Shown one piece after another: positions 1-64,000 of a DNA stretch of 64,000 nucleotides. The stretch is from Planctomycetes bacterium GWF2_41_51 (GTDB lineage: Bacteria; Planctomycetota; Phycisphaerae; Sedimentisphaerales; UBA12454): contig MHXZ01000087.1 in NCBI GenBank assembly GCA_001825665.1, positions 1 through 64,000 of the forward strand, written 5' to 3'. The position numbers and the translations under genes are program-made. Numbering within the stretch: position 1 is the stretch's first letter; every line of letters starts with the position of its first letter. Under the pieces are notes generated by a model. The model worked only from the letters and a program-made list of their open reading frames with translations, had not been told where the DNA came from and did not search any database.

Positions 1-105
1 TGAAAGGAAAAAAGTTAATAGTAGAATGAGCGTAGTGGAGCCGAAAAAGCTCTCTTAGAAATGAACATCTTTTGTGCCATTCTTGCTGACGACATACAGT
101 AATAA

Positions 106-2475
106 TTAATAAACTATGTAGCAGCGAACTTGGTAAGAAGTGAATGTCTGACTAGCGATTTGTCCACTAGATAGTGCAACTGGAGCATAGAATTCAGCTC
201 CTTTAGTATTAGGCTTTAATTCCCGGCTGTAACCATTTAGGCCAGTTGTAATTGCAGCATTGAGAGAAATCTTGACTATTTGACTATTTAGCCGGTTTCT
301 TATCGAGACAACAAGATAGCTACCGTTATGTGAATGGGGAAATATCTTTGAATACACATCGCAAGCACCCCCACCAGTGAGTGTGGTTGTTACATAAGGA
401 CTTCCTAATGGTTTATTAAATAAATATTCTTCAAGACCTCTGTATTCCCTCATCATGGGGGTCATTATTGTGTTAATCTCCTGTTGTGTACACCAATAAT
501 GATTGTAAAAAATTTCTCCGTTGGTTCCGCAATTAATATTCGAATACATCATATTTCGTGATTCATTTGCAGTCGGCATACGATGAGTATCGTCGTCGTA
601 AAACTGGTCAACATACCACATGTATTTGGAATAAGCAGCCGCATAACTTTGGGCATCAATGCAACTGTCAAGATAAGTTCCGAGATTATTAAACTCGGGA
701 TCGCCTGCTCCAAGCGGGTAACGGTCAAACATCAAAATATCATAAGCATTTCTATAGTCTTCAGGTGCTTGGGCCAAAAGGTCGCCATAACAGAACGTTA
801 CACCCACAGGCTTTGATGTACGGTCCTTAACTGCGTTATATGCGGTTTCCATCAGTGCGACTGAAATACCATGCGTATTAGGTTCATCATACAAATAAAA
901 ACCATAACATGCAGGATGATTTTTGTAACTATCGACAAAAGCTCTAATAGCCGGTGCATCGACTGATTGTGCCGTTATATAGTCTCGATCAATTTCCACA
1001 AGCGCTTTCAATTCATTATTGTTAGCATTATCGAGATAAGTACCTAAATCCGAAGCCACGTCATCATAATATAAAACAATGGTATTCATGGTAGGAACAG
1101 TTCCGGGTGTCGATGTGTTCGCCGAATGGTCGAACCAACCTCTTGAAAGGCCGACTTTTGTCTCTGGGCCATATCCTGAGACTTGGAAATCATCCCAATA
1201 TGCAGTATAACCGCCGCTGGCAGCGATAAGTCCCGGGGCTCCGGAAGAGATAATATTGGTTGTATCAGTAAATGTAAGTGTTGCTACTGGTACAATTACA
1301 TAGGGATTTTTACCGTTTTCCCAAACTTTGCCTGTGAGAACAACAGATGAGCCAGAGGTTTCAACTTTCAACTGAAGCGTCCACTTTTCATTAGCTGAGA
1401 AAAGTGAACTTTTTGATGAAGTAGCTAATATTGTCTGGGTACCGCCTATGAATTTGGATAAACACCATTGCGTGGCGGCAGACGCATCGCCGCTTGATTT
1501 GAATCTTAAGCAATAGTAATTACTTCCGTCAACAATTCTTGCCCCGACACCAGTATACGTTGTGGTGGTGGAATTCCAGGTACTAATAGTCGTTTTAGCT
1601 GTAACGGTGTAATTCTCCCAAGTGCTGCTATCACTATCAGCAGGAGCATACGCTGCGACAGAACGTCCCGAATCACCAGCGTCTTGCATTTGATATCCCA
1701 AAACCTTAGTTGAAGATGTGAGAGTTGAACGATCGTCCCAATCCTCAGCTAAAGCATTATCGACAACTCCAAAAAAATCCTGGAAATATGTTTGGGCAAA
1801 ATGATCTACACTAAACTCATCCCAAGTACTTGTATAACCGCCGCTGGCTGCAGCAACTCCGCATTTTCCAGTAAGGAATGGATTTGTTGAATCCGTTGCG
1901 GTCACAGTTTTGAAGGGGGTATCAGAACCTGGATCTTGTGTATCCTGCCATATTGAAGCCGTAAGTACGACAGAGTTTCCGGAATTTTCCACCTGCAATT
2001 CTAAGTACCACATCTCACCTGCGGCAAACAGAGAAGTACTTGAAGAAGTTGCAAGAGGAGTTTCAGTACCGTTTACATATTTACTAATACGAAACTGCAT
2101 AGACATGGCAGAATCGCCGCTGGATTTGAAACGCACTACATAAAAGTTTTCACCATCCTGCATGCGTGCAGCGACACCTGTCCAGGTGGTTGTAGTGGAA
2201 TTCCATGTGCTTTGGGTTACTCTTGCCCCAACAGCATAATCCTTCCATTGAGAACATAAAGGCCAATTATAGACTCCTACTGAATCTCCTGCTGAACCAG
2301 AATCCACTAATTTATTGGTTTGTATTGAAATTCCTGCGCCACCGTAAGACCAGTTCGTCCAAGAACCCGGCAAGCCACTTGTTCCGGTGAACTGTTCAAC
2401 ATACGCCTCCGAGTAAGCTGAATTATACAAAACAGCACAAACCAATAAACATACGACCAACGTTAACTTTTTCAT
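106..2475 (-). CDS. secreted glycosidase-like protein with two ConA-like modules
   Basis: The 789-residue product begins with a signal peptide (MKKLTLVVCL, cleavage near the Ala-Tyr-Ser stretch around residue 20). I chose the ATG at 2475 over an upstream start because it has AAAGGA nearby and opens the signal peptide. Residues about 25-226 and 230-434 are two tandem beta-sandwich (ConA/LamG-like) modules, each with the pattern FxG...W..Y.V...WN-STTTT...WD-F-V. Residues about 440-789 look like a TIM-barrel glycosidase; the YLYDEPN motif (Asp530-Glu531) matches the DEP motif of the tandem genes at 20.5-26.2 kb. A catalytic role for Glu531 is inference and the substrate is unknown. It lies downstream of the broken URO-D and GH31 genes on the same strand, 463 bp away. 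Confidence 0.75.
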   Translation of the reverse strand: MKKLTLVVCLLVCAVLYNSAYSEAYVEQFTGTSGLPGSWTNWSYGGAGISIQTNKLVDSGSAGDSVGVYNWPLCSQWKDYAVGARVTQSTWNSTTTTWTGVAARMQDGENFYVVRFKSSGDSAMSMQFRISKYVNGTETPLATSSSTSLFAAGEMWYLELQVENSGNSVVLTASIWQDTQDPGSDTPFKTVTATDSTNPFLTGKCGVAAASGGYTSTWDEFSVDHFAQTYFQDFFGVVDNALAEDWDDRSTLTSSTKVLGYQMQDAGDSGRSVAAYAPADSDSSTWENYTVTAKTTISTWNSTTTTYTGVGARIVDGSNYYCLRFKSSGDASAATQWCLSKFIGGTQTILATSSKSSLFSANEKWTLQLKVETSGSSVVLTGKVWENGKNPYVIVPVATLTFTDTTNIISSGAPGLIAASGGYTAYWDDFQVSGYGPETKVGLSRGWFDHSANTSTPGTVPTMNTIVLYYDDVASDLGTYLDNANNNELKALVEIDRDYITAQSVDAPAIRAFVDSYKNHPACYGFYLYDEPNTHGISVALMETAYNAVKDRTSKPVGVTFCYGDLLAQAPEDYRNAYDILMFDRYPLGAGDPEFNNLGTYLDSCIDAQSYAAAYSKYMWYVDQFYDDDTHRMPTANESRNMMYSNINCGTNGEIFYNHYWCTQQEINTIMTPMMREYRGLEEYLFNKPLGSPYVTTTLTGGGACDVYSKIFPHSHNGSYLVVSIRNRLNSQIVKISLNAAITTGLNGYSRELKPNTKGAEFYAPVALSSGQIASQTFTSYQVRCYIVY

Positions 2476-2938
2476 ATTGCATCCTTTACAATAATGTGAA
2501 TATTGTGAAGCGGTCACAGTGTTCGCTTCAGCATTCGTGGAAAATTAAAGTTGTGAAATATCCAAGTTTGTGGCAGCAAGCAGCAAGTTCGATGTGACTA
2601 ATCCTAATTACTCACATAGAACTATAATTCTAAAGTGTCGAATTTAATCATATGCTAAAAAGTGTCTGTGTCAACAAAATTAGGCGGCAAATCATTTATT
2701 TTTAAAAAAAATAAAATAATATAGTATGTAAGAGGCCGAAGGTTCGATTCGTACATATCAAAAGATGAAAAGATGTTGGAAATATCTATGTGTGTAATGT
2801 ACTGATGCTGACGTTGTCCACATTGCGGATGTATGCTTTGGGCTAAGATAGCGTTACTACAGAAATGTTCGGAAAATAAAGGGAGTAATAAAATTTACCC
2901 CAGAAGTACATTATAAAGAGTTAAGTTTTGTAAAAAAG
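2476..2938. other. gene-free gap upstream of the two-module protein
   Basis: This 463-bp AT-rich stretch should hold the promoter of the downstream minus-strand gene, but I see no convincing -35/-10 pair. Around 2735-2760 there is a T-arm-like string (GGTTCGATTC) without a foldable tRNA. Around 2815-2840 a plus-strand frame reads CPHCGCMLWA, which resembles a transposase zinc ribbon, but it is bounded by stops. Confidence 0.4.
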
Positions 2939-3936
2939 TTATTCTACGGGAATGGGGTCACATAAAGCACTCAAATTTTCTTTAGGCGTATCTCTTGGGA
3001 TTTCACAACCTGCGTTCACAAAGTAAGGATTGCCAACTTTCTTATAGATATTTCTGAATTCTTGTTTAATTTTAGCAGGAGTCGAATTCAACGATGCTGA
3101 CAGGATCAAGATTACCCGCTAAAGTGACTTTTGAGCCCAAAACTTTACGTGCTTTTTCCAAATCTACCATACTGTCGCAATCAATGATATCGATTCCCAA
3201 TTGTGAAATAAAAGGCAATAAATGATTTATGTTGCCGCATATATGCAGCCTTGTAAAACCACCATTTTTATGAATTGCATCGATAAGTCGCTTCTCTTGC
3301 GGTAATATTAAATCTTCGTAAAGATCGGGGATACCTGGCTGGCGATAGCGTCACCTATGCCTATTGTGTCGCATCCATGCTTGATTTGAACCTGGCAAAA
3401 TCAATAGCAGCATTTACACATATTTCCATAAGTTCATTAACAAAGATTTTATCGTCTATTAAATCAATCAAAAAATTTTCTACACCTCGCAAATCCGCAG
3501 CTTCTGCCGCTGGACCTTCTACCCAGCCGGTGATTGAATATTTCTTCCATCCAAATTTTTTATATTCATCTATAACCTGAATCGCAGATTTTAACCTGGA
3601 TGATTTCAGAGGGTCAGGCTTATATAATAAATTAAGATTCTTTAAATCCCGCAGGGGGTGTTTTGTGCATTTGGGTACGGAATCTTCAATATATTCTATT
3701 TCTCCGCCAAATGCAGTCATTTCACGCCATGGATCCGACATAATATCCAATTGGTCGATACCAAAATCTTCAACTAATTTCTTATTTGCTTCAAACATCA
3801 CTTTATAGTTTGATGCAAAATCTGCATAGCTGCTATTTATGTATTTTGCTGCAAAATGCATAAGAATAGGTATCCTGGGCACATAGTCAACTTTTGATCC
3901 AGTTACCATCCCAACGTATCGTTCAAAGCTATTCAT
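2939..3936 (-). pseudogene. URO-D-fold methyltransferase-like gene broken by three frameshifts
   Basis: Read from ATG 3936 (MNSFERYVGM), the product follows a uroporphyrinogen decarboxylase (URO-D) superfamily protein of about 332 residues, the usual family length. Three frame changes are needed. The first is near 3385-3395, where the frame runs into a stop after DATQ while the next frame continues HGCDTIGIGDAIASQV. The second is near 3325-3335, continuing DLYEDLILPQEKRLIDAIH. The third is near 3085, continuing NSTPAKIKQEFRNIYKK to a stop at 2939. The zinc-type HICGN motif and the LAGNLDPV segment survive in the second and third pieces. The conserved full length suggests either recent decay or base-level sequencing error. 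It sits 40 bp downstream of the frameshifted GH31 gene. Confidence 0.75.
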
Positions 3937-3976
3937 GGTTAATTTCCTAATGAGACATATCTTCCGAGGCACTAGT

Positions 3977-6398
3977 CTATAATCTTTGAAATTCTACAGT
4001 ACCAGTTGACTTTTTTTCAATATTTATATTTGCTACAAATCCATCTTTAAATGGATACACCTTTTCCTCATCTGTTGAAAAACCTTTATAAGAAACCAAA
4101 TCATGCAGCACAATTTTGTAATCTCTTGAAATAGAAGATGGATTTTCTATTCTGACCTTTACCTCATTATTGGTCTTTACGTAACTTATTGTGCCAGACA
4201 GATCGGGATCTTCGTTAAACTGAAATTCACCAGCTTCATCAGGAAAAATATGTATAGTGTATTCGGTTTCAGGCTTATCATGGTTAAATTGGCATATTGA
4301 GCGAACAGGAATTATTGCGCCACATTTTATAAAAATAGGTAAACCGGAAGTCTCATAAAGAGGCGCATTAACCGCGTATCTTTTTTTAGGCCCTTGAAGA
4401 ATTTCGCCTGTTGCAAGATTCAACCACCGACCTTCAGGTAAATAAATTTCACGCTCATAACATCCCTCTTCGACAACGGGTGCCAACATAATCCAGGGGC
4501 CAATAAAAATCTGATCATCGATATCATATGTTTCAGGGTCATCAGTATTGTGCCAGTACATTGGTCTAAAGATGGGTTCGCCTGTCTTACTGCTATGTAC
4601 AGCCCACGAATATATGTAAGGAAATAATCGATAGCGCAGTTCAAGAAAATGTCTATAAATTTTTTCGACCTTCTTATTATAGTTCCATGGTAATCGTGGT
4701 GAGCCTTTGCCGTGGATTCGCGGTATGGGGAATAACAACATAGCGTGTGCTATTCGCCTAATAATATTATCATCTGTTTGTGTTAGAGCACAAGTATATA
4801 CGTGGTCTGGATTATTCTTGTCAAAGTTTGGAGTATCCTGGTCATAACAGACAAAACCGCCGAAATCCACGGTATTGAAGGGCATTCCGCTTGCAGAACA
4901 ATTTAGTGTCCATCGCAGATCTTCCCTTAAGCGTTCGGTACCAGGAGCTGTGTCGCCAGGCCAAGGCAATGTATGTCTCTGGGCGCCTATCCACCCGCCA
5001 CGAGATAAGACCAAATGTTTATTTTTACCTTCATCTGCCAAACCATCATAAAGCATTTTATTCCAAAGATGCCCGAAAAGATTTCGTGAAGGCAGACCCA
5101 CATCAAGTGTTCCATCTACACGTTCCCCATTGTCTGCCCACCAAATATCTATTCCTTCTCGAACACGCTTTCTATAATAGGTCCATATCCACTTTATTGC
5201 TTTCGGATTTGTGACTCTTTCAACAACTTGCTTTTCTCCAGACTCTCTCAAAAACCCGTTTTTAAGACCCTGCTCTAAAATTTCCCCAGTCCACATTTGA
5301 GTATTTAGATGAAGACATACATGGACGTTATGCTCTTTGACTTTTTTAACAAATTCAGCACCATTTTTAAAGCCTTTACCCCATTCGAGGTTTACACCCT
5401 CTCCGGCTTCAAGTCCCATAGTTACTCGACCGTCGCGCCAATATATATCACCGACAAGTACATCGAAAGGTACTTTTTCATTTCTCATTCTTTCGACGAT
5501 TTTGAGAATATCATCATCATTAGTAACTCCCGTAACCCAGGAAATCCAAAAGCCAAAATACCACTTAGGCGGCAGTGTCGCAAAACCGGTAATAGTGCAG
5601 TATTTGTGGGTAATTTCAGCAGGTGTTTCACCTGACAGAACGTAAAAATCCAAATTGCCCCCAGGCGTATGCAAAAACCACTTATCTGATGAGGCGCTAC
5701 CAAGGTCGAAGTAAACATGAGGATGTGGGTTATCCAATAGAAATCCGTAGCCTACAGGATTGATAAAATACGGGAAGGGAAATCCGCCATAGTCTCCGCG
5801 CAATCTGAAAACCTTAACAGAAAAAAGGTCGGCAGTTGAACCTCGCCTGTCAATTTTGGCAATTCGACCGCCGAATCCCCCAAAAGTGGTCATTTGGCCG
5901 TAAATCAAACTGTACTATTGTCTCCCTGTGCTGAGCTACGTCGCTCAACATAATTCCATTTTCAAGTGTGCTCAGCAGAACTACGCCTTTTGAATTTAAA
6001 ACCGACAGGCTAAAAGGTTTTTTTGCAATAAAAACGCGAAGTTTTTCTGTTGTTATAATTATACGATCATTTTCGTTGCTGATTGAATGAGGAACCGGTG
6101 CACCTTCATAGCGAATAATACCATACGGTCCATTCTCATCGAGGTGTAGGTCGTCCTTGGGGAATTTATTGTCAACATTGCCTAAAACACCCAGGGTAAT
6201 CCTCACAATATCAGCCGAAATAAAGCGAATTCTTAAAGAACTGTTTGATAGCTCAATGATCACGTCATTTGTAGAATCTTGAAGACCAACAAAATCGCCG
6301 GCTGGGACATAGTGACTAATATCCAATTCCACGTTCTCGTATGGACGAGTCCATGTAGCATCGGGATGTTTTCGTAATAGCATTTTTGACTTATTCAT
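3977..6398 (-). pseudogene. GH31 family alpha-glycosidase, one frameshift
   Basis: Two overlapping frames make one glycoside hydrolase family 31 protein. The first, from ATG 6398, gives about 173 residues of the N-terminal beta-sandwich ending NDHFWG. The second, ending at 3977, continues FGGRIAKIDRRGS and holds the catalytic barrel and C-terminal domains. The frameshift lies near 5880. Catalytic residues are present: the nucleophile Asp in WWADNGERVDG (residue 259 of the 643-residue downstream frame) and the acid/base Asp in WPGDTAPGT (residue 319). No signal peptide is visible. Families in GH31 include alpha-glucosidases and alpha-xylosidases; the substrate cannot be told from sequence alone. 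Apart from the frameshift every region of the family looks intact, so the gene may be functional if the shift is a sequencing error. Confidence 0.85.
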
Positions 6399-7108
6399 AT
6401 TTTCACATTATCACTGATAATATCATTATTTTTTACAATAAGTATTTGAGATATCTTAATTCAAATCATCGTTACGCAATTTGACAATTTATTTTACATA
6501 CTAAATTAGCCGTGTAATCAATATAATTGGTTTACTATATTGGTGCAACAAAAACATATTTATTTTTATTGGAATGTGAGTTTGGTCTCGTTTGGTTTTG
6601 GGAACAATGCGAAATATAGAAAATGCAAGAAAAATTTTTATCACAAAATGATAGGCGATATATTAGTAAAGACAAAAACTGCCTATTTTAGAAATGCTCC
6701 TGATGTCTTGTAAATCCTGGTGTCTGTAATTATTTTAGAAGAAAACTTATTTTTCTATTTATTGACAATTTATTTTCAGGCAGCCGGCCTATGAAATTAT
6801 TTTTTTATTCTTTGCCTAAGTAGTAAATGAGTTTGGATTGAATTACGATTTTAGGTGGTTTTTCATAACTCTAATTCTAGGTTGTCTAACGGGTGTTTTT
6901 GGTAGGTAATAGGTGCAATTTATGGACAAAGAGCATGTAGACGAAGAATTTGCAAAGGACTGATATATTTCACTCGGTATAGATGAAACAATACCAAAAA
7001 GTGAAAATGATACTCTTATGTAACAGAATTTTGTTGTCACAAGTTAAGTAATAGCAAATGGTTATGGTGAAGGAAATGTATGCCCGGCATGTTTTTTTTA
7101 AAAATAAC
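6399..7108. other. long intergenic region carrying a 44-bp shared element
   Basis: About 700 bp separate the divergent GH31 and LacI genes. The region is AT-rich and holds the 44-bp element at 6505-6548. The string TTGACAATTTATTTT occurs twice, at 6481-6495 and 6762-6776. I see no credible gene; the short minus-strand frame at 6843-7040 has no family character or ribosome site. The element points toward this empty stretch, which may mean that a target gene has been lost. Confidence 0.5.
6505..6548 (+). promoter_or_regulatory. 44-bp shared promoter/operator element, copy A
   Basis: This begins ATTAGCCGTGTAATCAATAT and ends GCAA at position 41-44 of the element. The first 14 bases have inverted arms ATTA/TAAT around a central CG, as in LacI-family operators. 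The same blocks at the same spacing recur at 19122-19165, 36150-36193 and 44269-44312. This copy differs from the others in having TGTAAT where they have TATAAT. It lies 107 bp upstream of the GH31 start but is oriented away from it. Confidence 0.75.
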
Positions 7109-7137
7109 TTGAAAAAAATACCTGTAGATAGTAAATT
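7109..7137 (+). promoter_or_regulatory. predicted promoter of the first LacI gene
   Basis: TTGAAA at 7109-7114 is separated by 17 bp from TAAATT at 7132-7137. Transcription would start near 7144, inside the paired palindromes that follow, which fits autorepression. Confidence 0.5.
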
Positions 7138-7145
7138 ACATTAGG

Positions 7146-7172
7146 TTTCACGTGAAAGTGTTTACGGTAAAC
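7146..7172. promoter_or_regulatory. paired palindromic LacI-type operators
   Basis: TTTCACGTGAAA at 7146-7157 is a perfect palindrome centred on CG. It is followed at 7160-7172 by the perfect palindrome GTTTACGGTAAAC. Both lie between the predicted promoter and the LacI start codon at 7203. A related palindrome (TTTAACGTGAAA core) lies upstream of the gene at 20497. Confidence 0.65.
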
Positions 7173-7202
7173 TTTACGCAGTTTGGCGTTTTTAAGGATT
7201 TT

Positions 7203-8243
7203 ATGGCTGCAACAATTAAGGACATTGCGAAAAAGATAGGAGTTACTCATACAACGGTTTCATTGGTACTAAACCGTAAAAACACTCCTGTAAGAATTTC
7301 AAAAGCCACAATAGACAAAGTTTTAGAAGCAGCTAAAGAATTAAATTATACACCGAATTCGGCCGCAAGACAGTTAGCTGGGGTTAGCAGCAAATTGATA
7401 GGTGCGATCATAGACAGTAAAGCTCCAACCATGTATTATGATTTTCTTTCAGGAATAGAAAGAGGATTAGCTTCAAATGGCTACAGATTTATGATAGGCC
7501 AATCTCATGGTGAATGGGAAAGAGTAAGAGCGTACATTGATGATTTTCACGCAAGAGGAATTGAAGGAGTTGTTTGCGTTTCTTATGACTATGACTTTGG
7601 AACAACAGCACAACAAATTGCAGAACAATTCGGGGATTTTAAAAACCTGATATTTTTGGGTGAACCAAAGATCGAAACAAACAATTATTGCTGTGTAATG
7701 GCTGATATAGAAAATGCCACTTATCAAGCAGTTACATATTTATTTAAGAACAAACGAAAAAATATAGGTATTATATTGACATCACATAAACTTCCTCTTT
7801 TAAAAAGGTTAAACGGATATAAAAGAGCGGTCAGTGATAATCAAAAAAAAATGGATGAAGAGCTAATCTTATGGACAGAGAATCCAGAAAAAGAAGATGT
7901 ATATCTCAATATTGACAAATTAAAACCGTTGGTTCTTGAATTCATTAAAAAAAAGAAAGTGGATGCTCTTATTTGCTGTAATGATTGTTTAGCCGCTATG
8001 TCAATTACAATTTTAAGAGAAAACGGTATTCGAGTGCCAAATGATATAGCAGTGATTGGATACGATAATACAGAATTATCAAAATATACTTATCCAACGT
8101 TAACTACGATAGACCAGCGAAGCGATGAAATGGCTAAACACGCAGTGAATATATTAATGAAAATGATAAATAAAGAGACAATTTTAGACGAGGAAAGAAA
8201 AAAAATAATTCAACCCAAGTTAATTATACGCAATTCGGCATAA
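7203..8243 (+). CDS. LacI-family transcriptional regulator
   Basis: The 346-residue protein has an N-terminal LacI helix-turn-helix (residues about 2-50, IKDIAKKIGVTHTTVSLVLN, then a hinge helix PNSAARQLAG) and a periplasmic-binding-protein-like effector domain (VDALICCNDCLAAM, VIGYDNTEL). I prefer ATG 7203 over the in-frame GTG at 7152: AAGGA stands just before it and HTH homology starts at once. The GTG lies inside the palindromic operator, which supports the downstream start. It is followed after 25 bp by secreted carbohydrate-binding proteins. It most likely controls itself and nearby sugar genes in response to a sugar ligand; the ligand is not predictable here. Confidence 0.9.
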   Translation: MAATIKDIAKKIGVTHTTVSLVLNRKNTPVRISKATIDKVLEAAKELNYTPNSAARQLAGVSSKLIGAIIDSKAPTMYYDFLSGIERGLASNGYRFMIGQSHGEWERVRAYIDDFHARGIEGVVCVSYDYDFGTTAQQIAEQFGDFKNLIFLGEPKIETNNYCCVMADIENATYQAVTYLFKNKRKNIGIILTSHKLPLLKRLNGYKRAVSDNQKKMDEELILWTENPEKEDVYLNIDKLKPLVLEFIKKKKVDALICCNDCLAAMSITILRENGIRVPNDIAVIGYDNTELSKYTYPTLTTIDQRSDEMAKHAVNILMKMINKETILDEERKKIIQPKLIIRNSA

Positions 8244-8268
8244 AAACAAGAAATTTTAAGGAGGGTTT

Positions 8269-9120
8269 ATGAAAAAAGTTATTTTAAGGTTTAATTTATG
8301 TATGATTATTTTGATGCTGCTGACAGGTTGTTTATGGGCGGGAACTTTTTCCTATACTCAGGATTTTAGCGGCTCAAATGGTGCTCAACCTGTCAATTGG
8401 GTCGTAGGCTATGGCAGCCTTTCCATCCAAAATAACACATACAAAGCGCCCTCGACGGATACTGAGCATCTCTCGTACTATAATGGAGCTGGAAGTAATT
8501 TATGGTCAAACTACACAGCTTCTTTATGGGTTTACAAAACAACAAGTTGGACAACAAATGCGAAAATAGACTTTCTTGATACGACGGGGATCGCGTTTCG
8601 TGTGCAAAACTCCAATAATTACTACTTTGCGGCATTACGAAAATTAGCGCATATGTACGATGGTAGATTATGTATCTATAAGGTTACACCGGAAGGTTCG
8701 GATCTTATTGGTTCAGTTAAGAGTAGATACCCGCTCAATTCTTATTATCAAGATGCCTGGTTTAAAATTACAGTAGAACTAAATGGTAATCAAATTACAG
8801 CCCGTTTTGTTGAACAGGGCTATGAATGGGACATTATTGGTGAAGTAACAGTAACCGACGACTCCTACTCGAATGGTACTGCTGGGATATACAGCATTTC
8901 TGTTAATGATGGTGCTGGCGGTTATCATTCTGCTGACGATCTGACGGTTAACGGGACAACAATCGAAAACTGCGATGATGTGGTCGCTCAATATAGTCCT
9001 GCAGGTGATTTTAATAATGATTGCAGGGTCGATTTCAAAGATGCGGCATCTTTAGCAAATAGCTGGCTGAATTGTATTCTGCCGGGTAATCAAGAATGTT
9101 CAACTCCGTGGAATAATTAG
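8269..9120 (+). CDS. secreted ConA-like protein with dockerin-like tail
   Basis: The 283-residue protein starts after a strong AAGGAGG site. Its leader (MKKVILRFNL...LLTGCLWAG) carries an LTGC lipobox, so it may be a lipoprotein, although cleavage after Trp-Ala by signal peptidase I is also possible. Residues about 28-230 form a ConA-like beta-sandwich of the same family as modules in the 2475, 10225, 21926 and 23955 genes (opening YTQDFSGSNG). The C-terminus has GDFNNDCRVDFKDAASLA, one calcium-loop dockerin-like repeat, then a Cys-rich end. Such tails recur in secreted proteins of Phycisphaerae. Role: probably carbohydrate binding or surface complex assembly; no catalytic residues are evident. 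Confidence 0.75.
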   Translation: MKKVILRFNLCMIILMLLTGCLWAGTFSYTQDFSGSNGAQPVNWVVGYGSLSIQNNTYKAPSTDTEHLSYYNGAGSNLWSNYTASLWVYKTTSWTTNAKIDFLDTTGIAFRVQNSNNYYFAALRKLAHMYDGRLCIYKVTPEGSDLIGSVKSRYPLNSYYQDAWFKITVELNGNQITARFVEQGYEWDIIGEVTVTDDSYSNGTAGIYSISVNDGAGGYHSADDLTVNGTTIENCDDVVAQYSPAGDFNNDCRVDFKDAASLANSWLNCILPGNQECSTPWNN

Positions 9121-9136
9121 GAAAAGGGAGGATTTT

Positions 9137-10159
9137 ATGAAAAGATTTATTTTTACCGTTCTATTATTGCTTTCGTTATCTATTCAAGCATTTGCAATTT
9201 ACAAAGATAATCCAAATACATTTTTAACTGCTGGTTTTGAAGGGCAGGGGGAAAATGCGAAAAAAATATTCTGGACAGCATTAAATCCTGATCTAATTTA
9301 TCCGGAGGCAAGCACATCTGATTCAACTGACAAATATTTAAAATACGATCCCAATATTGTAACGATAGTTCCTGGCAAATGGGGCAACGCTTTGGATGCA
9401 GGTTATTGCGCAGCAGCTAATTATGCGAATGAAGATGCCAACTGTTTTTCACTTGGCGTAAATCTTAATGCAGATAATTTTCTGATTGCCGACAGTTGTG
9501 ATTGTATGCTGCAGTTCTGGTGGAAACCTAATTTCCCAAGACCTGCCGCAGATGTTAATACGACTATTAGGATATGGCAATGGAAAAACAATGTGTCTGC
9601 AGCAACTTTTTATCTGGAATACCGCTACATCAGTAATCGATCAACCGTCGCTAATGCGGGCAAGGAATACTTGAACTTCAGAGCAGCAACCGGTGTTAGT
9701 ACTGGGGATTCCACGTCTTGCACGCCGACATTGGCTCCAAGTATAGATTTTGAAGGCTGGAATTTCGTATCGATCGGCTGGGAAAATATATCTACCGGTG
9801 GCGACCATACAAGTATCAAGGTCAATAATGACGCGAGAACAACCAATCCAGCGGCTCCGCTTCGGTGCATTAATTTTACAAAATATTGGCAATTTATGAA
9901 CGGCTATTTTGATGATATCAGGATTGTACGTGAATATATTCCACACTGGGAAATTGAACAGGACAGGCTTTTGGGCAGGGAGTTTACACCCAATCCTGGG
10001 CCAAGAACTTGTGCAGATGCTTTTGATATGGGATTTGGCAGCCCCAGAGATGTCAATAAAGATTGTAAAGTTGATTTTCAGGATTTTGCCGAACTTGCGA
10101 TTGGCTGGATGGAATGCGTAGATCCAGAGGTTGCCTTATGTTCTGAACCTTGGATTTAA
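9137..10159 (+). CDS. secreted LamG-like protein with dockerin-like tail
   Basis: The 340-residue product has a signal peptide (MKRFIFTVLLLLSLSIQAFA) after a GGGAGG ribosome site, 16 bp downstream of the previous gene, so the two are probably cotranscribed. The body looks like a LamG/ConA-type beta-sandwich (CMLQFWWKPNF, GWNFVSIGWENI, NGYFDDIRI). The tail DVNKDCKVDFQDFAELAIGW followed by MECVDPE...CSEPW matches the tails of the genes at 8269 and 23955. Sugar binding is inferred from the fold and neighbours; no enzyme motif is seen. Confidence 0.7.
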   Translation: MKRFIFTVLLLLSLSIQAFAIYKDNPNTFLTAGFEGQGENAKKIFWTALNPDLIYPEASTSDSTDKYLKYDPNIVTIVPGKWGNALDAGYCAAANYANEDANCFSLGVNLNADNFLIADSCDCMLQFWWKPNFPRPAADVNTTIRIWQWKNNVSAATFYLEYRYISNRSTVANAGKEYLNFRAATGVSTGDSTSCTPTLAPSIDFEGWNFVSIGWENISTGGDHTSIKVNNDARTTNPAAPLRCINFTKYWQFMNGYFDDIRIVREYIPHWEIEQDRLLGREFTPNPGPRTCADAFDMGFGSPRDVNKDCKVDFQDFAELAIGWMECVDPEVALCSEPWI

Positions 10160-10224
10160 ATAGAAAAATAAAGTGTAATATAAAAGCTTTTTATTAATTT
10201 TTTACTTTTTTGGAGGCAGGAAAA

Positions 10225-11022
10225 ATGTTGAAGAAGAAATTGTTTATGATGGTTGTTGGAATCGTAATTGCGGGGTATGCTAATGCCAGTATTATTTATA
10301 CCGATGATTTTACCGGTACGGATGGTACTTCTCTGACTGCATATAATTCTGACTGGACAATTGTTGGTGGTAAGGCTCAATTGGAAAATAATGTTTTGAA
10401 TCTTGGTACACAAATAACCGGCGATGATGCTGATAACAATGTCCTTTTTACACCTGCCGGCAGCAACACATGGGAGAACTATACTGTAAGCGTTGATATT
10501 TTAAGCACAAGAAATTTTGCGACAAGCAGCAGTTCAACACTTTATACCGGAATAATTCTTTACGCTGCCGCTGAAACTGAACAAACAGATAGGTTATGGG
10601 GTTATCAGGTTAGGCTGCTGGATAAGACAGGTACTTCGCAAGCCAGACTTTACATTGGTAAAAGAACAGATGGGGGTGGAGCATGGGACCTTGGCTATAT
10701 AAATTTGCCAGGTTGGGCTGTCAATACATGGTTTAACCTCGAAGCTTCCATTGCGACAAACTCCGATCATAGTGTTTCCATTTCCGCTGCCATGAGAGAC
10801 ATTAATGGAAATGTTATTGGTGAAGTATTTGCTGTTGACGATGGCAGCCTTGGCGGCAGAGTGTTAGAAGCTAATACTTTTGGTTTTAACAGTGCTATGA
10901 GTTACAGTGCTGCCGATTATCATACAGAATTTGATAATCTTGAAGTGACGGTTATTCCTGAACCGGCAACAATTGGGCTTTTAGTTATGGGTTCAGCGCT
11001 GTTGCTTAGGAAAAAAAGATAA
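10225..11022 (+). CDS. PEP-CTERM-anchored ConA-like protein
   Basis: The product has 265 residues. I start it at ATG 10225 (MLKKKLFMMVV signal peptide) because GGAGG lies at 10212-10216; an upstream TTG would put that site inside the gene. The mature region is a single ConA-like module (DDFTGTDGTSL...FDNLEV). The end reads VIPEPATIGLLVMG then a hydrophobic stretch and RKKR, a complete PEP-CTERM sorting signal. The module is closely similar to the C-terminal module of the protein encoded at 21926-23965, so the same domain appears either sorted by itself or fused to a glycosidase-like barrel. A rho-independent terminator follows. Confidence 0.85.
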   Translation: MLKKKLFMMVVGIVIAGYANASIIYTDDFTGTDGTSLTAYNSDWTIVGGKAQLENNVLNLGTQITGDDADNNVLFTPAGSNTWENYTVSVDILSTRNFATSSSSTLYTGIILYAAAETEQTDRLWGYQVRLLDKTGTSQARLYIGKRTDGGGAWDLGYINLPGWAVNTWFNLEASIATNSDHSVSISAAMRDINGNVIGEVFAVDDGSLGGRVLEANTFGFNSAMSYSAADYHTEFDNLEVTVIPEPATIGLLVMGSALLLRKKR

Positions 11023-11038
11023 AAATATGGTTTACTTG

Positions 11039-11074
11039 TTCCCCGAGTTGGGGGCTCGGGGAATAATTTTTTTT
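11039..11074 (+). terminator. rho-independent terminator
   Basis: The arms TTCCCCGAG (11039-11047) and CTCGGGGAA (11055-11063) pair perfectly around a 7-base loop and are followed by eight T residues ending at 11074. It closes the operon of secreted ConA-like proteins. Confidence 0.9.
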
Positions 11075-11099
11075 AAAAACTTTTAAAAGGATCGCTAAA

Positions 11100-11885
11100 A
11101 TGAGGCGTAAAATAACAAAAAACTGTGACGCATTTACATTGGTTGAACTTCTTGTCGTTATTTCGATTATAGCTGTTCTTTTGGCAGTCCTTATGCCGGC
11201 ACTTAGTAAGGCCAGAGAATCAGCTAAAGGCGTTATTTGTGGAACCAGATTAAAGAATGTTGGACTTGCATTGGAATTCTATTCTAAAGATTGGGATGGA
11301 CATATTATGCCATATTATAGACCGAGCGAGCCAACTGGTATAGGCAGGTATTGGATAGGCAAGCTTTTGAAATATTTTCCGACACAAAAAATGGCTTCTT
11401 CGGATTCTGGAACACTTACAACAGAGATTGTTTTTTGTCCTTCATTCGAGCCTTTTGATATAGGAAAAGCAGAATCATGGGCAAAATGCTATGGTATGCG
11501 GCTTTGGGGCATTGACATTGATCGTGTTCCCCCAGGAACTTGGACTGAATATCAGAAATATCAGAAGACCCTTAATGTCAGAGCTACTCCAGCCGAGTTT
11601 TTCCTGGTAGCTGACAGTGTAAGAATATATACAAAAACTGGTGCAACACCAACTCAAAACTTCGCTATTTATAATGCTGCTCACATTGTTGATACTGATA
11701 TTTATGTTCATGTCAGACACGGTCGAGGAGTAGCTAATACTTTATTTATGGATCTTCATGTTGGACCGAAGGATAAAAACTACTTTAATAAACTGCATGT
11801 AACCCAAAAATCTTATTTCTTGCGTGGGGAGAAAGTATATGCCTGGACCAAAAAAGATGGGTTACGTCCCAAAGAACCAGATTAA
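11100..11885 (+). CDS. prepilin-type N-terminal domain protein (pseudopilin-like)
   Basis: The 261-residue protein opens with a prepilin cleavage/methylation segment ([20 protein letters not shown]), with the +5 Glu, then ARESAKG and a variable C-terminal domain ending with [18 protein letters not shown]. This layout (short basic leader, pilin helix, then a domain with a late HG...N-FMDLHV motif) is abundant in Planctomycetota and Lentisphaerae and is usually annotated as a type II secretion G-like or DUF1559-type protein. No pilus or secretion genes are adjacent; it lies between the terminator and the esterase. Function in the locus is unknown; it could be a surface or secretion-associated component. 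Confidence 0.8.
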
Positions 11886-12029
11886 GTATGCATATTTTTG
11901 TCTATACAATTAAGGTATAAAAAATATTATCATTACCGAAGACCTAAACGCAGCAACTTGCGATCAAATATAACAGCATTGTTAGGTGTTTAAGGTTTTC
12001 AAATAGCGGTGAAATTTCCCCATTTAGCT

Positions 12030-12073
12030 TTAAGCCGGATTCGATAACGAATTTATCGTTACATCTATTGCGA
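12030..12073 (+). promoter_or_regulatory. possible degenerate fifth copy of the 44-bp element
   Basis: The AGCCG block (12033-12037) and the TATTGC block (12066-12071) stand at the spacing found in copies A-D, with AATTT matching copy D between them, but the TATAAT part is absent. An overlapping inverted repeat TAACGA/TCGTTA (12045-12061) is also present. It ends 18 bp before the esterase start. This is a weak call. Confidence 0.3.
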
Positions 12074-12091
12074 TATAGGACAAGTATTAAT

Positions 12092-13657
12092 ATGTTCAGT
12101 AAGATGCTTTGGTTTACAACATTTATTTTATTTGCGTCCATAGCAAATGCAGAAATAAAGTTACCTGCGATCATTTCAGACAATATGGTTCTTCAAGCTG
12201 ATTTCAATGCGCCAATATGGGGTATTGCTGCCCCTGAAAATAAAATTGCAGTAAATTGTTCATGGGACGATGAAAAATATATTACCGATGCGGACGCTAA
12301 TGGAAAATGGATGATAAGGATAAAAACTCCTAAAAGCAGTGGTATATGCAATATAACCATAGCTTGCGGGCAGGAAAGTAGGACCATTAAGAATATTCTC
12401 ATAGGTCAAGTCTGGCTATGTTCCGGGCAATCGAATATGCAGTGGCCGGTTAAGGATTCAAAAGATGCTGAAAAAGAAATCTTGGAAGCTAATTGGCCTG
12501 ATATTCGTTTATTTACAGTGCAAAGAAAATCTTCACCTATTCCACTTGAGGATACTATTGGAAAATGGGTTATTTGCAGCCCGGAAAATGTCTCTGAATT
12601 CAGTGCGGTCGGTTATTTTTTTGGCAGAGAAATTCATAAAAAAATAAATGCACCCCTCGGTCTTATCAATGCCTCATTTGGCGGTACACCTGCACAATCC
12701 TGGACACGAAAAGAAATTTTAACTGAAGATATTGATTTGAATTGGTATTGGCAGCGTGACAAAAAGATTCTTGCTGATAAAGAAAAATTTCAAATAGAAT
12801 ATGATCAGAGAATAAAAGAATGGGAAAAAGCAAAAGAAGCTGCTAAGGATGCCGGCAAAGAACTTCCGAAACAACCACGTTTGCCAAATGAATTAAACGA
12901 TAAGAACAGGTCTTCGATGTTGTATAATGCAATGATTCATCCGCTAATTCCTTTTGCAATAAAAGGTGTTATCTGGTATCAGGCCGAGTCAAATGTGGGC
13001 GATGCCGTTTTATATCGGAAGTTATTTCCTGCGATGATTAAGAATTGGAGAGAAGACTTCAACCAAGGTGATTTTCCCTTTTATTATGTTCAGCTTGCGG
13101 GTTTTGGAAAACATATGAAGAAAACCTCTTTAGGCAAGCCTGATTTGACGGTCCCACCTGATTCAAACCGACCTTTGCTTCGAGAAGCTCAGCTTAAGAC
13201 GCTATCCCTACCGAATACAGGTATGGTTGTTACCATAGATATCGGCGATGTTAACAACATTCATCCGAAAAACAAACAGGATGTAGGGAAACGTTTGGCA
13301 TTGTGGGCCTTGGCGAAGGATTACGGCTTTATGGATATTGTTTATTCGGGGCCGTTATATAAAAATATAAAAATAGAAGGCGATAAAGCGAGAATCTCGT
13401 TCGAGCATACCTGTTCAGGTCTTATGGTAAAAGGAGATTCGATTAAAGGTTTCGCAATTGCCGGAGCGGATAAAAAATTCGTCTGGGCAAATGCGAAAAT
13501 TGACGGCGATACAGTTTTAGTTTGGTCGGAACAGGTCAAAAAGCCGGTAGCAGTCCGATATGGTTGGGCAGACTGGATTGACTGTAATCTTTATAACAAA
13601 GCCGGGTTACCAACATCACCTTTCAGGACAGATGAATTTTCTAACATGGCAGAATAG
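12092..13657 (+). CDS. sialate O-acetylesterase family (SASA) carbohydrate esterase
   Basis: The 521-residue secreted enzyme has a signal peptide (MFSKMLWFTTFILFASIANA). I chose ATG 12092 over an upstream TTG because AGGA precedes it and the leader starts there. SGNH-hydrolase features are clear: the nucleophile Ser114 in CSGQSNMQWPV, the oxyanion segment SFGGTPAQSWT, GVIWYQAESNVGD, and the His of DVNNIHPKNK. Family members remove O-acetyl groups from sugars such as sialic acid, xylan or pectin decorations; here it probably deacetylates glycan side groups. Downstream are 212 bp and then the C45-type hydrolase. Confidence 0.9.
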   Translation: MFSKMLWFTTFILFASIANAEIKLPAIISDNMVLQADFNAPIWGIAAPENKIAVNCSWDDEKYITDADANGKWMIRIKTPKSSGICNITIACGQESRTIKNILIGQVWLCSGQSNMQWPVKDSKDAEKEILEANWPDIRLFTVQRKSSPIPLEDTIGKWVICSPENVSEFSAVGYFFGREIHKKINAPLGLINASFGGTPAQSWTRKEILTEDIDLNWYWQRDKKILADKEKFQIEYDQRIKEWEKAKEAAKDAGKELPKQPRLPNELNDKNRSSMLYNAMIHPLIPFAIKGVIWYQAESNVGDAVLYRKLFPAMIKNWREDFNQGDFPFYYVQLAGFGKHMKKTSLGKPDLTVPPDSNRPLLREAQLKTLSLPNTGMVVTIDIGDVNNIHPKNKQDVGKRLALWALAKDYGFMDIVYSGPLYKNIKIEGDKARISFEHTCSGLMVKGDSIKGFAIAGADKKFVWANAKIDGDTVLVWSEQVKKPVAVRYGWADWIDCNLYNKAGLPTSPFRTDEFSNMAE

Positions 13658-13869
13658 TCAACCGTGTGTGAGAACAACATTAGCGCATCTGGCTCTTCTG
13701 CGGCTTCGTAATGGGTTTATCAATTCAAGACTTTTATTTTATCCAGTTCTGCTTTAAATTCCTTCCAACCTTGCTTTTCAGTAGAGAACAGTTATAAATA
13801 CAATAAAACATTGTTGTTGTTTAAATCTTTGTTTGATAATTCAATATTTTAATTGAAGAAAGCTGTAAT

Positions 13870-15021
13870 ATGCGAAAATTGCTTCAAGTTTCAGTTCTGT
13901 TTCTTTTCTTAGCAACTAATGTTCTTGCAGAAAATTCTCAATTACCGCATATAAAAGTTCTTGCAAAAGAAGGAAAAGGATATTTGCTCGATGTTGATGG
14001 TGGACTTGTACTAATTGTACGCGGCACATTTTACGAAATGGGCTATCAGCATGGCAAACTTCTGGCAAAAGACATAAATGAAATGCATAAAATCGTGTTG
14101 AACACCGCGTTTATAGCAGATATTGCAAAGCAGAAAGTGAACAGTCTCGGCAAGGCACTTCAGATGTCAGAAAAGTATATACCAGCTCGTTATGAAGAAG
14201 AAATGAAAGGTATGGCTGATGGAGCACATTTGCCATTTGAACAAGTGCGTGCTGCAAACATCTTTCCGGAGCAATTTCATTGTAGCGGATTTGCATTATT
14301 CGGGAAGGCAACTAAAAATGGACAATTACTGCATGGTCGAGTTCTTGATTATATAACAGAAATCGGTTTGCAGCGACATGCTTTATTAACAGTTTGCCAG
14401 CCTGAAGGCTTTAATAGTTTCGTAACAGTAGGTTTTAGTGGTTTTATTGGTTCTGTAACTGGTATGAATAACAAACAGATTGCAATTGGAGAAATGGGCG
14501 GCAAAGGTGAAGGACAATGGGAAGGTATGCCAATGTCATTTCTTGTAAGAAAAACTCTTGAAGAAGCAAATTCATTGCAGCAGGCAGTTGATATATTTAA
14601 AAATACGCCTCGAACTTGTGAATATTATTATGTCATTTCAGACGGCAAAATTCCTGACGCAAGAGGTCTTGCCTGCACACCGAAAACTTTTGACATTGTT
14701 GAGCCTAATCAGTTTAATGCCAAGCTCAATAAGCCTGTTGTCGATGCTTTACTTCTTAGCGTAGGAAAGCGGTATGATGAACTCGTCACACGAGTAAAAA
14801 ACAATTATGGCACAATTGATGATAAAATAGCAATGGAAATGATGACAAGGCCTGTTGCAATGAAGTCTAATTTGCATGATGCTCTTTTTGCGCCATCAAG
14901 TTTACAATTATGGGTAGCAAACGCTGCCGATCCGAATAATGGTAAATATCAGGCCTGCTATCAGAAATATTATCATTATGATTTGAAAGAACTCTTAAAT
15001 TTCACTGACAAAGACCAATAA
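13870..15021 (+). CDS. C45-family autoproteolytic acyltransferase/hydrolase-like protein
   Basis: The 383-residue product has a signal peptide (MRKLLQVSVLFLFLATNVLA) and belongs to the peptidase C45 / acyl-CoA:6-aminopenicillanate acyltransferase-like Ntn-hydrolase family. Supporting motifs are GTFYEMGYQHGKLL near residue 52, FHCSGFALFG with the likely autoprocessing nucleophile Cys138, GRVLDY, and GMNNKQIAIGEMGG. Enzymes of this family hydrolyse or transfer amide-linked acyl groups. A secreted C45 enzyme next to a sugar esterase could remove N-acyl groups from a glycan or a peptide, but that is inference. No stronger substrate evidence is visible. Confidence 0.8.
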   Translation: MRKLLQVSVLFLFLATNVLAENSQLPHIKVLAKEGKGYLLDVDGGLVLIVRGTFYEMGYQHGKLLAKDINEMHKIVLNTAFIADIAKQKVNSLGKALQMSEKYIPARYEEEMKGMADGAHLPFEQVRAANIFPEQFHCSGFALFGKATKNGQLLHGRVLDYITEIGLQRHALLTVCQPEGFNSFVTVGFSGFIGSVTGMNNKQIAIGEMGGKGEGQWEGMPMSFLVRKTLEEANSLQQAVDIFKNTPRTCEYYYVISDGKIPDARGLACTPKTFDIVEPNQFNAKLNKPVVDALLLSVGKRYDELVTRVKNNYGTIDDKIAMEMMTRPVAMKSNLHDALFAPSSLQLWVANAADPNNGKYQACYQKYYHYDLKELLNFTDKDQ

Positions 15022-15227
15022 TATTGTAATTGAAAGAGATGGTGACATTTTTCAGAAGTTGATTCATCTTTTTAATAATTTCCTGCTCTGCTTTTGTTCT
15101 ACGTTTCATTTTTTGGCTCCTAAATAAATAAAGATTTTCAACTTATTTACAGAGCTATTTACTTCCAAAGGCTATTCATATGAAGAGCTTGGAAAAAGCG
15201 AAAATCCTTGCACTACGTCTAATGCGG

Positions 15228-17966
15228 TTACAATTGTGCATTTGGATCAAAAGCTTTATCGGTATTTATTTGATTCAGAGATGAATATTGTTTAAGAAAG
15301 GCGGCTTTGAGTTTGTCTAATGTAATCGTTATCGCAGGCTGAACGGTGCTTTGTTGACAATGGTTAATTATTTGAGAGAAAAGCCATTTACTTGCGGGTT
15401 CATCGGTATTCATATTTAGTGTACAGACAGTTAGCCTGCCTTTATTTGCGGCGAATTCAAAAAGACATGTTTGCTTGAAAACATTTTTATATGAACTGAC
15501 AACCTCAATGATTGGTTCGAAAGGCAGGGAGATTTCATTGAACACGACAGCACATCCATTTTCAAGCAATGATGCAAACTGCCAGTCACAAAAACCCTGA
15601 TGAGGAAAATCAGAAAAGATTGGGTGGTCATAAACAACGGTAGCGATATTGCCGGCAGGTCTGCCGCATATCGCCATTTGGAACGATGTAGGCAAAGTAG
15701 GAAGGTTAGCTGGGCCAATCAACAATACGCTTGCACCTTCTGATAATTTGTTAATTATATCAGAATTGATTTCATTTGTTATTATTAAATCGCTTGTATC
15801 AAGCTTTGGAATATCCGGGAAAAGCCAAAAGTTCCAATCATTAGATAGTATCCTATCTTGTGCTGTTAATGTAAGCTTTAAAACAACAGAAACAGGTTTG
15901 TCAATTAATGGAACAACAAATTCAATCTGAGATATTTTATTTACAGTTCCCAATTCAGATTCAATCGTTGCAGAGCCCGAAGCTAAAATATTTTTATTAT
16001 TTAATAATTCCCAATGTAATTTCGAACGATTCCAGGATTCTGCGCTGTAGTTTGAAAGATAAACATCAAAATTGTATTTTTTGCCTGTATGTAAATTGCG
16101 ATTTTCAGGTTCATCGAGTAAAAGTACATCTGCGCCGTTAAACGAACAAATGTGCTCAGGAGTGAAAGAATGTTTAAGCTGATAAAATTCATTCATAAGA
16201 CCGCAAGCATATCCGCTTCTGTGCCAATGATGATCAATAGCTCCGAGGAAATCATAACCGCTTAAGTATGAACATTTGCGAGCTTTTTCAATAACGTATT
16301 TTGTTAAACTATGCATCCATTTGCAAGAATTTTGATAATATAACTGTGCTTTCGTTAAAACCTGCTGCTTGCTTAAATAATTCCTGCACCCGGAAATCAA
16401 ATCGGTATTGATACGTGAATTTTGATAATTGTCTTCTAAGGATAAATCAAGATAACTTCCGAAAATGCCTAACTCATGACCCAACAAAGGTTTCTTATAA
16501 TGAGCCATAAATTGATTTAATTTTTTCCATTTGCCGTGCAGAGAAGAATATGACAAAAACCCCCAACTATAATGCCCGAGTACATCTGAAAATAATTTTA
16601 ACTTATTCAGACGAGTTGGGTTATGTTTGAAAGGAAAATTTACAATAGGAGAACCTAAATCTAATTCGTTCCAACTGTATTCTATTCCGCGAAGCGCTTC
16701 CTGTGGATTAAAGATTGCATCAGGTATAAGTTTTTTTTGGACATTCGCTAAATGTGATAATTGTTCAATCTTATTTTCATCAATCAATTCTTCATTACCA
16801 GCACAATAAATTATAACCGAAGGATGTTTGCGGCATTTTATCAATATGGCTTGCCATTCAGATGCAGTAAAGCCAGCGGGGGGTTCAACCTGAATTAGCA
16901 TGCCTGTTTCATCGGCGGCATCAAGGTATTCTTCAGGCGGAACCCAGGTGTGAAATCTTAACCAGTTAAAACCAAGCTGTTTCAATTTTATTAAATTTGT
17001 TTTATATTCCTGAAAATCAATATGAGGTGTGCAGGTTAATGGGAAATAGCAATGTTCGGTTGCGCCTCTAAGATAGAGAGGTTTTTTATTAAGAAGCAAA
17101 TGTGTAGAATCGACTTCAATCGTACGCAGTCCAAAATGATTCATGTATGTATCAACTATTTTTCCATCATTTATTAAATTTATCTCGATATCATATAGTA
17201 CAGGATTAAAATCAGACCATTCCTTTAATTCTAAAGAATCTGAAAACCATTGGGATGATGAATCTTCAACTGGAACAGAGCCTTGTTTAATTATATTGCC
17301 AGAATCTTTTTCACGAATCAACCATTCAATCATATAGTTGCATTTTGCTGAAACTCGAAATTCAAGATTCCAACAAAGTTGGTTATGTGAGTTGCGCAAT
17401 ATATAAACATTAGATATTTGAGCAGAAGAAGTAAGCTTAATTGAAACGTTCCTATAAATGCCGCCGGATTTTCCTGCATATCCGCGGATATCACAACCAA
17501 TTACATTATCGCGATGATTCGAAACGGCAATTATTATTTCATTTGTTCCTGGTTTTAGCAGACTCTCTATTGAAAATTCAAATGGAGTGGAATGCCCTAC
17601 ATGAGTTCCTAAAAATGAGCGATTAATCCATACGGATGCCTGAAGTCGTACGCCGCCGATGCGAAGTGTTGCAATTACATCGTTCAAAATCGCAGGAAGT
17701 GTAAATGTTTTTTTATACCAACCTGTGCCAATTAAATAAGGAAGTGAAGCATCGGGCGGAAATTCCATTTGCATCGGAAACGTTGGCGGCGAATAATCGG
17801 GATTGATTTGTAAATTGCTGAAATTTGCAAAATTCTGTTTGTGATCATCCCAAATAGCGGGGACGGGCATTTCTGATATAAAAGCTTCTTCTGAGGGAAT
17901 AACGCTATTTTGATTTGGACTATAAGCAAATGCCCAAACACCATTTAATTGAATGTCATTAAGCAT
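15228..17966 (-). CDS. GH2 family glycoside hydrolase
   Basis: The product has 912 residues from ATG 17966, which overlaps the upstream stop by 8 nt (ATGCTTAA) and indicates translational coupling; a longer frame reaching 18080 would overlap by 122 bp and is less likely. Domain order: jelly-roll sugar-binding domain (about 75-180), immunoglobulin-like domain (about 185-285), TIM barrel (about 290-560), then beta-rich C-terminal domains. The acid/base Glu392 lies in YCAGNEEL and the nucleophile Glu498 in LLGHELGIF, both classic GH2 positions. No signal peptide is seen, so it should act on imported oligosaccharides. Specificity (galactosidase, glucuronidase, mannosidase) is not determined. Copy B of the 44-bp element drives the operon. 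Confidence 0.88.
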   Translation of the reverse strand: MLNDIQLNGVWAFAYSPNQNSVIPSEEAFISEMPVPAIWDDHKQNFANFSNLQINPDYSPPTFPMQMEFPPDASLPYLIGTGWYKKTFTLPAILNDVIATLRIGGVRLQASVWINRSFLGTHVGHSTPFEFSIESLLKPGTNEIIIAVSNHRDNVIGCDIRGYAGKSGGIYRNVSIKLTSSAQISNVYILRNSHNQLCWNLEFRVSAKCNYMIEWLIREKDSGNIIKQGSVPVEDSSSQWFSDSLELKEWSDFNPVLYDIEINLINDGKIVDTYMNHFGLRTIEVDSTHLLLNKKPLYLRGATEHCYFPLTCTPHIDFQEYKTNLIKLKQLGFNWLRFHTWVPPEEYLDAADETGMLIQVEPPAGFTASEWQAILIKCRKHPSVIIYCAGNEELIDENKIEQLSHLANVQKKLIPDAIFNPQEALRGIEYSWNELDLGSPIVNFPFKHNPTRLNKLKLFSDVLGHYSWGFLSYSSLHGKWKKLNQFMAHYKKPLLGHELGIFGSYLDLSLEDNYQNSRINTDLISGCRNYLSKQQVLTKAQLYYQNSCKWMHSLTKYVIEKARKCSYLSGYDFLGAIDHHWHRSGYACGLMNEFYQLKHSFTPEHICSFNGADVLLLDEPENRNLHTGKKYNFDVYLSNYSAESWNRSKLHWELLNNKNILASGSATIESELGTVNKISQIEFVVPLIDKPVSVVLKLTLTAQDRILSNDWNFWLFPDIPKLDTSDLIITNEINSDIINKLSEGASVLLIGPANLPTLPTSFQMAICGRPAGNIATVVYDHPIFSDFPHQGFCDWQFASLLENGCAVVFNEISLPFEPIIEVVSSYKNVFKQTCLFEFAANKGRLTVCTLNMNTDEPASKWLFSQIINHCQQSTVQPAITITLDKLKAAFLKQYSSLNQINTDKAFDPNAQL

Positions 17967-19089
17967 GTGGATTAAAGCCTTTATTCCATCCTTTACCTCC
18001 ATGCCAGATTTCAAAAAGATGATTTTCTCCGCGCATCGGCGAGGGCGGGGCATCCTTAAGGATTTCGATGCACATAGCAATTGTCATAATCCTGGCATAA
18101 GTATCCCAAATGCTGCCTTCATTTGACTTAAATGCTGCTGCCTGTGTTGACCAGAAACGCAATTGGTCAATACGACTGTCTGAAAAAGAACCATCTGCCT
18201 GTTTGTTTACCATAATTGCATCAAGTACTTTTTTGCTGCATTCTTTTATTTGCTGTTGCTTTTCAGGCAATAGAAAATATCCATTTGAGATTATAACCAT
18301 CGCATCGAAGTCAAGGCATTGGCTGCCGCCTTTGCCAACCTCGTAATCGAACAAGCCATCGGATTGCTGGAGTGCGAGTGTATTATCGATAATCTGCTCG
18401 AAATAGTTAATTGGCCTGTTGTATGCCAAATATAGAGGGTAGAGGTGCATTGCCCCGGCCATAGCACATCTAATGTCGTCGTTTGGACCAAACCAAAAGC
18501 CGGTAGCAGGATCTTGTTTTTTGTCTAAATAATCAAATAGAAATTGAATTGCTTCAGAGGCTTGTTCATCCTGAAAATGACGAAATTGAAGGTCGAGCAG
18601 CACACCCATATCCATTATCCAATTACCTGCGGCCCAAAACCCTCCAGTCCAATTCTGACTCCAAAGCTCTTGCATCCATTTTTGCATTGAATCTCGCGAT
18701 TTGAAAGATTCGACAAATTTAATAGGTCTTTTGAGTTTGCCTCCCAATGCTTCAATTGCCCATGAGCAATGACGCGTTCGATGTGCCAGCAAAGCCCACA
18801 AAGGCTGTTTTTGTGTTGGATTAGCAATGTCAATTTTGTCTTCAAACAAACCATCATCTCTCTGGAACGATGATATATGATTTATCCATTTATCCCGATC
18901 AGTGTCGATAATCTTCAGTGCATCAAGAAACTGAAGCAGCAGCACGGCTGTCGCAGTGCCCATCGCGATAGGCTGTTCGGCGGCTTTGGAAACGCGAATC
19001 TCCCATTGATTTCCGGTTGAAAGACTTGAAATATATTTTATTGCGCCTTTACGGCCATTTTCCCAAATATTTTCGTAATCAAGTAGCAC
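17959..19089 (-). CDS. alpha/alpha-toroid protein of unknown function
   Basis: The 376-residue product starts at GTG 19089 with GGAAAAGA upstream. Its repeated helical pattern with GLFEDK, GGFWAAGNW, GFWFGPND, GLFDYEVG and ADGSFSDS motifs resembles prenyltransferase/squalene-cyclase-type or six-hairpin alpha/alpha toroids. I do not recognise a named family and no catalytic acid pair can be assigned safely. It has no signal peptide. The gene is first in an operon with the GH2 enzyme, with an 8-nt coupled overlap, and starts 33 bp after element B. A cytoplasmic glycan-processing role (hydrolase, epimerase or lyase on an alpha/alpha barrel) is likely by context but unproven. Confidence 0.7.
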   Translation of the reverse strand: MLLDYENIWENGRKGAIKYISSLSTGNQWEIRVSKAAEQPIAMGTATAVLLLQFLDALKIIDTDRDKWINHISSFQRDDGLFEDKIDIANPTQKQPLWALLAHRTRHCSWAIEALGGKLKRPIKFVESFKSRDSMQKWMQELWSQNWTGGFWAAGNWIMDMGVLLDLQFRHFQDEQASEAIQFLFDYLDKKQDPATGFWFGPNDDIRCAMAGAMHLYPLYLAYNRPINYFEQIIDNTLALQQSDGLFDYEVGKGGSQCLDFDAMVIISNGYFLLPEKQQQIKECSKKVLDAIMVNKQADGSFSDSRIDQLRFWSTQAAAFKSNEGSIWDTYARIMTIAMCIEILKDAPPSPMRGENHLFEIWHGGKGWNKGFNPHA

Positions 19090-19121
19090 GGCATCTTTTC
19101 CAAAAACAATAATATTTTTTG

Positions 19122-19165
19122 TTGCGATTACACATCAAAGCGATTATATTGATTATACGGCTAAT
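19122..19165 (-). promoter_or_regulatory. 44-bp shared promoter/operator element, copy B
   Basis: Read on the minus strand it begins ATTAGCCGTATAATCAATAT and ends GCAA at positions 41-44. Identity with copy A extends outward (TTTACATA before it, CAAAAA after it). It lies between the divergent toroid/GH2 operon and the second LacI gene, pointing toward the operon whose start codon is 33 bp away. The internal TATAAT could serve as a -10. Confidence 0.8.
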
Positions 19166-19206
19166 TTAATATGTAAAATACAATTTGTAAAGAGCAATTC
19201 AGAAAA

Positions 19207-20256
19207 ATGAAAAAAGCTGAAACAAACACTCCGATAACACTGAAACAAATTGCACTGAAAGTAGGGGTATCCAACATTGCCGTAGGTCATGTTTTGTTGG
19301 GCAGCGGCAAGAAAACGGTCAGGGTGAGTGAGAAAACAGCTGAACGTATAAGGCAGGTTGCTGCAGAAATGAATTATCGACCTAACCTTATAGCCAGGCA
19401 ATTAGCAGGTAAGGGCAGTAATATAATTGGTGTAGTTATTGATACTTGTGCTCCTGAAATTCACTTTAAGCTTCTTTCGGAAATGGAACGTTTAGCAGGA
19501 TTGAAAAACTACCGTTTTATGGTAGGGCAAACGCATAATGATATAAGCAAAATTAATCAATATCGAGAGGATTTTGCGAGTCGAGGGGTCGATGGGATAA
19601 TCTGCATGGCTCATCAGGACCCCGATCGTGGTCATGAAGTGTTTGCTGCGTACTCATCTTTTAAAAATGTGGTTTTCATAGGTAAGCCGCTTTTGGATAA
19701 TAATGACTCTTATTATGTAAGTAGTGATTATAGGGAGGGTATGTCAAAAGCCGTTGACCATCTTTGTACTCAAAAATGTAAAAGAATAGGATTGTTGCTT
19801 TTATCAACTAGAACAAAAGCAATGGAATTTCGATTAGAAGGTTTTGAACTTGGCTTAAAGAATCACGGGTTTGAAAAAAAACATGATTTAGTAGAGTACA
19901 TTGGTTTGCCGGGACAAATCTCAATTAAGTCGTTGGAGCCATATATTTTGAGGCTTGTCCACGATCACTCTGTAGACGGAATTCTTGCTTGTAACGACAT
20001 GATTGCTGCTATGGCTGTTCGTATTTTACAGACCAATGGTTTGAAAGTGCCTGAGCAAGTGCGCGTAATAGGGTATGATAACGTAGATTGGGCCGGCCTT
20101 TTTAATCCAGGGATCACAACATTAGATCAAAACTATATGCAAATGTCCAAATTGGCGATTGAACTTCTTTGGGCTCAAATTAACAATCAGAAGATCGAAC
20201 GAAAACAAAGATGTGTTATGGTTCCCCCCACTTTAGTTGTGCGACAGTCTGCATAG
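19207..20256 (+). CDS. LacI-family transcriptional regulator
   Basis: The 349-residue protein has an N-terminal HTH (about residues 10-62: TLKQIALKVGVSNIAVGHVL, then RPNLIARQLAG) and a sugar-binding effector domain (ILACNDMIAAM, VIGYDNVDW). It is a clear paralog of the LacI protein at 7203. It is divergent from the toroid/GH2 operon, with element B between them. It is the best candidate in the window for the protein that binds the 44-bp element, because regulators of this family commonly sit beside their operator; that assignment is inference. Confidence 0.9.
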   Translation: MKKAETNTPITLKQIALKVGVSNIAVGHVLLGSGKKTVRVSEKTAERIRQVAAEMNYRPNLIARQLAGKGSNIIGVVIDTCAPEIHFKLLSEMERLAGLKNYRFMVGQTHNDISKINQYREDFASRGVDGIICMAHQDPDRGHEVFAAYSSFKNVVFIGKPLLDNNDSYYVSSDYREGMSKAVDHLCTQKCKRIGLLLLSTRTKAMEFRLEGFELGLKNHGFEKKHDLVEYIGLPGQISIKSLEPYILRLVHDHSVDGILACNDMIAAMAVRILQTNGLKVPEQVRVIGYDNVDWAGLFNPGITTLDQNYMQMSKLAIELLWAQINNQKIERKQRCVMVPPTLVVRQSA

Positions 20257-20440
20257 CGATATTTTGATGTGGATCTGCCGCTGTCAATTAAGAGAGAATA
20301 TATTAGATAAATATATATCTTTATTATTTGCAATTGTGATTTATCAAAGTGCTTTTCCAAATAACAAACCAGCGAAAGCCTCATCAATATTGCATTTTTA
20401 TATGGAAATTGGTTGACGAATATGAGAACGATGGTTATAT

Positions 20441-20460
20441 TAAGTTTAACGTGAAACTTA
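20441..20460. promoter_or_regulatory. LacI-type palindromic operator
   Basis: A 20-bp inverted repeat with arms TAAGTTT and AAACTTA and centre AACGTG; nine of ten base pairs match. It lies 37 bp upstream of the first tandem glycosidase-like gene. Its core TTTAACGTGAAA differs by one base from the palindrome at 7146-7157, so the same regulator may bind both. The rest of the 240-bp gap is AT-rich with no gene. Confidence 0.65.
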
Positions 20461-20496
20461 AAGCGTGTAACTCCATTATAGAAAAGGATTTTTCTG

Positions 20497-21936
20497 ATGA
20501 AAGCTAATTTGTCTAACATCGTAATTATTGTGGTATTAAGTATTTGCATTTCCTTTACCTATGGAAGTTCAGTCGTGCTATATGATAGTGACGGTGTTGT
20601 GAAAGTTAATGGCAAGAGGATTTTTGTATATGGTGGATACCGTGATCCTTCCGATGATTGGCGCAAATTTGACGGAGTACGAGAGGCTGGGTTTAATTTG
20701 ACTCATGACTACTACTTTGAAACAAAACTTAAAAAAGGTTATAGCGAAAACGACGTCAACGAACTTATAAAAGAGGCACGTGAGTATTTGGATTTGGCCG
20801 AAAAGGCTGGTGTCGGGGTATTCTATGGTATTCCTCGGCAATCATTATGGGGAAAAGATACAGAAACAATAAGTCGGATAGTTGATGCGCTTAAAGATAA
20901 GTCGGCGCTATGGTTTTGGTATCTTTGCGATGAACCGACAAACCAAGTGAAAGATAATGCTAGAAAAAATCATAATGGCAGAAGCCTTGAAGATGTAAAA
21001 AAAAGTTACGATGTGATCAAAAAAGTTGACCCGAACCATCCCGTGGTGATAGTTGATGGGGGGCATAGATTAAAAGATAGTGTTGAAGCAGGGCTTTACT
21101 GCGATACTCTATGGGTTGACAGATATCTTATTCCTTACAGTACGCTTGGAATTGGTCGTAATATAGAACTGGTTCGTTCATTATATCCAGATAAACCTAT
21201 CTGGGGTGTTCCGGAAACTGGCGATCGTTTTAGCTGGTTGCGCGAGGCCAGAACAAAAAAGAAAAATCAAAATCTTTATCCAAGTACACGTACATTGACT
21301 ATCAATGATCAGACTGCTTTTATAAAGCCCAAAGCAATTCGTTCGCAAGCTCATGCTTGCATCTCTGCAGGTGCTGATGGAGTGGTTTACTGGTGGGGGC
21401 CTAAACATTTGCACGATTTTCGTAAGGATACTCCTGAATTATGGAAAGCGCAAGTTAATCTCGGCAAAGAATTACGAGGTCTTAGCGAGATACTTTTATC
21501 AAAAGAGCCGGTACCAGATATAAATATAGTCTATGATAAATGGGGTATGTATTTACGAATGGATCATCTCTATGACAAAGAGCTTGAGAAAGACCAATAT
21601 CCTCAACCTATTCCTGTAATGGTTTGGAAGCGGATGTACCAGGGAAGCCTGTATATGGGATTTGTTTGCGATTATGTTCCTATACAAAAAATTACGCTGA
21701 ATCTTCCATTCGAATATAAGCGAGCGGTTCAACTTCAGCTATTAGAACAAAAAACTATTATCAGTAGAAATGCAAAAGGTGGGCCGCAAATTAACACTAA
21801 AGACAGTGAGGTTGCAATCTGGGATGTTCAAAAAAACATGAAAAGTTTTTCATTTATTATGCAGGATTGTGATACAATTGTATGGCGGTTTGACCCTGTG
21901 ATTACTGAAACAAAAAAGAATAAAAATGTGGATTAG
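20497..21936 (+). CDS. secreted glycosidase-like protein, tandem paralog 1
   Basis: The 479-residue product has an N-terminal hydrophobic signal (MKANLSNIVIIVVLSICISF). It forms a single TIM-barrel-like domain of a family I cannot name with confidence; it resembles GH2/GH5/GH42-type clan A barrels. Motifs shared with paralogs are FVYGGYRDPSDDW, GFNLTHDYYFETKL, ALWFWYLCDEP (Asp145-Glu146) and PIWGVPETGD (Glu240). The two glutamates follow strands at spacing compatible with an acid/base and nucleophile pair of a retaining enzyme. It has no C-terminal binding module, unlike the next two genes. An operator-like palindrome lies upstream. Confidence 0.75.
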   Translation: MKANLSNIVIIVVLSICISFTYGSSVVLYDSDGVVKVNGKRIFVYGGYRDPSDDWRKFDGVREAGFNLTHDYYFETKLKKGYSENDVNELIKEAREYLDLAEKAGVGVFYGIPRQSLWGKDTETISRIVDALKDKSALWFWYLCDEPTNQVKDNARKNHNGRSLEDVKKSYDVIKKVDPNHPVVIVDGGHRLKDSVEAGLYCDTLWVDRYLIPYSTLGIGRNIELVRSLYPDKPIWGVPETGDRFSWLREARTKKKNQNLYPSTRTLTINDQTAFIKPKAIRSQAHACISAGADGVVYWWGPKHLHDFRKDTPELWKAQVNLGKELRGLSEILLSKEPVPDINIVYDKWGMYLRMDHLYDKELEKDQYPQPIPVMVWKRMYQGSLYMGFVCDYVPIQKITLNLPFEYKRAVQLQLLEQKTIISRNAKGGPQINTKDSEVAIWDVQKNMKSFSFIMQDCDTIVWRFDPVITETKKNKNVD

Positions 21937-23965
21937 AATGAATACCAACAAAATATTTTTTTTAATTCTATTAATTATCAATGGCGGTTCAATGGCATTC
22001 GCTGGTTCTGTTGTTCAGTTTGAGCCGGATGGTACTGTTAGTGTTAACGGAGAAAGAAAATTTATATACGGTACTTTTAGAGATCCTTCCGATGATTGGA
22101 CTGTTTTTACCGGCATACAAGAAGCCGGTTTCAACTTAACCCATGATTATTATTTTGAAACCAAACTTAACGCAGGATACACATCAACCAATGTTTCAAA
22201 TCTTATCGCCGAAGCCGGCACGTACCTTGATTTGGCTGCGAATAATAACGTTGGCGTTTTTCTTGGAATTCCGCGGGAAATAGTGTTTTCGACAGATACA
22301 ACGGCTTTAGGGCAATTTGTTAATGCCCTAAAGAATAAGCCGGCACTATGGTTTTGGTATCTGATGGAAAATCCAGGAAATTATGTAAACATATCATCTA
22401 AATTGCAAACCTGTTATACCTATATAAAATCTATTGATACTAATCATCCTATTGTTATAGCTGAAAAAGGTAAGACTCTCATTGGTGCATCGACTCTGGG
22501 GCAATATTGTGATATGATTTGGGTAAATGATAATTGCATACCTTATGGATACCTAAGTAAACTGGCAGAAATAGATAGCGTGGAATCCCTTTACCCACCA
22601 CACCCAAAACTTGTAATGTCAGTCATTCATGCCACAGACAGCCTCGCAAATGAAAATCGGCAGGGCATGCATCCCGCGAAAATAAAGCTTAATGATAATT
22701 CTACAAATATTGATAGAAATGCTATTCATGGTCAAGCACAAGCAAGTATCGCTGCTGGAGCAAAAGGGATCTTGTGTTATTATAATTCTGAAAAGCACAA
22801 TATAAAAAATGATACCCCGGCAGTTTGGCAGGCAATAGTAGAACTTGGTCAAGAAATGTCAAATCTTGAGCCGGTTTTATTAAGCAATGAAACGGTTCCG
22901 AATTTCTCCCTTTATGAACAGGTATGGGGTCGGACTTTAAGGATGCGGGATCTATATGGTGATGATGAGGTTACGCCTGCGCCCGGATATCCTACAAAAT
23001 ATTTGAAATGGTGGACAAAGAAATATAATAATGAATTATATGTTGGATTTATTGCTGATTTCATGCCTTTAAATCGTATGCATATGACAACACCCTATCA
23101 GTTTTCAAGTGTTGTCCAATATCCAGGTGGAAACACAGTAATAAAAGCAAATGGCTCTTCGAATCCAACGATATATTACAATCTTTGTGAACCGGCTATA
23201 TGGGATGTAAAAAATAATTCATATATTCAGTTTGTAATCAATGAAAAAGATTCATTCGTTTGGAAATTTGCTATTGAAGGAATATCGGGCGACTTGGTTT
23301 ACAGCGATGATTTCACAGGTACTGACGGTACATCTTTAAATATTTACAATCAATATTGGACAATTGCCGGAGGTATTGCGCAATTGAGAAATAATAAATT
23401 GTATCTCGGTACGCTTCAGTCAGGCAATGACTCCGATAACAATGTTCTATATTATGGCACCGGCAGTAATACATGGGAAGATTATACCGTTAGTGTTGAT
23501 ATGTTGAGTACTAGAAATTTTGCGACTACTGGAAGTTCAACCCTTTACGCAGGATTAATTCTTTACGGTGCTCGTGAATCAGTCAACACAGACAGGCTAT
23601 GGGGTTATCAGGTTAGATTAAGAGATTTGGATACATCGCCAAATTGCAGACTTTACATAAGTAAAAGGCTCGATGGTACAGGATCGTACGACTTAAATTA
23701 TATAGATATGCCAGATTGGGTAGTAAATGGGTGGTTTAACATTACTGCTGCTATAGTAAAAAATAACGGAAATGTTTCCATTAATGTTGTAATGAAAAAT
23801 GTAAGTGATGGAACGGTTATCGGTACTGTGTCGGCTCTAGATGATGGCAGCGTTGGTGGGGCAGTTTTTAATCATAAAACTTTTGGTTTTAACAGCGCCA
23901 TGAGTTACAGTGCTTCCGATTATCACACTGAGTGGGACAATTTAAAGGTTTACAATGCTGATTAA
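21926..23965 (+). CDS. secreted glycosidase-like paralog 2, probable pseudoenzyme, with ConA-like module
   Basis: The 679-residue product overlaps the preceding stop by 11 nt; ATG 21938 is an alternative start. A signal peptide precedes a barrel domain clearly homologous to paralogs 1 and 3 (FIYGTFRDPSDDW, GFNLTHDYYFETKL). The DEP motif reads ENP (Glu148-Asn149), and the PETGD motif reads IHATD (His235), so both glutamates conserved in the neighbours are absent. Residues about 450-679 form a ConA-like module (DDFTGTDGTSL...WDNLKV) very similar to the PEP-CTERM protein at 10225. It may bind rather than cleave glycan. The reading frame is fully intact, so it is not a decayed gene. Confidence 0.75.
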   Translation: MWIRMNTNKIFFLILLIINGGSMAFAGSVVQFEPDGTVSVNGERKFIYGTFRDPSDDWTVFTGIQEAGFNLTHDYYFETKLNAGYTSTNVSNLIAEAGTYLDLAANNNVGVFLGIPREIVFSTDTTALGQFVNALKNKPALWFWYLMENPGNYVNISSKLQTCYTYIKSIDTNHPIVIAEKGKTLIGASTLGQYCDMIWVNDNCIPYGYLSKLAEIDSVESLYPPHPKLVMSVIHATDSLANENRQGMHPAKIKLNDNSTNIDRNAIHGQAQASIAAGAKGILCYYNSEKHNIKNDTPAVWQAIVELGQEMSNLEPVLLSNETVPNFSLYEQVWGRTLRMRDLYGDDEVTPAPGYPTKYLKWWTKKYNNELYVGFIADFMPLNRMHMTTPYQFSSVVQYPGGNTVIKANGSSNPTIYYNLCEPAIWDVKNNSYIQFVINEKDSFVWKFAIEGISGDLVYSDDFTGTDGTSLNIYNQYWTIAGGIAQLRNNKLYLGTLQSGNDSDNNVLYYGTGSNTWEDYTVSVDMLSTRNFATTGSSTLYAGLILYGARESVNTDRLWGYQVRLRDLDTSPNCRLYISKRLDGTGSYDLNYIDMPDWVVNGWFNITAAIVKNNGNVSINVVMKNVSDGTVIGTVSALDDGSVGGAVFNHKTFGFNSAMSYSASDYHTEWDNLKVYNAD

Positions 23966-26165
23966 TAAAATAAATTTATTTGTTTTGATTGTAACCTGTT
24001 CAACAGTGTTCGCCGGTTCTATCGTGCAATTTGAGCAGGATGGTGCTGTAAATATAAATGGTACACGAACTTTCATATATGGAACCTATCGAGACCCTTC
24101 AGATAATTGGCATAATTTTACTGGAATTGTAGAGGCTGGTTTCAACTTGACCCATGATTATTATTTTGAAACCAAACTTAAAGCAGGGTACACGTCAAAC
24201 GATGTGTCGAATCTTATCGCTGAAGCAAGCGCTTATCTTGATTTAGCATACAATGCCGGTGTAGGGGTTTTTTATGGTTTGCCGCGGGAGGCGGTCTGGA
24301 GCCAGGATGTTGCGACACTCACGCAGATAGTTAATGCTATAAAGAATAAACCTGCATTATGGTTCTGGTATCTTATGGATGAACCCAGCGGCGATCCTGC
24401 CAATGAAGGGCCAATGCAAACGGCGTATCTAACATTAAAAAATCATGACCCTAATCATCCTGCTATAATTGTTGATAATATTACGAGGCTTGCTGTCAAT
24501 CCGCAAGTCGGTCAGCACAATGATTCTATTTGGGTAGATCGTTATCATATTCCTTATGGAGTTTTTAATATCAAATGGGCCATTGAAGATGTTAAGTTGT
24601 TGTACCCAAATAAACCTATTTGGGCAGTTCCTGAATCAGGCGACAGGCAACCGTCTATCAGATCAAATTGGCTTACAGAACCATACTTTCCTTCGACCGT
24701 CGAAATCAGAGATATTTCAACTTGCAATAGTTATAAAGCGTTGCGAGCTCAGGCATATGCGTGCATTTCAGTTCCTGGCGTCTCTGGCGTAACCTACTAT
24801 TGGTACCCTAAAAATCTTGTGGATTTGAAAAATGATGTGCCAGCTCTTTGGCAGGGTCATATTAAGCTCGGCCAAGAATTTAGCCAAATTAGCCAGGCAC
24901 TTGTTTCGCCGGATTTGGTTCCTGTTACCCATATTTCTGTGAATAATGAGGGAATGAAAAAAAGGATGAACTCTTTATACGGATATGAACTTCCTGAAGA
25001 ACAATATCCGCAAATTGACCACTATGCTGTTTGGAAACGTTGGCATAACGGCAGCTTATATATGGGTTTTGCAAGTGAATATGTGCCAGGACAAATTATT
25101 ACATTAAAATTGCCTTTTGAGTTTAAACAGGTGCTTCAATATCCCGGCGGAAATGTTGTTATGAAAGCAATCCCTGGCGAAAAAGCATGGCTAGACCAGA
25201 ATTCCATTCCTGTGATAATGTATAATGTTCCTGATTATCGAAATATCAGTTTTGTCCTTAATGATACTGATTCTGTTTGCTGGCGATTTGACCCCGTTGA
25301 TATTTCAAGGTCATATACGGAAGACTTCAGTGGTTCTAATAATGGTCAGCCTTCGGGTTGGACAGTATCCAGAGGAGCCATTGATATTCAGAATAATATG
25401 TTTGTTAGCAATGCAACTCAAGGCAGCCATCAGCAGGCTTATTATGTGGATCAGGAAAGCAATCAGTGGACAGACTATGAAGTCGATATAGATTTCTATA
25501 CGAATAAAAGTTTTTCTTCCATTACGGACCATTATGTCGGCCTGAATTTGCATGTTACCGATGCTGGCAGCTATGTGGTTAGAATCCGCAACGTCTCATC
25601 GTACCCCAGACTGTATATAAGTAAGGAAATAGGCACTTCAGAAATATGCGATTTGGGATTTATTACTGCATCAGATTTCAGCAATAATGAATGGTATCAT
25701 TTAAGCTGCGATGTTAATAACAATTCTGATGGTTCTGTCAGTTTGAATGCTATATTGACAAAAAGCAATGATGGACAACATATTGCAGAACTTTCGGTAA
25801 CCGATGATGGCACTATAGCCGGTTCTGCTTATACCCAAGGCGATGTTGGTGTACATAGTGTTATGAGTACGGGATATTATACCAAATATGATAATCTTAT
25901 GGTTTTCAGAAGCACAGAGAGAAATTTATGTGAACAGGCTATTGCGTACGGATACGGCATACAAAGCGACTTAAATGACAATTGTTATGTTGATGTGTCT
26001 GATCTGGATGTTCTGGTCCAAAACTGGCTGGAGACTGATGATAATTTATTCGTTGACTTAAGCGGCGATGGACAAATTAATTTTGTTGATTTTTCTCTGT
26101 TTCTCCAAGGATGGCTGGAATGTGTTCATCCTGAGGATGGCAATTGTTCAAAACCATGGCAGTAG
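23955..26165 (+). CDS. secreted glycosidase-like paralog 3 with ConA-like module and dockerin-like tail
   Basis: The 736-residue product starts at ATG 23955, overlapping the upstream stop by 11 nt. Signal peptide residues 1-20 (to VFA). The barrel domain keeps DEP (Asp142-Glu143) and PESGD (Glu227), as in paralog 1. Residues about 455-660 are a ConA-like module (EDFSGSNNGQPSGW...KYDNLMV), closest in opening to the 8269 protein. Residues about 672-736 hold two calcium-loop repeats (DLNDNCYVDVSDLD and DLSGDGQINFVDFS), a full dockerin-like duplication, then a Cys-rich tail. It is probably a surface-retained or complex-bound glycosidase; substrate unknown. Confidence 0.78.
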   Translation: MLINKINLFVLIVTCSTVFAGSIVQFEQDGAVNINGTRTFIYGTYRDPSDNWHNFTGIVEAGFNLTHDYYFETKLKAGYTSNDVSNLIAEASAYLDLAYNAGVGVFYGLPREAVWSQDVATLTQIVNAIKNKPALWFWYLMDEPSGDPANEGPMQTAYLTLKNHDPNHPAIIVDNITRLAVNPQVGQHNDSIWVDRYHIPYGVFNIKWAIEDVKLLYPNKPIWAVPESGDRQPSIRSNWLTEPYFPSTVEIRDISTCNSYKALRAQAYACISVPGVSGVTYYWYPKNLVDLKNDVPALWQGHIKLGQEFSQISQALVSPDLVPVTHISVNNEGMKKRMNSLYGYELPEEQYPQIDHYAVWKRWHNGSLYMGFASEYVPGQIITLKLPFEFKQVLQYPGGNVVMKAIPGEKAWLDQNSIPVIMYNVPDYRNISFVLNDTDSVCWRFDPVDISRSYTEDFSGSNNGQPSGWTVSRGAIDIQNNMFVSNATQGSHQQAYYVDQESNQWTDYEVDIDFYTNKSFSSITDHYVGLNLHVTDAGSYVVRIRNVSSYPRLYISKEIGTSEICDLGFITASDFSNNEWYHLSCDVNNNSDGSVSLNAILTKSNDGQHIAELSVTDDGTIAGSAYTQGDVGVHSVMSTGYYTKYDNLMVFRSTERNLCEQAIAYGYGIQSDLNDNCYVDVSDLDVLVQNWLETDDNLFVDLSGDGQINFVDFSLFLQGWLECVHPEDGNCSKPWQ

Positions 26166-26224
26166 CATATCAACAACTTTCAAAGAGATATATTCTAGGT
26201 ATAAAAAATTAGGATGTCTAACAG

Positions 26225-28291
26225 GTGAATATTTTTGATTGGTCCATAATAATATTCTTTCTTTTATGTATTGTCGGAATAGCGATTTATACGAAACGAT
26301 ATACAAAAGATGTCGCTGGTTTTTTATCCGCCGATCGTTGCGCCGGCCGGTATCTTCTAACAATTGCTGATGGTGTTGCAGGGGTTGGAGCTATTACATT
26401 AATCGCAAACTTTGAGAAATACCATCAAACAGGGTTTCCTGGATTATGGTGGGATGCAATGATGGCGCCTATAGCAATAATTATTGCATTATCAGGATGG
26501 GTAATTTATCGTTATAGACAAACTCGTGCCCTTACAATGGCACAATTTTTTGAAATAAGATATAGCAGGAAATTTCGGATTTTTTCAGGAATACTTGCTT
26601 GGCTGTCTGGGATACTTAATTATGGGATTTTTCCTGCAATTACGGCACGATTTTTTATATATTTTTGCGGAATACCGCAAAAGTATGTTGTCGTAGGGCC
26701 GCTTGAATTAAATATAACATTGGGATTGGTAATGTTCGTCTTGTTAAGCATGGCGGTTGTAATAGTATTTTATGGTGGTCAGATAGCCGTAATGATGACA
26801 GATTTTTTTCAAGGTCAATTAATGTATCTTGTTTTTATTGCCATTACGGTATTTTTACTTTTCAAGTTTGGTTGGTCGGGGATTGTTGAAACAATAAAAA
26901 AATCACCTCCCGGGTTATCAAAAATAAATCCTTTTCAAATGGGGTCTGTACAAGATTTTGGCCCAATATTTTTTGTTATATTGAGTTTAAAACAGTTTTA
27001 TGGTTATCTTGCCTGGCAAGGAAACCAGGGTTATAATTGTGCGGCTAAAAGTCCGCATGAGGCGAGAATGGCCCGAGTCTTAGGCTCATGGCGAGCCAAT
27101 GTTGTTGGTTTGATGATGATAGTAATTCCGGTTTGTGTATGGGTACTGCTGAATGGAAACCTTTTTCCTGCGGCGGCAAATGCAACACGGGCAACGATCG
27201 AATCTATCAGCGATCCACATATACAAAAACAGATGATCACACCAATTGGAGTACTGAACCTTTTGCCCCACGGATTTTTAGGACTATTTTGTGCCATTAT
27301 GATAGCTGGTTCAATATCGACAGATAACACATATTTGCATTCCTGGGGCACTATTTTTATTCAGGATGTTATTATGCCGCTGAGAAAAAATAAGGAAAAA
27401 TTTAGTCCTGAAAAACATCTTAAATTATTAAGGTATTCTGTTATCAGTGTTGCATTATTTGCCTGGGTCTTTAGTATGATTTTTCCTCTTAAAGAATATA
27501 TAATAATGTGGTTTCAAATTACAGCCGCACTATATATCGGAGGTGCTGGCTCAGCCATAATAGGTGGACTTTATTGGAAAAGAGGCACGACGGCTGGCGC
27601 TTGGGGTGGAATGATAACTGGTTCAGTTCTTGCGACATTGGGGATATTTTTGAGAAATATTTTCTGGCCTTATATGCTTCCATCCTTAAAAGTTAACTAT
27701 GAAAACATAGCCTTTTTGAATTATCTTCCTTCCAAATTTCCTTATAACGGCGTAGTATGGGCTTTTTTCACTGCTTGTGCTGCTATAAGTGTTTATGTGA
27801 TAGTTTCATTGTTCACAAAACCAGATCCAGACTTTGACATGGATAGGATGCTGAACAGGGGGAAATGGTCCAATGAGAAAAACAAAGAAAAGAAGGCCAC
27901 TGTAAATATAATACTTAAACGGTTAGGTGTATCCGAAGAATTTACCGCTGTGGATAAGATTATATATTTTTCTGTGTTGGGATTAGGTTTGTTCTGGTTT
28001 TCGGCATTTGTTGTTGGTTCTCTGATTCATAAGTTTGCCGGTGGTATTTCAGATGACGGCTGGGCAAGGTGGTGGCTCTTTAAAATAGTATTAGTTCTTT
28101 TTATAGCAGCGGTAACTAGTGTTTGGTTTTTGTGGGGAGGAATATTGGACTTAATTGCCATGATTAAAAAATTGAGTGTGGCTAAAGTTAATGTGCTGGA
28201 TGATGGCAGTGTTATAGGCCATCATATAGCTGACGAAAAGGAAATTTCAAAAAATAATAATGATTCAAAGAATCCTACAGGACAGAATTAA
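26225..28291 (+). CDS. sodium:solute symporter (SSS family)
   Basis: The 688-residue membrane protein starts at GTG 26225. It has many hydrophobic helices and sequence typical of the SSS family (for example residues 1-25 as first helix, ADGVAGVGAITLIANF, and AGSISTDNTYLHSWGTIF, matching the family's Ser-rich sodium-site helix). SSS transporters couple sodium influx to uptake of sugars, acids or osmolytes across the inner membrane. Located 59 bp after the glycosidase-like triplet and before an oxidoreductase, it most likely imports the released mono- or oligosaccharide. The C-terminal portion after about residue 540 is a charged loop and extra helices. Confidence 0.9.
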   Translation: MNIFDWSIIIFFLLCIVGIAIYTKRYTKDVAGFLSADRCAGRYLLTIADGVAGVGAITLIANFEKYHQTGFPGLWWDAMMAPIAIIIALSGWVIYRYRQTRALTMAQFFEIRYSRKFRIFSGILAWLSGILNYGIFPAITARFFIYFCGIPQKYVVVGPLELNITLGLVMFVLLSMAVVIVFYGGQIAVMMTDFFQGQLMYLVFIAITVFLLFKFGWSGIVETIKKSPPGLSKINPFQMGSVQDFGPIFFVILSLKQFYGYLAWQGNQGYNCAAKSPHEARMARVLGSWRANVVGLMMIVIPVCVWVLLNGNLFPAAANATRATIESISDPHIQKQMITPIGVLNLLPHGFLGLFCAIMIAGSISTDNTYLHSWGTIFIQDVIMPLRKNKEKFSPEKHLKLLRYSVISVALFAWVFSMIFPLKEYIIMWFQITAALYIGGAGSAIIGGLYWKRGTTAGAWGGMITGSVLATLGIFLRNIFWPYMLPSLKVNYENIAFLNYLPSKFPYNGVVWAFFTACAAISVYVIVSLFTKPDPDFDMDRMLNRGKWSNEKNKEKKATVNIILKRLGVSEEFTAVDKIIYFSVLGLGLFWFSAFVVGSLIHKFAGGISDDGWARWWLFKIVLVLFIAAVTSVWFLWGGILDLIAMIKKLSVAKVNVLDDGSVIGHHIADEKEISKNNNDSKNPTGQN

Positions 28292-28408
28292 AAGCAACAG
28301 GTAAGTATAACTCTATTTTGAAGATATTATATAATTTACAATAGGAATAAGGAAGATTATAATTGAGAGTTTATGTGTCATTTATTCAATGATAGGAGTT
28401 TTTTAGCA

Positions 28409-29764
28409 GTGAAGAAATATGTTTTAGTTGGTGTTGGTGGGCGTTCAGTAATGTTTACAGATGCTTTAAGCGGGCAATTTAAAGATAAAGGACAGTTGCT
28501 CGCCATTTGTGACAGCAACAAAGGAAGGCTGGAACTATGCAAGGGGCGTTTGGCATCTGTTTATCCTGGACTGAAATCTTATATTGCGCAAGATTTTGAT
28601 GTGATGATAAAGGAAAACAAACCTGACGCTGTTATAGTTTGTACCAAAGATAGCGCACATGATGAATATATTTGCAGAGCAATGGAATTTGGGTGTGATG
28701 CAATTACAGAAAAGCCAATGACCATAGATGAAAAAAAGTGTCAAAGAATAATCGATACTATTAAAAAAACCGGTAAAACTGTTCGGGTAACTTTTAATTA
28801 CCGTTATGCACCAGCTCGTACTCAAATTAAGAAATTACTGATGAGCGGCATAATAGGAAAAATACTGAGTGTTGAATTTCAATGGATGTTAGATACATAT
28901 CATGGAGCTGATTATTATCGACGATGGCATCGTAATAAAAAAAATTCTGGCGGTCTCTTGGTTCATAAGGCAACGCATCACTTTGATCTAATTAATTGGT
29001 GGATAAGTTCATGGCCTGAATCAGTATTTGCAAAAGGAGGAAGGGTATTTTATACCGAAAAACAGGCAAAACGTTATGGCTTAGAAAACCATGGTCAGCG
29101 TTGCCATAACTGTTTAACGAGTGAAAAATGCAATTTTTATCTTGATTTGAAATCGTTTGATACTATGAAAGAACTTTATCTGGACAATGAGGATTATGAC
29201 GGCTATGAACGTGATAAATGCATATTCAGCAATGAAATTGACATAGAAGACACTATGAATGTCGTAGTAAAATATAACAATGAAGTATATTTAAGTTATA
29301 ATCTAAATTCATTTATGCCATGGGAGGGCTATCACGTGGCATTCAACGGAACAAAAGGAAGACTTGAACAATATTGTCAAGAATCGTCTTATATCAACGG
29401 TGATGGAGGTGTACAGGGAGCTTTCCAGCCAGAAAGAACCTTGATAAAAGTTTGTCCACATTTTCAGAATTCATACGATGTTAAGGTTGAGGAAGGAAAA
29501 GGTGGCCATGGTGGAGGAGATATAATTATGCTAAACGATATATTTGGTACGCCACAATTCGATCAATATAAAAGAAGTGCAGATTATACGCAGGGTGCCT
29601 ATTCGATACTTACCGGCGTTGCGGCTAACATGTCTTTATCAACCGGTAAAGATATCAAGATTACCGATTTGGTTAAAAATTTGCCTCAACCTCAATTTCC
29701 ACTTATGCCGGGTGAAGATGAAAACATTGAATTCAAAAAAAATGCCAAAAGAATAAGATTTTAA
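28409..29764 (+). CDS. Gfo/Idh/MocA-family oxidoreductase with Cys-rich insertion
   Basis: I start the 451-residue protein at GTG 28409 because AGGAG precedes it and the Rossmann motif VLVGVGGRS follows directly; an ATG at 28373 would add 12 unlikely residues. Rossmann fold with the ITEKPM motif and NYRYAP segment typical of this NAD(P)-dependent family; the HKATHHFDLINW segment contributes the active-site His. An insertion contains CHNCLTSEKC (C-x2-C-x5-C), also present in the oxidoreductase at 31787-32998, which may bind a metal. It is probably a sugar or sugar-acid dehydrogenase acting on the imported product. It is cotranscribed with the URO-D-like gene that follows by 15 bp. Confidence 0.85.
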   Translation: MKKYVLVGVGGRSVMFTDALSGQFKDKGQLLAICDSNKGRLELCKGRLASVYPGLKSYIAQDFDVMIKENKPDAVIVCTKDSAHDEYICRAMEFGCDAITEKPMTIDEKKCQRIIDTIKKTGKTVRVTFNYRYAPARTQIKKLLMSGIIGKILSVEFQWMLDTYHGADYYRRWHRNKKNSGGLLVHKATHHFDLINWWISSWPESVFAKGGRVFYTEKQAKRYGLENHGQRCHNCLTSEKCNFYLDLKSFDTMKELYLDNEDYDGYERDKCIFSNEIDIEDTMNVVVKYNNEVYLSYNLNSFMPWEGYHVAFNGTKGRLEQYCQESSYINGDGGVQGAFQPERTLIKVCPHFQNSYDVKVEEGKGGHGGGDIIMLNDIFGTPQFDQYKRSADYTQGAYSILTGVAANMSLSTGKDIKITDLVKNLPQPQFPLMPGEDENIEFKKNAKRIRF

Positions 29765-29779
29765 TAAGTGGGAGCTGAT

Positions 29780-30808
29780 ATGACAATTGAAAAGCAGATG
29801 AAGTTTTGGCATAACCCTTCTAAAGGTCGAAGATTAGTAACTTTTAGCTGGACAAAAGTTCAAAATTTTGATTTTCAAAAAATTACCGACCCGCAGTTAT
29901 CATTAAAATTTTCGATTGATAAATGGAATATAAGAAATAATTTTTGTGATGATTCAATACCCATGATAAGACCTGAAATAGGAACGGGTTTAATCGCTTC
30001 TGCCTTTGGCGCTGAACTTCTGTTTAAAAGTGATAATTTACCTGCGGTTAAAAATAATCCTATACAATCTCTTTCAGATTTAAAAAACATAAATTCACCT
30101 GATCCTCTTAAGGCTGGCTATTTCCCACAAATTTATAAAGTCATAGACTGCTACAAGAAAAATATGCCTGCAAATTATAAGTTGTGCCAGTGCGATATTC
30201 AGGGACCATGGAATACAGCTCAATTGCTGGCAGGAAACAAAATATTTCTTGATATATATGATGACATAGATTTTGTCTGTTCATTGCTTGCTGCTGTTAC
30301 AAGTTTTATGATCAAAAGCGTAAAAAAGCTAAAAGAAGCTATAGGAGAAGGACCGGAAAGTTTCTATCTTCAAGGTGTCCAAATACCCGGCGGTGCACGT
30401 ATATGCAATTGCTCAACAGATATGATTTCTCCCGATTTTTATCAAAAGTATCTGATGCCTCACGATATACATTTTTTTGAAGCACTTGGTGGTGGAATGA
30501 TGCATATATGCGGGAATAATTCTCACTGCATACAGCATTTTAACAGAATAGAAAAACTTTATGCCCTTGAGGTAAATTTCAATTATCTGGATGTTTTCAG
30601 AGTATCGGAAATGTTGAGAGAAGACGTTGTGCTTTTTTGTACCGGACCTGTGGAATTTCCGCTGTTAACACCTTTAGGTGAGCAAACACTTCAGAAGTTT
30701 TATAAAGGAAACTTTCCAGATAAAAGAAATATAATTTTTCATTTCAACGACCCTCTTGATTTAAATAAGTGCAAAAAATTATATGAAGCTATCAAGCAAG
30801 ATAACTAA
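29780..30808 (+). CDS. URO-D-superfamily (methyltransferase-like) protein
   Basis: The 342-residue product starts at ATG 29780 after GGGAG. It belongs to the uroporphyrinogen decarboxylase superfamily, which also contains corrinoid:CoM-type methyltransferases MtaA/MtbA. The HICGNNSHC segment and a later FCTGPVEF segment supply His, Cys and Cys at positions resembling the zinc ligands of the methyltransferase branch, so methyl transfer is more likely than porphyrinogen decarboxylation. Heme genes are absent around it. Similar proteins occur at 2939-3936 (broken) and 46441. A role in handling methyl groups, for example from O-methylated sugars, is possible but speculative. Confidence 0.75.
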   Translation: MTIEKQMKFWHNPSKGRRLVTFSWTKVQNFDFQKITDPQLSLKFSIDKWNIRNNFCDDSIPMIRPEIGTGLIASAFGAELLFKSDNLPAVKNNPIQSLSDLKNINSPDPLKAGYFPQIYKVIDCYKKNMPANYKLCQCDIQGPWNTAQLLAGNKIFLDIYDDIDFVCSLLAAVTSFMIKSVKKLKEAIGEGPESFYLQGVQIPGGARICNCSTDMISPDFYQKYLMPHDIHFFEALGGGMMHICGNNSHCIQHFNRIEKLYALEVNFNYLDVFRVSEMLREDVVLFCTGPVEFPLLTPLGEQTLQKFYKGNFPDKRNIIFHFNDPLDLNKCKKLYEAIKQDN

Positions 30809-30902
30809 GAACCAGTGATTGACCGTTTGAAGGCTGAATATCTAAAGGCTCCACGTCTGGGTAAAATGAAGTTTTTTAATCCTAAAGCCACATAGAACAA
30901 AA

Positions 30903-31655
30903 ATGAAAATGAAAGTTATATATTTACTAATTTTTGGATTAGCTTTGCTGCCCCTTATATCATGCTCCCAAAATGGAACGATTGGTAATAACATTAACAA
31001 GCGTATAGATTTTCATTATGTAGTAAAAAAAGCTAATGGTATAGTGCCTTTAGATGTACCTTGGGCCGATGCGGATGTTCTTGAATTGAAAAATTATATG
31101 GGGCAAAAGCCGCAGCATTTCCCAAAAACTTATGCCAAACTCCTTTACGATAGTAATAATATATATGTTTTTTTTAAGGTAAAGGACAATTATATTCGGG
31201 CAATAGCACAGCAGACACATGGTCAAGTATGGGGTGACAGTTGTGTTGAATTTTTCTTCTTACCTGACACGAATCAAAAGGATGTATATTTTAATCTCGA
31301 AACTAATTGCGGTGGAACGATATATTTTCGTTACAATGATTTGAGTAATAATATTAAAAGACTTGTGGATGTTTCAGACTGTGAAAAAATAAAAGTTTAT
31401 CATTCACTTCCCAAAATGATAGAACAGGAAATAGCAAAACCGACGGTATGGTATTTGAGTTATAAGCTACCTTTTAGTGTTATTTCAAATTACAATAAAA
31501 TTCAAAGTCCTCGGTCAGGTGTGGTCTGGAAGGCTAATTTTTATAAATGCGCAGACCAAAGCTCGCATCCGCATTGGTTGACTTGGTCTACGGTTGATTA
31601 TCAAACACCAAAATTTCATCTTCCTCAATATTTTGGTTCACTTGAATTTGAATAG
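30903..31655 (+). CDS. CBM9-like lipoprotein
   Basis: The 250-residue protein has a lipoprotein leader (MKMKVIYLLI...LPLISCS, lipobox LISC). The mature part resembles carbohydrate-binding family 9-like domains (VPLDVPWADADV, YAKLLYDSNNIYVFFKVKD, GDSCVEFFFLP, HWLTWSTVDY near the end). Such proteins bind sugar chain ends and are common beside polysaccharide catabolism genes. It is the last gene of the plus-strand operon; the next gene is convergent. Confidence 0.8.
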   Translation: MKMKVIYLLIFGLALLPLISCSQNGTIGNNINKRIDFHYVVKKANGIVPLDVPWADADVLELKNYMGQKPQHFPKTYAKLLYDSNNIYVFFKVKDNYIRAIAQQTHGQVWGDSCVEFFFLPDTNQKDVYFNLETNCGGTIYFRYNDLSNNIKRLVDVSDCEKIKVYHSLPKMIEQEIAKPTVWYLSYKLPFSVISNYNKIQSPRSGVVWKANFYKCADQSSHPHWLTWSTVDYQTPKFHLPQYFGSLEFE

Positions 31656-31740
31656 GAATAGTTTGATAAATATTCTGGGGGCGAATTAAAGCGGTTAGGA
31701 TTTTCCAAGGGGTACAAAACAATCCCTAAGTTTTTTGCTG

Positions 31741-31764
31741 CCGGACAAAAGTCTGGAATATTTT
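31741..31764. terminator. weak stem-loop between convergent genes
   Basis: CCGGAC and GTCTGG pair (one G-U) around AAAA and are followed by AATATTTT. The site lies between the ends of the convergent 30903 and 31787 genes. The T-run is short, so this is tentative. Confidence 0.35.
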
Positions 31765-31786
31765 AAAATGGGGCACTACTTTTCCA

Positions 31787-32998
31787 TTATATTATATCAA
31801 TGCGGTTTTTTGCTTCATATCGGAAATATACCCTGCGGCCTTCAATTCGAGATACATCGGAAGCAAAACACATCACAGCCGAAAGATATCCAGCCGTTGC
31901 GTTAGATTCAGGACGAAAATCAGGATCTGCCATCATACGCTGAAGCTGCATTGCGTGGATACGATCGCCTCCGCCGTGACCCGAACCATCCCCTGTGCAA
32001 TCAAATGACGTTTCCTGATCTGTATTGTTTTCGTGTAAATAAACCTTTTGCTCATGAAGATTCGCCCAGATGCGGCCCTTTGTGCCAATTGCATAAAAAT
32101 TCCTGCTTGTGCGTTGACCGTAGCAATTGAAATTCAGCATAAAATTAACAATTGCCCCATTTTCATATTCGATACCGACACTCTGGGTATCGACAATATC
32201 CTTGTCAATATTATAAATACAGGCATTGTCCTCGCGTACAAACTTGTGCAGAATCTTTTCGTCGGCATCTTCATGACCGCTGAAAACCGGCTCTTTGTAA
32301 TATTTGCAATTTTCTGAAACTTTACAATCGTCACAGTGTTGAGGCAATGATGGATTAGGCCCAAAAATCAATCTGCTTCCATAACTGTTAAGTGAACTCG
32401 GACGTGATCCAATCAGCCATGTTAGAACATCCATATCATGACAGCACTTTTCTAGCATGGCTCCGCCAGAAGTTCGGCAATAACGCCGCCAAAAACCGCG
32501 ATTCATAATAGAGGTAACCCCCAGCCCTGGAAGTTCATCTGCCTGAATACTTGTCACCCGTCCAATTCGATCAGTAGAAATCAATTCATGAATCCTCGAG
32601 TACAAAGGAGTAGAACGCAGCACAAAACCAAGCAGTGTACGACCATTATTTGCAGCCTCTGCGTTAATTATCCGTTCACAATCAGCTTTAGTCGTAGCTA
32701 ATGGTTTTTCCAACGCGATTGGCAAACCAAGTTCAAGACACGCAACCGCCTGTTCGGCATGCAAATGGTTAGGGGTGCAGATAACTATACCATCAAGGTC
32801 GGTCCGTGACTTGAGCATATCACGATAATCGTCATACTCTTCAAATCCACTTTTAATACCAGAAATTTGTGCCATCACCTTACGATTTCTTTTATCTGGA
32901 TCCGCTAATGCCGCCACCTCGATTTTATCCGATGCCGCATAATGTCGTGCCCATGCCGAAGCCCGTCCGCCTGTACCTATAAATGCCACTTTATGCAT
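31787..32998 (-). CDS. Gfo/Idh/MocA-family oxidoreductase with Cys-rich insertion
   Basis: The 403-residue protein opens MHKVAFIGTGGRASAWA (Rossmann loop) and has ALEKPLATT and GGAMLEKCCHDMDVLTWL, standard family motifs. The insertion CDDCKVSENC (C-x2-C-x5-C) matches the one in the 28409 protein and is uncommon in the best-known family members. It is last in a minus-strand operon behind two sulfatases, 37 bp after the second. It probably oxidises a sugar set free by desulfation. No signal peptide. Confidence 0.85.
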   Translation of the reverse strand: MHKVAFIGTGGRASAWARHYAASDKIEVAALADPDKRNRKVMAQISGIKSGFEEYDDYRDMLKSRTDLDGIVICTPNHLHAEQAVACLELGLPIALEKPLATTKADCERIINAEAANNGRTLLGFVLRSTPLYSRIHELISTDRIGRVTSIQADELPGLGVTSIMNRGFWRRYCRTSGGAMLEKCCHDMDVLTWLIGSRPSSLNSYGSRLIFGPNPSLPQHCDDCKVSENCKYYKEPVFSGHEDADEKILHKFVREDNACIYNIDKDIVDTQSVGIEYENGAIVNFMLNFNCYGQRTSRNFYAIGTKGRIWANLHEQKVYLHENNTDQETSFDCTGDGSGHGGGDRIHAMQLQRMMADPDFRPESNATAGYLSAVMCFASDVSRIEGRRVYFRYEAKNRIDII

Positions 32999-33035
32999 AT
33001 GCCTGATTCCTTAAATTAAATAATCTGAAAGATTA

Positions 33036-34496
33036 TTATTGGTAATCTTCACCGTTTAAGCTATGAACCACGGATTTCATCCATTGTTCCAATTCGGATT
33101 TCATTTCTCGAACTCGTTGGGGTTGCTGTGCTGATAAATCGTTATTTTCACCTATATCCTTTGCAATGTTATATAATTCCAGCGTAACGATCCCTTTTGT
33201 CTCGATCCGGTGTAGTTTCCATGGCCAATCCAGCCAAGCTGAATGGCCGGGGAATTCGTCATCTGGAAATTTTCTGTTCTTATTGGCATCTAAACATAAC
33301 CACTTGTCTTCAATTTGCTTGCCGGATTTTTGAGCGTCTAAAAGAACAGACATATCCTCATTGCCTGATATTCTAATAACCTCAGCAGGATAATGCCAGA
33401 AACCCATTGGTTTAGGTCGCGCTTTCATCTTTTTGTCAATCAAAGGGGCAAGGCTGGTACCATCCAGAGGCAACTTTTTGTCCGGTTTCGCTCCAATAAG
33501 CTCCATGATAGTCGGGTATATGTCGCTGGTATTGCATGGAATGTCTGTTGTTCGCGGAGTTTTGATGCGTTTAGGCCATTCCAAAATAGCAGGCACACGA
33601 AGACCTCCATCGTAAATTTCACTTTTATGACCGCGTATCCGGTTGGTACCTTTCAAGCCGCCGTTGTCGCTGCAATACCAAAGAATTGTATTTTCGTGAA
33701 TATTGAGCGTTCTCAATTCATTTCGTAGTTTGCCTAAAGCTCTATCCATACCTGTGATTTCGCCATAGTAATGCTGCAACTGTTCAGGTTGATCACTATA
33801 TAATGCCGCATCCTGTTCAATGGCTTTGAGCGGTCTGTGAGGAGAACCAAACCATACGACGGCTAGAAAAGGCTGGTCGGATTGAGAGTGCCTGCGAATG
33901 AAATCAATTGCAGCATCGACTGTTACCATAGAGCTTTCACCCTTAAACTGAATGGCACTGCCGTTTTTACTTAGTATGGGGTCATTATCAAAGAAATTCG
34001 GCGCCGATACCCATTCATTGAATCCGTAACCTCCGGGATTGACAGGGCTGTTTTTAAAGATGGAGCCAAGATGCCATTTCCCAAAGTGGCCGGTTACATA
34101 GCCTGCAGCCTTGAGCGTTTCAGCGATGGTCTCCTCTTGAGGGCGGAGGGAATAACCCGCTGTAAAACATCCAAATCGATTGGGATGACGACCTGTCAAT
34201 ACACTTCCGCGAGTAGGCGAACAAACAGGTGCAGCGGCATAGAAACGGTTGAAACGCAACGCTTCGGATGCCATTGCGTCAAAGTTCGGGGTTTTTAGAA
34301 CTGGATGACCGTTATAAGCCATGTCGCCCCAACCCTGATCGTCCGCCATGCAGAGAATGATATTGGGCCGACGGTTGTTGTTTTGTCCAAAATAGTTTAA
34401 AAAACCGTGGCCTGAAACAGGCCTGGCTATGGTACTTACCATGGCATAAGAGGCGGCACCTATAGATGCTTTTATTAAATCTCTTCTATTTATCAT
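33036..34496 (-). CDS. Tat-exported sulfatase (S1 family)
   Basis: The 486-residue product carries a twin-arginine leader (MINRRDLIKASIGAASY). Sulfatase features: metal-binding ADDQGWGD near 51-58, modification motif CSPTRG with the formylglycine-forming Cys92, GHFGKWHLG, and CSDNGGLKGTN. Its start overlaps the upstream sulfatase stop by 11 nt. The leader is nearly the same as that of the upstream sulfatase, pointing to duplication. It should remove sulfate esters from the glycan in the periplasm after Cys-to-formylglycine conversion; no maturase gene is in the window. The exact sulfate position is not predictable here. Confidence 0.92.
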   Translation of the reverse strand: MINRRDLIKASIGAASYAMVSTIARPVSGHGFLNYFGQNNNRRPNIILCMADDQGWGDMAYNGHPVLKTPNFDAMASEALRFNRFYAAAPVCSPTRGSVLTGRHPNRFGCFTAGYSLRPQEETIAETLKAAGYVTGHFGKWHLGSIFKNSPVNPGGYGFNEWVSAPNFFDNDPILSKNGSAIQFKGESSMVTVDAAIDFIRRHSQSDQPFLAVVWFGSPHRPLKAIEQDAALYSDQPEQLQHYYGEITGMDRALGKLRNELRTLNIHENTILWYCSDNGGLKGTNRIRGHKSEIYDGGLRVPAILEWPKRIKTPRTTDIPCNTSDIYPTIMELIGAKPDKKLPLDGTSLAPLIDKKMKARPKPMGFWHYPAEVIRISGNEDMSVLLDAQKSGKQIEDKWLCLDANKNRKFPDDEFPGHSAWLDWPWKLHRIETKGIVTLELYNIAKDIGENNDLSAQQPQRVREMKSELEQWMKSVVHSLNGEDYQ

Positions 34497-36072
34497 TGGA
34501 TATCCTGTAATATTGTTTAAGACTATGAAGTTCGCGTTTAAGTTCTATTATCTTGTCCATATAGTAAGGGTCATGATATCTGCTAACCATTTCATAAGGA
34601 TCACTGTTAAGATCGTAAAATTCCCATTCGCGTGTTTTATAGAAATGAATCAATTTATACCTTTGGGTAAATACGCCTTCGTGAGGAGCTACATTGTGCC
34701 CTTGAACATCGCAATAATGGTAGTATAAGGATTTTCGCCATTTTACTTTTTTACCTTGAAGATTCGACAAAAAACTTCGACCTTGAATATTATTTGGAAT
34801 ATCAACTTGTGCAATTTCAAGAAGTGTTGGTGCTATATCAATGTTTTGAGTAAGTTCTGAAAACGTTGTCTTGGGTTTTATAGTCTTAGGCCAGCGAATT
34901 ACAAAAGGCATACTTAGTGATTCTTCGTACATCCATCTTTTATCAAAAAAGCCGTGTTCACCAAGAAAAAGACCTTGGTCTGAACAGTAAATGATTACAG
35001 TTTCTTCGGCTATACCGCTTTGATCAACGTAATTTAACAGTCTTCCAATGTTTTCATCCAACGACGCTACACATTTGATGTAATCTTTGATAAATCTCTG
35101 ATATTTCCAGTTAATAAGCTCTTTACCATTAAGATTGGCCTTCTTGAATTTTTCATTTTCTAATTCATAGAAACTATTCCAGATTCTTTTTTGTTCCTGA
35201 TTCATGCGATTATAGTCTGAATCAGGTTTATCGCACATTCGCAAATCATTAATGTCGTTTGAATCGACGGGTTTAACCTGCAGGTCATAGCCGAGAAGCA
35301 TGTCTTTTGCAATGGTCATTTTCTGTTTTGTGATAGGACTTTGTCGGCCAAAATAATCATCAAACAGGGTAGGAGGTTGTGGAATATCATTATCCTCATA
35401 AAGATGAAGATGCTTTAAATTAGGTAGCCAAGGGCGATGGACGGCCTTGTAGTTACACATTAACATAAATGGTGAACCTGATTTTTCTTGCTGTCTCATC
35501 CAGTTAAGAGCAAAGTCCGTTATAATATCAGTGTTATAACCTTGTACTCTTCTTTTTCCTTTTTCATTTATAAAATCAGGGTTATAGTAGTGGCCCTGAC
35601 CCGGAAGTATGTCCCAATGATCAAAACCCGTAGGGTTTGAATGGAGATGCCATTTACCAATTATTCCAGTCTTGTACCCCGCTTTTTGAAGAAGCTTTGG
35701 AAAAGTTTGTTGTGAGCCATCAAAAACATCAGTATTGTTTTTTACACCGTTAATATGACTATGCTTGCCGGTCAAAATAGAAGCGCGGCTTGGACTGCAA
35801 ATAGAATTTGCGCAGGTGTTTTTTAAGAGGATAGCTCCTTCATTTGCGATTCGGTCAATATGAGGTGTTTTATTTATCTTGGAACCATAAGCACCTATAG
35901 ATTGACATGCATGATCATCTGACATTATAAACAGAATATTGGGACGACGCTTGTTATTATCCCCAAAATAGTCTAAAAAACCCCGGCCTGAAACAGGTTT
36001 GGTTATGGCATTGACTATCGCATAGGAGGCGGTTCCGATCGTTGCTTTTATTAAATCTCTTCTATTGGACAT
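34486..36072 (-). CDS. Tat-exported sulfatase (S1 family)
   Basis: The 528-residue enzyme has a twin-arginine leader (MSNRRDLIKATIGTASYAIV), SDDHACQSIGAYG for metal binding, CSPSRASILTGK with Cys92 as formylglycine precursor, GIIGKWHLHS, and YCSDQGLFLGEHG. The GEHGFFDKRWMYEESL stretch is typical of choline-sulfatase/iduronate-type S1 members. It is the first gene of a minus-strand operon (two sulfatases, then the oxidoreductase at 31787) and shares the 171-bp divergent promoter region with the sulfatase at 36244, where element C lies. Confidence 0.92.
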   Translation of the reverse strand: MSNRRDLIKATIGTASYAIVNAITKPVSGRGFLDYFGDNNKRRPNILFIMSDDHACQSIGAYGSKINKTPHIDRIANEGAILLKNTCANSICSPSRASILTGKHSHINGVKNNTDVFDGSQQTFPKLLQKAGYKTGIIGKWHLHSNPTGFDHWDILPGQGHYYNPDFINEKGKRRVQGYNTDIITDFALNWMRQQEKSGSPFMLMCNYKAVHRPWLPNLKHLHLYEDNDIPQPPTLFDDYFGRQSPITKQKMTIAKDMLLGYDLQVKPVDSNDINDLRMCDKPDSDYNRMNQEQKRIWNSFYELENEKFKKANLNGKELINWKYQRFIKDYIKCVASLDENIGRLLNYVDQSGIAEETVIIYCSDQGLFLGEHGFFDKRWMYEESLSMPFVIRWPKTIKPKTTFSELTQNIDIAPTLLEIAQVDIPNNIQGRSFLSNLQGKKVKWRKSLYYHYCDVQGHNVAPHEGVFTQRYKLIHFYKTREWEFYDLNSDPYEMVSRYHDPYYMDKIIELKRELHSLKQYYRISNDK

Positions 36073-36149
36073 TTTAAAAGCCTAAAATACTAGGTATATT
36101 TATTAATAGATGTAAAATTTATCTTTACAAAATATATTTTGGATTGTAG

Positions 36150-36193
36150 ATTAGCCGTATAATCAATTGTATTCGGTTTTTATATTATTGCAA
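36150..36193 (+). promoter_or_regulatory. 44-bp shared promoter/operator element, copy C
   Basis: Begins ATTAGCCGTATAATCAATTG and ends TATTATTGCAA, with GCAA at positions 41-44 as in the other copies. Located between divergent sulfatase operons, 51 bp upstream of the plus-strand sulfatase, toward which it points. The TATAAT at element positions 9-14 is a perfect -10 hexamer. Confidence 0.8.
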
Positions 36194-36243
36194 GAAGATA
36201 TTTCAAAAATCTGCATCATAGTAAAAATAAAGGTGATCGTATC

Positions 36244-37716
36244 ATGAATGTGATTTATATAATAGCAGACCAGATGCGATGGGATGTGTTGGGATGTAAT
36301 GGGAATAAGATTGTAAAAACTCCCAATTTGGACCGGCTGGCAACGGCAAGTATAAATTTCTCATGCGCTTACAGCGGTAATCCTGTTTGTGTTCCGGCAA
36401 GAGGTATTCTCGCGACCGGATGTTATAGTCATAAATGTATGGATCCTTCTGCGCATAATTTTAATGGGGGTGAAATTTTATCACGAAATATTCACATAGC
36501 TAAACTTTTACATGAAAAAAAATACTGTAATTACGGCATAGGCAAGGCTCATTGTCTGCCATATAAAAAGAATCCTGGGTTTGATGTATATGAAATCGCG
36601 GAAGAAGGTAGAATTCCTTGGCAGCAATCTCTCGGAATGTTGGCCGATGATGTTAAAGAAGATTATTTAGAATATCTCGAAAAAGCAGGCTTTGGAAGGA
36701 TGCAACGGGCCCACGGAATTGGAAATAATGATCCCCGTGCAGGTCAGTCGCCTCTACCGATCGAACATTATGTAGATACTTGGGCGACTTCAAGAAGTCT
36801 TGAATTATTAAAACAGCACATCAGCGCGAATCCCAAAAAACCATTTTATTTGCAGCTTGGATTCGTTAAGCCGCATGCACCTTATGACCCACCTGCGCCA
36901 TTCGATAGAATGTATAACCCAACAAAAATCCCATTACCGTATGGTTCTTCCGTTGATCTTGATGACCGTAATCCAAATGCCAGACCTTTTATTCAAAACT
37001 ATATGATAAATCGTTTATCCGATATGGCAATTCAATACAGCAGATCGCATTATTTTGGTTTGATAACTTATCTTGACAGTCAGCTTGGAAGAATACTGGA
37101 TTTTATTGAAAATAATAATCTTTCAAATAATACAATGATAATTTTTACTTCAGATCATGGCGATAATCTTGGTGATCATGGGATTTTCTTTAAAAACAAC
37201 TTTTTCGAAGGATCTGTACATATTCCACTTTTACTTTCCGTGCCCGGTCTGAAAAAAAAAATTAATATAGAGACCCCTATCGGTCAGGAGGATATAGTAC
37301 CCTCCATTTGTGATGTTTTGGACATCGATCTTCCTAACACTGTCGACGGCAAGAGTCTTTTACCTTTGGTTGATGGCTGCCAAAAGCATAGGCCTTTTGT
37401 TATATCCCAGTACGGCAGCGGCGATAAAATGATATTGATGATACGTGATAAAAAGTTTAAATATTGTTATGCAAGATATGAAGCAACTGAAGAACTTTAT
37501 GATATGAGCTTGGATGTATATGATTCGCACAATCTTGCAATAGATGAGAATTACAAGACCCAGCTTATAGAAATGCGCAATACAGCGGACAAATGGTGCA
37601 TCGAAAATAGCCATGAACGGTTACTTGATGATACGGGTAATTTGTTAAAGGCGCATTTTGATATTAATGAGCATTTGGTAAATCCAAAAGATGTGATGGG
37701 AATTCGACAATGGTAA
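36244..37716 (+). CDS. sulfatase (S1 family), no export signal
   Basis: The 490-residue protein begins directly with the catalytic core (MNVIYIIADQMRWDVLGCNG), so it is probably cytoplasmic. The modification motif is CVPARG (Cys49), which keeps the required Cys-x-Pro-x-Arg pattern but has Ala where Ser or Thr is usual. TSDHGDNLGDHG supplies the second metal-binding region. It overlaps the next sulfatase by 7 nt (ATGGTAA). Cytoplasmic sulfatases would act on imported sulfated oligosaccharides, complementing the exported pair on the other strand. Confidence 0.9.
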   Translation: MNVIYIIADQMRWDVLGCNGNKIVKTPNLDRLATASINFSCAYSGNPVCVPARGILATGCYSHKCMDPSAHNFNGGEILSRNIHIAKLLHEKKYCNYGIGKAHCLPYKKNPGFDVYEIAEEGRIPWQQSLGMLADDVKEDYLEYLEKAGFGRMQRAHGIGNNDPRAGQSPLPIEHYVDTWATSRSLELLKQHISANPKKPFYLQLGFVKPHAPYDPPAPFDRMYNPTKIPLPYGSSVDLDDRNPNARPFIQNYMINRLSDMAIQYSRSHYFGLITYLDSQLGRILDFIENNNLSNNTMIIFTSDHGDNLGDHGIFFKNNFFEGSVHIPLLLSVPGLKKKINIETPIGQEDIVPSICDVLDIDLPNTVDGKSLLPLVDGCQKHRPFVISQYGSGDKMILMIRDKKFKYCYARYEATEELYDMSLDVYDSHNLAIDENYKTQLIEMRNTADKWCIENSHERLLDDTGNLLKAHFDINEHLVNPKDVMGIRQW

Positions 37717-39170
37717 AACCTGTGAATGTTATATTTATTTTTTCCGATCAACACAATCCAGGCTTTAGCGGCTGTTATGGAGGAATAACACGAACTCCAA
37801 ATATCGATTCTTTGGCGCAGGGCGGAGTATTATTTGAAAATGCGTATTCAAATTGTCCGTTATGTGTGCCATCAAGAGCCAGTATGTTCACCGGTCTTTA
37901 CGCACACGAAACGGCAAGTTGGGATAATACAACGCCGTATGATGGACGCATTCCGGGATTGGGTCATTATACTCGTGAAAATAATATAAAATTCACTACA
38001 ATAGGGAAATTGGATTTTAAACCTGGTGCTGATGTAGGTATTGATGACATTCGTTGTGTTCGCAACAGAGAAAGCTTAGATGTTGTTGGGCTTTTCAGGG
38101 ATAAGCCTCTCCCTCCTCGGAAAAAGATGCATATGGCTAGCCACTGGGGAGCTGGTCCTCGTGAGAATGAGGACTTTCTAAAGCACGAAAAAAAAGTTAC
38201 ACAAGAGGCAATCAATTGGATTCGAACTGATCGCCCCAATGATAAGCCATGGGTGTTAAATATCAATTATAGCAAACCTCATCCTGCCTGGCATCCTGAT
38301 AAGGAACTTTATAAATACTATAAAAATAAATTGACCAGTCTTGGCCCGAAATATTTTCAAAAATATGATAGCCTTTGCGAAGTTGATCAAAATCACAGTA
38401 CTCACACTTGCGGCTTTGTTTTGGATGATGATAAAGTATATGATTGCCACACTGCTTATCATGCTACGGTTGAAGAGGTTGATATTGAAATAGGTAAAGT
38501 CCTCACTTCTCTAAAAGAAGTCGGGATATTTGATGAGGTATTAATAATTTACACTTCCGACCATGGCGAGATGGCTCGTGCGCACGGCGCATGGGGTAAG
38601 TGTTCGATGCATGAAGATTCGGTCAGGATTCCCATGATTATACATGGTCCAGATGTGCCTGATAATAAGCGTATGACATCCTTGGTTTCATTGGTTGACA
38701 TTTTGCCAACAATATCCGACGCTCTTGGAATGGATACGTCAAATGATATAAAAGGGCGGTCATTATTGGATGTTTGTCAAAATAATAATACAGATAACAG
38801 ATATGTTTTTAGCGAGTCTCATTCAAATGGAATCATAGCGGGCTCTTTTATGGTAAGAAGCGGAGATTGGAAGCTTATTGAATATGTCGGCTATCAATCT
38901 CATTTATTTAATCTTGCGAAAGATCCAAATGAGATGAATGATCTCGCTCCGCAGGCGGCAAATGATTCGCAATTGCTGCAAAAAATTAATGAATTACAGG
39001 CTATTTTACTAACGATTTGCAGTCCTGAAAAAATTGATGCAAAAGCTCGTGCGGACCAACAATATTTGCGAGATAGTCTTGCTGTATCCGGTAGATTATA
39101 TGACGAACTTGAGTTAAGAGGGTTTCAGCGGATTCGAGATAAATTAATTCCGCTGCCTGAATATTCATAA
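37710..39170 (+). CDS. sulfatase (S1 family), no export signal
   Basis: The 486-residue protein begins MVKPVNVIFIFSDQHNPGFS without a signal peptide. Motifs are CVPSRASMFTG (formylglycine-forming Cys52), IGKLDF, and YTSDHGEMARAHG for metal binding. It is translationally coupled to the preceding sulfatase. Its 3' end overlaps the convergent lyase gene by 46 nt. The substrate is probably a sulfated sugar in the cytoplasm. Confidence 0.9.
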   Translation: MVKPVNVIFIFSDQHNPGFSGCYGGITRTPNIDSLAQGGVLFENAYSNCPLCVPSRASMFTGLYAHETASWDNTTPYDGRIPGLGHYTRENNIKFTTIGKLDFKPGADVGIDDIRCVRNRESLDVVGLFRDKPLPPRKKMHMASHWGAGPRENEDFLKHEKKVTQEAINWIRTDRPNDKPWVLNINYSKPHPAWHPDKELYKYYKNKLTSLGPKYFQKYDSLCEVDQNHSTHTCGFVLDDDKVYDCHTAYHATVEEVDIEIGKVLTSLKEVGIFDEVLIIYTSDHGEMARAHGAWGKCSMHEDSVRIPMIIHGPDVPDNKRMTSLVSLVDILPTISDALGMDTSNDIKGRSLLDVCQNNNTDNRYVFSESHSNGIIAGSFMVRSGDWKLIEYVGYQSHLFNLAKDPNEMNDLAPQAANDSQLLQKINELQAILLTICSPEKIDAKARADQQYLRDSLAVSGRLYDELELRGFQRIRDKLIPLPEYS

Positions 39171-41239
39171 TGAGGAAAATGTAGTGTAACCGAAGCATCT
39201 GAAACATTCCCAATCATAGGTATAATCATTTTTATTCCTTTGTTATTGGTGGACTTAATATCCACACATACCTTATCTGATGAATCGGATGACATTTTCG
39301 TATCAACGATTTCAGGTGCATCATTAGGATCAACCAACAACAGCCATGCAAAAGTTTGTGTATTTTTTAATTCGGCAGTGTAAACCGCCGTACTATTAGG
39401 CAACTTTATATTTGATGTTGAACTATACCAGCCTTGTATAAAAGGTTTTTCCTGACCCTTTACAATCGCCACATTCCAATCAAAAGATGATATCGGAATA
39501 ATACGCAGATTTGCTTGGCCTTTATCTATGGATGTTGCTGATTTATCTTCGCAGATGACGTGACAATTGGGATGATAATGCCACAGGGCTTGTATCTGGT
39601 GCGGCTTTTCGAGATTTATCCGATCGACTACTATCCAGAAACGATTGCGAAGATACAACACGGCTCTTGTATGAGAGATATTATCCTCTATATCAGCAAA
39701 TCCTTCAATATATTCTCCCCTGGTAAAATCGTAATCAGCATTTGTGATGAAAGCATTTGTCAGAGGTTGATCAACAACGCCTGTTTTAGGCTTTTGTCCC
39801 TTGCCATCTATCAGGATAACATTATGAGAGATGGATGAAATAAAGAAATCACGCCAGGGATATTCTTGGCCGCCTTTAAACCCGACATATGTGAACCGAC
39901 CCGAATCTATCAGTAAATCCTGACCATAGGCACTAATAGATAGATGCAGTTTGTCGGCATGACGGTGTCCGGCACCCCATGGACCAACATCGAAAAATGC
40001 CCAATGAGCATTTGCGTCCCAGCCATTTCGCATTATAGTCTGTCCAGCCCATGGATAGAAAACGCTCAACAATTTTGGTTTTTCGCCCTCATTCTCATTA
40101 GTAATAATGTATGTCCAATCATTACGATAATAGGTTTCATTGACATTACCAAGGAGTTTGCGAATATAATTATAGTCTGAATCATTATTCATGGGACCAT
40201 ATCCTCTGGGACTTTGAATATACGCCATATAATCCAGCATCAAATTAACCCGTTCGTTAAATTCGACAGGCAGCGGTTTGTTGATATGTTTGTATATTTC
40301 CGCAAATACATAAAAATTCCGAAATGCAACTTCATGATAATGCGAGGACAATTCCTTCTGGACTCCATCAGGATATACTTGTTCCATCAAGCTCTCTGAC
40401 ATAATTTTTTTAGAATAATCAAGAAGATTTTCGGATACCTTAAATTCAGGGAAGGCTGCCGCCATTTGTGCCAAACCCATTAGGCTTATTGTCAATTGAT
40501 TGCCCCTTTTGGCATGGAAATTCCGGACACAATGCAGATAATTGGGTACGGAAGAAAGCATTAATATCTTCACATCTGGTGCCAGCACATCATATAAACT
40601 ATAAAATACTTTAGGCCAGATTGCTGCCCGACAACCGGCTTCTATACGGGACCATTGTCTCTTATCTGTGGCATCATATTCTTGCCCTTTGCCCGAATAT
40701 GGATTCGATATTATCCAATCACGTAAATCTTCATTTATGCGTTTTGCATATGCCAAATTATTATATTTAAAATATGCATCAGCTAAAAGGATTAAATGAT
40801 AATGTCTATTCAAAGCCATTGCCCATTGAAAATCATTATTCGGGCTGTAATTCCAATTGAGCTTCCCTTGAGCATTTCGGGGTACGGTTCCTTGAACATT
40901 TTGAAATGTAAACACGTCTTTAAGGATTTCCTCAACTTTCGAGGATGTATCATTAACCATATCCATCCAATTGATGTTTTTTTTTCGTAGCCATTCACCT
41001 GAATTGCACGTGCTATAATAATTTAATAATTCTTGGCATGCGTTTACTTTGTCTTTTTGCTGCCAGGCACTTTTAACTTTCTCTAAGCCTGGATAATTAT
41101 GATCAAGAGCCGTAAAAAGGACGTCAATTTTTTCAGGGTGTGCCAAGCTGAATTTTTGCAATTCATCTTGATCGCAAATATCAGAAAAAAGAACTTTGGA
41201 AAAAGTTAAAATAACTACAAAAATGAAAATAGCCTTCAT
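39125..41239 (-). CDS. heparinase II/III-family polysaccharide lyase
   Basis: The 704-residue protein has a signal peptide (MKAIFIFVVILTFSKVLFS), an alpha/alpha-toroid N-terminal half and a beta-sandwich C-terminal half. Lyase features are RGNQLTISL (Asn247 region), ELSSHYHEVAFRN (His300-Tyr301-His302) and GHRHADKLHLSISAYG (residues about 424-439). These match heparinase II/III-type enzymes that eliminate at uronic acids in heparin, chondroitin, alginate or related glycans. Product ends would be unsaturated uronyl sugars, the substrate class of the GH105 enzyme at 45250. It is third in a minus-strand operon after the BNR_4 protein and a sulfatase. Confidence 0.88.
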   Translation of the reverse strand: MKAIFIFVVILTFSKVLFSDICDQDELQKFSLAHPEKIDVLFTALDHNYPGLEKVKSAWQQKDKVNACQELLNYYSTCNSGEWLRKKNINWMDMVNDTSSKVEEILKDVFTFQNVQGTVPRNAQGKLNWNYSPNNDFQWAMALNRHYHLILLADAYFKYNNLAYAKRINEDLRDWIISNPYSGKGQEYDATDKRQWSRIEAGCRAAIWPKVFYSLYDVLAPDVKILMLSSVPNYLHCVRNFHAKRGNQLTISLMGLAQMAAAFPEFKVSENLLDYSKKIMSESLMEQVYPDGVQKELSSHYHEVAFRNFYVFAEIYKHINKPLPVEFNERVNLMLDYMAYIQSPRGYGPMNNDSDYNYIRKLLGNVNETYYRNDWTYIITNENEGEKPKLLSVFYPWAGQTIMRNGWDANAHWAFFDVGPWGAGHRHADKLHLSISAYGQDLLIDSGRFTYVGFKGGQEYPWRDFFISSISHNVILIDGKGQKPKTGVVDQPLTNAFITNADYDFTRGEYIEGFADIEDNISHTRAVLYLRNRFWIVVDRINLEKPHQIQALWHYHPNCHVICEDKSATSIDKGQANLRIIPISSFDWNVAIVKGQEKPFIQGWYSSTSNIKLPNSTAVYTAELKNTQTFAWLLLVDPNDAPEIVDTKMSSDSSDKVCVDIKSTNNKGIKMIIPMIGNVSDASVTLHFPHYEYSGSGINLSRIR

Positions 41240-41254
41240 TGTTTAAATCTTTCC

Positions 41255-42697
41255 TTAATTCAATTTGTTTGATTTGTTAAGCAAGGCACTCAAGTTTTCG
41301 ATAAGTTTTGCATTTTCTGGTTTGTTGGCTATATTGACATTTTCATCCGGGTCGATTTTATGGTCAAACAACATTTTAGTTTCAGCATCCCATTCAGTAT
41401 AGAGATAACGGTCAGTCTTGACTGCCTTTGCGCCATTCCAATCAATGTAAGCGGCATCCTTCCAATGCTGTTTTGGATTTTTTAAAACAGGAACAAAGCT
41501 TTTTCCATTTAATATATGGCTGGAAGGAAGAGATAAGCCGGCCAGTTCACACAATGTTGGATAAATATCCACAAATTCCACAAGAGCATTAGTTCGTGTG
41601 TTTGTTTTAGAACCAGGTGCACGAACAATTAAAGGCACGTGAATTGTATTATTAAGCATATTATGCTTGCCCCAAAAATTGTGTTCCCCCAGGTGCCATC
41701 CATTATCGCCAAAAAGAACGACTATCGTATTTTTATCCAATTCAAGAGAATTTAACTCATCAAGTATTTTCCCAATTAATGCGTCAATATAACTAATACA
41801 GGCATAATATGCATGCCGTGCATCTCGGTGGAATTTTTCTTCAGATGGCCATCCGTCAATTTGGCTGTATCTTTTAATCTCTGATGAATTATGACACTTT
41901 GATGGTAGATTAACAGGTGAATATCTGTTATCTGCAATATCAATTTTGGAAGGATTGTATAGATTGAAATATTTTTTTGGAGCATTAAATGGAAGATGCG
42001 GCCGCGTAAATCCGCATGCAAGAAAGAATGGAGATTTTCCTTTTTTTAACCGACGCAAATCCTGAATTGTTTTTATAGCTACTTTGCCATCTCCGTATGC
42101 TTCATCTGGAACTTCCGGAGATTCTTTATATGGCCCACGTCCCTTTGCTGAAAGGAGATTTTTTGAATTCGGATCAAGCCAAATTTTATCAAAGTTTTCT
42201 TTTAAATTTCCATGTGGGCTCCATGGAGTTTCACTCCAATTTAGAGCGCTATCTTCAGCATAATGGAAAATTTTTCCATTAGAGATTGTATGGTATCCGT
42301 TGGATTTTAAGTGCTGCACCACCGTAATGGCATAGGGGGCATCTTTGTCTGCTCTCGATTCAGCATCTATAAAACGTTTTGATTTAAAATTCGGACGAAT
42401 CCCAGTCAAAAGACTTGCACGTGAAGCGCCGCATACTGGAGCCTGGCAATATGCGCGGCTAAATAAAACACCCTTGGATGCGAGTTTATCAATATTAGGA
42501 GAGATTACCTGTTTATGGCCATAACAACCTAAATGAGTACAAAGATCATCAACAGAAATAAATAAAAAATTTGGTTTCTTTTTAGTTTGAAATTTTAAAA
42601 AATTATTGGCAGCGAATGTTTTTGAAGCAATAATACCACTACTCACTATTAACATTTTTTTTAAAAAATTACGTCGTGATAACGCATTAAATCCCAT
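41255..42697 (-). CDS. Tat-exported sulfatase, iduronate-2-sulfatase-like
   Basis: The 480-residue product has a twin-arginine-type leader (LSRRNFLKKMLIVSSG). SVDDLCTHLGCYG binds metal, and PVCGASRASLLTG carries the formylglycine-forming Cys89 in the CxAxR variant common among iduronate-sulfatase-like members. GDNGWHLGEHNFWGKHNM follows. The start overlaps the upstream BNR_4 stop by 11 nt and has AAGGAA before it. Specificity for 2-O-sulfated uronic acid is suggested by similarity of motifs only. Confidence 0.9.
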   Translation of the reverse strand: MGFNALSRRNFLKKMLIVSSGIIASKTFAANNFLKFQTKKKPNFLFISVDDLCTHLGCYGHKQVISPNIDKLASKGVLFSRAYCQAPVCGASRASLLTGIRPNFKSKRFIDAESRADKDAPYAITVVQHLKSNGYHTISNGKIFHYAEDSALNWSETPWSPHGNLKENFDKIWLDPNSKNLLSAKGRGPYKESPEVPDEAYGDGKVAIKTIQDLRRLKKGKSPFFLACGFTRPHLPFNAPKKYFNLYNPSKIDIADNRYSPVNLPSKCHNSSEIKRYSQIDGWPSEEKFHRDARHAYYACISYIDALIGKILDELNSLELDKNTIVVLFGDNGWHLGEHNFWGKHNMLNNTIHVPLIVRAPGSKTNTRTNALVEFVDIYPTLCELAGLSLPSSHILNGKSFVPVLKNPKQHWKDAAYIDWNGAKAVKTDRYLYTEWDAETKMLFDHKIDPDENVNIANKPENAKLIENLSALLNKSNKLN

Positions 42698-44048
42698 TTC
42701 TTATTCCTTGATTATCATATTTTATAATTTTATTCTTCGAGAATACCCACAATCTTTGTTTGAAATCTGTAAAACTGTCATATCTTCCTTGGAACCAAAT
42801 AACACATATTTTATGTTTATGGTTATGGGGAACGAAAGGTCGAAGATTATCGACATCAGTATTAAACGTAAGCTGTTTCCAGTCCCATGTTTTATTTGCA
42901 TCTAAAGTTTTGCCTTGAAATACCTGATATCGGCCTGTTTTGTTGGGGTTACCTGTACGAGGATCGACATTGCAGGAAATAAAAACGGTATTGACATCTT
43001 CGGGGTCAATTGTGATACCGCCTGCATAATGATTCTGCGACTCATACAGACGTTTTCCGGCAAAAGCAATTTGCTGCTGATCCCATTGCTTTTTTAGAGG
43101 ATTCCATCGCGCATAGCGATATCGCAGATCATTTCCAATTTCATGATCAGCAGAGTTAATAAATGTTGCTATGGGATTTCCCTGTTTGTCATATTCTAAA
43201 TCCCACACCCAGCCGCGGCCTTCGGTGTTTCCATCATAAATCAAGGTGCCGTCTGAAGGTAATAAGGGACTTTCTTTCACTTGCCCCATTGATTTTATTT
43301 TGGTTTCATTAGTTGTATAAAAATTTCCTCCTTTATAATAAAGGTGATAAACGTTGTTTATGGGCATGTTTAGAGGATGGCCATCAGTGTAAAGCAAATC
43401 AATTCTGTCAATCCCATTGTCTGCATATTTGACATAAGGCCGAGTTTTGTCATCACCTGACTTGATTAACACAAATGGCTCATACCAGCTCTGCGCATTA
43501 TTGTCAGAATATTGAATATTCGGATTCCAACCAATTATGCGAGAAAAATTGTAAATGCGATTATTTTCTCCTGATAACTGAATCAGGTTACAATAGGTTG
43601 CTTTTGCTGGAGTTACAAATATCTTTTCTGGCAGCCAACAATACCAATTTTTTGTTTTGTCAGCAATTCGCCAATACCATTGCTTCTCACGATTATGTTT
43701 GGCGTAGCATGCAAGAAGTTGGCCGTTGTTGAGCTTTAAAAGTGCAGGATTGTCATGGTCGTCTTTGCTTTGCCATGAACTTAGCGGATATGCCAGTCGA
43801 TTCTTGCTTTTCGTATTATATACATCAACACGTGCAACGCCTTGCGAATCGAGACTTCCGATAATTATATTTTCATCATCGATAATTGCTCGTTCGTCAT
43901 TAAACCATGTCCATGCACCATCAGCGGCCAATTGTATAATTTGATGCTTTGCCTTGAGATCGCTCACTAAATTCAAACAGACAGCAAATGCAAAATACCA
44001 GCATACAATATTAAAAGTCAATTTGGATTTTATCATAAAATCTTTCAT
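42687..44048 (-). CDS. secreted BNR_4-repeat protein, candidate polysaccharide lyase
   Basis: The 453-residue product starts at ATG 44048, which overlaps by 4 nt (ATGA) the stop of a sulfatase remnant; this coupling decides the start (44036 is an alternative). A signal peptide region spans about residues 5-33. The mature protein is a BNR_4-type seven-bladed propeller (AADGAWTWFNDERAI, QSKDDHDNPALLKL, NRIYNFSRI, WVWDLEYD). Ulvan lyase families PL24 and PL25 have this fold, with His in a DDH-type strand, so the protein could be a lyase for a sulfated glycan. Other BNR_4 proteins are sialidase-like or unknown, so the function remains a hypothesis. Confidence 0.75.
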   Translation of the reverse strand: MKDFMIKSKLTFNIVCWYFAFAVCLNLVSDLKAKHQIIQLAADGAWTWFNDERAIIDDENIIIGSLDSQGVARVDVYNTKSKNRLAYPLSSWQSKDDHDNPALLKLNNGQLLACYAKHNREKQWYWRIADKTKNWYCWLPEKIFVTPAKATYCNLIQLSGENNRIYNFSRIIGWNPNIQYSDNNAQSWYEPFVLIKSGDDKTRPYVKYADNGIDRIDLLYTDGHPLNMPINNVYHLYYKGGNFYTTNETKIKSMGQVKESPLLPSDGTLIYDGNTEGRGWVWDLEYDKQGNPIATFINSADHEIGNDLRYRYARWNPLKKQWDQQQIAFAGKRLYESQNHYAGGITIDPEDVNTVFISCNVDPRTGNPNKTGRYQVFQGKTLDANKTWDWKQLTFNTDVDNLRPFVPHNHKHKICVIWFQGRYDSFTDFKQRLWVFSKNKIIKYDNQGIRNGI

Positions 44049-44173
44049 GATGTTACATAAACGTACCATTGCGTTAATTTTTTCGAGAACTCCTGCTGAA
44101 TGTTCTTATAATTTACATTTTTCACAAGATTATTCAATTCATAAGGATCTGCGGTTAAGTCAAACAAATGATG
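44045..44173 (-). pseudogene. C-terminal remnant of a sulfatase
   Basis: Minus-strand translation reads HHLFDLTADPYELNNLV and continues to QEFSKKLTQWYVYVTS and a stop at 44045. This is the typical C-terminal signature of S1 sulfatases (LFDL...DP-E-NNL). The catalytic part is missing and the frame is closed by a stop immediately upstream at 44174-44176. Its stop overlaps the BNR_4 start, so a complete sulfatase once headed this operon. Confidence 0.7.
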
Positions 44174-44268
44174 TTATTCAGACAACTCCCTAAGATTTCT
44201 GAGTAGATCTGTCCAAATATATTTTTTCACATTTAGTCTTTACATAATTAAAAATATTTGTACAGTAG

Positions 44269-44312
44269 ATTAGCCGTATAATCAATATAATTTGGCAAAT
44301 TCAATATTGCAA
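44269..44312 (+). promoter_or_regulatory. 44-bp shared promoter/operator element, copy D
   Basis: Begins ATTAGCCGTATAATCAATAT and ends AATATTGCAA, with GCAA at positions 41-44. It lies in the divergent region between the lyase/sulfatase operon and the TauE/SafE operon, 41 bp upstream of the latter's start and pointing toward it. The four bases before it (GTAG) match copy C. Confidence 0.8.
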
Positions 44313-44352
44313 TTAAAAAAGGATTTTTTTTAGAGAAATTTCAGAAGATTAA

Positions 44353-45240
44353 ATGACTCTTGATTTATTTATAATTTTAGGGGCCTCTTTCATAGCTTTA
44401 ATTGTTGGTGGTCTAACGGGCATATTTGGTATAGGCGGCGGTTTTCTAACAACGCCGGCACTAATGATTTTTTTGGATATACCGGGACCTATTGCAGTGG
44501 GAACTGGAATAGCGATGATGTGTTTTACCAGCAGTTTTGCAATATATAAAAGACGCGGCTCCGATACAATAAATTTCAAATTGGCCTTCATTCTCGCTAT
44601 TGCCAGTTCTATAGGCGTTATAGTTGGTATGTATTTCTTGGAAAAACTAAAACATGTGCAGCCATTGGTAATTATGGGCAAAGAGCATATAGCAGTTCAA
44701 TATATTTTATTATTGGTTTTTGTATTTCTGTTGTTAGGCATAGCAATAATTATGATGATTGATTTTTTAGCTGGCAAGGATAAAACAAATCCACATATAG
44801 GATGGTTTTCAAAAATTCCTTTTCCTCCTTATATTCAGCTTAAATTTTTGCATGTGCCGACATTGCCATTAATCCCTGTTCTCCTTTTGGGAACAATAAT
44901 TGGTATTTTGACTGGTTTTCTTGGGATTGGAGGCGGAGTGATTTTGTTGCCTGCGCTGATATATATGATAGGCCAACAAGTTCCAAAAGCAGCTGGTACA
45001 AGTTTAATGATAGTATGGTTTTCAACTTTGGTAGGTGTAACGGGGCATTTACGAAGCGGCAACGTTAGTATTTTTCTGCTGATAGCGATGCTGGCCGGTG
45101 GTCTTATTGGTACACATTATGGTACGGTTATCGGATTGAAAATGCATGACCATAAATTACGCTTTTATTTTTCTTTCGTTGTGGCCGCTACAGTATTAAT
45201 TGTTTTATTCAAAATAATCAATATAACTTTTTATAATTAA
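44353..45240 (+). CDS. TauE/SafE-family anion exporter
   Basis: The 295-residue membrane protein shows the internal duplication of the family: GIFGIGGGFLTTPALM near the N-terminus and GFLGIGGGVILLPALIY in the second half, with about eight hydrophobic helices. Family members export sulfite or organosulfonates or carry other anions. In an operon with GH105 and next to sulfatases, exporting a sulfur anion released during sulfated-glycan breakdown is the simplest reading. Element D precedes it, and GH105 follows after 9 bp. Confidence 0.88.
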   Translation: MTLDLFIILGASFIALIVGGLTGIFGIGGGFLTTPALMIFLDIPGPIAVGTGIAMMCFTSSFAIYKRRGSDTINFKLAFILAIASSIGVIVGMYFLEKLKHVQPLVIMGKEHIAVQYILLLVFVFLLLGIAIIMMIDFLAGKDKTNPHIGWFSKIPFPPYIQLKFLHVPTLPLIPVLLLGTIIGILTGFLGIGGGVILLPALIYMIGQQVPKAAGTSLMIVWFSTLVGVTGHLRSGNVSIFLLIAMLAGGLIGTHYGTVIGLKMHDHKLRFYFSFVVAATVLIVLFKIINITFYN

Positions 45241-45249
45241 AGGAATCAG

Positions 45250-46380
45250 ATGGAAATTCGATTTTTGAGAAGTGGTCTTATAATTTTCTCATTATTTGCA
45301 ATCTCTGCTGATGCCTCATCTCGGTTCAGTGCTGAAATGTATACATCAAAGATAATGTCGGTTATGCAAGCTGTTGCTGACTGGCAGATGAGCCAACCTG
45401 ATGACCCAAACGTAAGTGATACGGGTTGGATAAATGGCGTATTTTGTGCAGGTCTTGTAGAGTTAGCAAAAATTTTGCCTGACAGCAAATACATGACAGA
45501 AATGAAGAGGACAGGTGAAAGAAATGGTTGGAAAGCCGGTCCCGATAAATACAATGCTAATGATCATACCATAGGTCAGATGTATCTCGAATTGTATTGC
45601 ATCTACCGTGATCGAGCTATGATAAAACCGTTGCGTAAGCAGTTCGATTATATTCTTGAAAACCACACTCCGGCCGATATTAAAAATGAAGAGGATCGCT
45701 GGAGTTGGTGCGATGCCTTGTTCATGGCGCCGCCAGTATGGGCGAAAATGGCCCAAATAACCAGTGATAAAAAGTACCTTGAATTCATGGATAGAGAATT
45801 TACGCTCACAACAGAAAAACTTTACGATGCAAATGAACATTTATATTTTCGTGATGATCGGCGCAAAATTGAAAGAACTGCCGAGGTAAAAAAAGTGTTC
45901 TGGAGCCGCGGCAATGGTTGGGTGATGGCCGGGGTTGTGAAAGTCATTAAAGAATTACCGCCAAACTTCCATGCAAGAGACCGTTATTTAAGAATCTTTA
46001 AAGAAATGGCTGCAAAACTCGCGGCTCTGCAGCAGCCTGATGGCCTTTGGAAGTCAAGTCTACTGGACCCCAATGGTTACCCTTCTAAAGAAACCAGCGG
46101 CACAGCACTTTTCTGTTATGCATTTGCATGGGGAATAAACCAGGGCATACTTGATAGGACGACTTATCTGCCTGTTGTTGAAAAGTCATGGAAAGGGCTT
46201 GTCGAATGTGTCGAATCTAATGGTAAGTTGAGATATGTTCAGCGTTCAGGTGCGGCTCCCAGAAAAATGATCGACGACCCTAACCCCAAATATGGTATCA
46301 GATTTGGGATCGGTGCATTCCTGCTTGCCGGAACGGAAGTTTATAAATTAGCTTTAATAAATGAAAAAAAACGTATCTGA
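45250..46380 (+). CDS. GH105 unsaturated glucuronyl/galacturonyl hydrolase
   Basis: The 376-residue protein starts after AAGGAA. A possible signal sequence covers residues 1-22. The alpha/alpha-barrel has GH105 hallmarks: NANDHTIGQMYLELY (Asp105 region), RWSWCDALFMAPPVWAK (Asp155, likely general acid), KVFWSRGNGWVMAGV and ETSGTALFCYAFAWG. These enzymes hydrate and remove the 4,5-unsaturated uronic acid left by polysaccharide lyases. Its presence supports a lyase pathway (heparinase-type at 39125, possibly BNR_4 at 42687) on a uronic-acid-rich substrate such as ulvan, rhamnogalacturonan or a glycosaminoglycan. Confidence 0.92.
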   Translation: MEIRFLRSGLIIFSLFAISADASSRFSAEMYTSKIMSVMQAVADWQMSQPDDPNVSDTGWINGVFCAGLVELAKILPDSKYMTEMKRTGERNGWKAGPDKYNANDHTIGQMYLELYCIYRDRAMIKPLRKQFDYILENHTPADIKNEEDRWSWCDALFMAPPVWAKMAQITSDKKYLEFMDREFTLTTEKLYDANEHLYFRDDRRKIERTAEVKKVFWSRGNGWVMAGVVKVIKELPPNFHARDRYLRIFKEMAAKLAALQQPDGLWKSSLLDPNGYPSKETSGTALFCYAFAWGINQGILDRTTYLPVVEKSWKGLVECVESNGKLRYVQRSGAAPRKMIDDPNPKYGIRFGIGAFLLAGTEVYKLALINEKKRI

Positions 46381-46440
46381 CAACAATATCCTGCCAAATG
46401 AATAAAATCTTAGATGTAAAACCACAGTATGGAAGCAATT

Positions 46441-47673
46441 ATGAAAAAAGATGTACAATGTGAACGTCAGATAGTTCGTTCACTCGCTGAAATATTAGCA
46501 GAACATTCTAAAGAAAAAGAAAACGAGCGAATTATTCAAAGATGGAAAGATGTAAATGCTCTACGTAAACCTGATCGTGCTCCGGTTTGGTGCAGACCAG
46601 TAGGATGTTGGAAGGAATTATTGCCGCAGGAAGCACTTAAATGTAACGATCCATGGCTAAGGGGTTTAGAATATAGATTTCGGCAGTTACTTATAAAAAA
46701 GGAAATTGGCGACGATGAGCCAATAATGCCTTATTTTGAAGTCAATGCCATATTTGATGTGAAGCCGGCGAATATCTGGGGAGTTGAAGTTGGAAAACAT
46801 AAGCCGACTTCTGATGGCGGAGCATGGGCTTATGACCCGCCTTTAAAAACTGAAGCTGACTTTGACAATCTTATTGTGCCGAAACATTCATATAATAAAC
46901 AGGCCACTAACGAATTGTTGGAAAAAACTCATGAGTTGCTTGGCGATATTATGGACGTTCGGCTCCAATATGGCCCGGATTTCGATAGCGCAACAATGGG
47001 AACCGCTGCCGCCGACCTTCGCGGGCTTGAGCAGATGATGATGGATATGATTGCCCAGCCGAAGTTGATGCATCGTCTTGCAAAATACCTTCTTGAAGCA
47101 CAGCAGGGAAAACTTGATATATGGGAAAAAAGCGGCATGATTACGCCAAACAATAACATGCCGATGCTTTTAAGCGATCCGATTGGAAGTTCAAAAGCTG
47201 ATGGCTCATTTTCTCTTTCAAATTGCTGGTGTGCCGCAAATTCACAGGAATTTGATCAGGTCTCAGCCTCGATGTGGGAAGAATTTTGCCTTAATTATCA
47301 AAAACAAATATTCAAACGATTCGGGTACGTATGTTATGGATGCTGCGAAAATCTGGCCAAAAAATTAGATGGTGTGCTTTCGATACCTAATTTGAGAATA
47401 CTTGTATGCAGTGCCTGGACCGGGCTTGATGCAGTACTGGCCAGGGTTGATAAAGATTATTGCATAATGTGGCGGCAGAAGGCAAGCGATGTTGTTTTTC
47501 CGGACGATATAAAAAAGATACGTCAAGACCTTGAAGAAGGATTAAAAAAACTCAAAGGGCAATATTTCCAGGTGGTTTTAAGGGAATTGCAGACACTGTG
47601 CGATCACCGAGACAGATTGCATGCTTGGGCAGATATCGCTAAAGAATTAGCAGCTAAATATGCTAGCTTCTAA
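46441..47673 (+). CDS. URO-D-superfamily-like protein
   Basis: The 410-residue protein starts at ATG 46441, with GGAAG just upstream (ATG 46429 is an alternative). Layout and motifs (PDRAPVWCRPVG, RLQYGPDFDSATMGTAAADLRG, VCYGCCENL, LVCSAWTGLD) fit a distinct, longer branch of the uroporphyrinogen decarboxylase superfamily common in Planctomycetota and Lentisphaerae. GCCE stands where methyltransferase members have HxC, so metal binding by Cys is likely. It closes the TauE-GH105 operon. The reaction is unknown; it is unlikely to be a heme enzyme given this setting. Confidence 0.75.
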   Translation: MKKDVQCERQIVRSLAEILAEHSKEKENERIIQRWKDVNALRKPDRAPVWCRPVGCWKELLPQEALKCNDPWLRGLEYRFRQLLIKKEIGDDEPIMPYFEVNAIFDVKPANIWGVEVGKHKPTSDGGAWAYDPPLKTEADFDNLIVPKHSYNKQATNELLEKTHELLGDIMDVRLQYGPDFDSATMGTAAADLRGLEQMMMDMIAQPKLMHRLAKYLLEAQQGKLDIWEKSGMITPNNNMPMLLSDPIGSSKADGSFSLSNCWCAANSQEFDQVSASMWEEFCLNYQKQIFKRFGYVCYGCCENLAKKLDGVLSIPNLRILVCSAWTGLDAVLARVDKDYCIMWRQKASDVVFPDDIKKIRQDLEEGLKKLKGQYFQVVLRELQTLCDHRDRLHAWADIAKELAAKYASF

Positions 47674-47845
47674 AATAAAAATGAATGAAAATTTTAGAAT
47701 TGTTATTGGGTGAATATTTTCAAAAAAATCGTTTTCATCCAAAGTAAACATTAATGACAACACAAACCTGGAACTAAGTTACTGCATAAATTAAATGTTT
47801 GACCTGTTGCCATTTTGTCTTTAGTCCGTTTGTTCAAACCTAAAA

Positions 47846-48751
47846 TCATTTCTTGTGTTCCAGATATAGTTCTCTGTACATTTTTGGTGCTAATCCGTGA
47901 AATCGTTTAAAAACGCGCGAAAAATGATATGGGTCATTAAATCCAAGGCTGTATCCGATTTCATTGACGGATAAACCCGAAGTAAGAAGTATAGCGGATG
48001 CTTTATTCATTTTAAGATTCATGATATATTCATGAGGTTTAATTTTGCCGTATTGACGGAACAGCCTTGCCATATAACGAATATTAACCGCGCAGGCGTT
48101 TGCGACTTCGGAAGAAGAAAAGATCTTTGTAAAATTATCATCAATATATTTTTTGCATCTTTGATAAGTTTCCTTAGATTGTGAAAAATCACTTGTTGAA
48201 AAGTTAATATTAGCCGCCTGCCTAAGCATTAAAATTCTTAGCAAATTGCAGCTGATTTGTTGCGAAAAAGGGGCTTTTTCAATTCCTGTTTTCATAATCG
48301 CCCTCAAAATGTAAAGAGTTTCACTTTGCGAAGCAACATCAATAACGTATTTTGAGGCTAAGGTACTTTGTTCAAAAAGTAGCGAGGCTTCGCATCCGGT
48401 AAAGATTATAAAAATATGTTCAAGCGGATTTGAGGTGTCACTTTGATAAAAGTGAGGGCTTTGTGGAGTGAAGCCGGAAAGTATTCCCTGTTTTAAAGGA
48501 AACGTTTGTGAGTTTATTGAAAAAGTTCCTTTCCCGCTTATTGTGTATTTTATAACATAATAAGGATAGCTTTTACGATTAATTATGTAATCCGGAGCAC
48601 ATTTTTCACATCCTCCGCAGACAATTGCCAGCTCTTTTTTGAAGTTCGGCTCGGTCTCGAAGTAGAAATATTCAGCTTTCAGGACGTGGCCGGGCAGTCC
48701 GCGAACATATTTGCGTTTAATTATATTGCTGAAATTTCTCTTTTTAGTCAT
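47846..48751 (-). CDS. AraC-family transcriptional regulator
   Basis: The 301-residue protein (ATG 48751; a TTG at 48763 is possible) has an AraC-type N-terminal cupin-like ligand domain with CGGCEKCAPDY and a C-terminal double HTH (IFSSSEVANACAVNIRYMARLF; LSVNEIGYSLGFNDPYHFSRVF). It is divergent from the amino-sugar-type operon, starting 115 bp away, and is its likely activator. No obvious repeat site is visible in the gap. Confidence 0.9.
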   Translation of the reverse strand: MTKKRNFSNIIKRKYVRGLPGHVLKAEYFYFETEPNFKKELAIVCGGCEKCAPDYIINRKSYPYYVIKYTISGKGTFSINSQTFPLKQGILSGFTPQSPHFYQSDTSNPLEHIFIIFTGCEASLLFEQSTLASKYVIDVASQSETLYILRAIMKTGIEKAPFSQQISCNLLRILMLRQAANINFSTSDFSQSKETYQRCKKYIDDNFTKIFSSSEVANACAVNIRYMARLFRQYGKIKPHEYIMNLKMNKASAILLTSGLSVNEIGYSLGFNDPYHFSRVFKRFHGLAPKMYRELYLEHKK

Positions 48752-48866
48752 ATGAGATACCAAAGTTCCTTTTGTCCATTATTTTGTTACTTCTGGCTAT
48801 GGATGTCAACATTAAACTGCTTTAATATTAAAATTTAGTTTCAATAACTCAGGAAAGGGTCAGAAA

Positions 48867-49703
48867 ATGAAAATAAGCGCAAGCTATTGGATGTTTTATG
48901 GAGGTCTTGAAGGTAAAAGACCGATTATAGAGGCAATGAATGAAGCTAAAAAGCTCGGATTTGACGCGATTGAGCTTTGCATAGCCAGTCAGGGAGTTCT
49001 TACCGACAAAACAACAAAAGAAGAATGCAAAACTATAGTCTCTGAAGCCAAAAAAATTGGAATAGAAATTTCAAGCGTCGCAAGCGGCGAAAGCTGGGGC
49101 AAATCTCCGACAGCAAATGATGCGAAAATCCGCAAACAGATTCTCGAATTTACTAAAAAAGCTCTCCAGGTAACAAAATGGCTTGGTACAGATGCTTATT
49201 TGTTTGTGCCGGGAGCGGTAGATATTTTCTTTATGCCGGATGCAGAAATAATACCTTATGATATATGCTATAAAAGAGCCGAAGAAGCTATAACTAAACT
49301 TATACCCGCAGCCGAAAAAGCCGGTGTTACAATTGGCATTGAGAACGTATGGAATAAATTTCTTTTGAGTCCTCTCGAGATGAAAAATTTTATTGATGAT
49401 TTTAAATCAAAAAGGGTTGGAGCATATTTTGATGTTGGAAATGCACTGCTGACGGGATATCCGGAACAATGGATAAAAATCCTGGGCAAACGTATTAAGC
49501 GGGTTCACATAAAGGATTTCAAAAAATCGGTCGGCACTGTCGAGGGTTTTGTCGATTTGCTCGATGGCGATGTTGATTTTACTGCGGTAAAAAAAGCCCT
49601 TGCTGCCATAGGGTACAATGGTTTTGTTACTGCGGAAATGATACCGTATTCGCCGGGCAGACCTGAAAAGACAGCAAAAGCAATGAAAAAGATTTTTAAA
49701 TAA
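48867..49703 (+). CDS. sugar phosphate isomerase/epimerase (xylose isomerase-like TIM barrel)
   Basis: The 278-residue product follows AGGAAAGGG. Metal-ligand positions of the AP-endonuclease-2 / xylose isomerase-like fold are visible: TIGIENVWNKF (Glu), GAYFDVGNAL (Asp), RVHIKDF (His) and TAEMIPY (Glu). Members epimerise or isomerise keto sugars and often pair with Gfo/Idh/MocA dehydrogenases, as with the next two genes. It begins the five-gene operon; gaps are 12, 31, -4 and 4 bp. The substrate is unknown. Confidence 0.88.
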   Translation: MKISASYWMFYGGLEGKRPIIEAMNEAKKLGFDAIELCIASQGVLTDKTTKEECKTIVSEAKKIGIEISSVASGESWGKSPTANDAKIRKQILEFTKKALQVTKWLGTDAYLFVPGAVDIFFMPDAEIIPYDICYKRAEEAITKLIPAAEKAGVTIGIENVWNKFLLSPLEMKNFIDDFKSKRVGAYFDVGNALLTGYPEQWIKILGKRIKRVHIKDFKKSVGTVEGFVDLLDGDVDFTAVKKALAAIGYNGFVTAEMIPYSPGRPEKTAKAMKKIFK

Positions 49704-49715
49704 AGGAATCAGAAA

Positions 49716-50738
49716 ATGATTAAAGCAGGAATAATAGGATTAGGCTTCATGGGCAAAATGCACTTCAATTGCTATAAGGCTATGAAGAGTGTAAAAATCG
49801 CAGCCATTTGTGATATAGATGAAAATAAATTTGAAAATACCAGCGGTACCGCAGGCAATATCAGCGGAGCAGAAAAGCCGCTCGATTTATCCGGCATAAA
49901 TTTATATTCAAATTTTGATGAGATGCTCGCAAATGAGAAACTGGATGTATTATCGATTACTTTGCCGACATACCTGCATTGCGAACACACTATAAAAAGT
50001 CTAAAAGCGGGTATAAACACTTTTTGTGAAAAACCGATGGCCATGACAATCAGCGAATGCAAAAAAATGGCTGATGCGGCAAAAGCTTCGAAGAAATTAT
50101 TGCAGGTAGGTCACTGCATCAGATTTTGGCCGGAATATGCGAAACTCAAAGAAATAATTGATTCGGGAAAATACGGCAAAGTTATGTCTGCGACATTTCA
50201 GCGTTTGAGCCTTACCCCTACGTGGTCTTGGCAGAACTGGCTGTTGGATAAAAATAAATCCGGCGGTGCTGCTCTGGATTTGCATATTCACGATAGTGAT
50301 TATGTTCAGTATCTTTTTGGAATGCCGAAGGAAGTTTTCTCGCAAGGCGCAAAAGGTCCCAGCGGCGATTATGATCATATCGTTACCAGCTTTCTCTACA
50401 ATGACGGCAAAGCAATAACAGCAGAAGGAGGCTGGATAGCAAAGCCGGGTTTTGGCTTCGAAATGAGTTTTAATGTAATGCTCCAAAAAGCGACAATCTC
50501 TTATGACTGCACACGTAATCCGGCGTTTAAAATCGCGCAGGATAAAGGCAAGATAATCATCCCCAAGGTTGCCGCAGGCGATGGCTATTCAATTGAACTT
50601 GCGCATTTCATTAAAGCTGTAAACGGAAATTCGGTTCCGGATATTATTAATCCGCAGGATTCTTTAAATTCAGTAAAAATTATTTTAGCGGAAAAAAAAT
50701 CCTGCGACAGTTCCAAAAAAGTGGCTTTGAAATTATGA
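49716..50738 (+). CDS. Gfo/Idh/MocA-family oxidoreductase
   Basis: The 340-residue protein has the Rossmann loop GIIGLGFMGKMHFN, the FCEKPMAMT motif, and GGAALDLHIHDSDYVQYLFG with the catalytic-type His. It follows the isomerase by 12 bp with AAGGAATC as ribosome site. NAD(P)-dependent sugar oxidation or reduction is expected. It differs from the 28409 and 31787 oxidoreductases in lacking the CxxC insertion. Confidence 0.9.
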   Translation: MIKAGIIGLGFMGKMHFNCYKAMKSVKIAAICDIDENKFENTSGTAGNISGAEKPLDLSGINLYSNFDEMLANEKLDVLSITLPTYLHCEHTIKSLKAGINTFCEKPMAMTISECKKMADAAKASKKLLQVGHCIRFWPEYAKLKEIIDSGKYGKVMSATFQRLSLTPTWSWQNWLLDKNKSGGAALDLHIHDSDYVQYLFGMPKEVFSQGAKGPSGDYDHIVTSFLYNDGKAITAEGGWIAKPGFGFEMSFNVMLQKATISYDCTRNPAFKIAQDKGKIIIPKVAAGDGYSIELAHFIKAVNGNSVPDIINPQDSLNSVKIILAEKKSCDSSKKVALKL

Positions 50739-50769
50739 TTAATGACATTAGAACCTTCGCTGAAAATTA

Positions 50770-51771
50770 ATGAATTTAATTGCCGGTAATAGTTCTGAAA
50801 TTAGGATTGCCATAGCGGGTATGGGCAAGATGGGCGGCTACCATTTAAACGCTTTGCAGCAGCTTGCCGCCGGAGTCTATGAAGATTATTACAAAGGCAA
50901 TGTCAACGAGTATCTTTCCAAAATAAAAATTGTCGGCATTTGTGATATATCTCCGGAGAAAGCTAAAAAAGATAATATTCGCTCATTCAGTTCTGCGGCT
51001 TCTATGCTGAAACAGATTAGCCCGGATATTTTGATAATTGCCGCGCCGACAGAAACGCATTTGGAATTGGCAAAAATGGCGATTCAGAACGGCGTTCATA
51101 CATTTGTTGAAAAGCCTATAGTTGCCAAATCCGCACAGTTGAATGAATTGATAAATCTGGCTCAGGAAAAAGGATGCCGGTTAATGGCAGGGCATATAGA
51201 ACGTTACAATCCCGTCAGCATAAAAATTGTTTCTCTGCTGAAAGACAAAAATCCGCTCACTGAAAACTATTCTTTTGTACGAACACAGAGACACGACAGC
51301 AGAATACCCGATGACATTATTACTGACAAGGTAATACATGATTTGGATTTATCATTATACTTTTTTGGTGCAATAAAAAAAATCAAAGTAAATGATTATA
51401 AATTGGTTGATGGAAAAACGTATGAAATTAGCCTCTCAACTGAACATCAAAATGGTATTAAAGGGAATTTATTTGTGTCCTGGCTCAATAACGAAGAATA
51501 TAAGAAAAGAGAAGTTCAGATTTTGCAGGGTGGGCACAAGTGGAAGGGTGATTTTGTTTCAAAGCAGCTTTGGGTTGATGATATGGAGATTAAATGCCAG
51601 GTGAATGGCATGATTAAACCCGCAAATAATCAAATTAAAGATGAGTTAGTAGATTTTATCGCTTCCTGTATTGAGCCTTTGGAAAATATTGTTCCATTGC
51701 TCTCAATGGATGAAATAATTGATTCGACAAAATGGCTCGAAGAGATTAATTTACAGATAGGGAAAATATGA
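50770..51771 (+). CDS. Gfo/Idh/MocA-family oxidoreductase
   Basis: The 333-residue protein opens with IAIAGMGKMGGYHLNAL and has FVEKPIVAK and DKVIHDLDLSLYFFGAI. It belongs to the same superfamily as the gene before it but is clearly a different subfamily. Its stop overlaps the PIG-L start by 4 nt (ATGA). Two dehydrogenases plus an isomerase suggest an oxidation, isomerisation and reduction scheme on one sugar, by inference. Confidence 0.88.
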   Translation: MNLIAGNSSEIRIAIAGMGKMGGYHLNALQQLAAGVYEDYYKGNVNEYLSKIKIVGICDISPEKAKKDNIRSFSSAASMLKQISPDILIIAAPTETHLELAKMAIQNGVHTFVEKPIVAKSAQLNELINLAQEKGCRLMAGHIERYNPVSIKIVSLLKDKNPLTENYSFVRTQRHDSRIPDDIITDKVIHDLDLSLYFFGAIKKIKVNDYKLVDGKTYEISLSTEHQNGIKGNLFVSWLNNEEYKKREVQILQGGHKWKGDFVSKQLWVDDMEIKCQVNGMIKPANNQIKDELVDFIASCIEPLENIVPLLSMDEIIDSTKWLEEINLQIGKI

Positions 51772-52529
51772 ATCAAAATAAAACAGCATTAGCATTTCTA
51801 TGTCATCCGGACGACGCGGAGTTTATGTGCGCAGGAACATTGGCTCTTTTAAAACAAAAAGGCTGGCAGATCCATATTGCTACAATGACGGCAGGCGATT
51901 GCGGCAGCGCAACTCTCGGTCGTGAAGAAATCAGCAAAATTCGCAGAAAAGAATCGGCCGATGCCGCAGCAATTTTAGATGCCCAGTATCATTGTAATGA
52001 ACTTGAAGATGTATTTGTGATGTATGATAAAACTTCATTGCTGAAAACAATCGAAATCATTCGCAATGTAAAACCAACTATAGTATTTGCTGCAAGTCCG
52101 CAGTGTTATTTTATCGACCACGAAAACGCATCTTCGCTCGTCCGCACAGCATGTTTTTCCTGCGGAATTCCAAATGTAGATACGCCGGGCGTAGAGCCTT
52201 ATACATCTGTGCCTTATTTATATTATTCCGATTCAATGGAAGGCAAAGACATTTTTGGCAATGCTATTAATCCATCAATATATATTGATATAACATCAGT
52301 TATTGATACAAAGGAAAAAATGCTTTGCTGCCATAAAAGTCAGAGAGACTGGTTAATGGCTCATCATGGTATGGACGAATATATCGAATCAATGAAAAGA
52401 TTTGCCTCAAAAAGAGGTTCCCAAATCAATTGCAAATATGCCGAAGGTTTCAGACAGCATCTCGGACATAGTTATCCGCAGGATAATATATTAAAAATTG
52501 AACTTAAAAATTTAGTAACGGAGAAATAA
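51768..52529 (+). CDS. PIG-L family (LmbE-like) deacetylase
   Basis: The 253-residue protein starts at an ATGA overlap. The zinc motif [16 protein letters not shown] is at residues 14-29, and [15 protein letters not shown] provides the third ligand His. PIG-L enzymes remove N-acetyl groups from GlcNAc-type sugars or conjugates. The NagB-like gene follows by 4 bp, so deacetylation would feed deamination, supporting an N-acetyl-amino-sugar pathway. Confidence 0.9.
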
Positions 52530-52533
52530 AATA

Positions 52534-53463
52534 ATGTCACGTAAAATAAGTATGCTTGCACCGGATTGGTGGGATTATACAACATTAGATGATGCGATTT
52601 TGAACGATGCTGCAAAACTGACAGCCGAAGATATGCTTCAGATGAGTAGAAAAGGTTTCAAGGTTGTATTTTATGATACACTTGAAGATTTTTATCTCGC
52701 CGAGGCGCTGGAATATATAAATGCCTGGAAGCAGTCAACAACGGATAATCCTGTCGGTATATGCGGTCCGATAGGACCTACAGAACAACTGCCTTTAGTT
52801 GCAAGGCTGGTAAATGAACTTGAACTGAATCTTAAGAATTGTCATTTCTGGGGTATGGATGAATGGTATATCGACGGAAAAGCAGCACTGGCAACGCATC
52901 CGTTGTCATTTGAAAAAGCAGATAGAGAGATGTGCTTTAACAAGATAAATCCGCAATTAAGAATGCCTGACAAGAATCTTCATTTTCCAAAGGCGGGTGT
53001 AAATAAATATATCAAAAGCTGGGAAGCTGTAAGATGCGCTGTAATGCAGGGCGGGCAGGGCGATATAAAGCACTGGGCATTCAATGACCCCGTAAAACGA
53101 GAAGGCAAATATAAAGACAATCCTCCGACCCCAAAAGAATACAGACAGCTTTCAACTCGAGTTGTTAATTTGCATCCTGTAACAATAATGCAAAACGCGA
53201 GAACCAGCGGCGGAGGCGTGGTGACAGGGATTCCGACAAAGGCTATTACCGTTGGGCCGCTTCAAACATGGAAGGCGGAAAAAATATCAATATGGCATGC
53301 CGGCACACATGATAATCCATTTGGAATGCGATTAACAACTCTGATGATTGGCAAAAGAATAGCGGATTCTGCAGTTCCAATGTCGCTGTTGACTGAGCAT
53401 CCGAATGTGCAGTTTAATTTTTATAGACCAGCAATCGGAACGTGCAGCGTTGAAATGCATTGA
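52534..53463 (+). CDS. glucosamine-6-phosphate deaminase-like (NagB/SugarP isomerase fold)
   Basis: The 309-residue protein has NagB-like order: [33 protein letters not shown] (substrate loop) and [17 protein letters not shown], equivalent to the NagB GxxxDGHIAFNEP segment. In the last motif Gly-Asp-Ile-Lys-His replaces Asp-Gly-His, so catalytic detail is altered. It is longer than E. coli NagB (266 residues). It is probably an amino-sugar deaminase or isomerase on a nonstandard substrate. It is the last gene before the gene-free junction. Confidence 0.8.
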
Positions 53464-53793
53464 CATATAATATCCGACCAATCTTATCCCAACTGTGCAG
53501 TGCCAAAAAATGCGCGCTGCACCAGGCGCTGTAGCATACCGCCGCGAGGAGTCTCGCAATTGAAATTTTCAAAAGCGAAGTGAATAAACAGTTAAGAAAC
53601 AACTTGCAATTTTGCCAGAATTATTGCTAATTGAGGCAGGATTTCAGGAGGATTTACAAAATATTATGAAACCCTTCTGGATACATTAACTAGACAAGTA
53701 GTCTACTCTCATCTGGAGAGTCTTTCCAATAAACTTCTACGAAAATGTGACTGTCATATCGAAATTTTTGAAACCGTCGCATATGTTTTCATA

Positions 53794-53880
53794 TCTTCCG
53801 CCCTGACTTATCCAGAGGTAGTCTACCTTTTATTAGCATATTGTCTTCCGCCCTTTCGTGTCCAGAAGTACTTTACTTTT
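53794..53880. repeat. two-copy degenerate direct repeat, 50-bp period
   Basis: TCTTCCGCCCT followed by TCCAGA and GTA...CTTT-ATT recurs at 53794 and 53844. The two copies match well at both ends and less in the middle. There is no third copy, so it is not a CRISPR. Confidence 0.5.
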
Positions 53881-54036
53881 ATGTTGCACGCGTATATACA
53901 CGCAATAGGTGCAATACAAGGCAATGTGGTGCAATATTTGCAATGATTTTTAGAAGCTACTTGCAATTTGTCGTGAATTGTAGCTTACTGTATTCAATGG
54001 AGTTACGAAAAATACGACATTTTGGAGTTAAATTAT

Positions 54037-54078
54037 ATCACACCCGTGAGGTCACAAGTTCGAATCCTGTATCGCCCA
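54037..54078 (+). other. 3' half of a tRNA (tRNA-Val-like), possible att remnant
   Basis: From an ATCACAC anticodon-loop-like start (CAC would read Val) through variable loop AGGTC, T-arm ACAAG-TTCGAAT-CCTGT and 3' acceptor ATCGCCC plus discriminator A. The 5' half is missing. Integrases often recombine exactly at the anticodon loop and keep the 3' half of a tRNA, so this is a candidate attachment-site scar. Confidence 0.5.
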
Positions 54079-54168
54079 ATAAGTCATTTAAGGCTTTTCG
54101 CCCAGTATATTCAAAAAGCTTGACAATAATTGCAATAACTAAAATACTACGGAACTTAGATTTTCGAT

Positions 54169-54210
54169 GCGCCCGTAGCTCAATTGGATAGAGTCACGGA
54201 CTTCGAATCC
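54169..54210 (+). other. 5' half of a tRNA-Arg(TCG)-like sequence
   Basis: GCGCCCGTAGCTCAATTGGA is a canonical tRNA-Arg 5' acceptor plus D-arm; the D-stem closes with GAGT. ACGGA-CTTCGAA gives an anticodon loop TCG, but the 3' anticodon stem (TCCCC) no longer pairs fully and there is no T-arm or 3' acceptor. It is therefore a truncated tRNA gene and not functional. Confidence 0.55.
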
Positions 54211-55123
54211 CCAAGTCCCTTCATAAGTAGTGTATCTACAACATCTTACTCCTCATTTTTTGAGGCAGAATGAGGTTTTCAAGTGATTAACAAGTGAACA
54301 AAAAGTCTATTAACAACTGGTTTATCACTGGCGACTGACGCATTTTTGACGCATAGGTAATAAAAGAAAATAATTATATTATATACACTTTGCTTACTTA
54401 CTAATCATTGTGAATCACTTATATTCCAATTGGTATTACTACTTGCGCGTTGTAAAAACTTCTTTGGCAGCTTTGCTTTAATCGCGGATGACATCGCGAG
54501 AATTTTCAAATCCGTCGTATTGGACAGTTTTGTATATTGTAATATTGATTTTTAGTGGTATGTATTATATAAGAAAACATAAGCTAAAATCCATTTTGTT
54601 TTTGTTAAGCTGCTGTTGGCGATTTGGCCAATGCAAGAATTGTGCATCAAGACAGCAATTCTGATAATCCATTGAATCTGGAAAGCTTGCAATTAACTAT
54701 TTATGGGAAGCGAGTTCCTGGTTTTTATCTTTAAAGGCTTTAGAAAGCAGTATTAATTTTAAAAGCGGAAAGCATCTAATGCTCGCTATTATAAGTATTG
54801 TAAACACGAATAATAAGGTAAGATAATTTTTAATAGAATGATCGTTGCACTCTCCCTGTGTATAAGCTATCTAAGAGAACAAGAATCTTTTATAGCAAGA
54901 TTAAATTTTATGGAACTCTAATAATTCGGAAAATTGAGATACCGTCAAAAGACGGGATGACAATTATTAGAGGTTACCTTCAATTAACAAAAGTAAAAGA
55001 TATGGTTGCAGATAGTTCGTTGTATTCCACAGGGACGGAGTGCAGAAATTGTAAAGTATTTATCAGGATTTGCTAATACAAATCTGAAGCGATTATAACA
55101 GCAAGGACCGTTCAAAAGTTCGT

Positions 55124-55969
55124 ATGGATACAAAAGAAAGATGGCATTCTATTGGAGCTTTGTTTAACCCGATACCGGCATTATTGTGTATATGGAAACG
55201 CCGGTATTTGCTTATGCAACTTGTACGCCGCAATGTTCAAGTTCGTTACAGGGGCACTCTTATAGGGTTGATTTGGGTTGTGATTACACCTCTTATCATG
55301 CTGAGTATATATACTTTTGTATTCAGCGTCGTTTTCAAAGCAAAATGGGGAGCAGATTTAGATGATTCAAAGATTGCCTTTGCATTGTTAATATTTTGCG
55401 GTATGGCGGTATTTAACATCTTCTCTGAAAGCGTTATCGGTTCAGTGGGAGTAATTTCCGGAAATCCAAATTATGTAAAAAAAGTTGTGTTTCCATTGGA
55501 AATATTACCAGTATCCGCAGTCATTAGTGCCATTTTTCTGGGTTTGATTTCGTTGATTATACTTATAGCAGGGATATGGTTAACAATGCATAAGTTTAGC
55601 CTAACAATGATTTGCTTGCCATTAGCATTTTTGCCACTTTTTTTATTGTGTTGCGGAATTTCATGGTTTGCTGCATCACTTGGAGTTTATGTTCGCGACC
55701 TGTCGCATGTTATCGGGATAGTTATGCAAGGTTTGTTCTTTATGACACCGATTTTCTACAGCGCAGAAATGGTTCCGAAATCACTAAGGCTGCTCTTATT
55801 AATAAATCCATTGACTGCGATAGTCCAAATGGCAAGGAATGTTCTGATATATGGCCGGTGGCCGGATTGGTCATCGCTGGTTATTGTTACACTGTTGTCT
55901 TTGGTTATATTCCAGTTAGGTTATTTTTGGTTTATGAAGACAAAGTGGGGTTTTGCTGATGTCATCTGA
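55124..55969 (+). CDS. ABC transporter permease, polysaccharide export (Wzm/TagG-like)
   Basis: The 281-residue protein has six hydrophobic segments and the ABC-2 family stretch LLMQLVRRNVQVRYRGTLIG-LIW, typical of Wzm/TagG permeases for O-antigen or teichoic acid export. The ATPase gene follows with an 11-nt overlap. It opens the surface-polysaccharide cluster after the gene-free junction. Confidence 0.9.
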   Translation: MDTKERWHSIGALFNPIPALLCIWKRRYLLMQLVRRNVQVRYRGTLIGLIWVVITPLIMLSIYTFVFSVVFKAKWGADLDDSKIAFALLIFCGMAVFNIFSESVIGSVGVISGNPNYVKKVVFPLEILPVSAVISAIFLGLISLIILIAGIWLTMHKFSLTMICLPLAFLPLFLLCCGISWFAASLGVYVRDLSHVIGIVMQGLFFMTPIFYSAEMVPKSLRLLLLINPLTAIVQMARNVLIYGRWPDWSSLVIVTLLSLVIFQLGYFWFMKTKWGFADVI

Positions 55970-57254
55970 CGTTGTTTTAAGTGTTAGGAATATCGGCAAG
56001 CGGTACGAAATCTACAAAGCACCGCATCATCGTCTTTTGCAAACGCTTCTACATGGCCGCAAGAAGTTCTACGACGAATTCTGGGCGCTTCGAGATGTTT
56101 CATTTGATGTCAAACCGGGAGAATGTGTTGGTATTATTGGGAGAAACGGTTCGGGTAAAAGCACTCTCCTGCAAATCATTGCCGGCACGTTGTCGCCAAC
56201 TACCGGCAGCGTATCAGTGGATGGTAAAATCGCTGCGCTTTTGGAACTTGGCAGCGGATTTAGCCCGGAATTCACCGGCAGAGAAAATGCTTATTTGAAT
56301 GGCGCTATTCAGGGTTTTTCCAAAACCGATATGGACAAAAAAATTGATGAAATCGCAGCATTCGCGGATATCGGAGATTTTTTTGACCAACCGATTAAAA
56401 AGTACTCCAGCGGAATGTATGTTCGACTCGCTTTTGCGGCCGCTATCAGCATTGATCCAAGTATCTTAATCATCGATGAAGCATTGTCAGTAGGAGATAT
56501 ACGGTTTCAGCAGAAGTGCCTTAGAAAACTTAAAGAGTTTATAAATAATGGAAAAACTATCCTTTTTGTCTCGCATGACATTAGTTCGGTGAAGATATTT
56601 TGTGACAGGGTTATATGGCTTGATAACGGGAAAGTCCAAAGCAGCGGAGATCCTGAAAAAGTGACGAAAGAATATTTTTCTTTTATGACTTATGACCTTG
56701 AGTCAAAGATAATTGCCCCTGAAGAAAAATTAAATAATAGTTCTTCCACTAATTCGGTTTCATATAAAGAGATACAGTGGGAGACCACCGCTCAATGCCA
56801 ATCTTTTGGAGAAGGCGGTGCAGTTATACTGGCCACATCGCTCTATTCAAAAACTCGTGGCGAACCGATTAAAACATTTAAAGGCGGAGAAGATGTTTGC
56901 TATTATGTAAAGATAAAAGCAAGTCGAAGAATTGAGTTGCCAATAGTTGGGTTTATTCTTAGTGATGACCATGGTGTTCAATTGTTAGGGTATAACAGTC
57001 ATAATCTTGGATTAAAGTTAATGCCTGTTGAAGCAGAAGAAACTAAGATTTTCCGATTGGAATTCCAATTCCCTCGTCTTATGGCCGGTGTTTATTTTTT
57101 TTCGCCTGCCATCGCAGACGGAACAATGCTTACTCATACCCAACAACATTGGGTTCACGATGCCTACACGGTTCAAATTGTCAATATGGCAGAAATTGCA
57201 CATATAGGTTGTTATTTTATCCCTGAAGCCGCATTTGTTTTTGAGGAATGCTAA
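55959..57254 (+). CDS. ABC transporter ATP-binding protein, polysaccharide export (Wzt-like)
   Basis: The 431-residue ATPase is started at ATG 55959, preceded by GGGG and overlapping the permease by 11 nt. Walker A GRNGSGKST, signature YSSGMYVRLAFA, Walker B ILIIDEAL. Residues after about 250 form a Wzt-type C-terminal domain (VCYYVKIKASRRIELPIVGF, ending in a beta-sandwich), which in E. coli O9a-type systems recognises the finished glycan end. With methyltransferase genes downstream, chain capping by methylation and recognition by this domain is a plausible scheme. Confidence 0.92.
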   Translation: MSSDVVLSVRNIGKRYEIYKAPHHRLLQTLLHGRKKFYDEFWALRDVSFDVKPGECVGIIGRNGSGKSTLLQIIAGTLSPTTGSVSVDGKIAALLELGSGFSPEFTGRENAYLNGAIQGFSKTDMDKKIDEIAAFADIGDFFDQPIKKYSSGMYVRLAFAAAISIDPSILIIDEALSVGDIRFQQKCLRKLKEFINNGKTILFVSHDISSVKIFCDRVIWLDNGKVQSSGDPEKVTKEYFSFMTYDLESKIIAPEEKLNNSSSTNSVSYKEIQWETTAQCQSFGEGGAVILATSLYSKTRGEPIKTFKGGEDVCYYVKIKASRRIELPIVGFILSDDHGVQLLGYNSHNLGLKLMPVEAEETKIFRLEFQFPRLMAGVYFFSPAIADGTMLTHTQQHWVHDAYTVQIVNMAEIAHIGCYFIPEAAFVFEEC

Positions 57255-57296
57255 TAACTATTAAATAATTTTTTGAATTGGTCTAAAACGTAATAT

Positions 57297-58103
57297 ATGA
57301 ATAAAAACAATAGAGAGATAATAATAAATATTCAGGAAAAAATGATTAGTCTTTTAGATGAAAATGGTGAAAAAAGATTAGTGCCAATTTATTCACAGGA
57401 AGGATTTAGATTGTTGTCTGGTATTTGGCTTAAGCAGGAATGGAATCAGTTGCACTGGCAGTCCTTCTCTTGGCTTGGTTTTCAAATCTGGCAATTTCCC
57501 GAAGATTTGTTGCGGCTGCAGGAAGTGATTTCGATGCTTAAACCAGATGTGATTGTAGAAACCGGAGTAAACCGTGGCGGTAGTACGGTTTTTTTTGCAT
57601 CAATATGCAGAATGTTGGGCAAAGGGAGAGTTGTATCTGTTGATATTCATATTCCGGCAGATGTGCGGCAGGCAATAGAGCAAAGTGCATTTTCTGATTT
57701 AATTTCATTAATCGAGGGAGACTCTATCTCAACAAATGTCGTTGATGCTGTACGAAAAAAAATTAAGAAATATGATAACGTTTTTGTTTTCTTGGATAGT
57801 AACCATACCAGGGATCATGTGTTACGTGAACTGAATGCGTATTCATCTATGGTAACAACAGGCTCTTATATTGTTGCGACCGATGGAGTGATGCGCTATT
57901 TAGCAGATACACCATGCGGCCAAAAGGGTTGGGTAACGGATAATCCTGCTGCAGCTGCCAGAGAATTTGTACAAAAAAATACGGATTTTACAATTCAGCG
58001 GCCCAAGACAATATATGGAGAACAATACGTTATTGAAGAATTAACTTACTGGCCTGATGCATGGTTATATCGCACATCCAATACAAATGGAAGAAGTGTA
58101 TAA
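57297..58103 (+). CDS. cephalosporin hydroxylase-family (CmcI-like) methyltransferase
   Basis: The 268-residue protein has the CmcI/rhamnosyl-O-methyltransferase pattern: IVETGVNRGGSTVFFAS (SAM loop), VVSVDIHI, and FVFLDSNHTRDHVLRELNAYS. Such proteins O-methylate sugars in lipopolysaccharide or glycopeptidolipid. Here it may methylate the exported glycan, possibly as a terminal modification. It starts 42 bp after the ATPase gene. Confidence 0.85.
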   Translation: MNKNNREIIINIQEKMISLLDENGEKRLVPIYSQEGFRLLSGIWLKQEWNQLHWQSFSWLGFQIWQFPEDLLRLQEVISMLKPDVIVETGVNRGGSTVFFASICRMLGKGRVVSVDIHIPADVRQAIEQSAFSDLISLIEGDSISTNVVDAVRKKIKKYDNVFVFLDSNHTRDHVLRELNAYSSMVTTGSYIVATDGVMRYLADTPCGQKGWVTDNPAAAAREFVQKNTDFTIQRPKTIYGEQYVIEELTYWPDAWLYRTSNTNGRSV

Positions 58104-58117
58104 CTTGTAGGTAAAAT

Positions 58118-58816
58118 ATGACCAGAGATCTTTATTTAGAATTGTTAAAAAAAGAATTAACCGATCAGATTCATCACCCGTCAGATGCTCGGCTGGACGG
58201 CAGAGATTGGCCTGAAAATGGTTTCACTATGATCGGACTAAAGCGTCTTGAGAATATACAGAAGTGTGCTATTCAAATCATAGAACAAAACATCGAAGGA
58301 GATTTTTTTGAGGCAGGTGTTTGGAAAGGGGGGGCGGCTATGTTTATGCGAGCCATCCTCAAATGTTATGGAATCGGCAACCGAAATGTATGGCTGGCCG
58401 ATTCTTTCAGGGGACTTCCTGCACCCAAAGAACAATACCCGGCGGATAAAAATGATACCCACTATCAATACAAACAACTGGCGATATCACTGGAACAGGT
58501 AAAACAAAATTTCCAGGCTCTGGATTTATTGGATGGGCAGGTGAAGTTTATAGAAGGATGGTTTCATGAAACATTGTATACCGCTGCGGTAGATAAAATT
58601 TCACTGCTCCGTCTTGATGGAGATATGTATGAATCAACTTATGTAAGCCTGGAGGCCTTGTACAATAAAGTAAGTGCAGGCGGATTTATCATTGTTGACG
58701 ATTATGGCTATATTGAGAGTTGCAGGAAAGCGGTACATGATTTTTTAGAAAAAAATTCAATAGAACCAATAATTGAAAAAATTGACTGGACCGGGGTCTA
58801 TTGGAGGAAAGCATGA
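58118..58816 (+). CDS. TylF/MycF-type O-methyltransferase
   Basis: The 232-residue protein has GDFFEAGVWKGGAAMFMRAIL, VWLADSFRGLPAP and LLRLDGDMYESTYVSLEAL, all signatures of the TylF macrocin O-methyltransferase family, which methylates sugar hydroxyls using SAM and magnesium. Its stop overlaps the next start by 4 nt (ATGA). It is a second sugar methyltransferase for the surface glycan. Confidence 0.9.
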   Translation: MTRDLYLELLKKELTDQIHHPSDARLDGRDWPENGFTMIGLKRLENIQKCAIQIIEQNIEGDFFEAGVWKGGAAMFMRAILKCYGIGNRNVWLADSFRGLPAPKEQYPADKNDTHYQYKQLAISLEQVKQNFQALDLLDGQVKFIEGWFHETLYTAAVDKISLLRLDGDMYESTYVSLEALYNKVSAGGFIIVDDYGYIESCRKAVHDFLEKNSIEPIIEKIDWTGVYWRKA

Positions 58817-61800
58817 ATAAGCCGGATATTGTAACAAAATCAGCTTTAATGAATCCAGGCAGAGTGGTTGAGCCTTTATGGTGGGCCGGACATATACCTT
58901 TTGCAATGTGGCTTGTGGAAAAGATAAAACCTCAAATTCTTGTTGAGCTTGGTGTGCATATTGGGAATTCCTATTTTGCAATGTGTCATTCAGTTAAAAC
59001 GAATGGATTGTTGTCTCGCTGTTACGCTGTTGATACATGGAAGGGAGATTCACATCAGGGATATTATGATGAGGACGTATATAGCTCTGTTAAAAAATAC
59101 AACGATGAAAATTATAGTGAATTTTCGGAACTACTTCGAATGACATTTAACGAGGCTGTTTCGAAGTTTGAAGACAGCAGCATCGATTTTTTGCATATTG
59201 ACGGTCTTCATACCTATGAAGCAGTCCGCCATGACTTTGAAACCTGGCTGCCGAAACTGTCCAATAAAGGCATTGTGCTGCTTCATGATGTTATGGTGTG
59301 GGATTTTGATTTTGGTGTATGGCGTCTATGGGAAGAACTGTCTGGCAAGTATCCGAATATTCTTTTTGAATTTTCACAGGGACTGGGCGTTATTTTCGTC
59401 GGCGACGAACAGCCGAAAATTATTAATGATCTGCTAAAGACGTGGGCGACGCCGGAAAGGCAAATAATTCATCAGTTCTTTGAAAGACTTGGCCGAACAG
59501 TCGAATTGGGATTCAGGACGGCCAATCTCGAGCATATTGTTTTAAATCGTGACAAACATATCGCGGAAATTAACGCTCAAATCACAAAGTTAGAACAAAT
59601 CGTGGCAAATCTGAGCGAAAAAGCCGATAACAACAGCCAGACAAAAGCGGATTGTGATTCGCAACTGGTGGATATGCAACAAATGGTAGCCGATTTCAAG
59701 GAAGAAAATAACAACCTCCAAAACGCCATACTTGAACGTGATGAACGAATTGCCGGTTTAAGCCACCGGCTGTCTGATATAGAGTCCTCACTGAAGTGGT
59801 ACGTTGCAATCAGAATATGGCAATTTTTTCAATCTTTCACTCCCCAATTTTTAATCAACGCAATCAAACGAATTGCCAGACACAACTGGCGGTCTAACAG
59901 CGGTGTTAAACAGAAATGCGACAACAAAGACGCCGAGAACGATTTATTTGACAACTCTGGGCTTTTGCCGTTTCACACGAATAAGTCTCGATTCAGCCGT
60001 ATTCTGCGTAAGATGTTTGCCCCTGTTTTTGTCGTGGTTCGAAGTTATAAAACAAAGCGTATTTTGCATACTATAAAACTCAGTGGATTGTTTGATGTTC
60101 AATATTATCTAGGAGCCAGCCCAAATGTTCTGCCGAAAGATGTCGATCCGTTGCGACACTATTTGGAAATTGGCTGGAAAGAGCATCTCAATCCAAGTCC
60201 CCTCTTTGATACGGACTGGTATCTTCAGCAAAACCCGGACGTCTTGAATTCAGGATTAAATCCGCTTTTGCATTTTGTCGAACATGGTGCTGCTGAAGGA
60301 CGATCAACCAAACTTTTGTTCCTGAACAAAGATCAAGATACTAATTATCTTTCTCCCGAAACAACTCAATTGTCTGGAACATATGCCAGTAAATCACAAC
60401 AATGCCATTCAAAACCGGAATCTTTGGCTGAACGCAGCATTGTTTATGCGTTTACAAGTATTTGCTTAAATTATCTGCCCAAGGCCAGATTATTGGCCGA
60501 AACTCTTAAACGTCACAACCCCGAAGTCCGCTTCTGTCTGCTGGTCAACGAACCCATTCCGGTAGATATGTCAGATTCATTTGATATATTTGACGAGGTC
60601 GCAACTCTTGAAAATCTGAATATCCCGAATAAGCAATCATGGCTTTTCAGGCATTCTGTAGTTGAACTATGCACGGCCGTAAAAGGATTTTATATGCTGG
60701 AATTGCTGGAAAGGCCTGAATGCTCTGTTGCATTCTATTTCGATCCGGACATAGCCGTTTTTTCTGATATTGATGTATTGCTCAAACCATTAAAGAACGC
60801 ATCGATTCTCCTTACCCCGCACCAAACCGAACCGGAAGAAACTATCGATACAATCATAGATAACGAAATATGCTCTTTAAAGCATGGTATTTATAATCTT
60901 GGATTTCTTGGTGTTAAGTCATCTACAGAAGGACTTCGCTTTGCACGTTGGTGGCGAGACAGACTGTACCATTTTTGTCGTGCAGATATTGCGGGAGGAT
61001 TGTTTACCGACCAGCGATGGATAGACCTTGTCCCGGCTTTTTTCACTGATATTCATATCTTGCGCCATCCCGGCTGTAATGTCAGCACCTGGAATCTGTC
61101 ACATCGCCACGTTGAAGGTGACTTTTCAAAGGGATTTACAGTCAATGGTCAGGCGTTAATATTTTATCATTTCTCCGGTTTCGATAGCGGTGCACAAAAG
61201 ATAATGCTCAACAAGTATGGTAACAATATGCCCGCCGCGAAAGCGTTGCGACAATGGTATATTGCCATGGCAGAACGACCCGAAGACAAGCTTTTTGCCA
61301 ATCGCAAATGGAAATATAATTATTTTACTAATGGAGAACTTATTTCGATCGAACATCGCCGGCTCTACCGAGACCGTGCAGATCTCCAGCAAACTTTTCC
61401 ACATCCGTTTGGCATCGAAGGCTCTGGCAACAGCTTTTGTCAATGGTATAAGGTGGAAATACTTGGCCGATACTCTCCTGGAAAATTGTCGGCAGAAAAA
61501 AAAGTAACCATTTCAACGAATAATCCTTCTAATGACCGCAAAAACATTATTCAGTGGGCTACATCGAAAAAAAAACTTATTCTTTTTGTGGGACATCATG
61601 GCGGCGGTGGTACTCAAAAACACATTTGCGAACTCGCGGACCATATGAAAGAACGTGCCGGATTTCTGCTGCTGATACCCAAACGCAACGGTGAAGTGCT
61701 GCTGACAACATTACCGGCTGAAAACATGTTTTCTCTTCGTTTTGACCCTGTTGCTCAGTTTGAAGAACTTGCCTGTTTTCTCGAAATGTGCAAGATTGAT

Positions 61801-62784
61801 CGTATTCACATTCATCATGAATTGGGAAATGAACACTATCTTGAGCGTTTGGTTCATCGGCTGAAAAAACATTTCGATTTTACAGTTCATGATTATTATG
61901 CGCTATCTCCGAATCCACAACTAATAGGGCCAAATAATCATTTTGTCGGTGAAGACCTCGCAGCAAATTCTGGTCGATTGCTGGCTATGTCAGTATGTTC
62001 TAAAAAGCCAAAAAGCCTGACTGAATGGCAGGATAGTCACCGCTGGCTGCTGACTGAAGCTGATCGTGTCATTGTTCCGTCCCAAGATACGGCACACCGA
62101 CTGAAGCTTAATATTCCAACATTAAAACCTATAGTTGCAGCCCATATTGAGAAAAGTGTGCCACATCATCCGATTCATCTCGAGAAAATTGATGCTGATA
62201 CCAACCTTCGAATTGCGGTACTTGGCCAAATATCTCCACCCAAAGGTTATGATGTTTTCTACAAGTGTGCCATGCTTGCCAGGAAAAACAAATACCCCCT
62301 GTCATTTGATTTAATTGGGCATCCATTTATCAGTGCAGCATCGATTGTGCGAGCCGGGGTTCGAATCAGCGGTGCATATAACGACCGCGACCTTCAGAAG
62401 ATAATCCGGGAATACCGGCCCCACATAATTTGGTATCCGGCTCTCTGGCCGGAAGTTTACTCCTACACGCTCTCGGCCGGATTTGATGCCTGTCTGCCGG
62501 TTGCCGTCCCCAATCTTGGCGCTTTTCCAGAGAGGATTGCAGGCAGACGCTGGTCGTGGCTGTGCCAATGGAATCTCAACCCTGCTGATTGGGCGAAGTT
62601 TTTTGTGCATATCCGCAAGGCGCATTTCTTGGCAGGAATTGAACCCGAATGCCCCATCGGGACACCGCCGAGTGTAGATAACTTTTACGAACATGAATAT
62701 CTATCATGGCTTGTTGGCCCACCAAAAGAATCCGTCATTACGGGGGGAAAAACTGACGTTGTTCAGCAAAGGGTGTCGAAATGA
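58813..62784 (+). CDS. methyltransferase / coiled-coil / dual glycosyltransferase fusion
   Basis: The 1323-residue protein starts at ATG 58813 after GGAGGAAAGC. Domain order: SAM methyltransferase (about 30-195; LVELGVHIGNSYFAM, FLHIDGLHTYEAVRHDF), coiled coil (about 235-325), two FD-x-YL repeats with PDV/NPLLH-type ends (about 430-500) known from other large glycosyltransferases, a GT-A-like domain (about 540-830) with FYFDPDIAVFSD carrying the DPD metal motif, and a GT-B/GT4-like domain (about 905-1305; FVGHHGGGGTQKH, AVLGQISPPKGYDVF). It probably extends and caps one glycan, using the coiled coil as spacer or oligomerisation ruler. Such coiled-coil rulers set chain length in E. coli WbdA/WbdD-type systems. 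Confidence 0.85.
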   Translation: MNKPDIVTKSALMNPGRVVEPLWWAGHIPFAMWLVEKIKPQILVELGVHIGNSYFAMCHSVKTNGLLSRCYAVDTWKGDSHQGYYDEDVYSSVKKYNDENYSEFSELLRMTFNEAVSKFEDSSIDFLHIDGLHTYEAVRHDFETWLPKLSNKGIVLLHDVMVWDFDFGVWRLWEELSGKYPNILFEFSQGLGVIFVGDEQPKIINDLLKTWATPERQIIHQFFERLGRTVELGFRTANLEHIVLNRDKHIAEINAQITKLEQIVANLSEKADNNSQTKADCDSQLVDMQQMVADFKEENNNLQNAILERDERIAGLSHRLSDIESSLKWYVAIRIWQFFQSFTPQFLINAIKRIARHNWRSNSGVKQKCDNKDAENDLFDNSGLLPFHTNKSRFSRILRKMFAPVFVVVRSYKTKRILHTIKLSGLFDVQYYLGASPNVLPKDVDPLRHYLEIGWKEHLNPSPLFDTDWYLQQNPDVLNSGLNPLLHFVEHGAAEGRSTKLLFLNKDQDTNYLSPETTQLSGTYASKSQQCHSKPESLAERSIVYAFTSICLNYLPKARLLAETLKRHNPEVRFCLLVNEPIPVDMSDSFDIFDEVATLENLNIPNKQSWLFRHSVVELCTAVKGFYMLELLERPECSVAFYFDPDIAVFSDIDVLLKPLKNASILLTPHQTEPEETIDTIIDNEICSLKHGIYNLGFLGVKSSTEGLRFARWWRDRLYHFCRADIAGGLFTDQRWIDLVPAFFTDIHILRHPGCNVSTWNLSHRHVEGDFSKGFTVNGQALIFYHFSGFDSGAQKIMLNKYGNNMPAAKALRQWYIAMAERPEDKLFANRKWKYNYFTNGELISIEHRRLYRDRADLQQTFPHPFGIEGSGNSFCQWYKVEILGRYSPGKLSAEKKVTISTNNPSNDRKNIIQWATSKKKLILFVGHHGGGGTQKHICELADHMKERAGFLLLIPKRNGEVLLTTLPAENMFSLRFDPVAQFEELACFLEMCKIDRIHIHHELGNEHYLERLVHRLKKHFDFTVHDYYALSPNPQLIGPNNHFVGEDLAANSGRLLAMSVCSKKPKSLTEWQDSHRWLLTEADRVIVPSQDTAHRLKLNIPTLKPIVAAHIEKSVPHHPIHLEKIDADTNLRIAVLGQISPPKGYDVFYKCAMLARKNKYPLSFDLIGHPFISAASIVRAGVRISGAYNDRDLQKIIREYRPHIIWYPALWPEVYSYTLSAGFDACLPVAVPNLGAFPERIAGRRWSWLCQWNLNPADWAKFFVHIRKAHFLAGIEPECPIGTPPSVDNFYEHEYLSWLVGPPKESVITGGKTDVVQQRVSK

Positions 62785-64000
62785 AAATAATGTTGATATC
62801 TTGTCCGACATGGGCTACATGGGCACCGAGTTATGCGATGGGACTGTTAACCGCTGCGGTTAAACGGGCAGGACATCAAGTGGAGACTGTTGACCTCAAT
62901 ATCGAAATCTACCATTCCGTACGAGAAGATGAACACAAATTATGGCTCGACCAATTTGGGGGCTATTGGGATGACACGGCAAAATCGCAGGAATTTTTTG
63001 ACCGGCACAGAAATCTGCTGGAGTCTATTGCCAAGCGGATTGCCAACGCGGGGATACCAGTAGTGGGGTTTAGCGTAAACTCCGCCTCAAGACTTATGTC
63101 GCAGCATATTAATCGCCTGATGAAAACATATAACCCGAATATCATTACGATATTCGGCGGACCGGATTGTTTTAGAGCTTACAACGGCCTTGCATTTATG
63201 GATGACCCGAATATCGATGCTGTTTGTACTTTGGAGGGAGATAATGTTCTGCCGGTGATGACTGATATGATAGAAACAGGTGGCTTTGGAAAAGAACCTG
63301 TAAAGGGATTTGTCATCAGGGACAGAAAAACAGGAAACCTTATGGATGGTGGAGACCCTGACCCTCTAATGGAACTGGACAAACTTCCATTTCCTGATTA
63401 TTCTTGGGTTAATTTTCCGAAATATACTATTCGTAATCGTTTAACCATGATGCTTTCACGCGGATGTATCAACAGGTGTTCGTTTTGCAGCGAAGGGGCG
63501 AACTTTAAGAAGTATCGTTCCAGAAGCGCTGTTAATATTATTTCCGAAATAAAACAACATTTGCGGATGTTAGGCAATCCGTCCGGAGTCTTTATTAACT
63601 TCAATGACTCTCTCATAAATGGCAATATGAAAGAGTTTGTCAGTTTATGCGAGCTTATTAAACAGGAAGGTCTAAGGTTTTCATGGGGTGGCATGGCACT
63701 ATTTCGTCCGGAAATGACACGGGAAGTTATAGCTAAAATGAAGCAGGCAGGATGTGTTGAATTAATGTGGGGGTTAGAGGCGGGCAATGACCATGTGCTT
63801 CAACTTATGAGAAAAAGGTTCGACATCAGTCTTGCAGAACGCATAATTAAAGAGTGTGCTCAAGAAGGCATTCGGCAATGTACTAATATAATAGTAGGAT
63901 TCCCGGGAGAGACGGATGTTGATTTTCAGGAAACCGCAGCATTTGTTACCAGGAATAACCGCTATTTTACAGCGATTGGACTGCCATACATGACATTGCT
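62781..64000 (+). CDS. B12-binding-domain radical SAM protein (partial, cut by window edge)
   Basis: ATG 62781 overlaps the fusion gene stop by 4 nt (ATGA). The 406 readable residues have an N-terminal cobalamin-binding Rossmann domain (SCPTWATWAPSYAMGLLTAA, IFGGPDCFRA) and then the radical SAM motif CINRCSFC (CxxxCxxC) with MWGLEAGNDHVL. The gene runs past 64000. Class B radical SAM enzymes of this kind perform methylations or other radical chemistry on glycans and lipids; in this cluster a sugar C-methylation is plausible but not shown. Confidence 0.88.
   Translation, partial: MKIMLISCPTWATWAPSYAMGLLTAAVKRAGHQVETVDLNIEIYHSVREDEHKLWLDQFGGYWDDTAKSQEFFDRHRNLLESIAKRIANAGIPVVGFSVNSASRLMSQHINRLMKTYNPNIITIFGGPDCFRAYNGLAFMDDPNIDAVCTLEGDNVLPVMTDMIETGGFGKEPVKGFVIRDRKTGNLMDGGDPDPLMELDKLPFPDYSWVNFPKYTIRNRLTMMLSRGCINRCSFCSEGANFKKYRSRSAVNIISEIKQHLRMLGNPSGVFINFNDSLINGNMKEFVSLCELIKQEGLRFSWGGMALFRPEMTREVIAKMKQAGCVELMWGLEAGNDHVLQLMRKRFDISLAERIIKECAQEGIRQCTNIIVGFPGETDVDFQETAAFVTRNNRYFTAIGLPYMTL

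Follow-up and report, generated by a model that had tools for sequence, protein, structure and literature searches.

A Putative Pseudoglycosidase Encoded between Two Residue-Keeping Paralogs in a Planctomycete Glycan-Degradation Locus

Introduction

Within the 64,000 nucleotides of Planctomycetes bacterium GWF2_41_51 analyzed here (the window, positions 1 to 64,000 of contig MHXZ01000087.1, which is 130,220 bases long in an assembly of 4.8 Mb) lies a tandem triplet of glycosidase-like paralogs, labeled P1, P2, and P3. P1 (20497..21936, + strand, 479 aa) carries the motifs DEP (Glu146) and PETGD (Glu240), and P3 (23955..26165, + strand, 736 aa) carries DEP (Glu143) and PESGD (Glu227). In P2 (21926..23965, + strand, 679 aa) the aligned motifs are ENP (Asn149) and IHATD (His235), as the initial annotation of this DNA had described. 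That annotation concluded that P2 had lost both conserved glutamates and proposed a glycan-binding pseudoenzyme, or an enzyme of altered mechanism, kept by selection. The locus raises the question of whether P2 is still an enzyme and, if not, in what capacity it is maintained.

Results and Discussion

Predicted Fold of P2 and P3

The P1 barrel had no match in Pfam or NCBIfam, the matches of the P2 and P3 barrels in these databases all fell below the curated cut-offs with none naming a family, and a phmmer search with P3 against PDB sequences gave no hits. AlphaFold2 models of P2 (pLDDT 81.2, pTM 0.83) and P3 (pLDDT 86.3, pTM 0.86) were built on seven-row alignments, and each had eight beta/alpha units followed by a beta domain at the C-terminus. 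In the P3 model, Glu143 (model residue 123) follows beta4 (115-122) and Glu227 (model residue 207) lies just beyond beta7 (202-205). In the P2 model, Asn149 (model residue 124) comes directly after beta4 (116-123) and His235 (model residue 210) is the end of beta7 (206-210). The initial annotation would have been contradicted by a model placing these residues away from the pocket; as regards strand positions, the models place both at the beta4 and beta7 ends. The loop after beta7 scored below 50 and the P2 block 201-210 averaged 67, so the direction of the side chain at the second site is unsure.

The structures closest to both models by VIA-align were from GH42, GH164, GH140, GH2, and GH5, all clan GH-A families, with Z scores of about 20-24 (P2 up to 24.4), rmsd values of 3.2-5.0 Å, and 9-17% identity among the matches listed. 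GH42, GH164, GH140, and GH2 gave the top structural matches, but at 9-16% identity, and a common fold does not establish activity. An hmmsearch with the family profile matched GH158 (2e-9) and GH2 beta-glucuronidases (from 8.4e-6), and the alignments paired the family Glu with the beta4 Glu of both. At beta7 the GH2 alignment, free of gaps in that part, was one residue off register, so that the equivalence of the second site with the GH2 nucleophile rests on strand position.

GH158 belongs to clan GH-A, in which the acid/base follows beta4 and the nucleophile follows beta7, both being Glu, and the substitutions N136A, E137A, and E220A each abolish the activity of BuGH158, as described in the account of that enzyme (PMC7157763). 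The GH158 endo-beta-1,3-glucanases were the nearest sequence hit among solved structures and likewise combine a barrel with a C-terminal beta domain; this match covers profile positions 71-177 only and could be explained by a clan-level link. The two groups differ in that GH158 has Asn (N136) before the acid/base, where our family has Asp in 46 of 47 sequences and P2 has Glu, and in that the beta7 position is occupied by Gln, Gly, Ser, His, or Glu in the family of P1-P3. P2 thus has the clan GH-A (beta/alpha)8 barrel in its predicted model and a clan Glu at neither the beta4 end (Asn149) nor the beta7 end (His235). P1 and P3 have Glu at both ends, with strand positions taken from the P3 model only. 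By the beta7 Glu the wider family would itself fall outside the clan pattern, since only 3 of 47 rows carry it.

Sparse Relatives of the Triplet

Relatives of the P1-P3 barrel family are sparse. A search with P2 matched 1 of 98 genomes at 1e-10, namely that of the window itself, and the P3 barrel matched, at 1e-5, 16 of the 397 genomes available for the class, among them that of the window. With a seven-row profile we found 9 of 392 genomes in the phylum and 9 of 51 in the family of the close relative G402 (both at 1e-20), 5 of 301 in the order of G402 and 1 of 29 in the class of G481 (both at 1e-25), and 2 of 38 in the order of G202 (1e-30), these genome sets partly overlapping. Scans with a three-row alignment confirmed none of the 40 genome_contigs stretches and none of the 53 viral_contigs stretches; the seven-row alignment found 4 loci out of 51 stretches of genome_contigs, carrying the titles Armatimonadota, Phycisphaerae, Victivallales, and Sphingobacterium. 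These class, phylum, order, and family genome searches turned up no P2 ortholog, and the barrel family was not met in a literature search judged from titles and abstract starts. From 49 aligned non-redundant members, two short fragments (L020) were left out, giving 47 rows for the counts and the tree.

Catalytic Positions and Pocket Residues

We call the acid/base position at the beta4 end site 1 and the nucleophile position at the beta7 end site 2. At site 1 the 47 rows have Glu (43), Asp (3), or Asn (1), the Asn being that of P2 (Asn149, codon aat, 22370..22372, + strand). Judged from this alignment, the acidic residue at site 1 genuinely belongs to the family, and P2 is a clear outlier there. 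Site 2, occupied in P2 by His235 (codon cat, 22628..22630, +), is different: Gln is found in 39 rows, Glu in 3 (P1, P3, and L043), Gly in 3, Ser in 1 (G402), and His in P2. The claim that P2 lost two conserved glutamates was therefore borne out at site 1, where 46 of 47 rows have Glu or Asp, and not at site 2, where the Gln of the wider family leaves the second Glu unsupported as a conserved catalytic residue lost by P2.

In other respects, the loss in P2 is wider than was first described, as the Asp preceding the acid/base, the beta6 Asp and Tyr, and an Arg are also replaced. The residue before site 1 is Asp in 46 rows and Glu only in P2 (Glu148, 22367..22369, +), and the column after beta6 is Tyr in 46 rows and Asn only in P2 (Asn203, 22532..22534, +). 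The beta6 Asp column holds Asp in 39 rows, Glu in 4, and one each of Asn (P2 Asn201, 22526..22528, +), Ala (G402), Met, and Ser. The column of P2 His268 (22727..22729, +) has Arg in P1, P3, and 41 of 46 other rows, this table including the L020 fragments. When each row was compared, leaving it out, with the columns at least 90% conserved among the remaining rows, P2 deviated at 5 of 8 near-invariant columns (its deviation at column 475 being common to P1 and P3), against 2 of 8 or 9 for the next-worst rows and 1 of 8 for P1 and P3.

The beta1-beta3 side of P2 is largely kept. Of the positions common to P1, P3, and G402, P2 retains 40 of 45 across the N-half (beta1-alpha3) and 13 of 27 in the beta domain. 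Across the C-half (beta4-beta8) it retains 36 of 49, and the Tyr, the Arg, and both members of the acid/base pair are among those lost. By the same measure P1 keeps 36 of 38 and P3 36 of 44 in the C-half. Presumed enzymes show departures as well: the G402 protein retains DEP but has neither an acid at site 2 nor the Asp of beta6.

With Asn149, Glu148, Asn201/Asn203, and His268 in place of the family residues, P2 should not hydrolyze glycosides by the clan mechanism, and its deadness is well argued from these residues. One could imagine that P2 is active with a rebuilt site in which Glu148, His235, or Asp202 catalyzes, perhaps in an elimination, a transglycosylation, or a reaction on an activated or anionic sugar. 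Glu148 and His235 are ionizable and close to the former catalytic positions, the frame is not decaying, and a family with Gln for the canonical nucleophile may tolerate other chemistry. However, five near-invariant columns including the beta6 Tyr are gone together, Glu148 sits one residue away from the acid/base place, and the residue set of P2 was found in no relative; we regard a rebuilt site as unlikely.

Branching Order and the Second Glutamate

In a 47-row tree built without the two site columns, P1-P3 formed a single clade (100/96) within an 11-row group of variable site 2, outside of which site 2 was always Gln. The minimum number of changes on this tree was 1 for site 1 (acid or not) and 7 for site 2. 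Grouping of P1 with P3 had support of 96/56 in this tree, whereas an 11-row tree joined P2 and P3 at 58/55, and the alternatives P1+P3 (p-AU 0.376) and P1+P2 (p-AU 0.153) both survived testing. Given this ambiguous branching order, the Glu at site 2 may have been lost from P2 or else acquired by P1 and P3 once P2 had diverged. That P2 definitely lost the second Glu was ruled out as a firm claim, the order differing between trees.

The same distribution leaves some room, with a probability that we put low, for a model in which all members of the family share the clan GH-A fold but work without the canonical beta7 nucleophile, Gln being the usual residue there, by an unrecognized route, for example inverting or substrate-assisted chemistry. 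Site 2 would then be in flux within the triplet: P1 and P3 would have gained their Glu, and P2 would have been stripped of the remaining active-site residues to become a binder. We know of no proven hydrolase in the Gln-bearing barrel family. P2 derives from a glycosidase fold and its catalytic residues are gone, the glycosidase nature of the family itself being presumed.

Probable Maintenance of the P2 Gene

A protein with its catalytic residues gone could be a relic turning into a pseudogene, and P2 does have the longest branch of the triplet in the 47-row tree (0.85 vs. 0.43 and 0.56). Against this, the P2 frame is open as had been claimed, and 679 stop-free codons have a chance of ~8e-23 at its base composition; its codon-position GC bias resembles that of the paralogs. 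The translated N-terminus of P2 is hydrophobic. Taking the listed starts, P1/P2 and P2/P3 each overlap by 11 bases; as the second Met of P2 is codon 5, the start may really be at 21938 and the P1/P2 overlap may be absent. The C-terminus of P3 is weakly dockerin-like, below the Pfam cut-off.

Our evidence for selection on P2 comes from comparisons with the paralogs and with a sister module rather than from the P2 branch alone. The barrels of P1 and P2 are 44-47% identical to that of P3, and between the P2 and P3 barrels pN was 0.39 and pS 0.67 (dS 1.7, near saturation), so that synonymous change is saturated and amino-acid change limited. The N-half of P2 is 72% identical to P3. Recent gene conversion was considered for this likeness and ruled out by the pS of 0.59 in the first 65 columns (dN 0.14, dS 1.17). 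In rate tests with G402 as outgroup, the P2:P3 counts were 8:4 in the N-half, 19:23 in the C-half, and 21:12 in the beta domain (all p >0.16), and the P2:P1 counts were 16:7, 22:17, and 25:12. The last, in the beta-sandwich, is a marginal excess (p 0.047) in one of nine tests, counting those of P1:P3. The overall amino-acid rate of P2 is close to that of its paralogs, with no clear acceleration.

The C-terminal module of P2 (residues 457-675, 23294..23950, +) gave no Pfam hit and is only 33% identical to the corresponding part of P3. It is 63% identical to a stand-alone protein encoded at 10210..11022 (+), whose PEP-CTERM-like C-terminus was identified by visual inspection and through its similarity to the tail of a G402 protein, which Pfam assigns to PEP-CTERM. 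Between the two, dN was 0.28 and dS 1.39, and the omega of 0.20 places the P2 module under purifying selection. A stand-alone PEP-CTERM protein of G402 was examined as a counterpart of the module and rejected, the similarity being limited to the anchoring tail. The frame of P2 is not in decay, and the losses in the protein cluster at pocket columns; we consider the relic explanation very improbable.

Locus Setting

Upstream of the triplet are a divergent GH2 protein (15228..18080, −), an alpha-toroid protein (17959-19089), and a LacI-type regulator (19207..20256, +) recognized by similarity to a Pfam LacI protein. A possible counterpart of the alpha-toroid protein at L032:14912-16147 was rejected, none being present there. 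Directly downstream is a sodium:solute symporter (26225..28291, +), followed by an oxidoreductase, a URO-D-like protein, and a CBM9 protein. The window also encodes a heparinase II/III-type lyase, GH88, GH31, and BNR_4 proteins, together with several sulfatase-like frames, one of which was tested by Pfam. This content would suit a sulfated, uronate-containing polysaccharide. The G402 relative has as neighbors a LacI regulator, a GH2 protein that shares 39% identity with that of the window across 958 aa, and a relative of the window protein at 11100-11885 (DUF1559 type, named from its G261 homolog), which ties the barrel family to this kind of locus. A promoter scan of 20200-31000 gave 56 sites vs. 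39.6 in shuffles and was set aside as evidence; terminator-like sites in this region were no commoner than in shuffles.

This setting bears on a further alternative, in which P2 is a non-catalytic partner assembling with P1 and/or P3 to activate or order them. The genes are adjacent and the 11-base overlaps would suit balanced expression, and dead paralogs in some other enzyme families activate their partners, published precedents being available (PMC5201418, PMC3663545). However, P1 is without the C-terminal module, and G402 has a single copy of the barrel-family gene in its locus; a partner role appears to us improbable.

A Probable Maintained Pseudoglycosidase and Its Meaning

Taken together, the kept fold, the lost acid/base and pocket invariants, and the selection on the module make it probable that P2 is a maintained, catalytically dead pseudoglycosidase, likely a glycan-binding one. 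Of the original proposal of a pseudoenzyme kept by selection, this remains the best-supported reading, less its argument from the second Glu. P2 would have arisen among three sister genes specific to its lineage, keeping the clan GH-A (beta/alpha)8 barrel, the beta-sandwich, and the greater part of the cleft on its beta1-beta3 side, while the acid/base Glu, its preceding Asp, the beta6 Asp/Tyr, and the Arg would have been replaced. We infer that P2 binds glycan: it could be secreted together with P1 and P3, bind the same sulfated or uronic polysaccharide via the kept half-cleft and the C-terminal module, and concentrate or present it to P1, P3, the neighboring GH2 protein, the lyase, and the sulfatases.

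YKL-39 belongs to the GH18 family. Pseudoglycosidases are a recognized class, of which YKL-39 and klotho are examples (PMC7828330). Like these, P2 would retain a glycosidase fold, be maintained, and have its catalytic residues gone; it differs in being bacterial, in lying in a glycan-degradation locus beside two residue-keeping sisters, in coming from a family unclassified by Pfam, and in that its glycan binding is deduced. P2 would add to the class a bacterial member encoded next to two sisters with catalytic residues, and the triplet could serve as a natural experiment in the conversion of a glycan-cutting enzyme into a binding protein. A further lesson is that a plausible "second catalytic Glu" seen in a pair of paralogs may be only locally present, the wider family having Gln. 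The prevalence of Gln at the nucleophile position across the family is an odder observation than P2 itself, and should the Gln-bearing family turn out to be catalytic, its mechanism would call for explanation. If the family does work without the canonical nucleophile, this one locus would preserve, side by side, both the acquisition and the loss of catalytic machinery.

The beta7 position across the family

In an alignment of the clan GH-A-fold family formed by P1-P3, the proteins of the three tandem sister genes, and their relatives, the beta7 nucleophile position is occupied by Gln in 39 of the 47 members, with the beta4 acid kept, and Glu is found there in P1, P3 and the member from L043, a locus outside the window.

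The closest single-copy relative is encoded in genome G402 (L032:9334-10686, + strand); it retains DEP, carries Ser at the beta7 position and Ala in place of the beta6 Asp, and its site looks intermediate. A second case of tandem family members, here a pair, was observed in genome G261 (L033:9112-12626, - strand), with Gln at the beta7 position and DEP present in both. The window also encodes a distant member (106-2517, - strand) with Gln at this position and DEP retained, preceded by two apparent copies of a sandwich-type module.

Gene content of the locus

A long counterpart of the divergent GH2 protein of the window (15228-18080, - strand) also lies close to the G402 family member. The listed GH2 frame overlaps the adjoining alpha-toroid protein frame (17959-19089, - strand), and its real start is therefore probably further inside.

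Three small, secreted-looking proteins are encoded consecutively at 8269-11022 (+ strand). One has the C-terminal module in common with P2, the middle sister, and its own C-terminus is a PEP-CTERM-like tail; by eye, dockerin-like repeats form the C-termini of the remaining two. Finally, sulfatase-like frames are densely clustered at 31787-46380 together with GH88 and BNR_4 genes and one for a heparinase II/III-type lyase, a gene content suggesting that the locus acts on a sulfated, uronate-containing polysaccharide.

Follow-up and report, generated by a model that had tools for sequence, protein, structure and literature searches.

Most LacI-family regulons are local and autoregulated, their operators being even palindromes centred on CG that lie mostly 30–140 bp before the gene start, and more than three quarters of the local regulators in published reconstructions control their own gene (PMC4052901). 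The hinge leucine of LacI-family proteins is tied to operators with a central CG (PMC2329647). The locus studied here follows these local regulons in having the regulator gene within the sugar locus and in a CG-centred even dyad that is predicted at the transcription start of both its own and the catabolic promoters; it departs from them (PMC4052901) in that the predicted operator dyad, ATTAnnCGnnTAAT, is imperfect and rich in A and T, and in the recognition helix of the proposed regulator, SNIAVGHV, which does not follow the usual T-V-S pattern. The pLS20 conjugation switch likewise has two opposite promoters sharing a short control region (PMC4207663), whereas here the predicted −10 boxes stand on either side of one operator, facing each other, and the locus has this arrangement four times. 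Sulfatase-rich polysaccharide genes of the PVC group, such as those of the Kiritimatiellales, likewise combine many sulfatases with glycoside hydrolases (PMC6388578); by its gene content, the present genome probably comes from that group too. Overall we read the system as a local LacI regulon of an ordinary kind, whose duplicated promoter-operators form an unusually clean set. Its 44-bp element is likely to be a duplicated promoter-operator module with facing promoters and one LacI dyad, the repressor being most likely the LacI-family protein encoded at 19207 (LacI 19207).

The window, that is, the whole 64,000-nucleotide stretch analysed, holds four copies of the element (A to D), all of them intergenic and confined to 38 kb. 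On the strand opposite to that of the first reading, each copy contains a predicted sigma-70-like promoter followed by the dyad:

6505 to 6548, plus strand: copy A; minus-strand TTGCAC at 6548-6543, 17 bp, TATATT at 6525-6520; dyad ATTAGCCGTGTAAT at 6505-6518
19122 to 19165, minus strand: copy B; plus-strand TTGCGA at 19122-19127, 17 bp, TATATT at 19145-19150; dyad ATTATACGGCTAAT at 19152-19165
36150 to 36193, plus strand: copy C; minus-strand TTGCAA at 36193-36188, 16 bp, TACAAT at 36171-36166; dyad at 36150-36163
44269 to 44312, plus strand: copy D; minus-strand TTGCAA at 44312-44307, 17 bp, TATATT at 44289-44284; dyad at 44269-44282

An earlier note, made from the sequence alone, had given these four positions and strands and had placed GCAA at element positions 41-44 in every copy; all were found as described. 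The 18-bp core ATTAGCCGTRTAATCAAT (element positions 1-18) is the same in the four copies save for position 10 (G in copy A), which is not one of the symmetric positions of the dyad. Positions 19-40 are variable, and an invariant run of four columns in such a variable stretch appeared in about 5 of 100,000 trials with independent sequences of the same composition. Within the window, the 17-bp core at up to three mismatches gave 5 matches against 0.30 expected. A genome-wide pattern search gave, at zero or one mismatch, just four matches in the whole 4.83-Mb assembly, all of them the copies in this locus. At three mismatches a pattern search of the whole genome found 22 matches versus 24 for the reversed control, and among the three-mismatch matches beyond this locus, most of which lie in long open frames, none had GCAA at the element spacing. 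With leave-one-out matrices, the left-out copy scored 34–43 bits, versus 6–10 (maximum 10.2) at the highest-scoring position elsewhere in the window. A chance origin of the four copies is excluded.

Beyond this genome, no orthologous locus was found among 13 family genomes, and the best LacI match in the order, outside this genome, was 33% identical. The core was absent from the other family genomes save for two one-mismatch matches (L076 and L078), which were set aside as lying in long open frames and lacking GCAA. A search of 392 genomes of the phylum gave only background matches with two or three mismatches outside this genome. In GTDB, the core also occurs without mismatch in 49 further contigs, which were rejected, as they carry no GCAA at the element spacing; several core matches in Flavobacteriaceae have flanks common to each other (probably coding) and not to the element.

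The copies are similar well beyond the core. By blastn between copies, A and B are 81% identical over 90 bp, B and C 83% over 52 bp, C and D 82% over 56 bp, and B and D 77% over 70 bp. The earlier observation that A and B match outside the element is correct, but the 5′ side aligns in all copies and not in these two alone. As the copies are homologous, they most likely descended from one control region by duplication and do not represent four independent sites or tests. Their mean pairwise identity is 97% in the dyad block and 83% in the TTGCnn hexamer, and falls to 50% in the spacer and 48–59% in the flanks. The four diverged copies allow the selected parts (hexamers, spacing and dyad) to be told apart from the drifted ones. 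Two gene relics lie beside the copies:

6824 to 6904, plus strand: relic of a TauE/SafE gene start beside copy A, 77% identical to 44350-44431
44105 to 44170, minus strand: relic of the C-terminal part of a sulfatase; between copy D and BNR_4

The match of the first relic, 44350-44431, belongs to an intact gene preceded by copy D. The second relic is on the side on which, at copy C, an intact sulfatase gene follows, and sits in the leader of the BNR_4 operon, downstream of copy D. The relics suggest that blocks of genes travelled or were duplicated together with the element and that parts of them were lost afterwards; they indicate how such a regulon gets built through copying of a control region. 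As a more tentative extension, the duplicated unit may have been a compact, portable cassette of about 90 bp, consisting of two facing promoters and a shared LacI operator, that wired new divergent gene pairs into the regulon while the neighbours were swapped or lost. The homology of the copies and the duplication and deletion visible in the relics would also be expected if the copies were a non-functional repeat or the remnant of a mobile element carried along by duplication of a locus segment. We consider this very improbable: outside the core, identity between the copies is down to 48–59%, whereas core and GCAA have hardly changed, every copy is intergenic, and there are no copies elsewhere in the genome.

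The promoter on the opposite strand accounts for the fixed position of GCAA, as TTGC is its reverse complement and the constant spacing is then the distance from the −35 to the −10. The −35 hexamers of copies A to D (TTGCAC, TTGCGA, TTGCAA and TTGCAA) are followed by a 17-bp spacer and the −10 TATATT at element positions 21-16, after which come G and then ATTAnnCGGCTAAT; in copy C the better −10 is TACAAT after 16 bp, a one-base shift relative to A, B and D. The retention of the spacer length while spacer identity has dropped to half speaks for the promoter reading. The −35/−10 scores of copies A to D are 8, 9, 9 and 9 of 12, each modest when taken singly, and the predicted promoter of copy D was also reported independently by the promoter scan. 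Copy A reads in this direction into GH31 (start 6398, minus strand) and copy B ends 41 bp ahead of the start of LacI 19207. Copy C sits between the sulfatase operons starting at 36072 (minus) and 36244 (plus), and copy D between the BNR_4 operon (44069, minus) and the TauE-GH105 operon (44353, plus).

It had been suggested earlier that the TATAAT within the element (positions 9-14) may double as a −10, in which case it would serve the rightward genes and GCAA would belong to a 5′ leader or to another protein site. In copies B, C and D the TATAAT makes a perfect −10, and these copies lie 32–50 bp ahead of rightward genes. Copy A has TGTAAT instead, the TATAAT of copy D was not reported by the promoter scan, no conserved RNA structure turned up in the leader (prediction gave no consensus pairs), and the fixed position of GCAA is left without explanation. 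The opposite-strand TATATT fits better, and we give the rightward TATAAT only a slight chance of being the −10. TTGCAA as a rightward −35 was likewise dropped, because in B and D it would lie too near the start codon.

A second predicted promoter, of the form TTTACA/TTGACA, 15–17 bp and TAnAnT, faces the first and overlaps the left edge of the element:

6481 to 6507, plus strand: facing promoter of copy A; TTGACA, 15 bp, TAAATT; weak spacing
19163 to 19191, minus strand: facing promoter of copy B; TTTACA, 17 bp, TAAATT; towards 17959-19089 and GH2
36124 to 36152, plus strand: facing promoter of copy C; TTTACA, 17 bp, TAGATT; towards the sulfatases at 36244 and 37710
44239 to 44266, plus strand: facing promoter of copy D; TTTACA, 16 bp, TACAGT; towards TauE and GH105

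The scores in copies A to D are 10, 9, 9 and 9, a score of 9 at that slot having a chance of 0.03 per copy. On its facing side, copy A has only the TauE relic. The overlap with the left edge makes it probable that one operator controls both divergent transcripts, and to judge from their sequences both promoters may be in use. The variation of the facing spacing among copies and the one-base shift of the −10 in copy C are counted against the module reading.

Between the two promoters lies the dyad ATTAnnCGnnTAAT, exact in all four copies. The earlier description of a LacI-type operator with a central CG is supported as a prediction. The dyad is imperfect, with five of seven half-site pairs and two inner positions off, and alone it is not rare in sequence (7 matches vs 4.7 expected at up to one mismatch). 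The conservation of the core reaches beyond the dyad, which we also count against the best explanation. The dyad centre lies 8 nt past the predicted −10 TATATT in copy B, the same in A and D, and one base further in C. Two LacI-family genes are found in the locus:

19207 to 20256, plus strand: LacI-family regulator P0001 (LacI 19207), the proposed repressor; Pfam LacI HTH and Peripla_BP_3
7203 to 8243, plus strand: LacI-family paralogue P0002 (LacI 7203); Pfam LacI HTH and Peripla_BP_3 at 7152/7203

LacI 19207 retains the leucine in its hinge, RQLAGK; its recognition helix is unusual and its specificity cannot be predicted from it. The dyad centre of copy B is 48 nt ahead of the start of LacI 19207, within the 30–140 bp range of autoregulatory sites, and its location in that gene's own promoter suggests autoregulation. 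For comparison, we searched upstream of 40 LacI-family genes from this genome and its order and found a CG-centred dyad (6 or more of 7 pairs matching) no further than 110 bp away in 15 of them, against a mean of 0.95 and a maximum of 5 in shuffles. The promoter −10 ends 8–14 nt before the dyad centre at several of the loci (L128, L113, L126, L139, L133 and L127), with the layouts TTGACA-17-TATGAT-9 nt at L128, TTGACA-17-TACTTT-10 nt at L113 and TTGACG-17-TATTTT-12 nt at L139; the layout of copy B is TTGCGA-17-TATATT-8 nt. Another LacI gene of this genome and its relative (L133 and L112) each have a pair of GCATTAnCGnTATTG-type dyads in the upstream region, spaced by about 150 bp, which suggests looping.

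Since the element stands in front of degradation genes and one repressor gene and nowhere else, LacI 19207 probably runs the 38-kb locus. It had already been named as the possible regulator, and with copy B in its own promoter it is the likeliest candidate. The same module might instead be run by LacI 7203 or by both proteins jointly, which we find unlikely. Both genes are in the locus, the proteins are 34% identical over their length, and copy A is upstream of LacI 7203. Copy A is, on the other hand, about 650 bp away and does not abut the gene, the TauE relic lying between them, and the recognition helices (THTTVSLV in LacI 7203) differ at most positions. The promoter of LacI 7203 furthermore has another dyad at the usual autoregulatory place, 51 nt before the start, which makes this protein less likely as the element's regulator. 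Sites of this second type are:

7144 to 7159, plus strand: second operator type GGTTTCACGTGAAAGT, in the LacI 7203 promoter
20443 to 20458, plus strand: second operator type AGTTTAACGTGAAACT, ahead of the 20497 operon, directly after TTGACG-N17-TATATT

The promoter-then-operator layout of the 20443 site is the same as in the 44-bp element. Taken alone, sites of the second type are no commoner in the window than chance predicts (4 vs 3.7 at up to two mismatches). The operator of LacI 7203 is probably another one, GTTTnACGTnAAA, and the simplest assignment would pair LacI 19207 with the 44-bp element and LacI 7203 with the GTTTnACGTnAAA sites. An odd palindrome, GTTTACGGTAAAC, is found at about 7160, just after the 7144-7159 operator.

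The core also resembles an AraC-family half-site. The E. coli araI1 half-site is TAGC-N7-TCCATA, and TAGC-N7-TCMATA is exact in copies A, B and D, with one mismatch in C. The core might then be read as the half-site TAGC-N7-TCAATA, used by the AraC-type protein encoded at 47846-48763; its gene is 3.5 kb from copy D and its best NCBIfam match, scoring below the cut-off, is AraC itself. At up to two mismatches, however, the half-site pattern is at chance level in the window (129 vs 128). Each copy has one TAGC-N7-TCAATA with no second half-site at a fixed offset, the intergenic region of the AraC gene itself is without the element, and the core overlaps the −10 and the start, an unusual place for an activator. 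We regard regulation by this protein as improbable and retain LacI 19207 as the preferred regulator.

Read in its own orientation, the element has on its leftward side GH31, LacI 19207, the sulfatase-sulfatase-Gfo/Idh operon and the BNR_4-sulfatase-heparinase-like operon, and on its rightward side the relic beside copy A, the toroid-like protein with GH2, the sulfatase pair and TauE-GH88/105. The predicted targets other than LacI 19207 are:

3977 to 6398, minus strand: GH31 glycosidase in two frames (5850-6398 and 3977-5908), copy A
17959 to 19089, minus strand: 376-aa protein with a weak alpha/alpha-toroid match, perhaps truncated at its N-terminus, facing promoter of copy B
15228 to 18080, minus strand: GH2 protein, facing promoter of copy B
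31787 to 36072, minus strand: operon of sulfatase, sulfatase and Gfo/Idh, copy C
36244 to 39170, plus strand: two sulfatases, facing promoter of copy C
39125 to 44069, minus strand: BNR_4 protein, sulfatase and heparinase II/III-like protein, copy D
44353 to 47673, plus strand: TauE/SafE permease, GH88/105 hydrolase and 414-aa protein, facing promoter of copy D

The GH31, GH2, sulfatase, TauE/SafE and GH105 genes proposed earlier are all retained, but that list was too narrow, as more operons and LacI 19207 itself belong to it. The predicted single regulon spanning the locus stands in outline, with sites only within the 38 kb. One predicted repressor is linked to seven or more predicted transcription units in this uncharacterised sulfated-polysaccharide locus, for which an exact predicted operator is now given. 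The enzyme families would suit the degradation of a sulfated polysaccharide containing uronic acids. A LacI-family repressor, most likely LacI 19207, would bind the single dyad covering the start region and, once bound, block both facing start sites and hence also its own gene; a breakdown product of the polysaccharide would release it. The identity of the repressor, its binding, the repression and the effector are here inferred from sequence. We regard the result as a useful annotation and claim no new principle.

Some further features of the window were noted. In the long intergenic stretch 53464-55123, a tRNA-like fragment, GCGCCCGTAGCTCAATTGGATAGAG..., occurs at about 54200, with no tRNA call by ARAGORN. 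The split of GH31 near 5850-5908 may stem from a frameshift, from inactivation of the gene or from an error in the assembly. A URO-D-type gene is found in pieces at about 3200-3972 (minus strand), the open reading frame 3361-3972 covering about half of the profile and more matching fragments lying before 3361.
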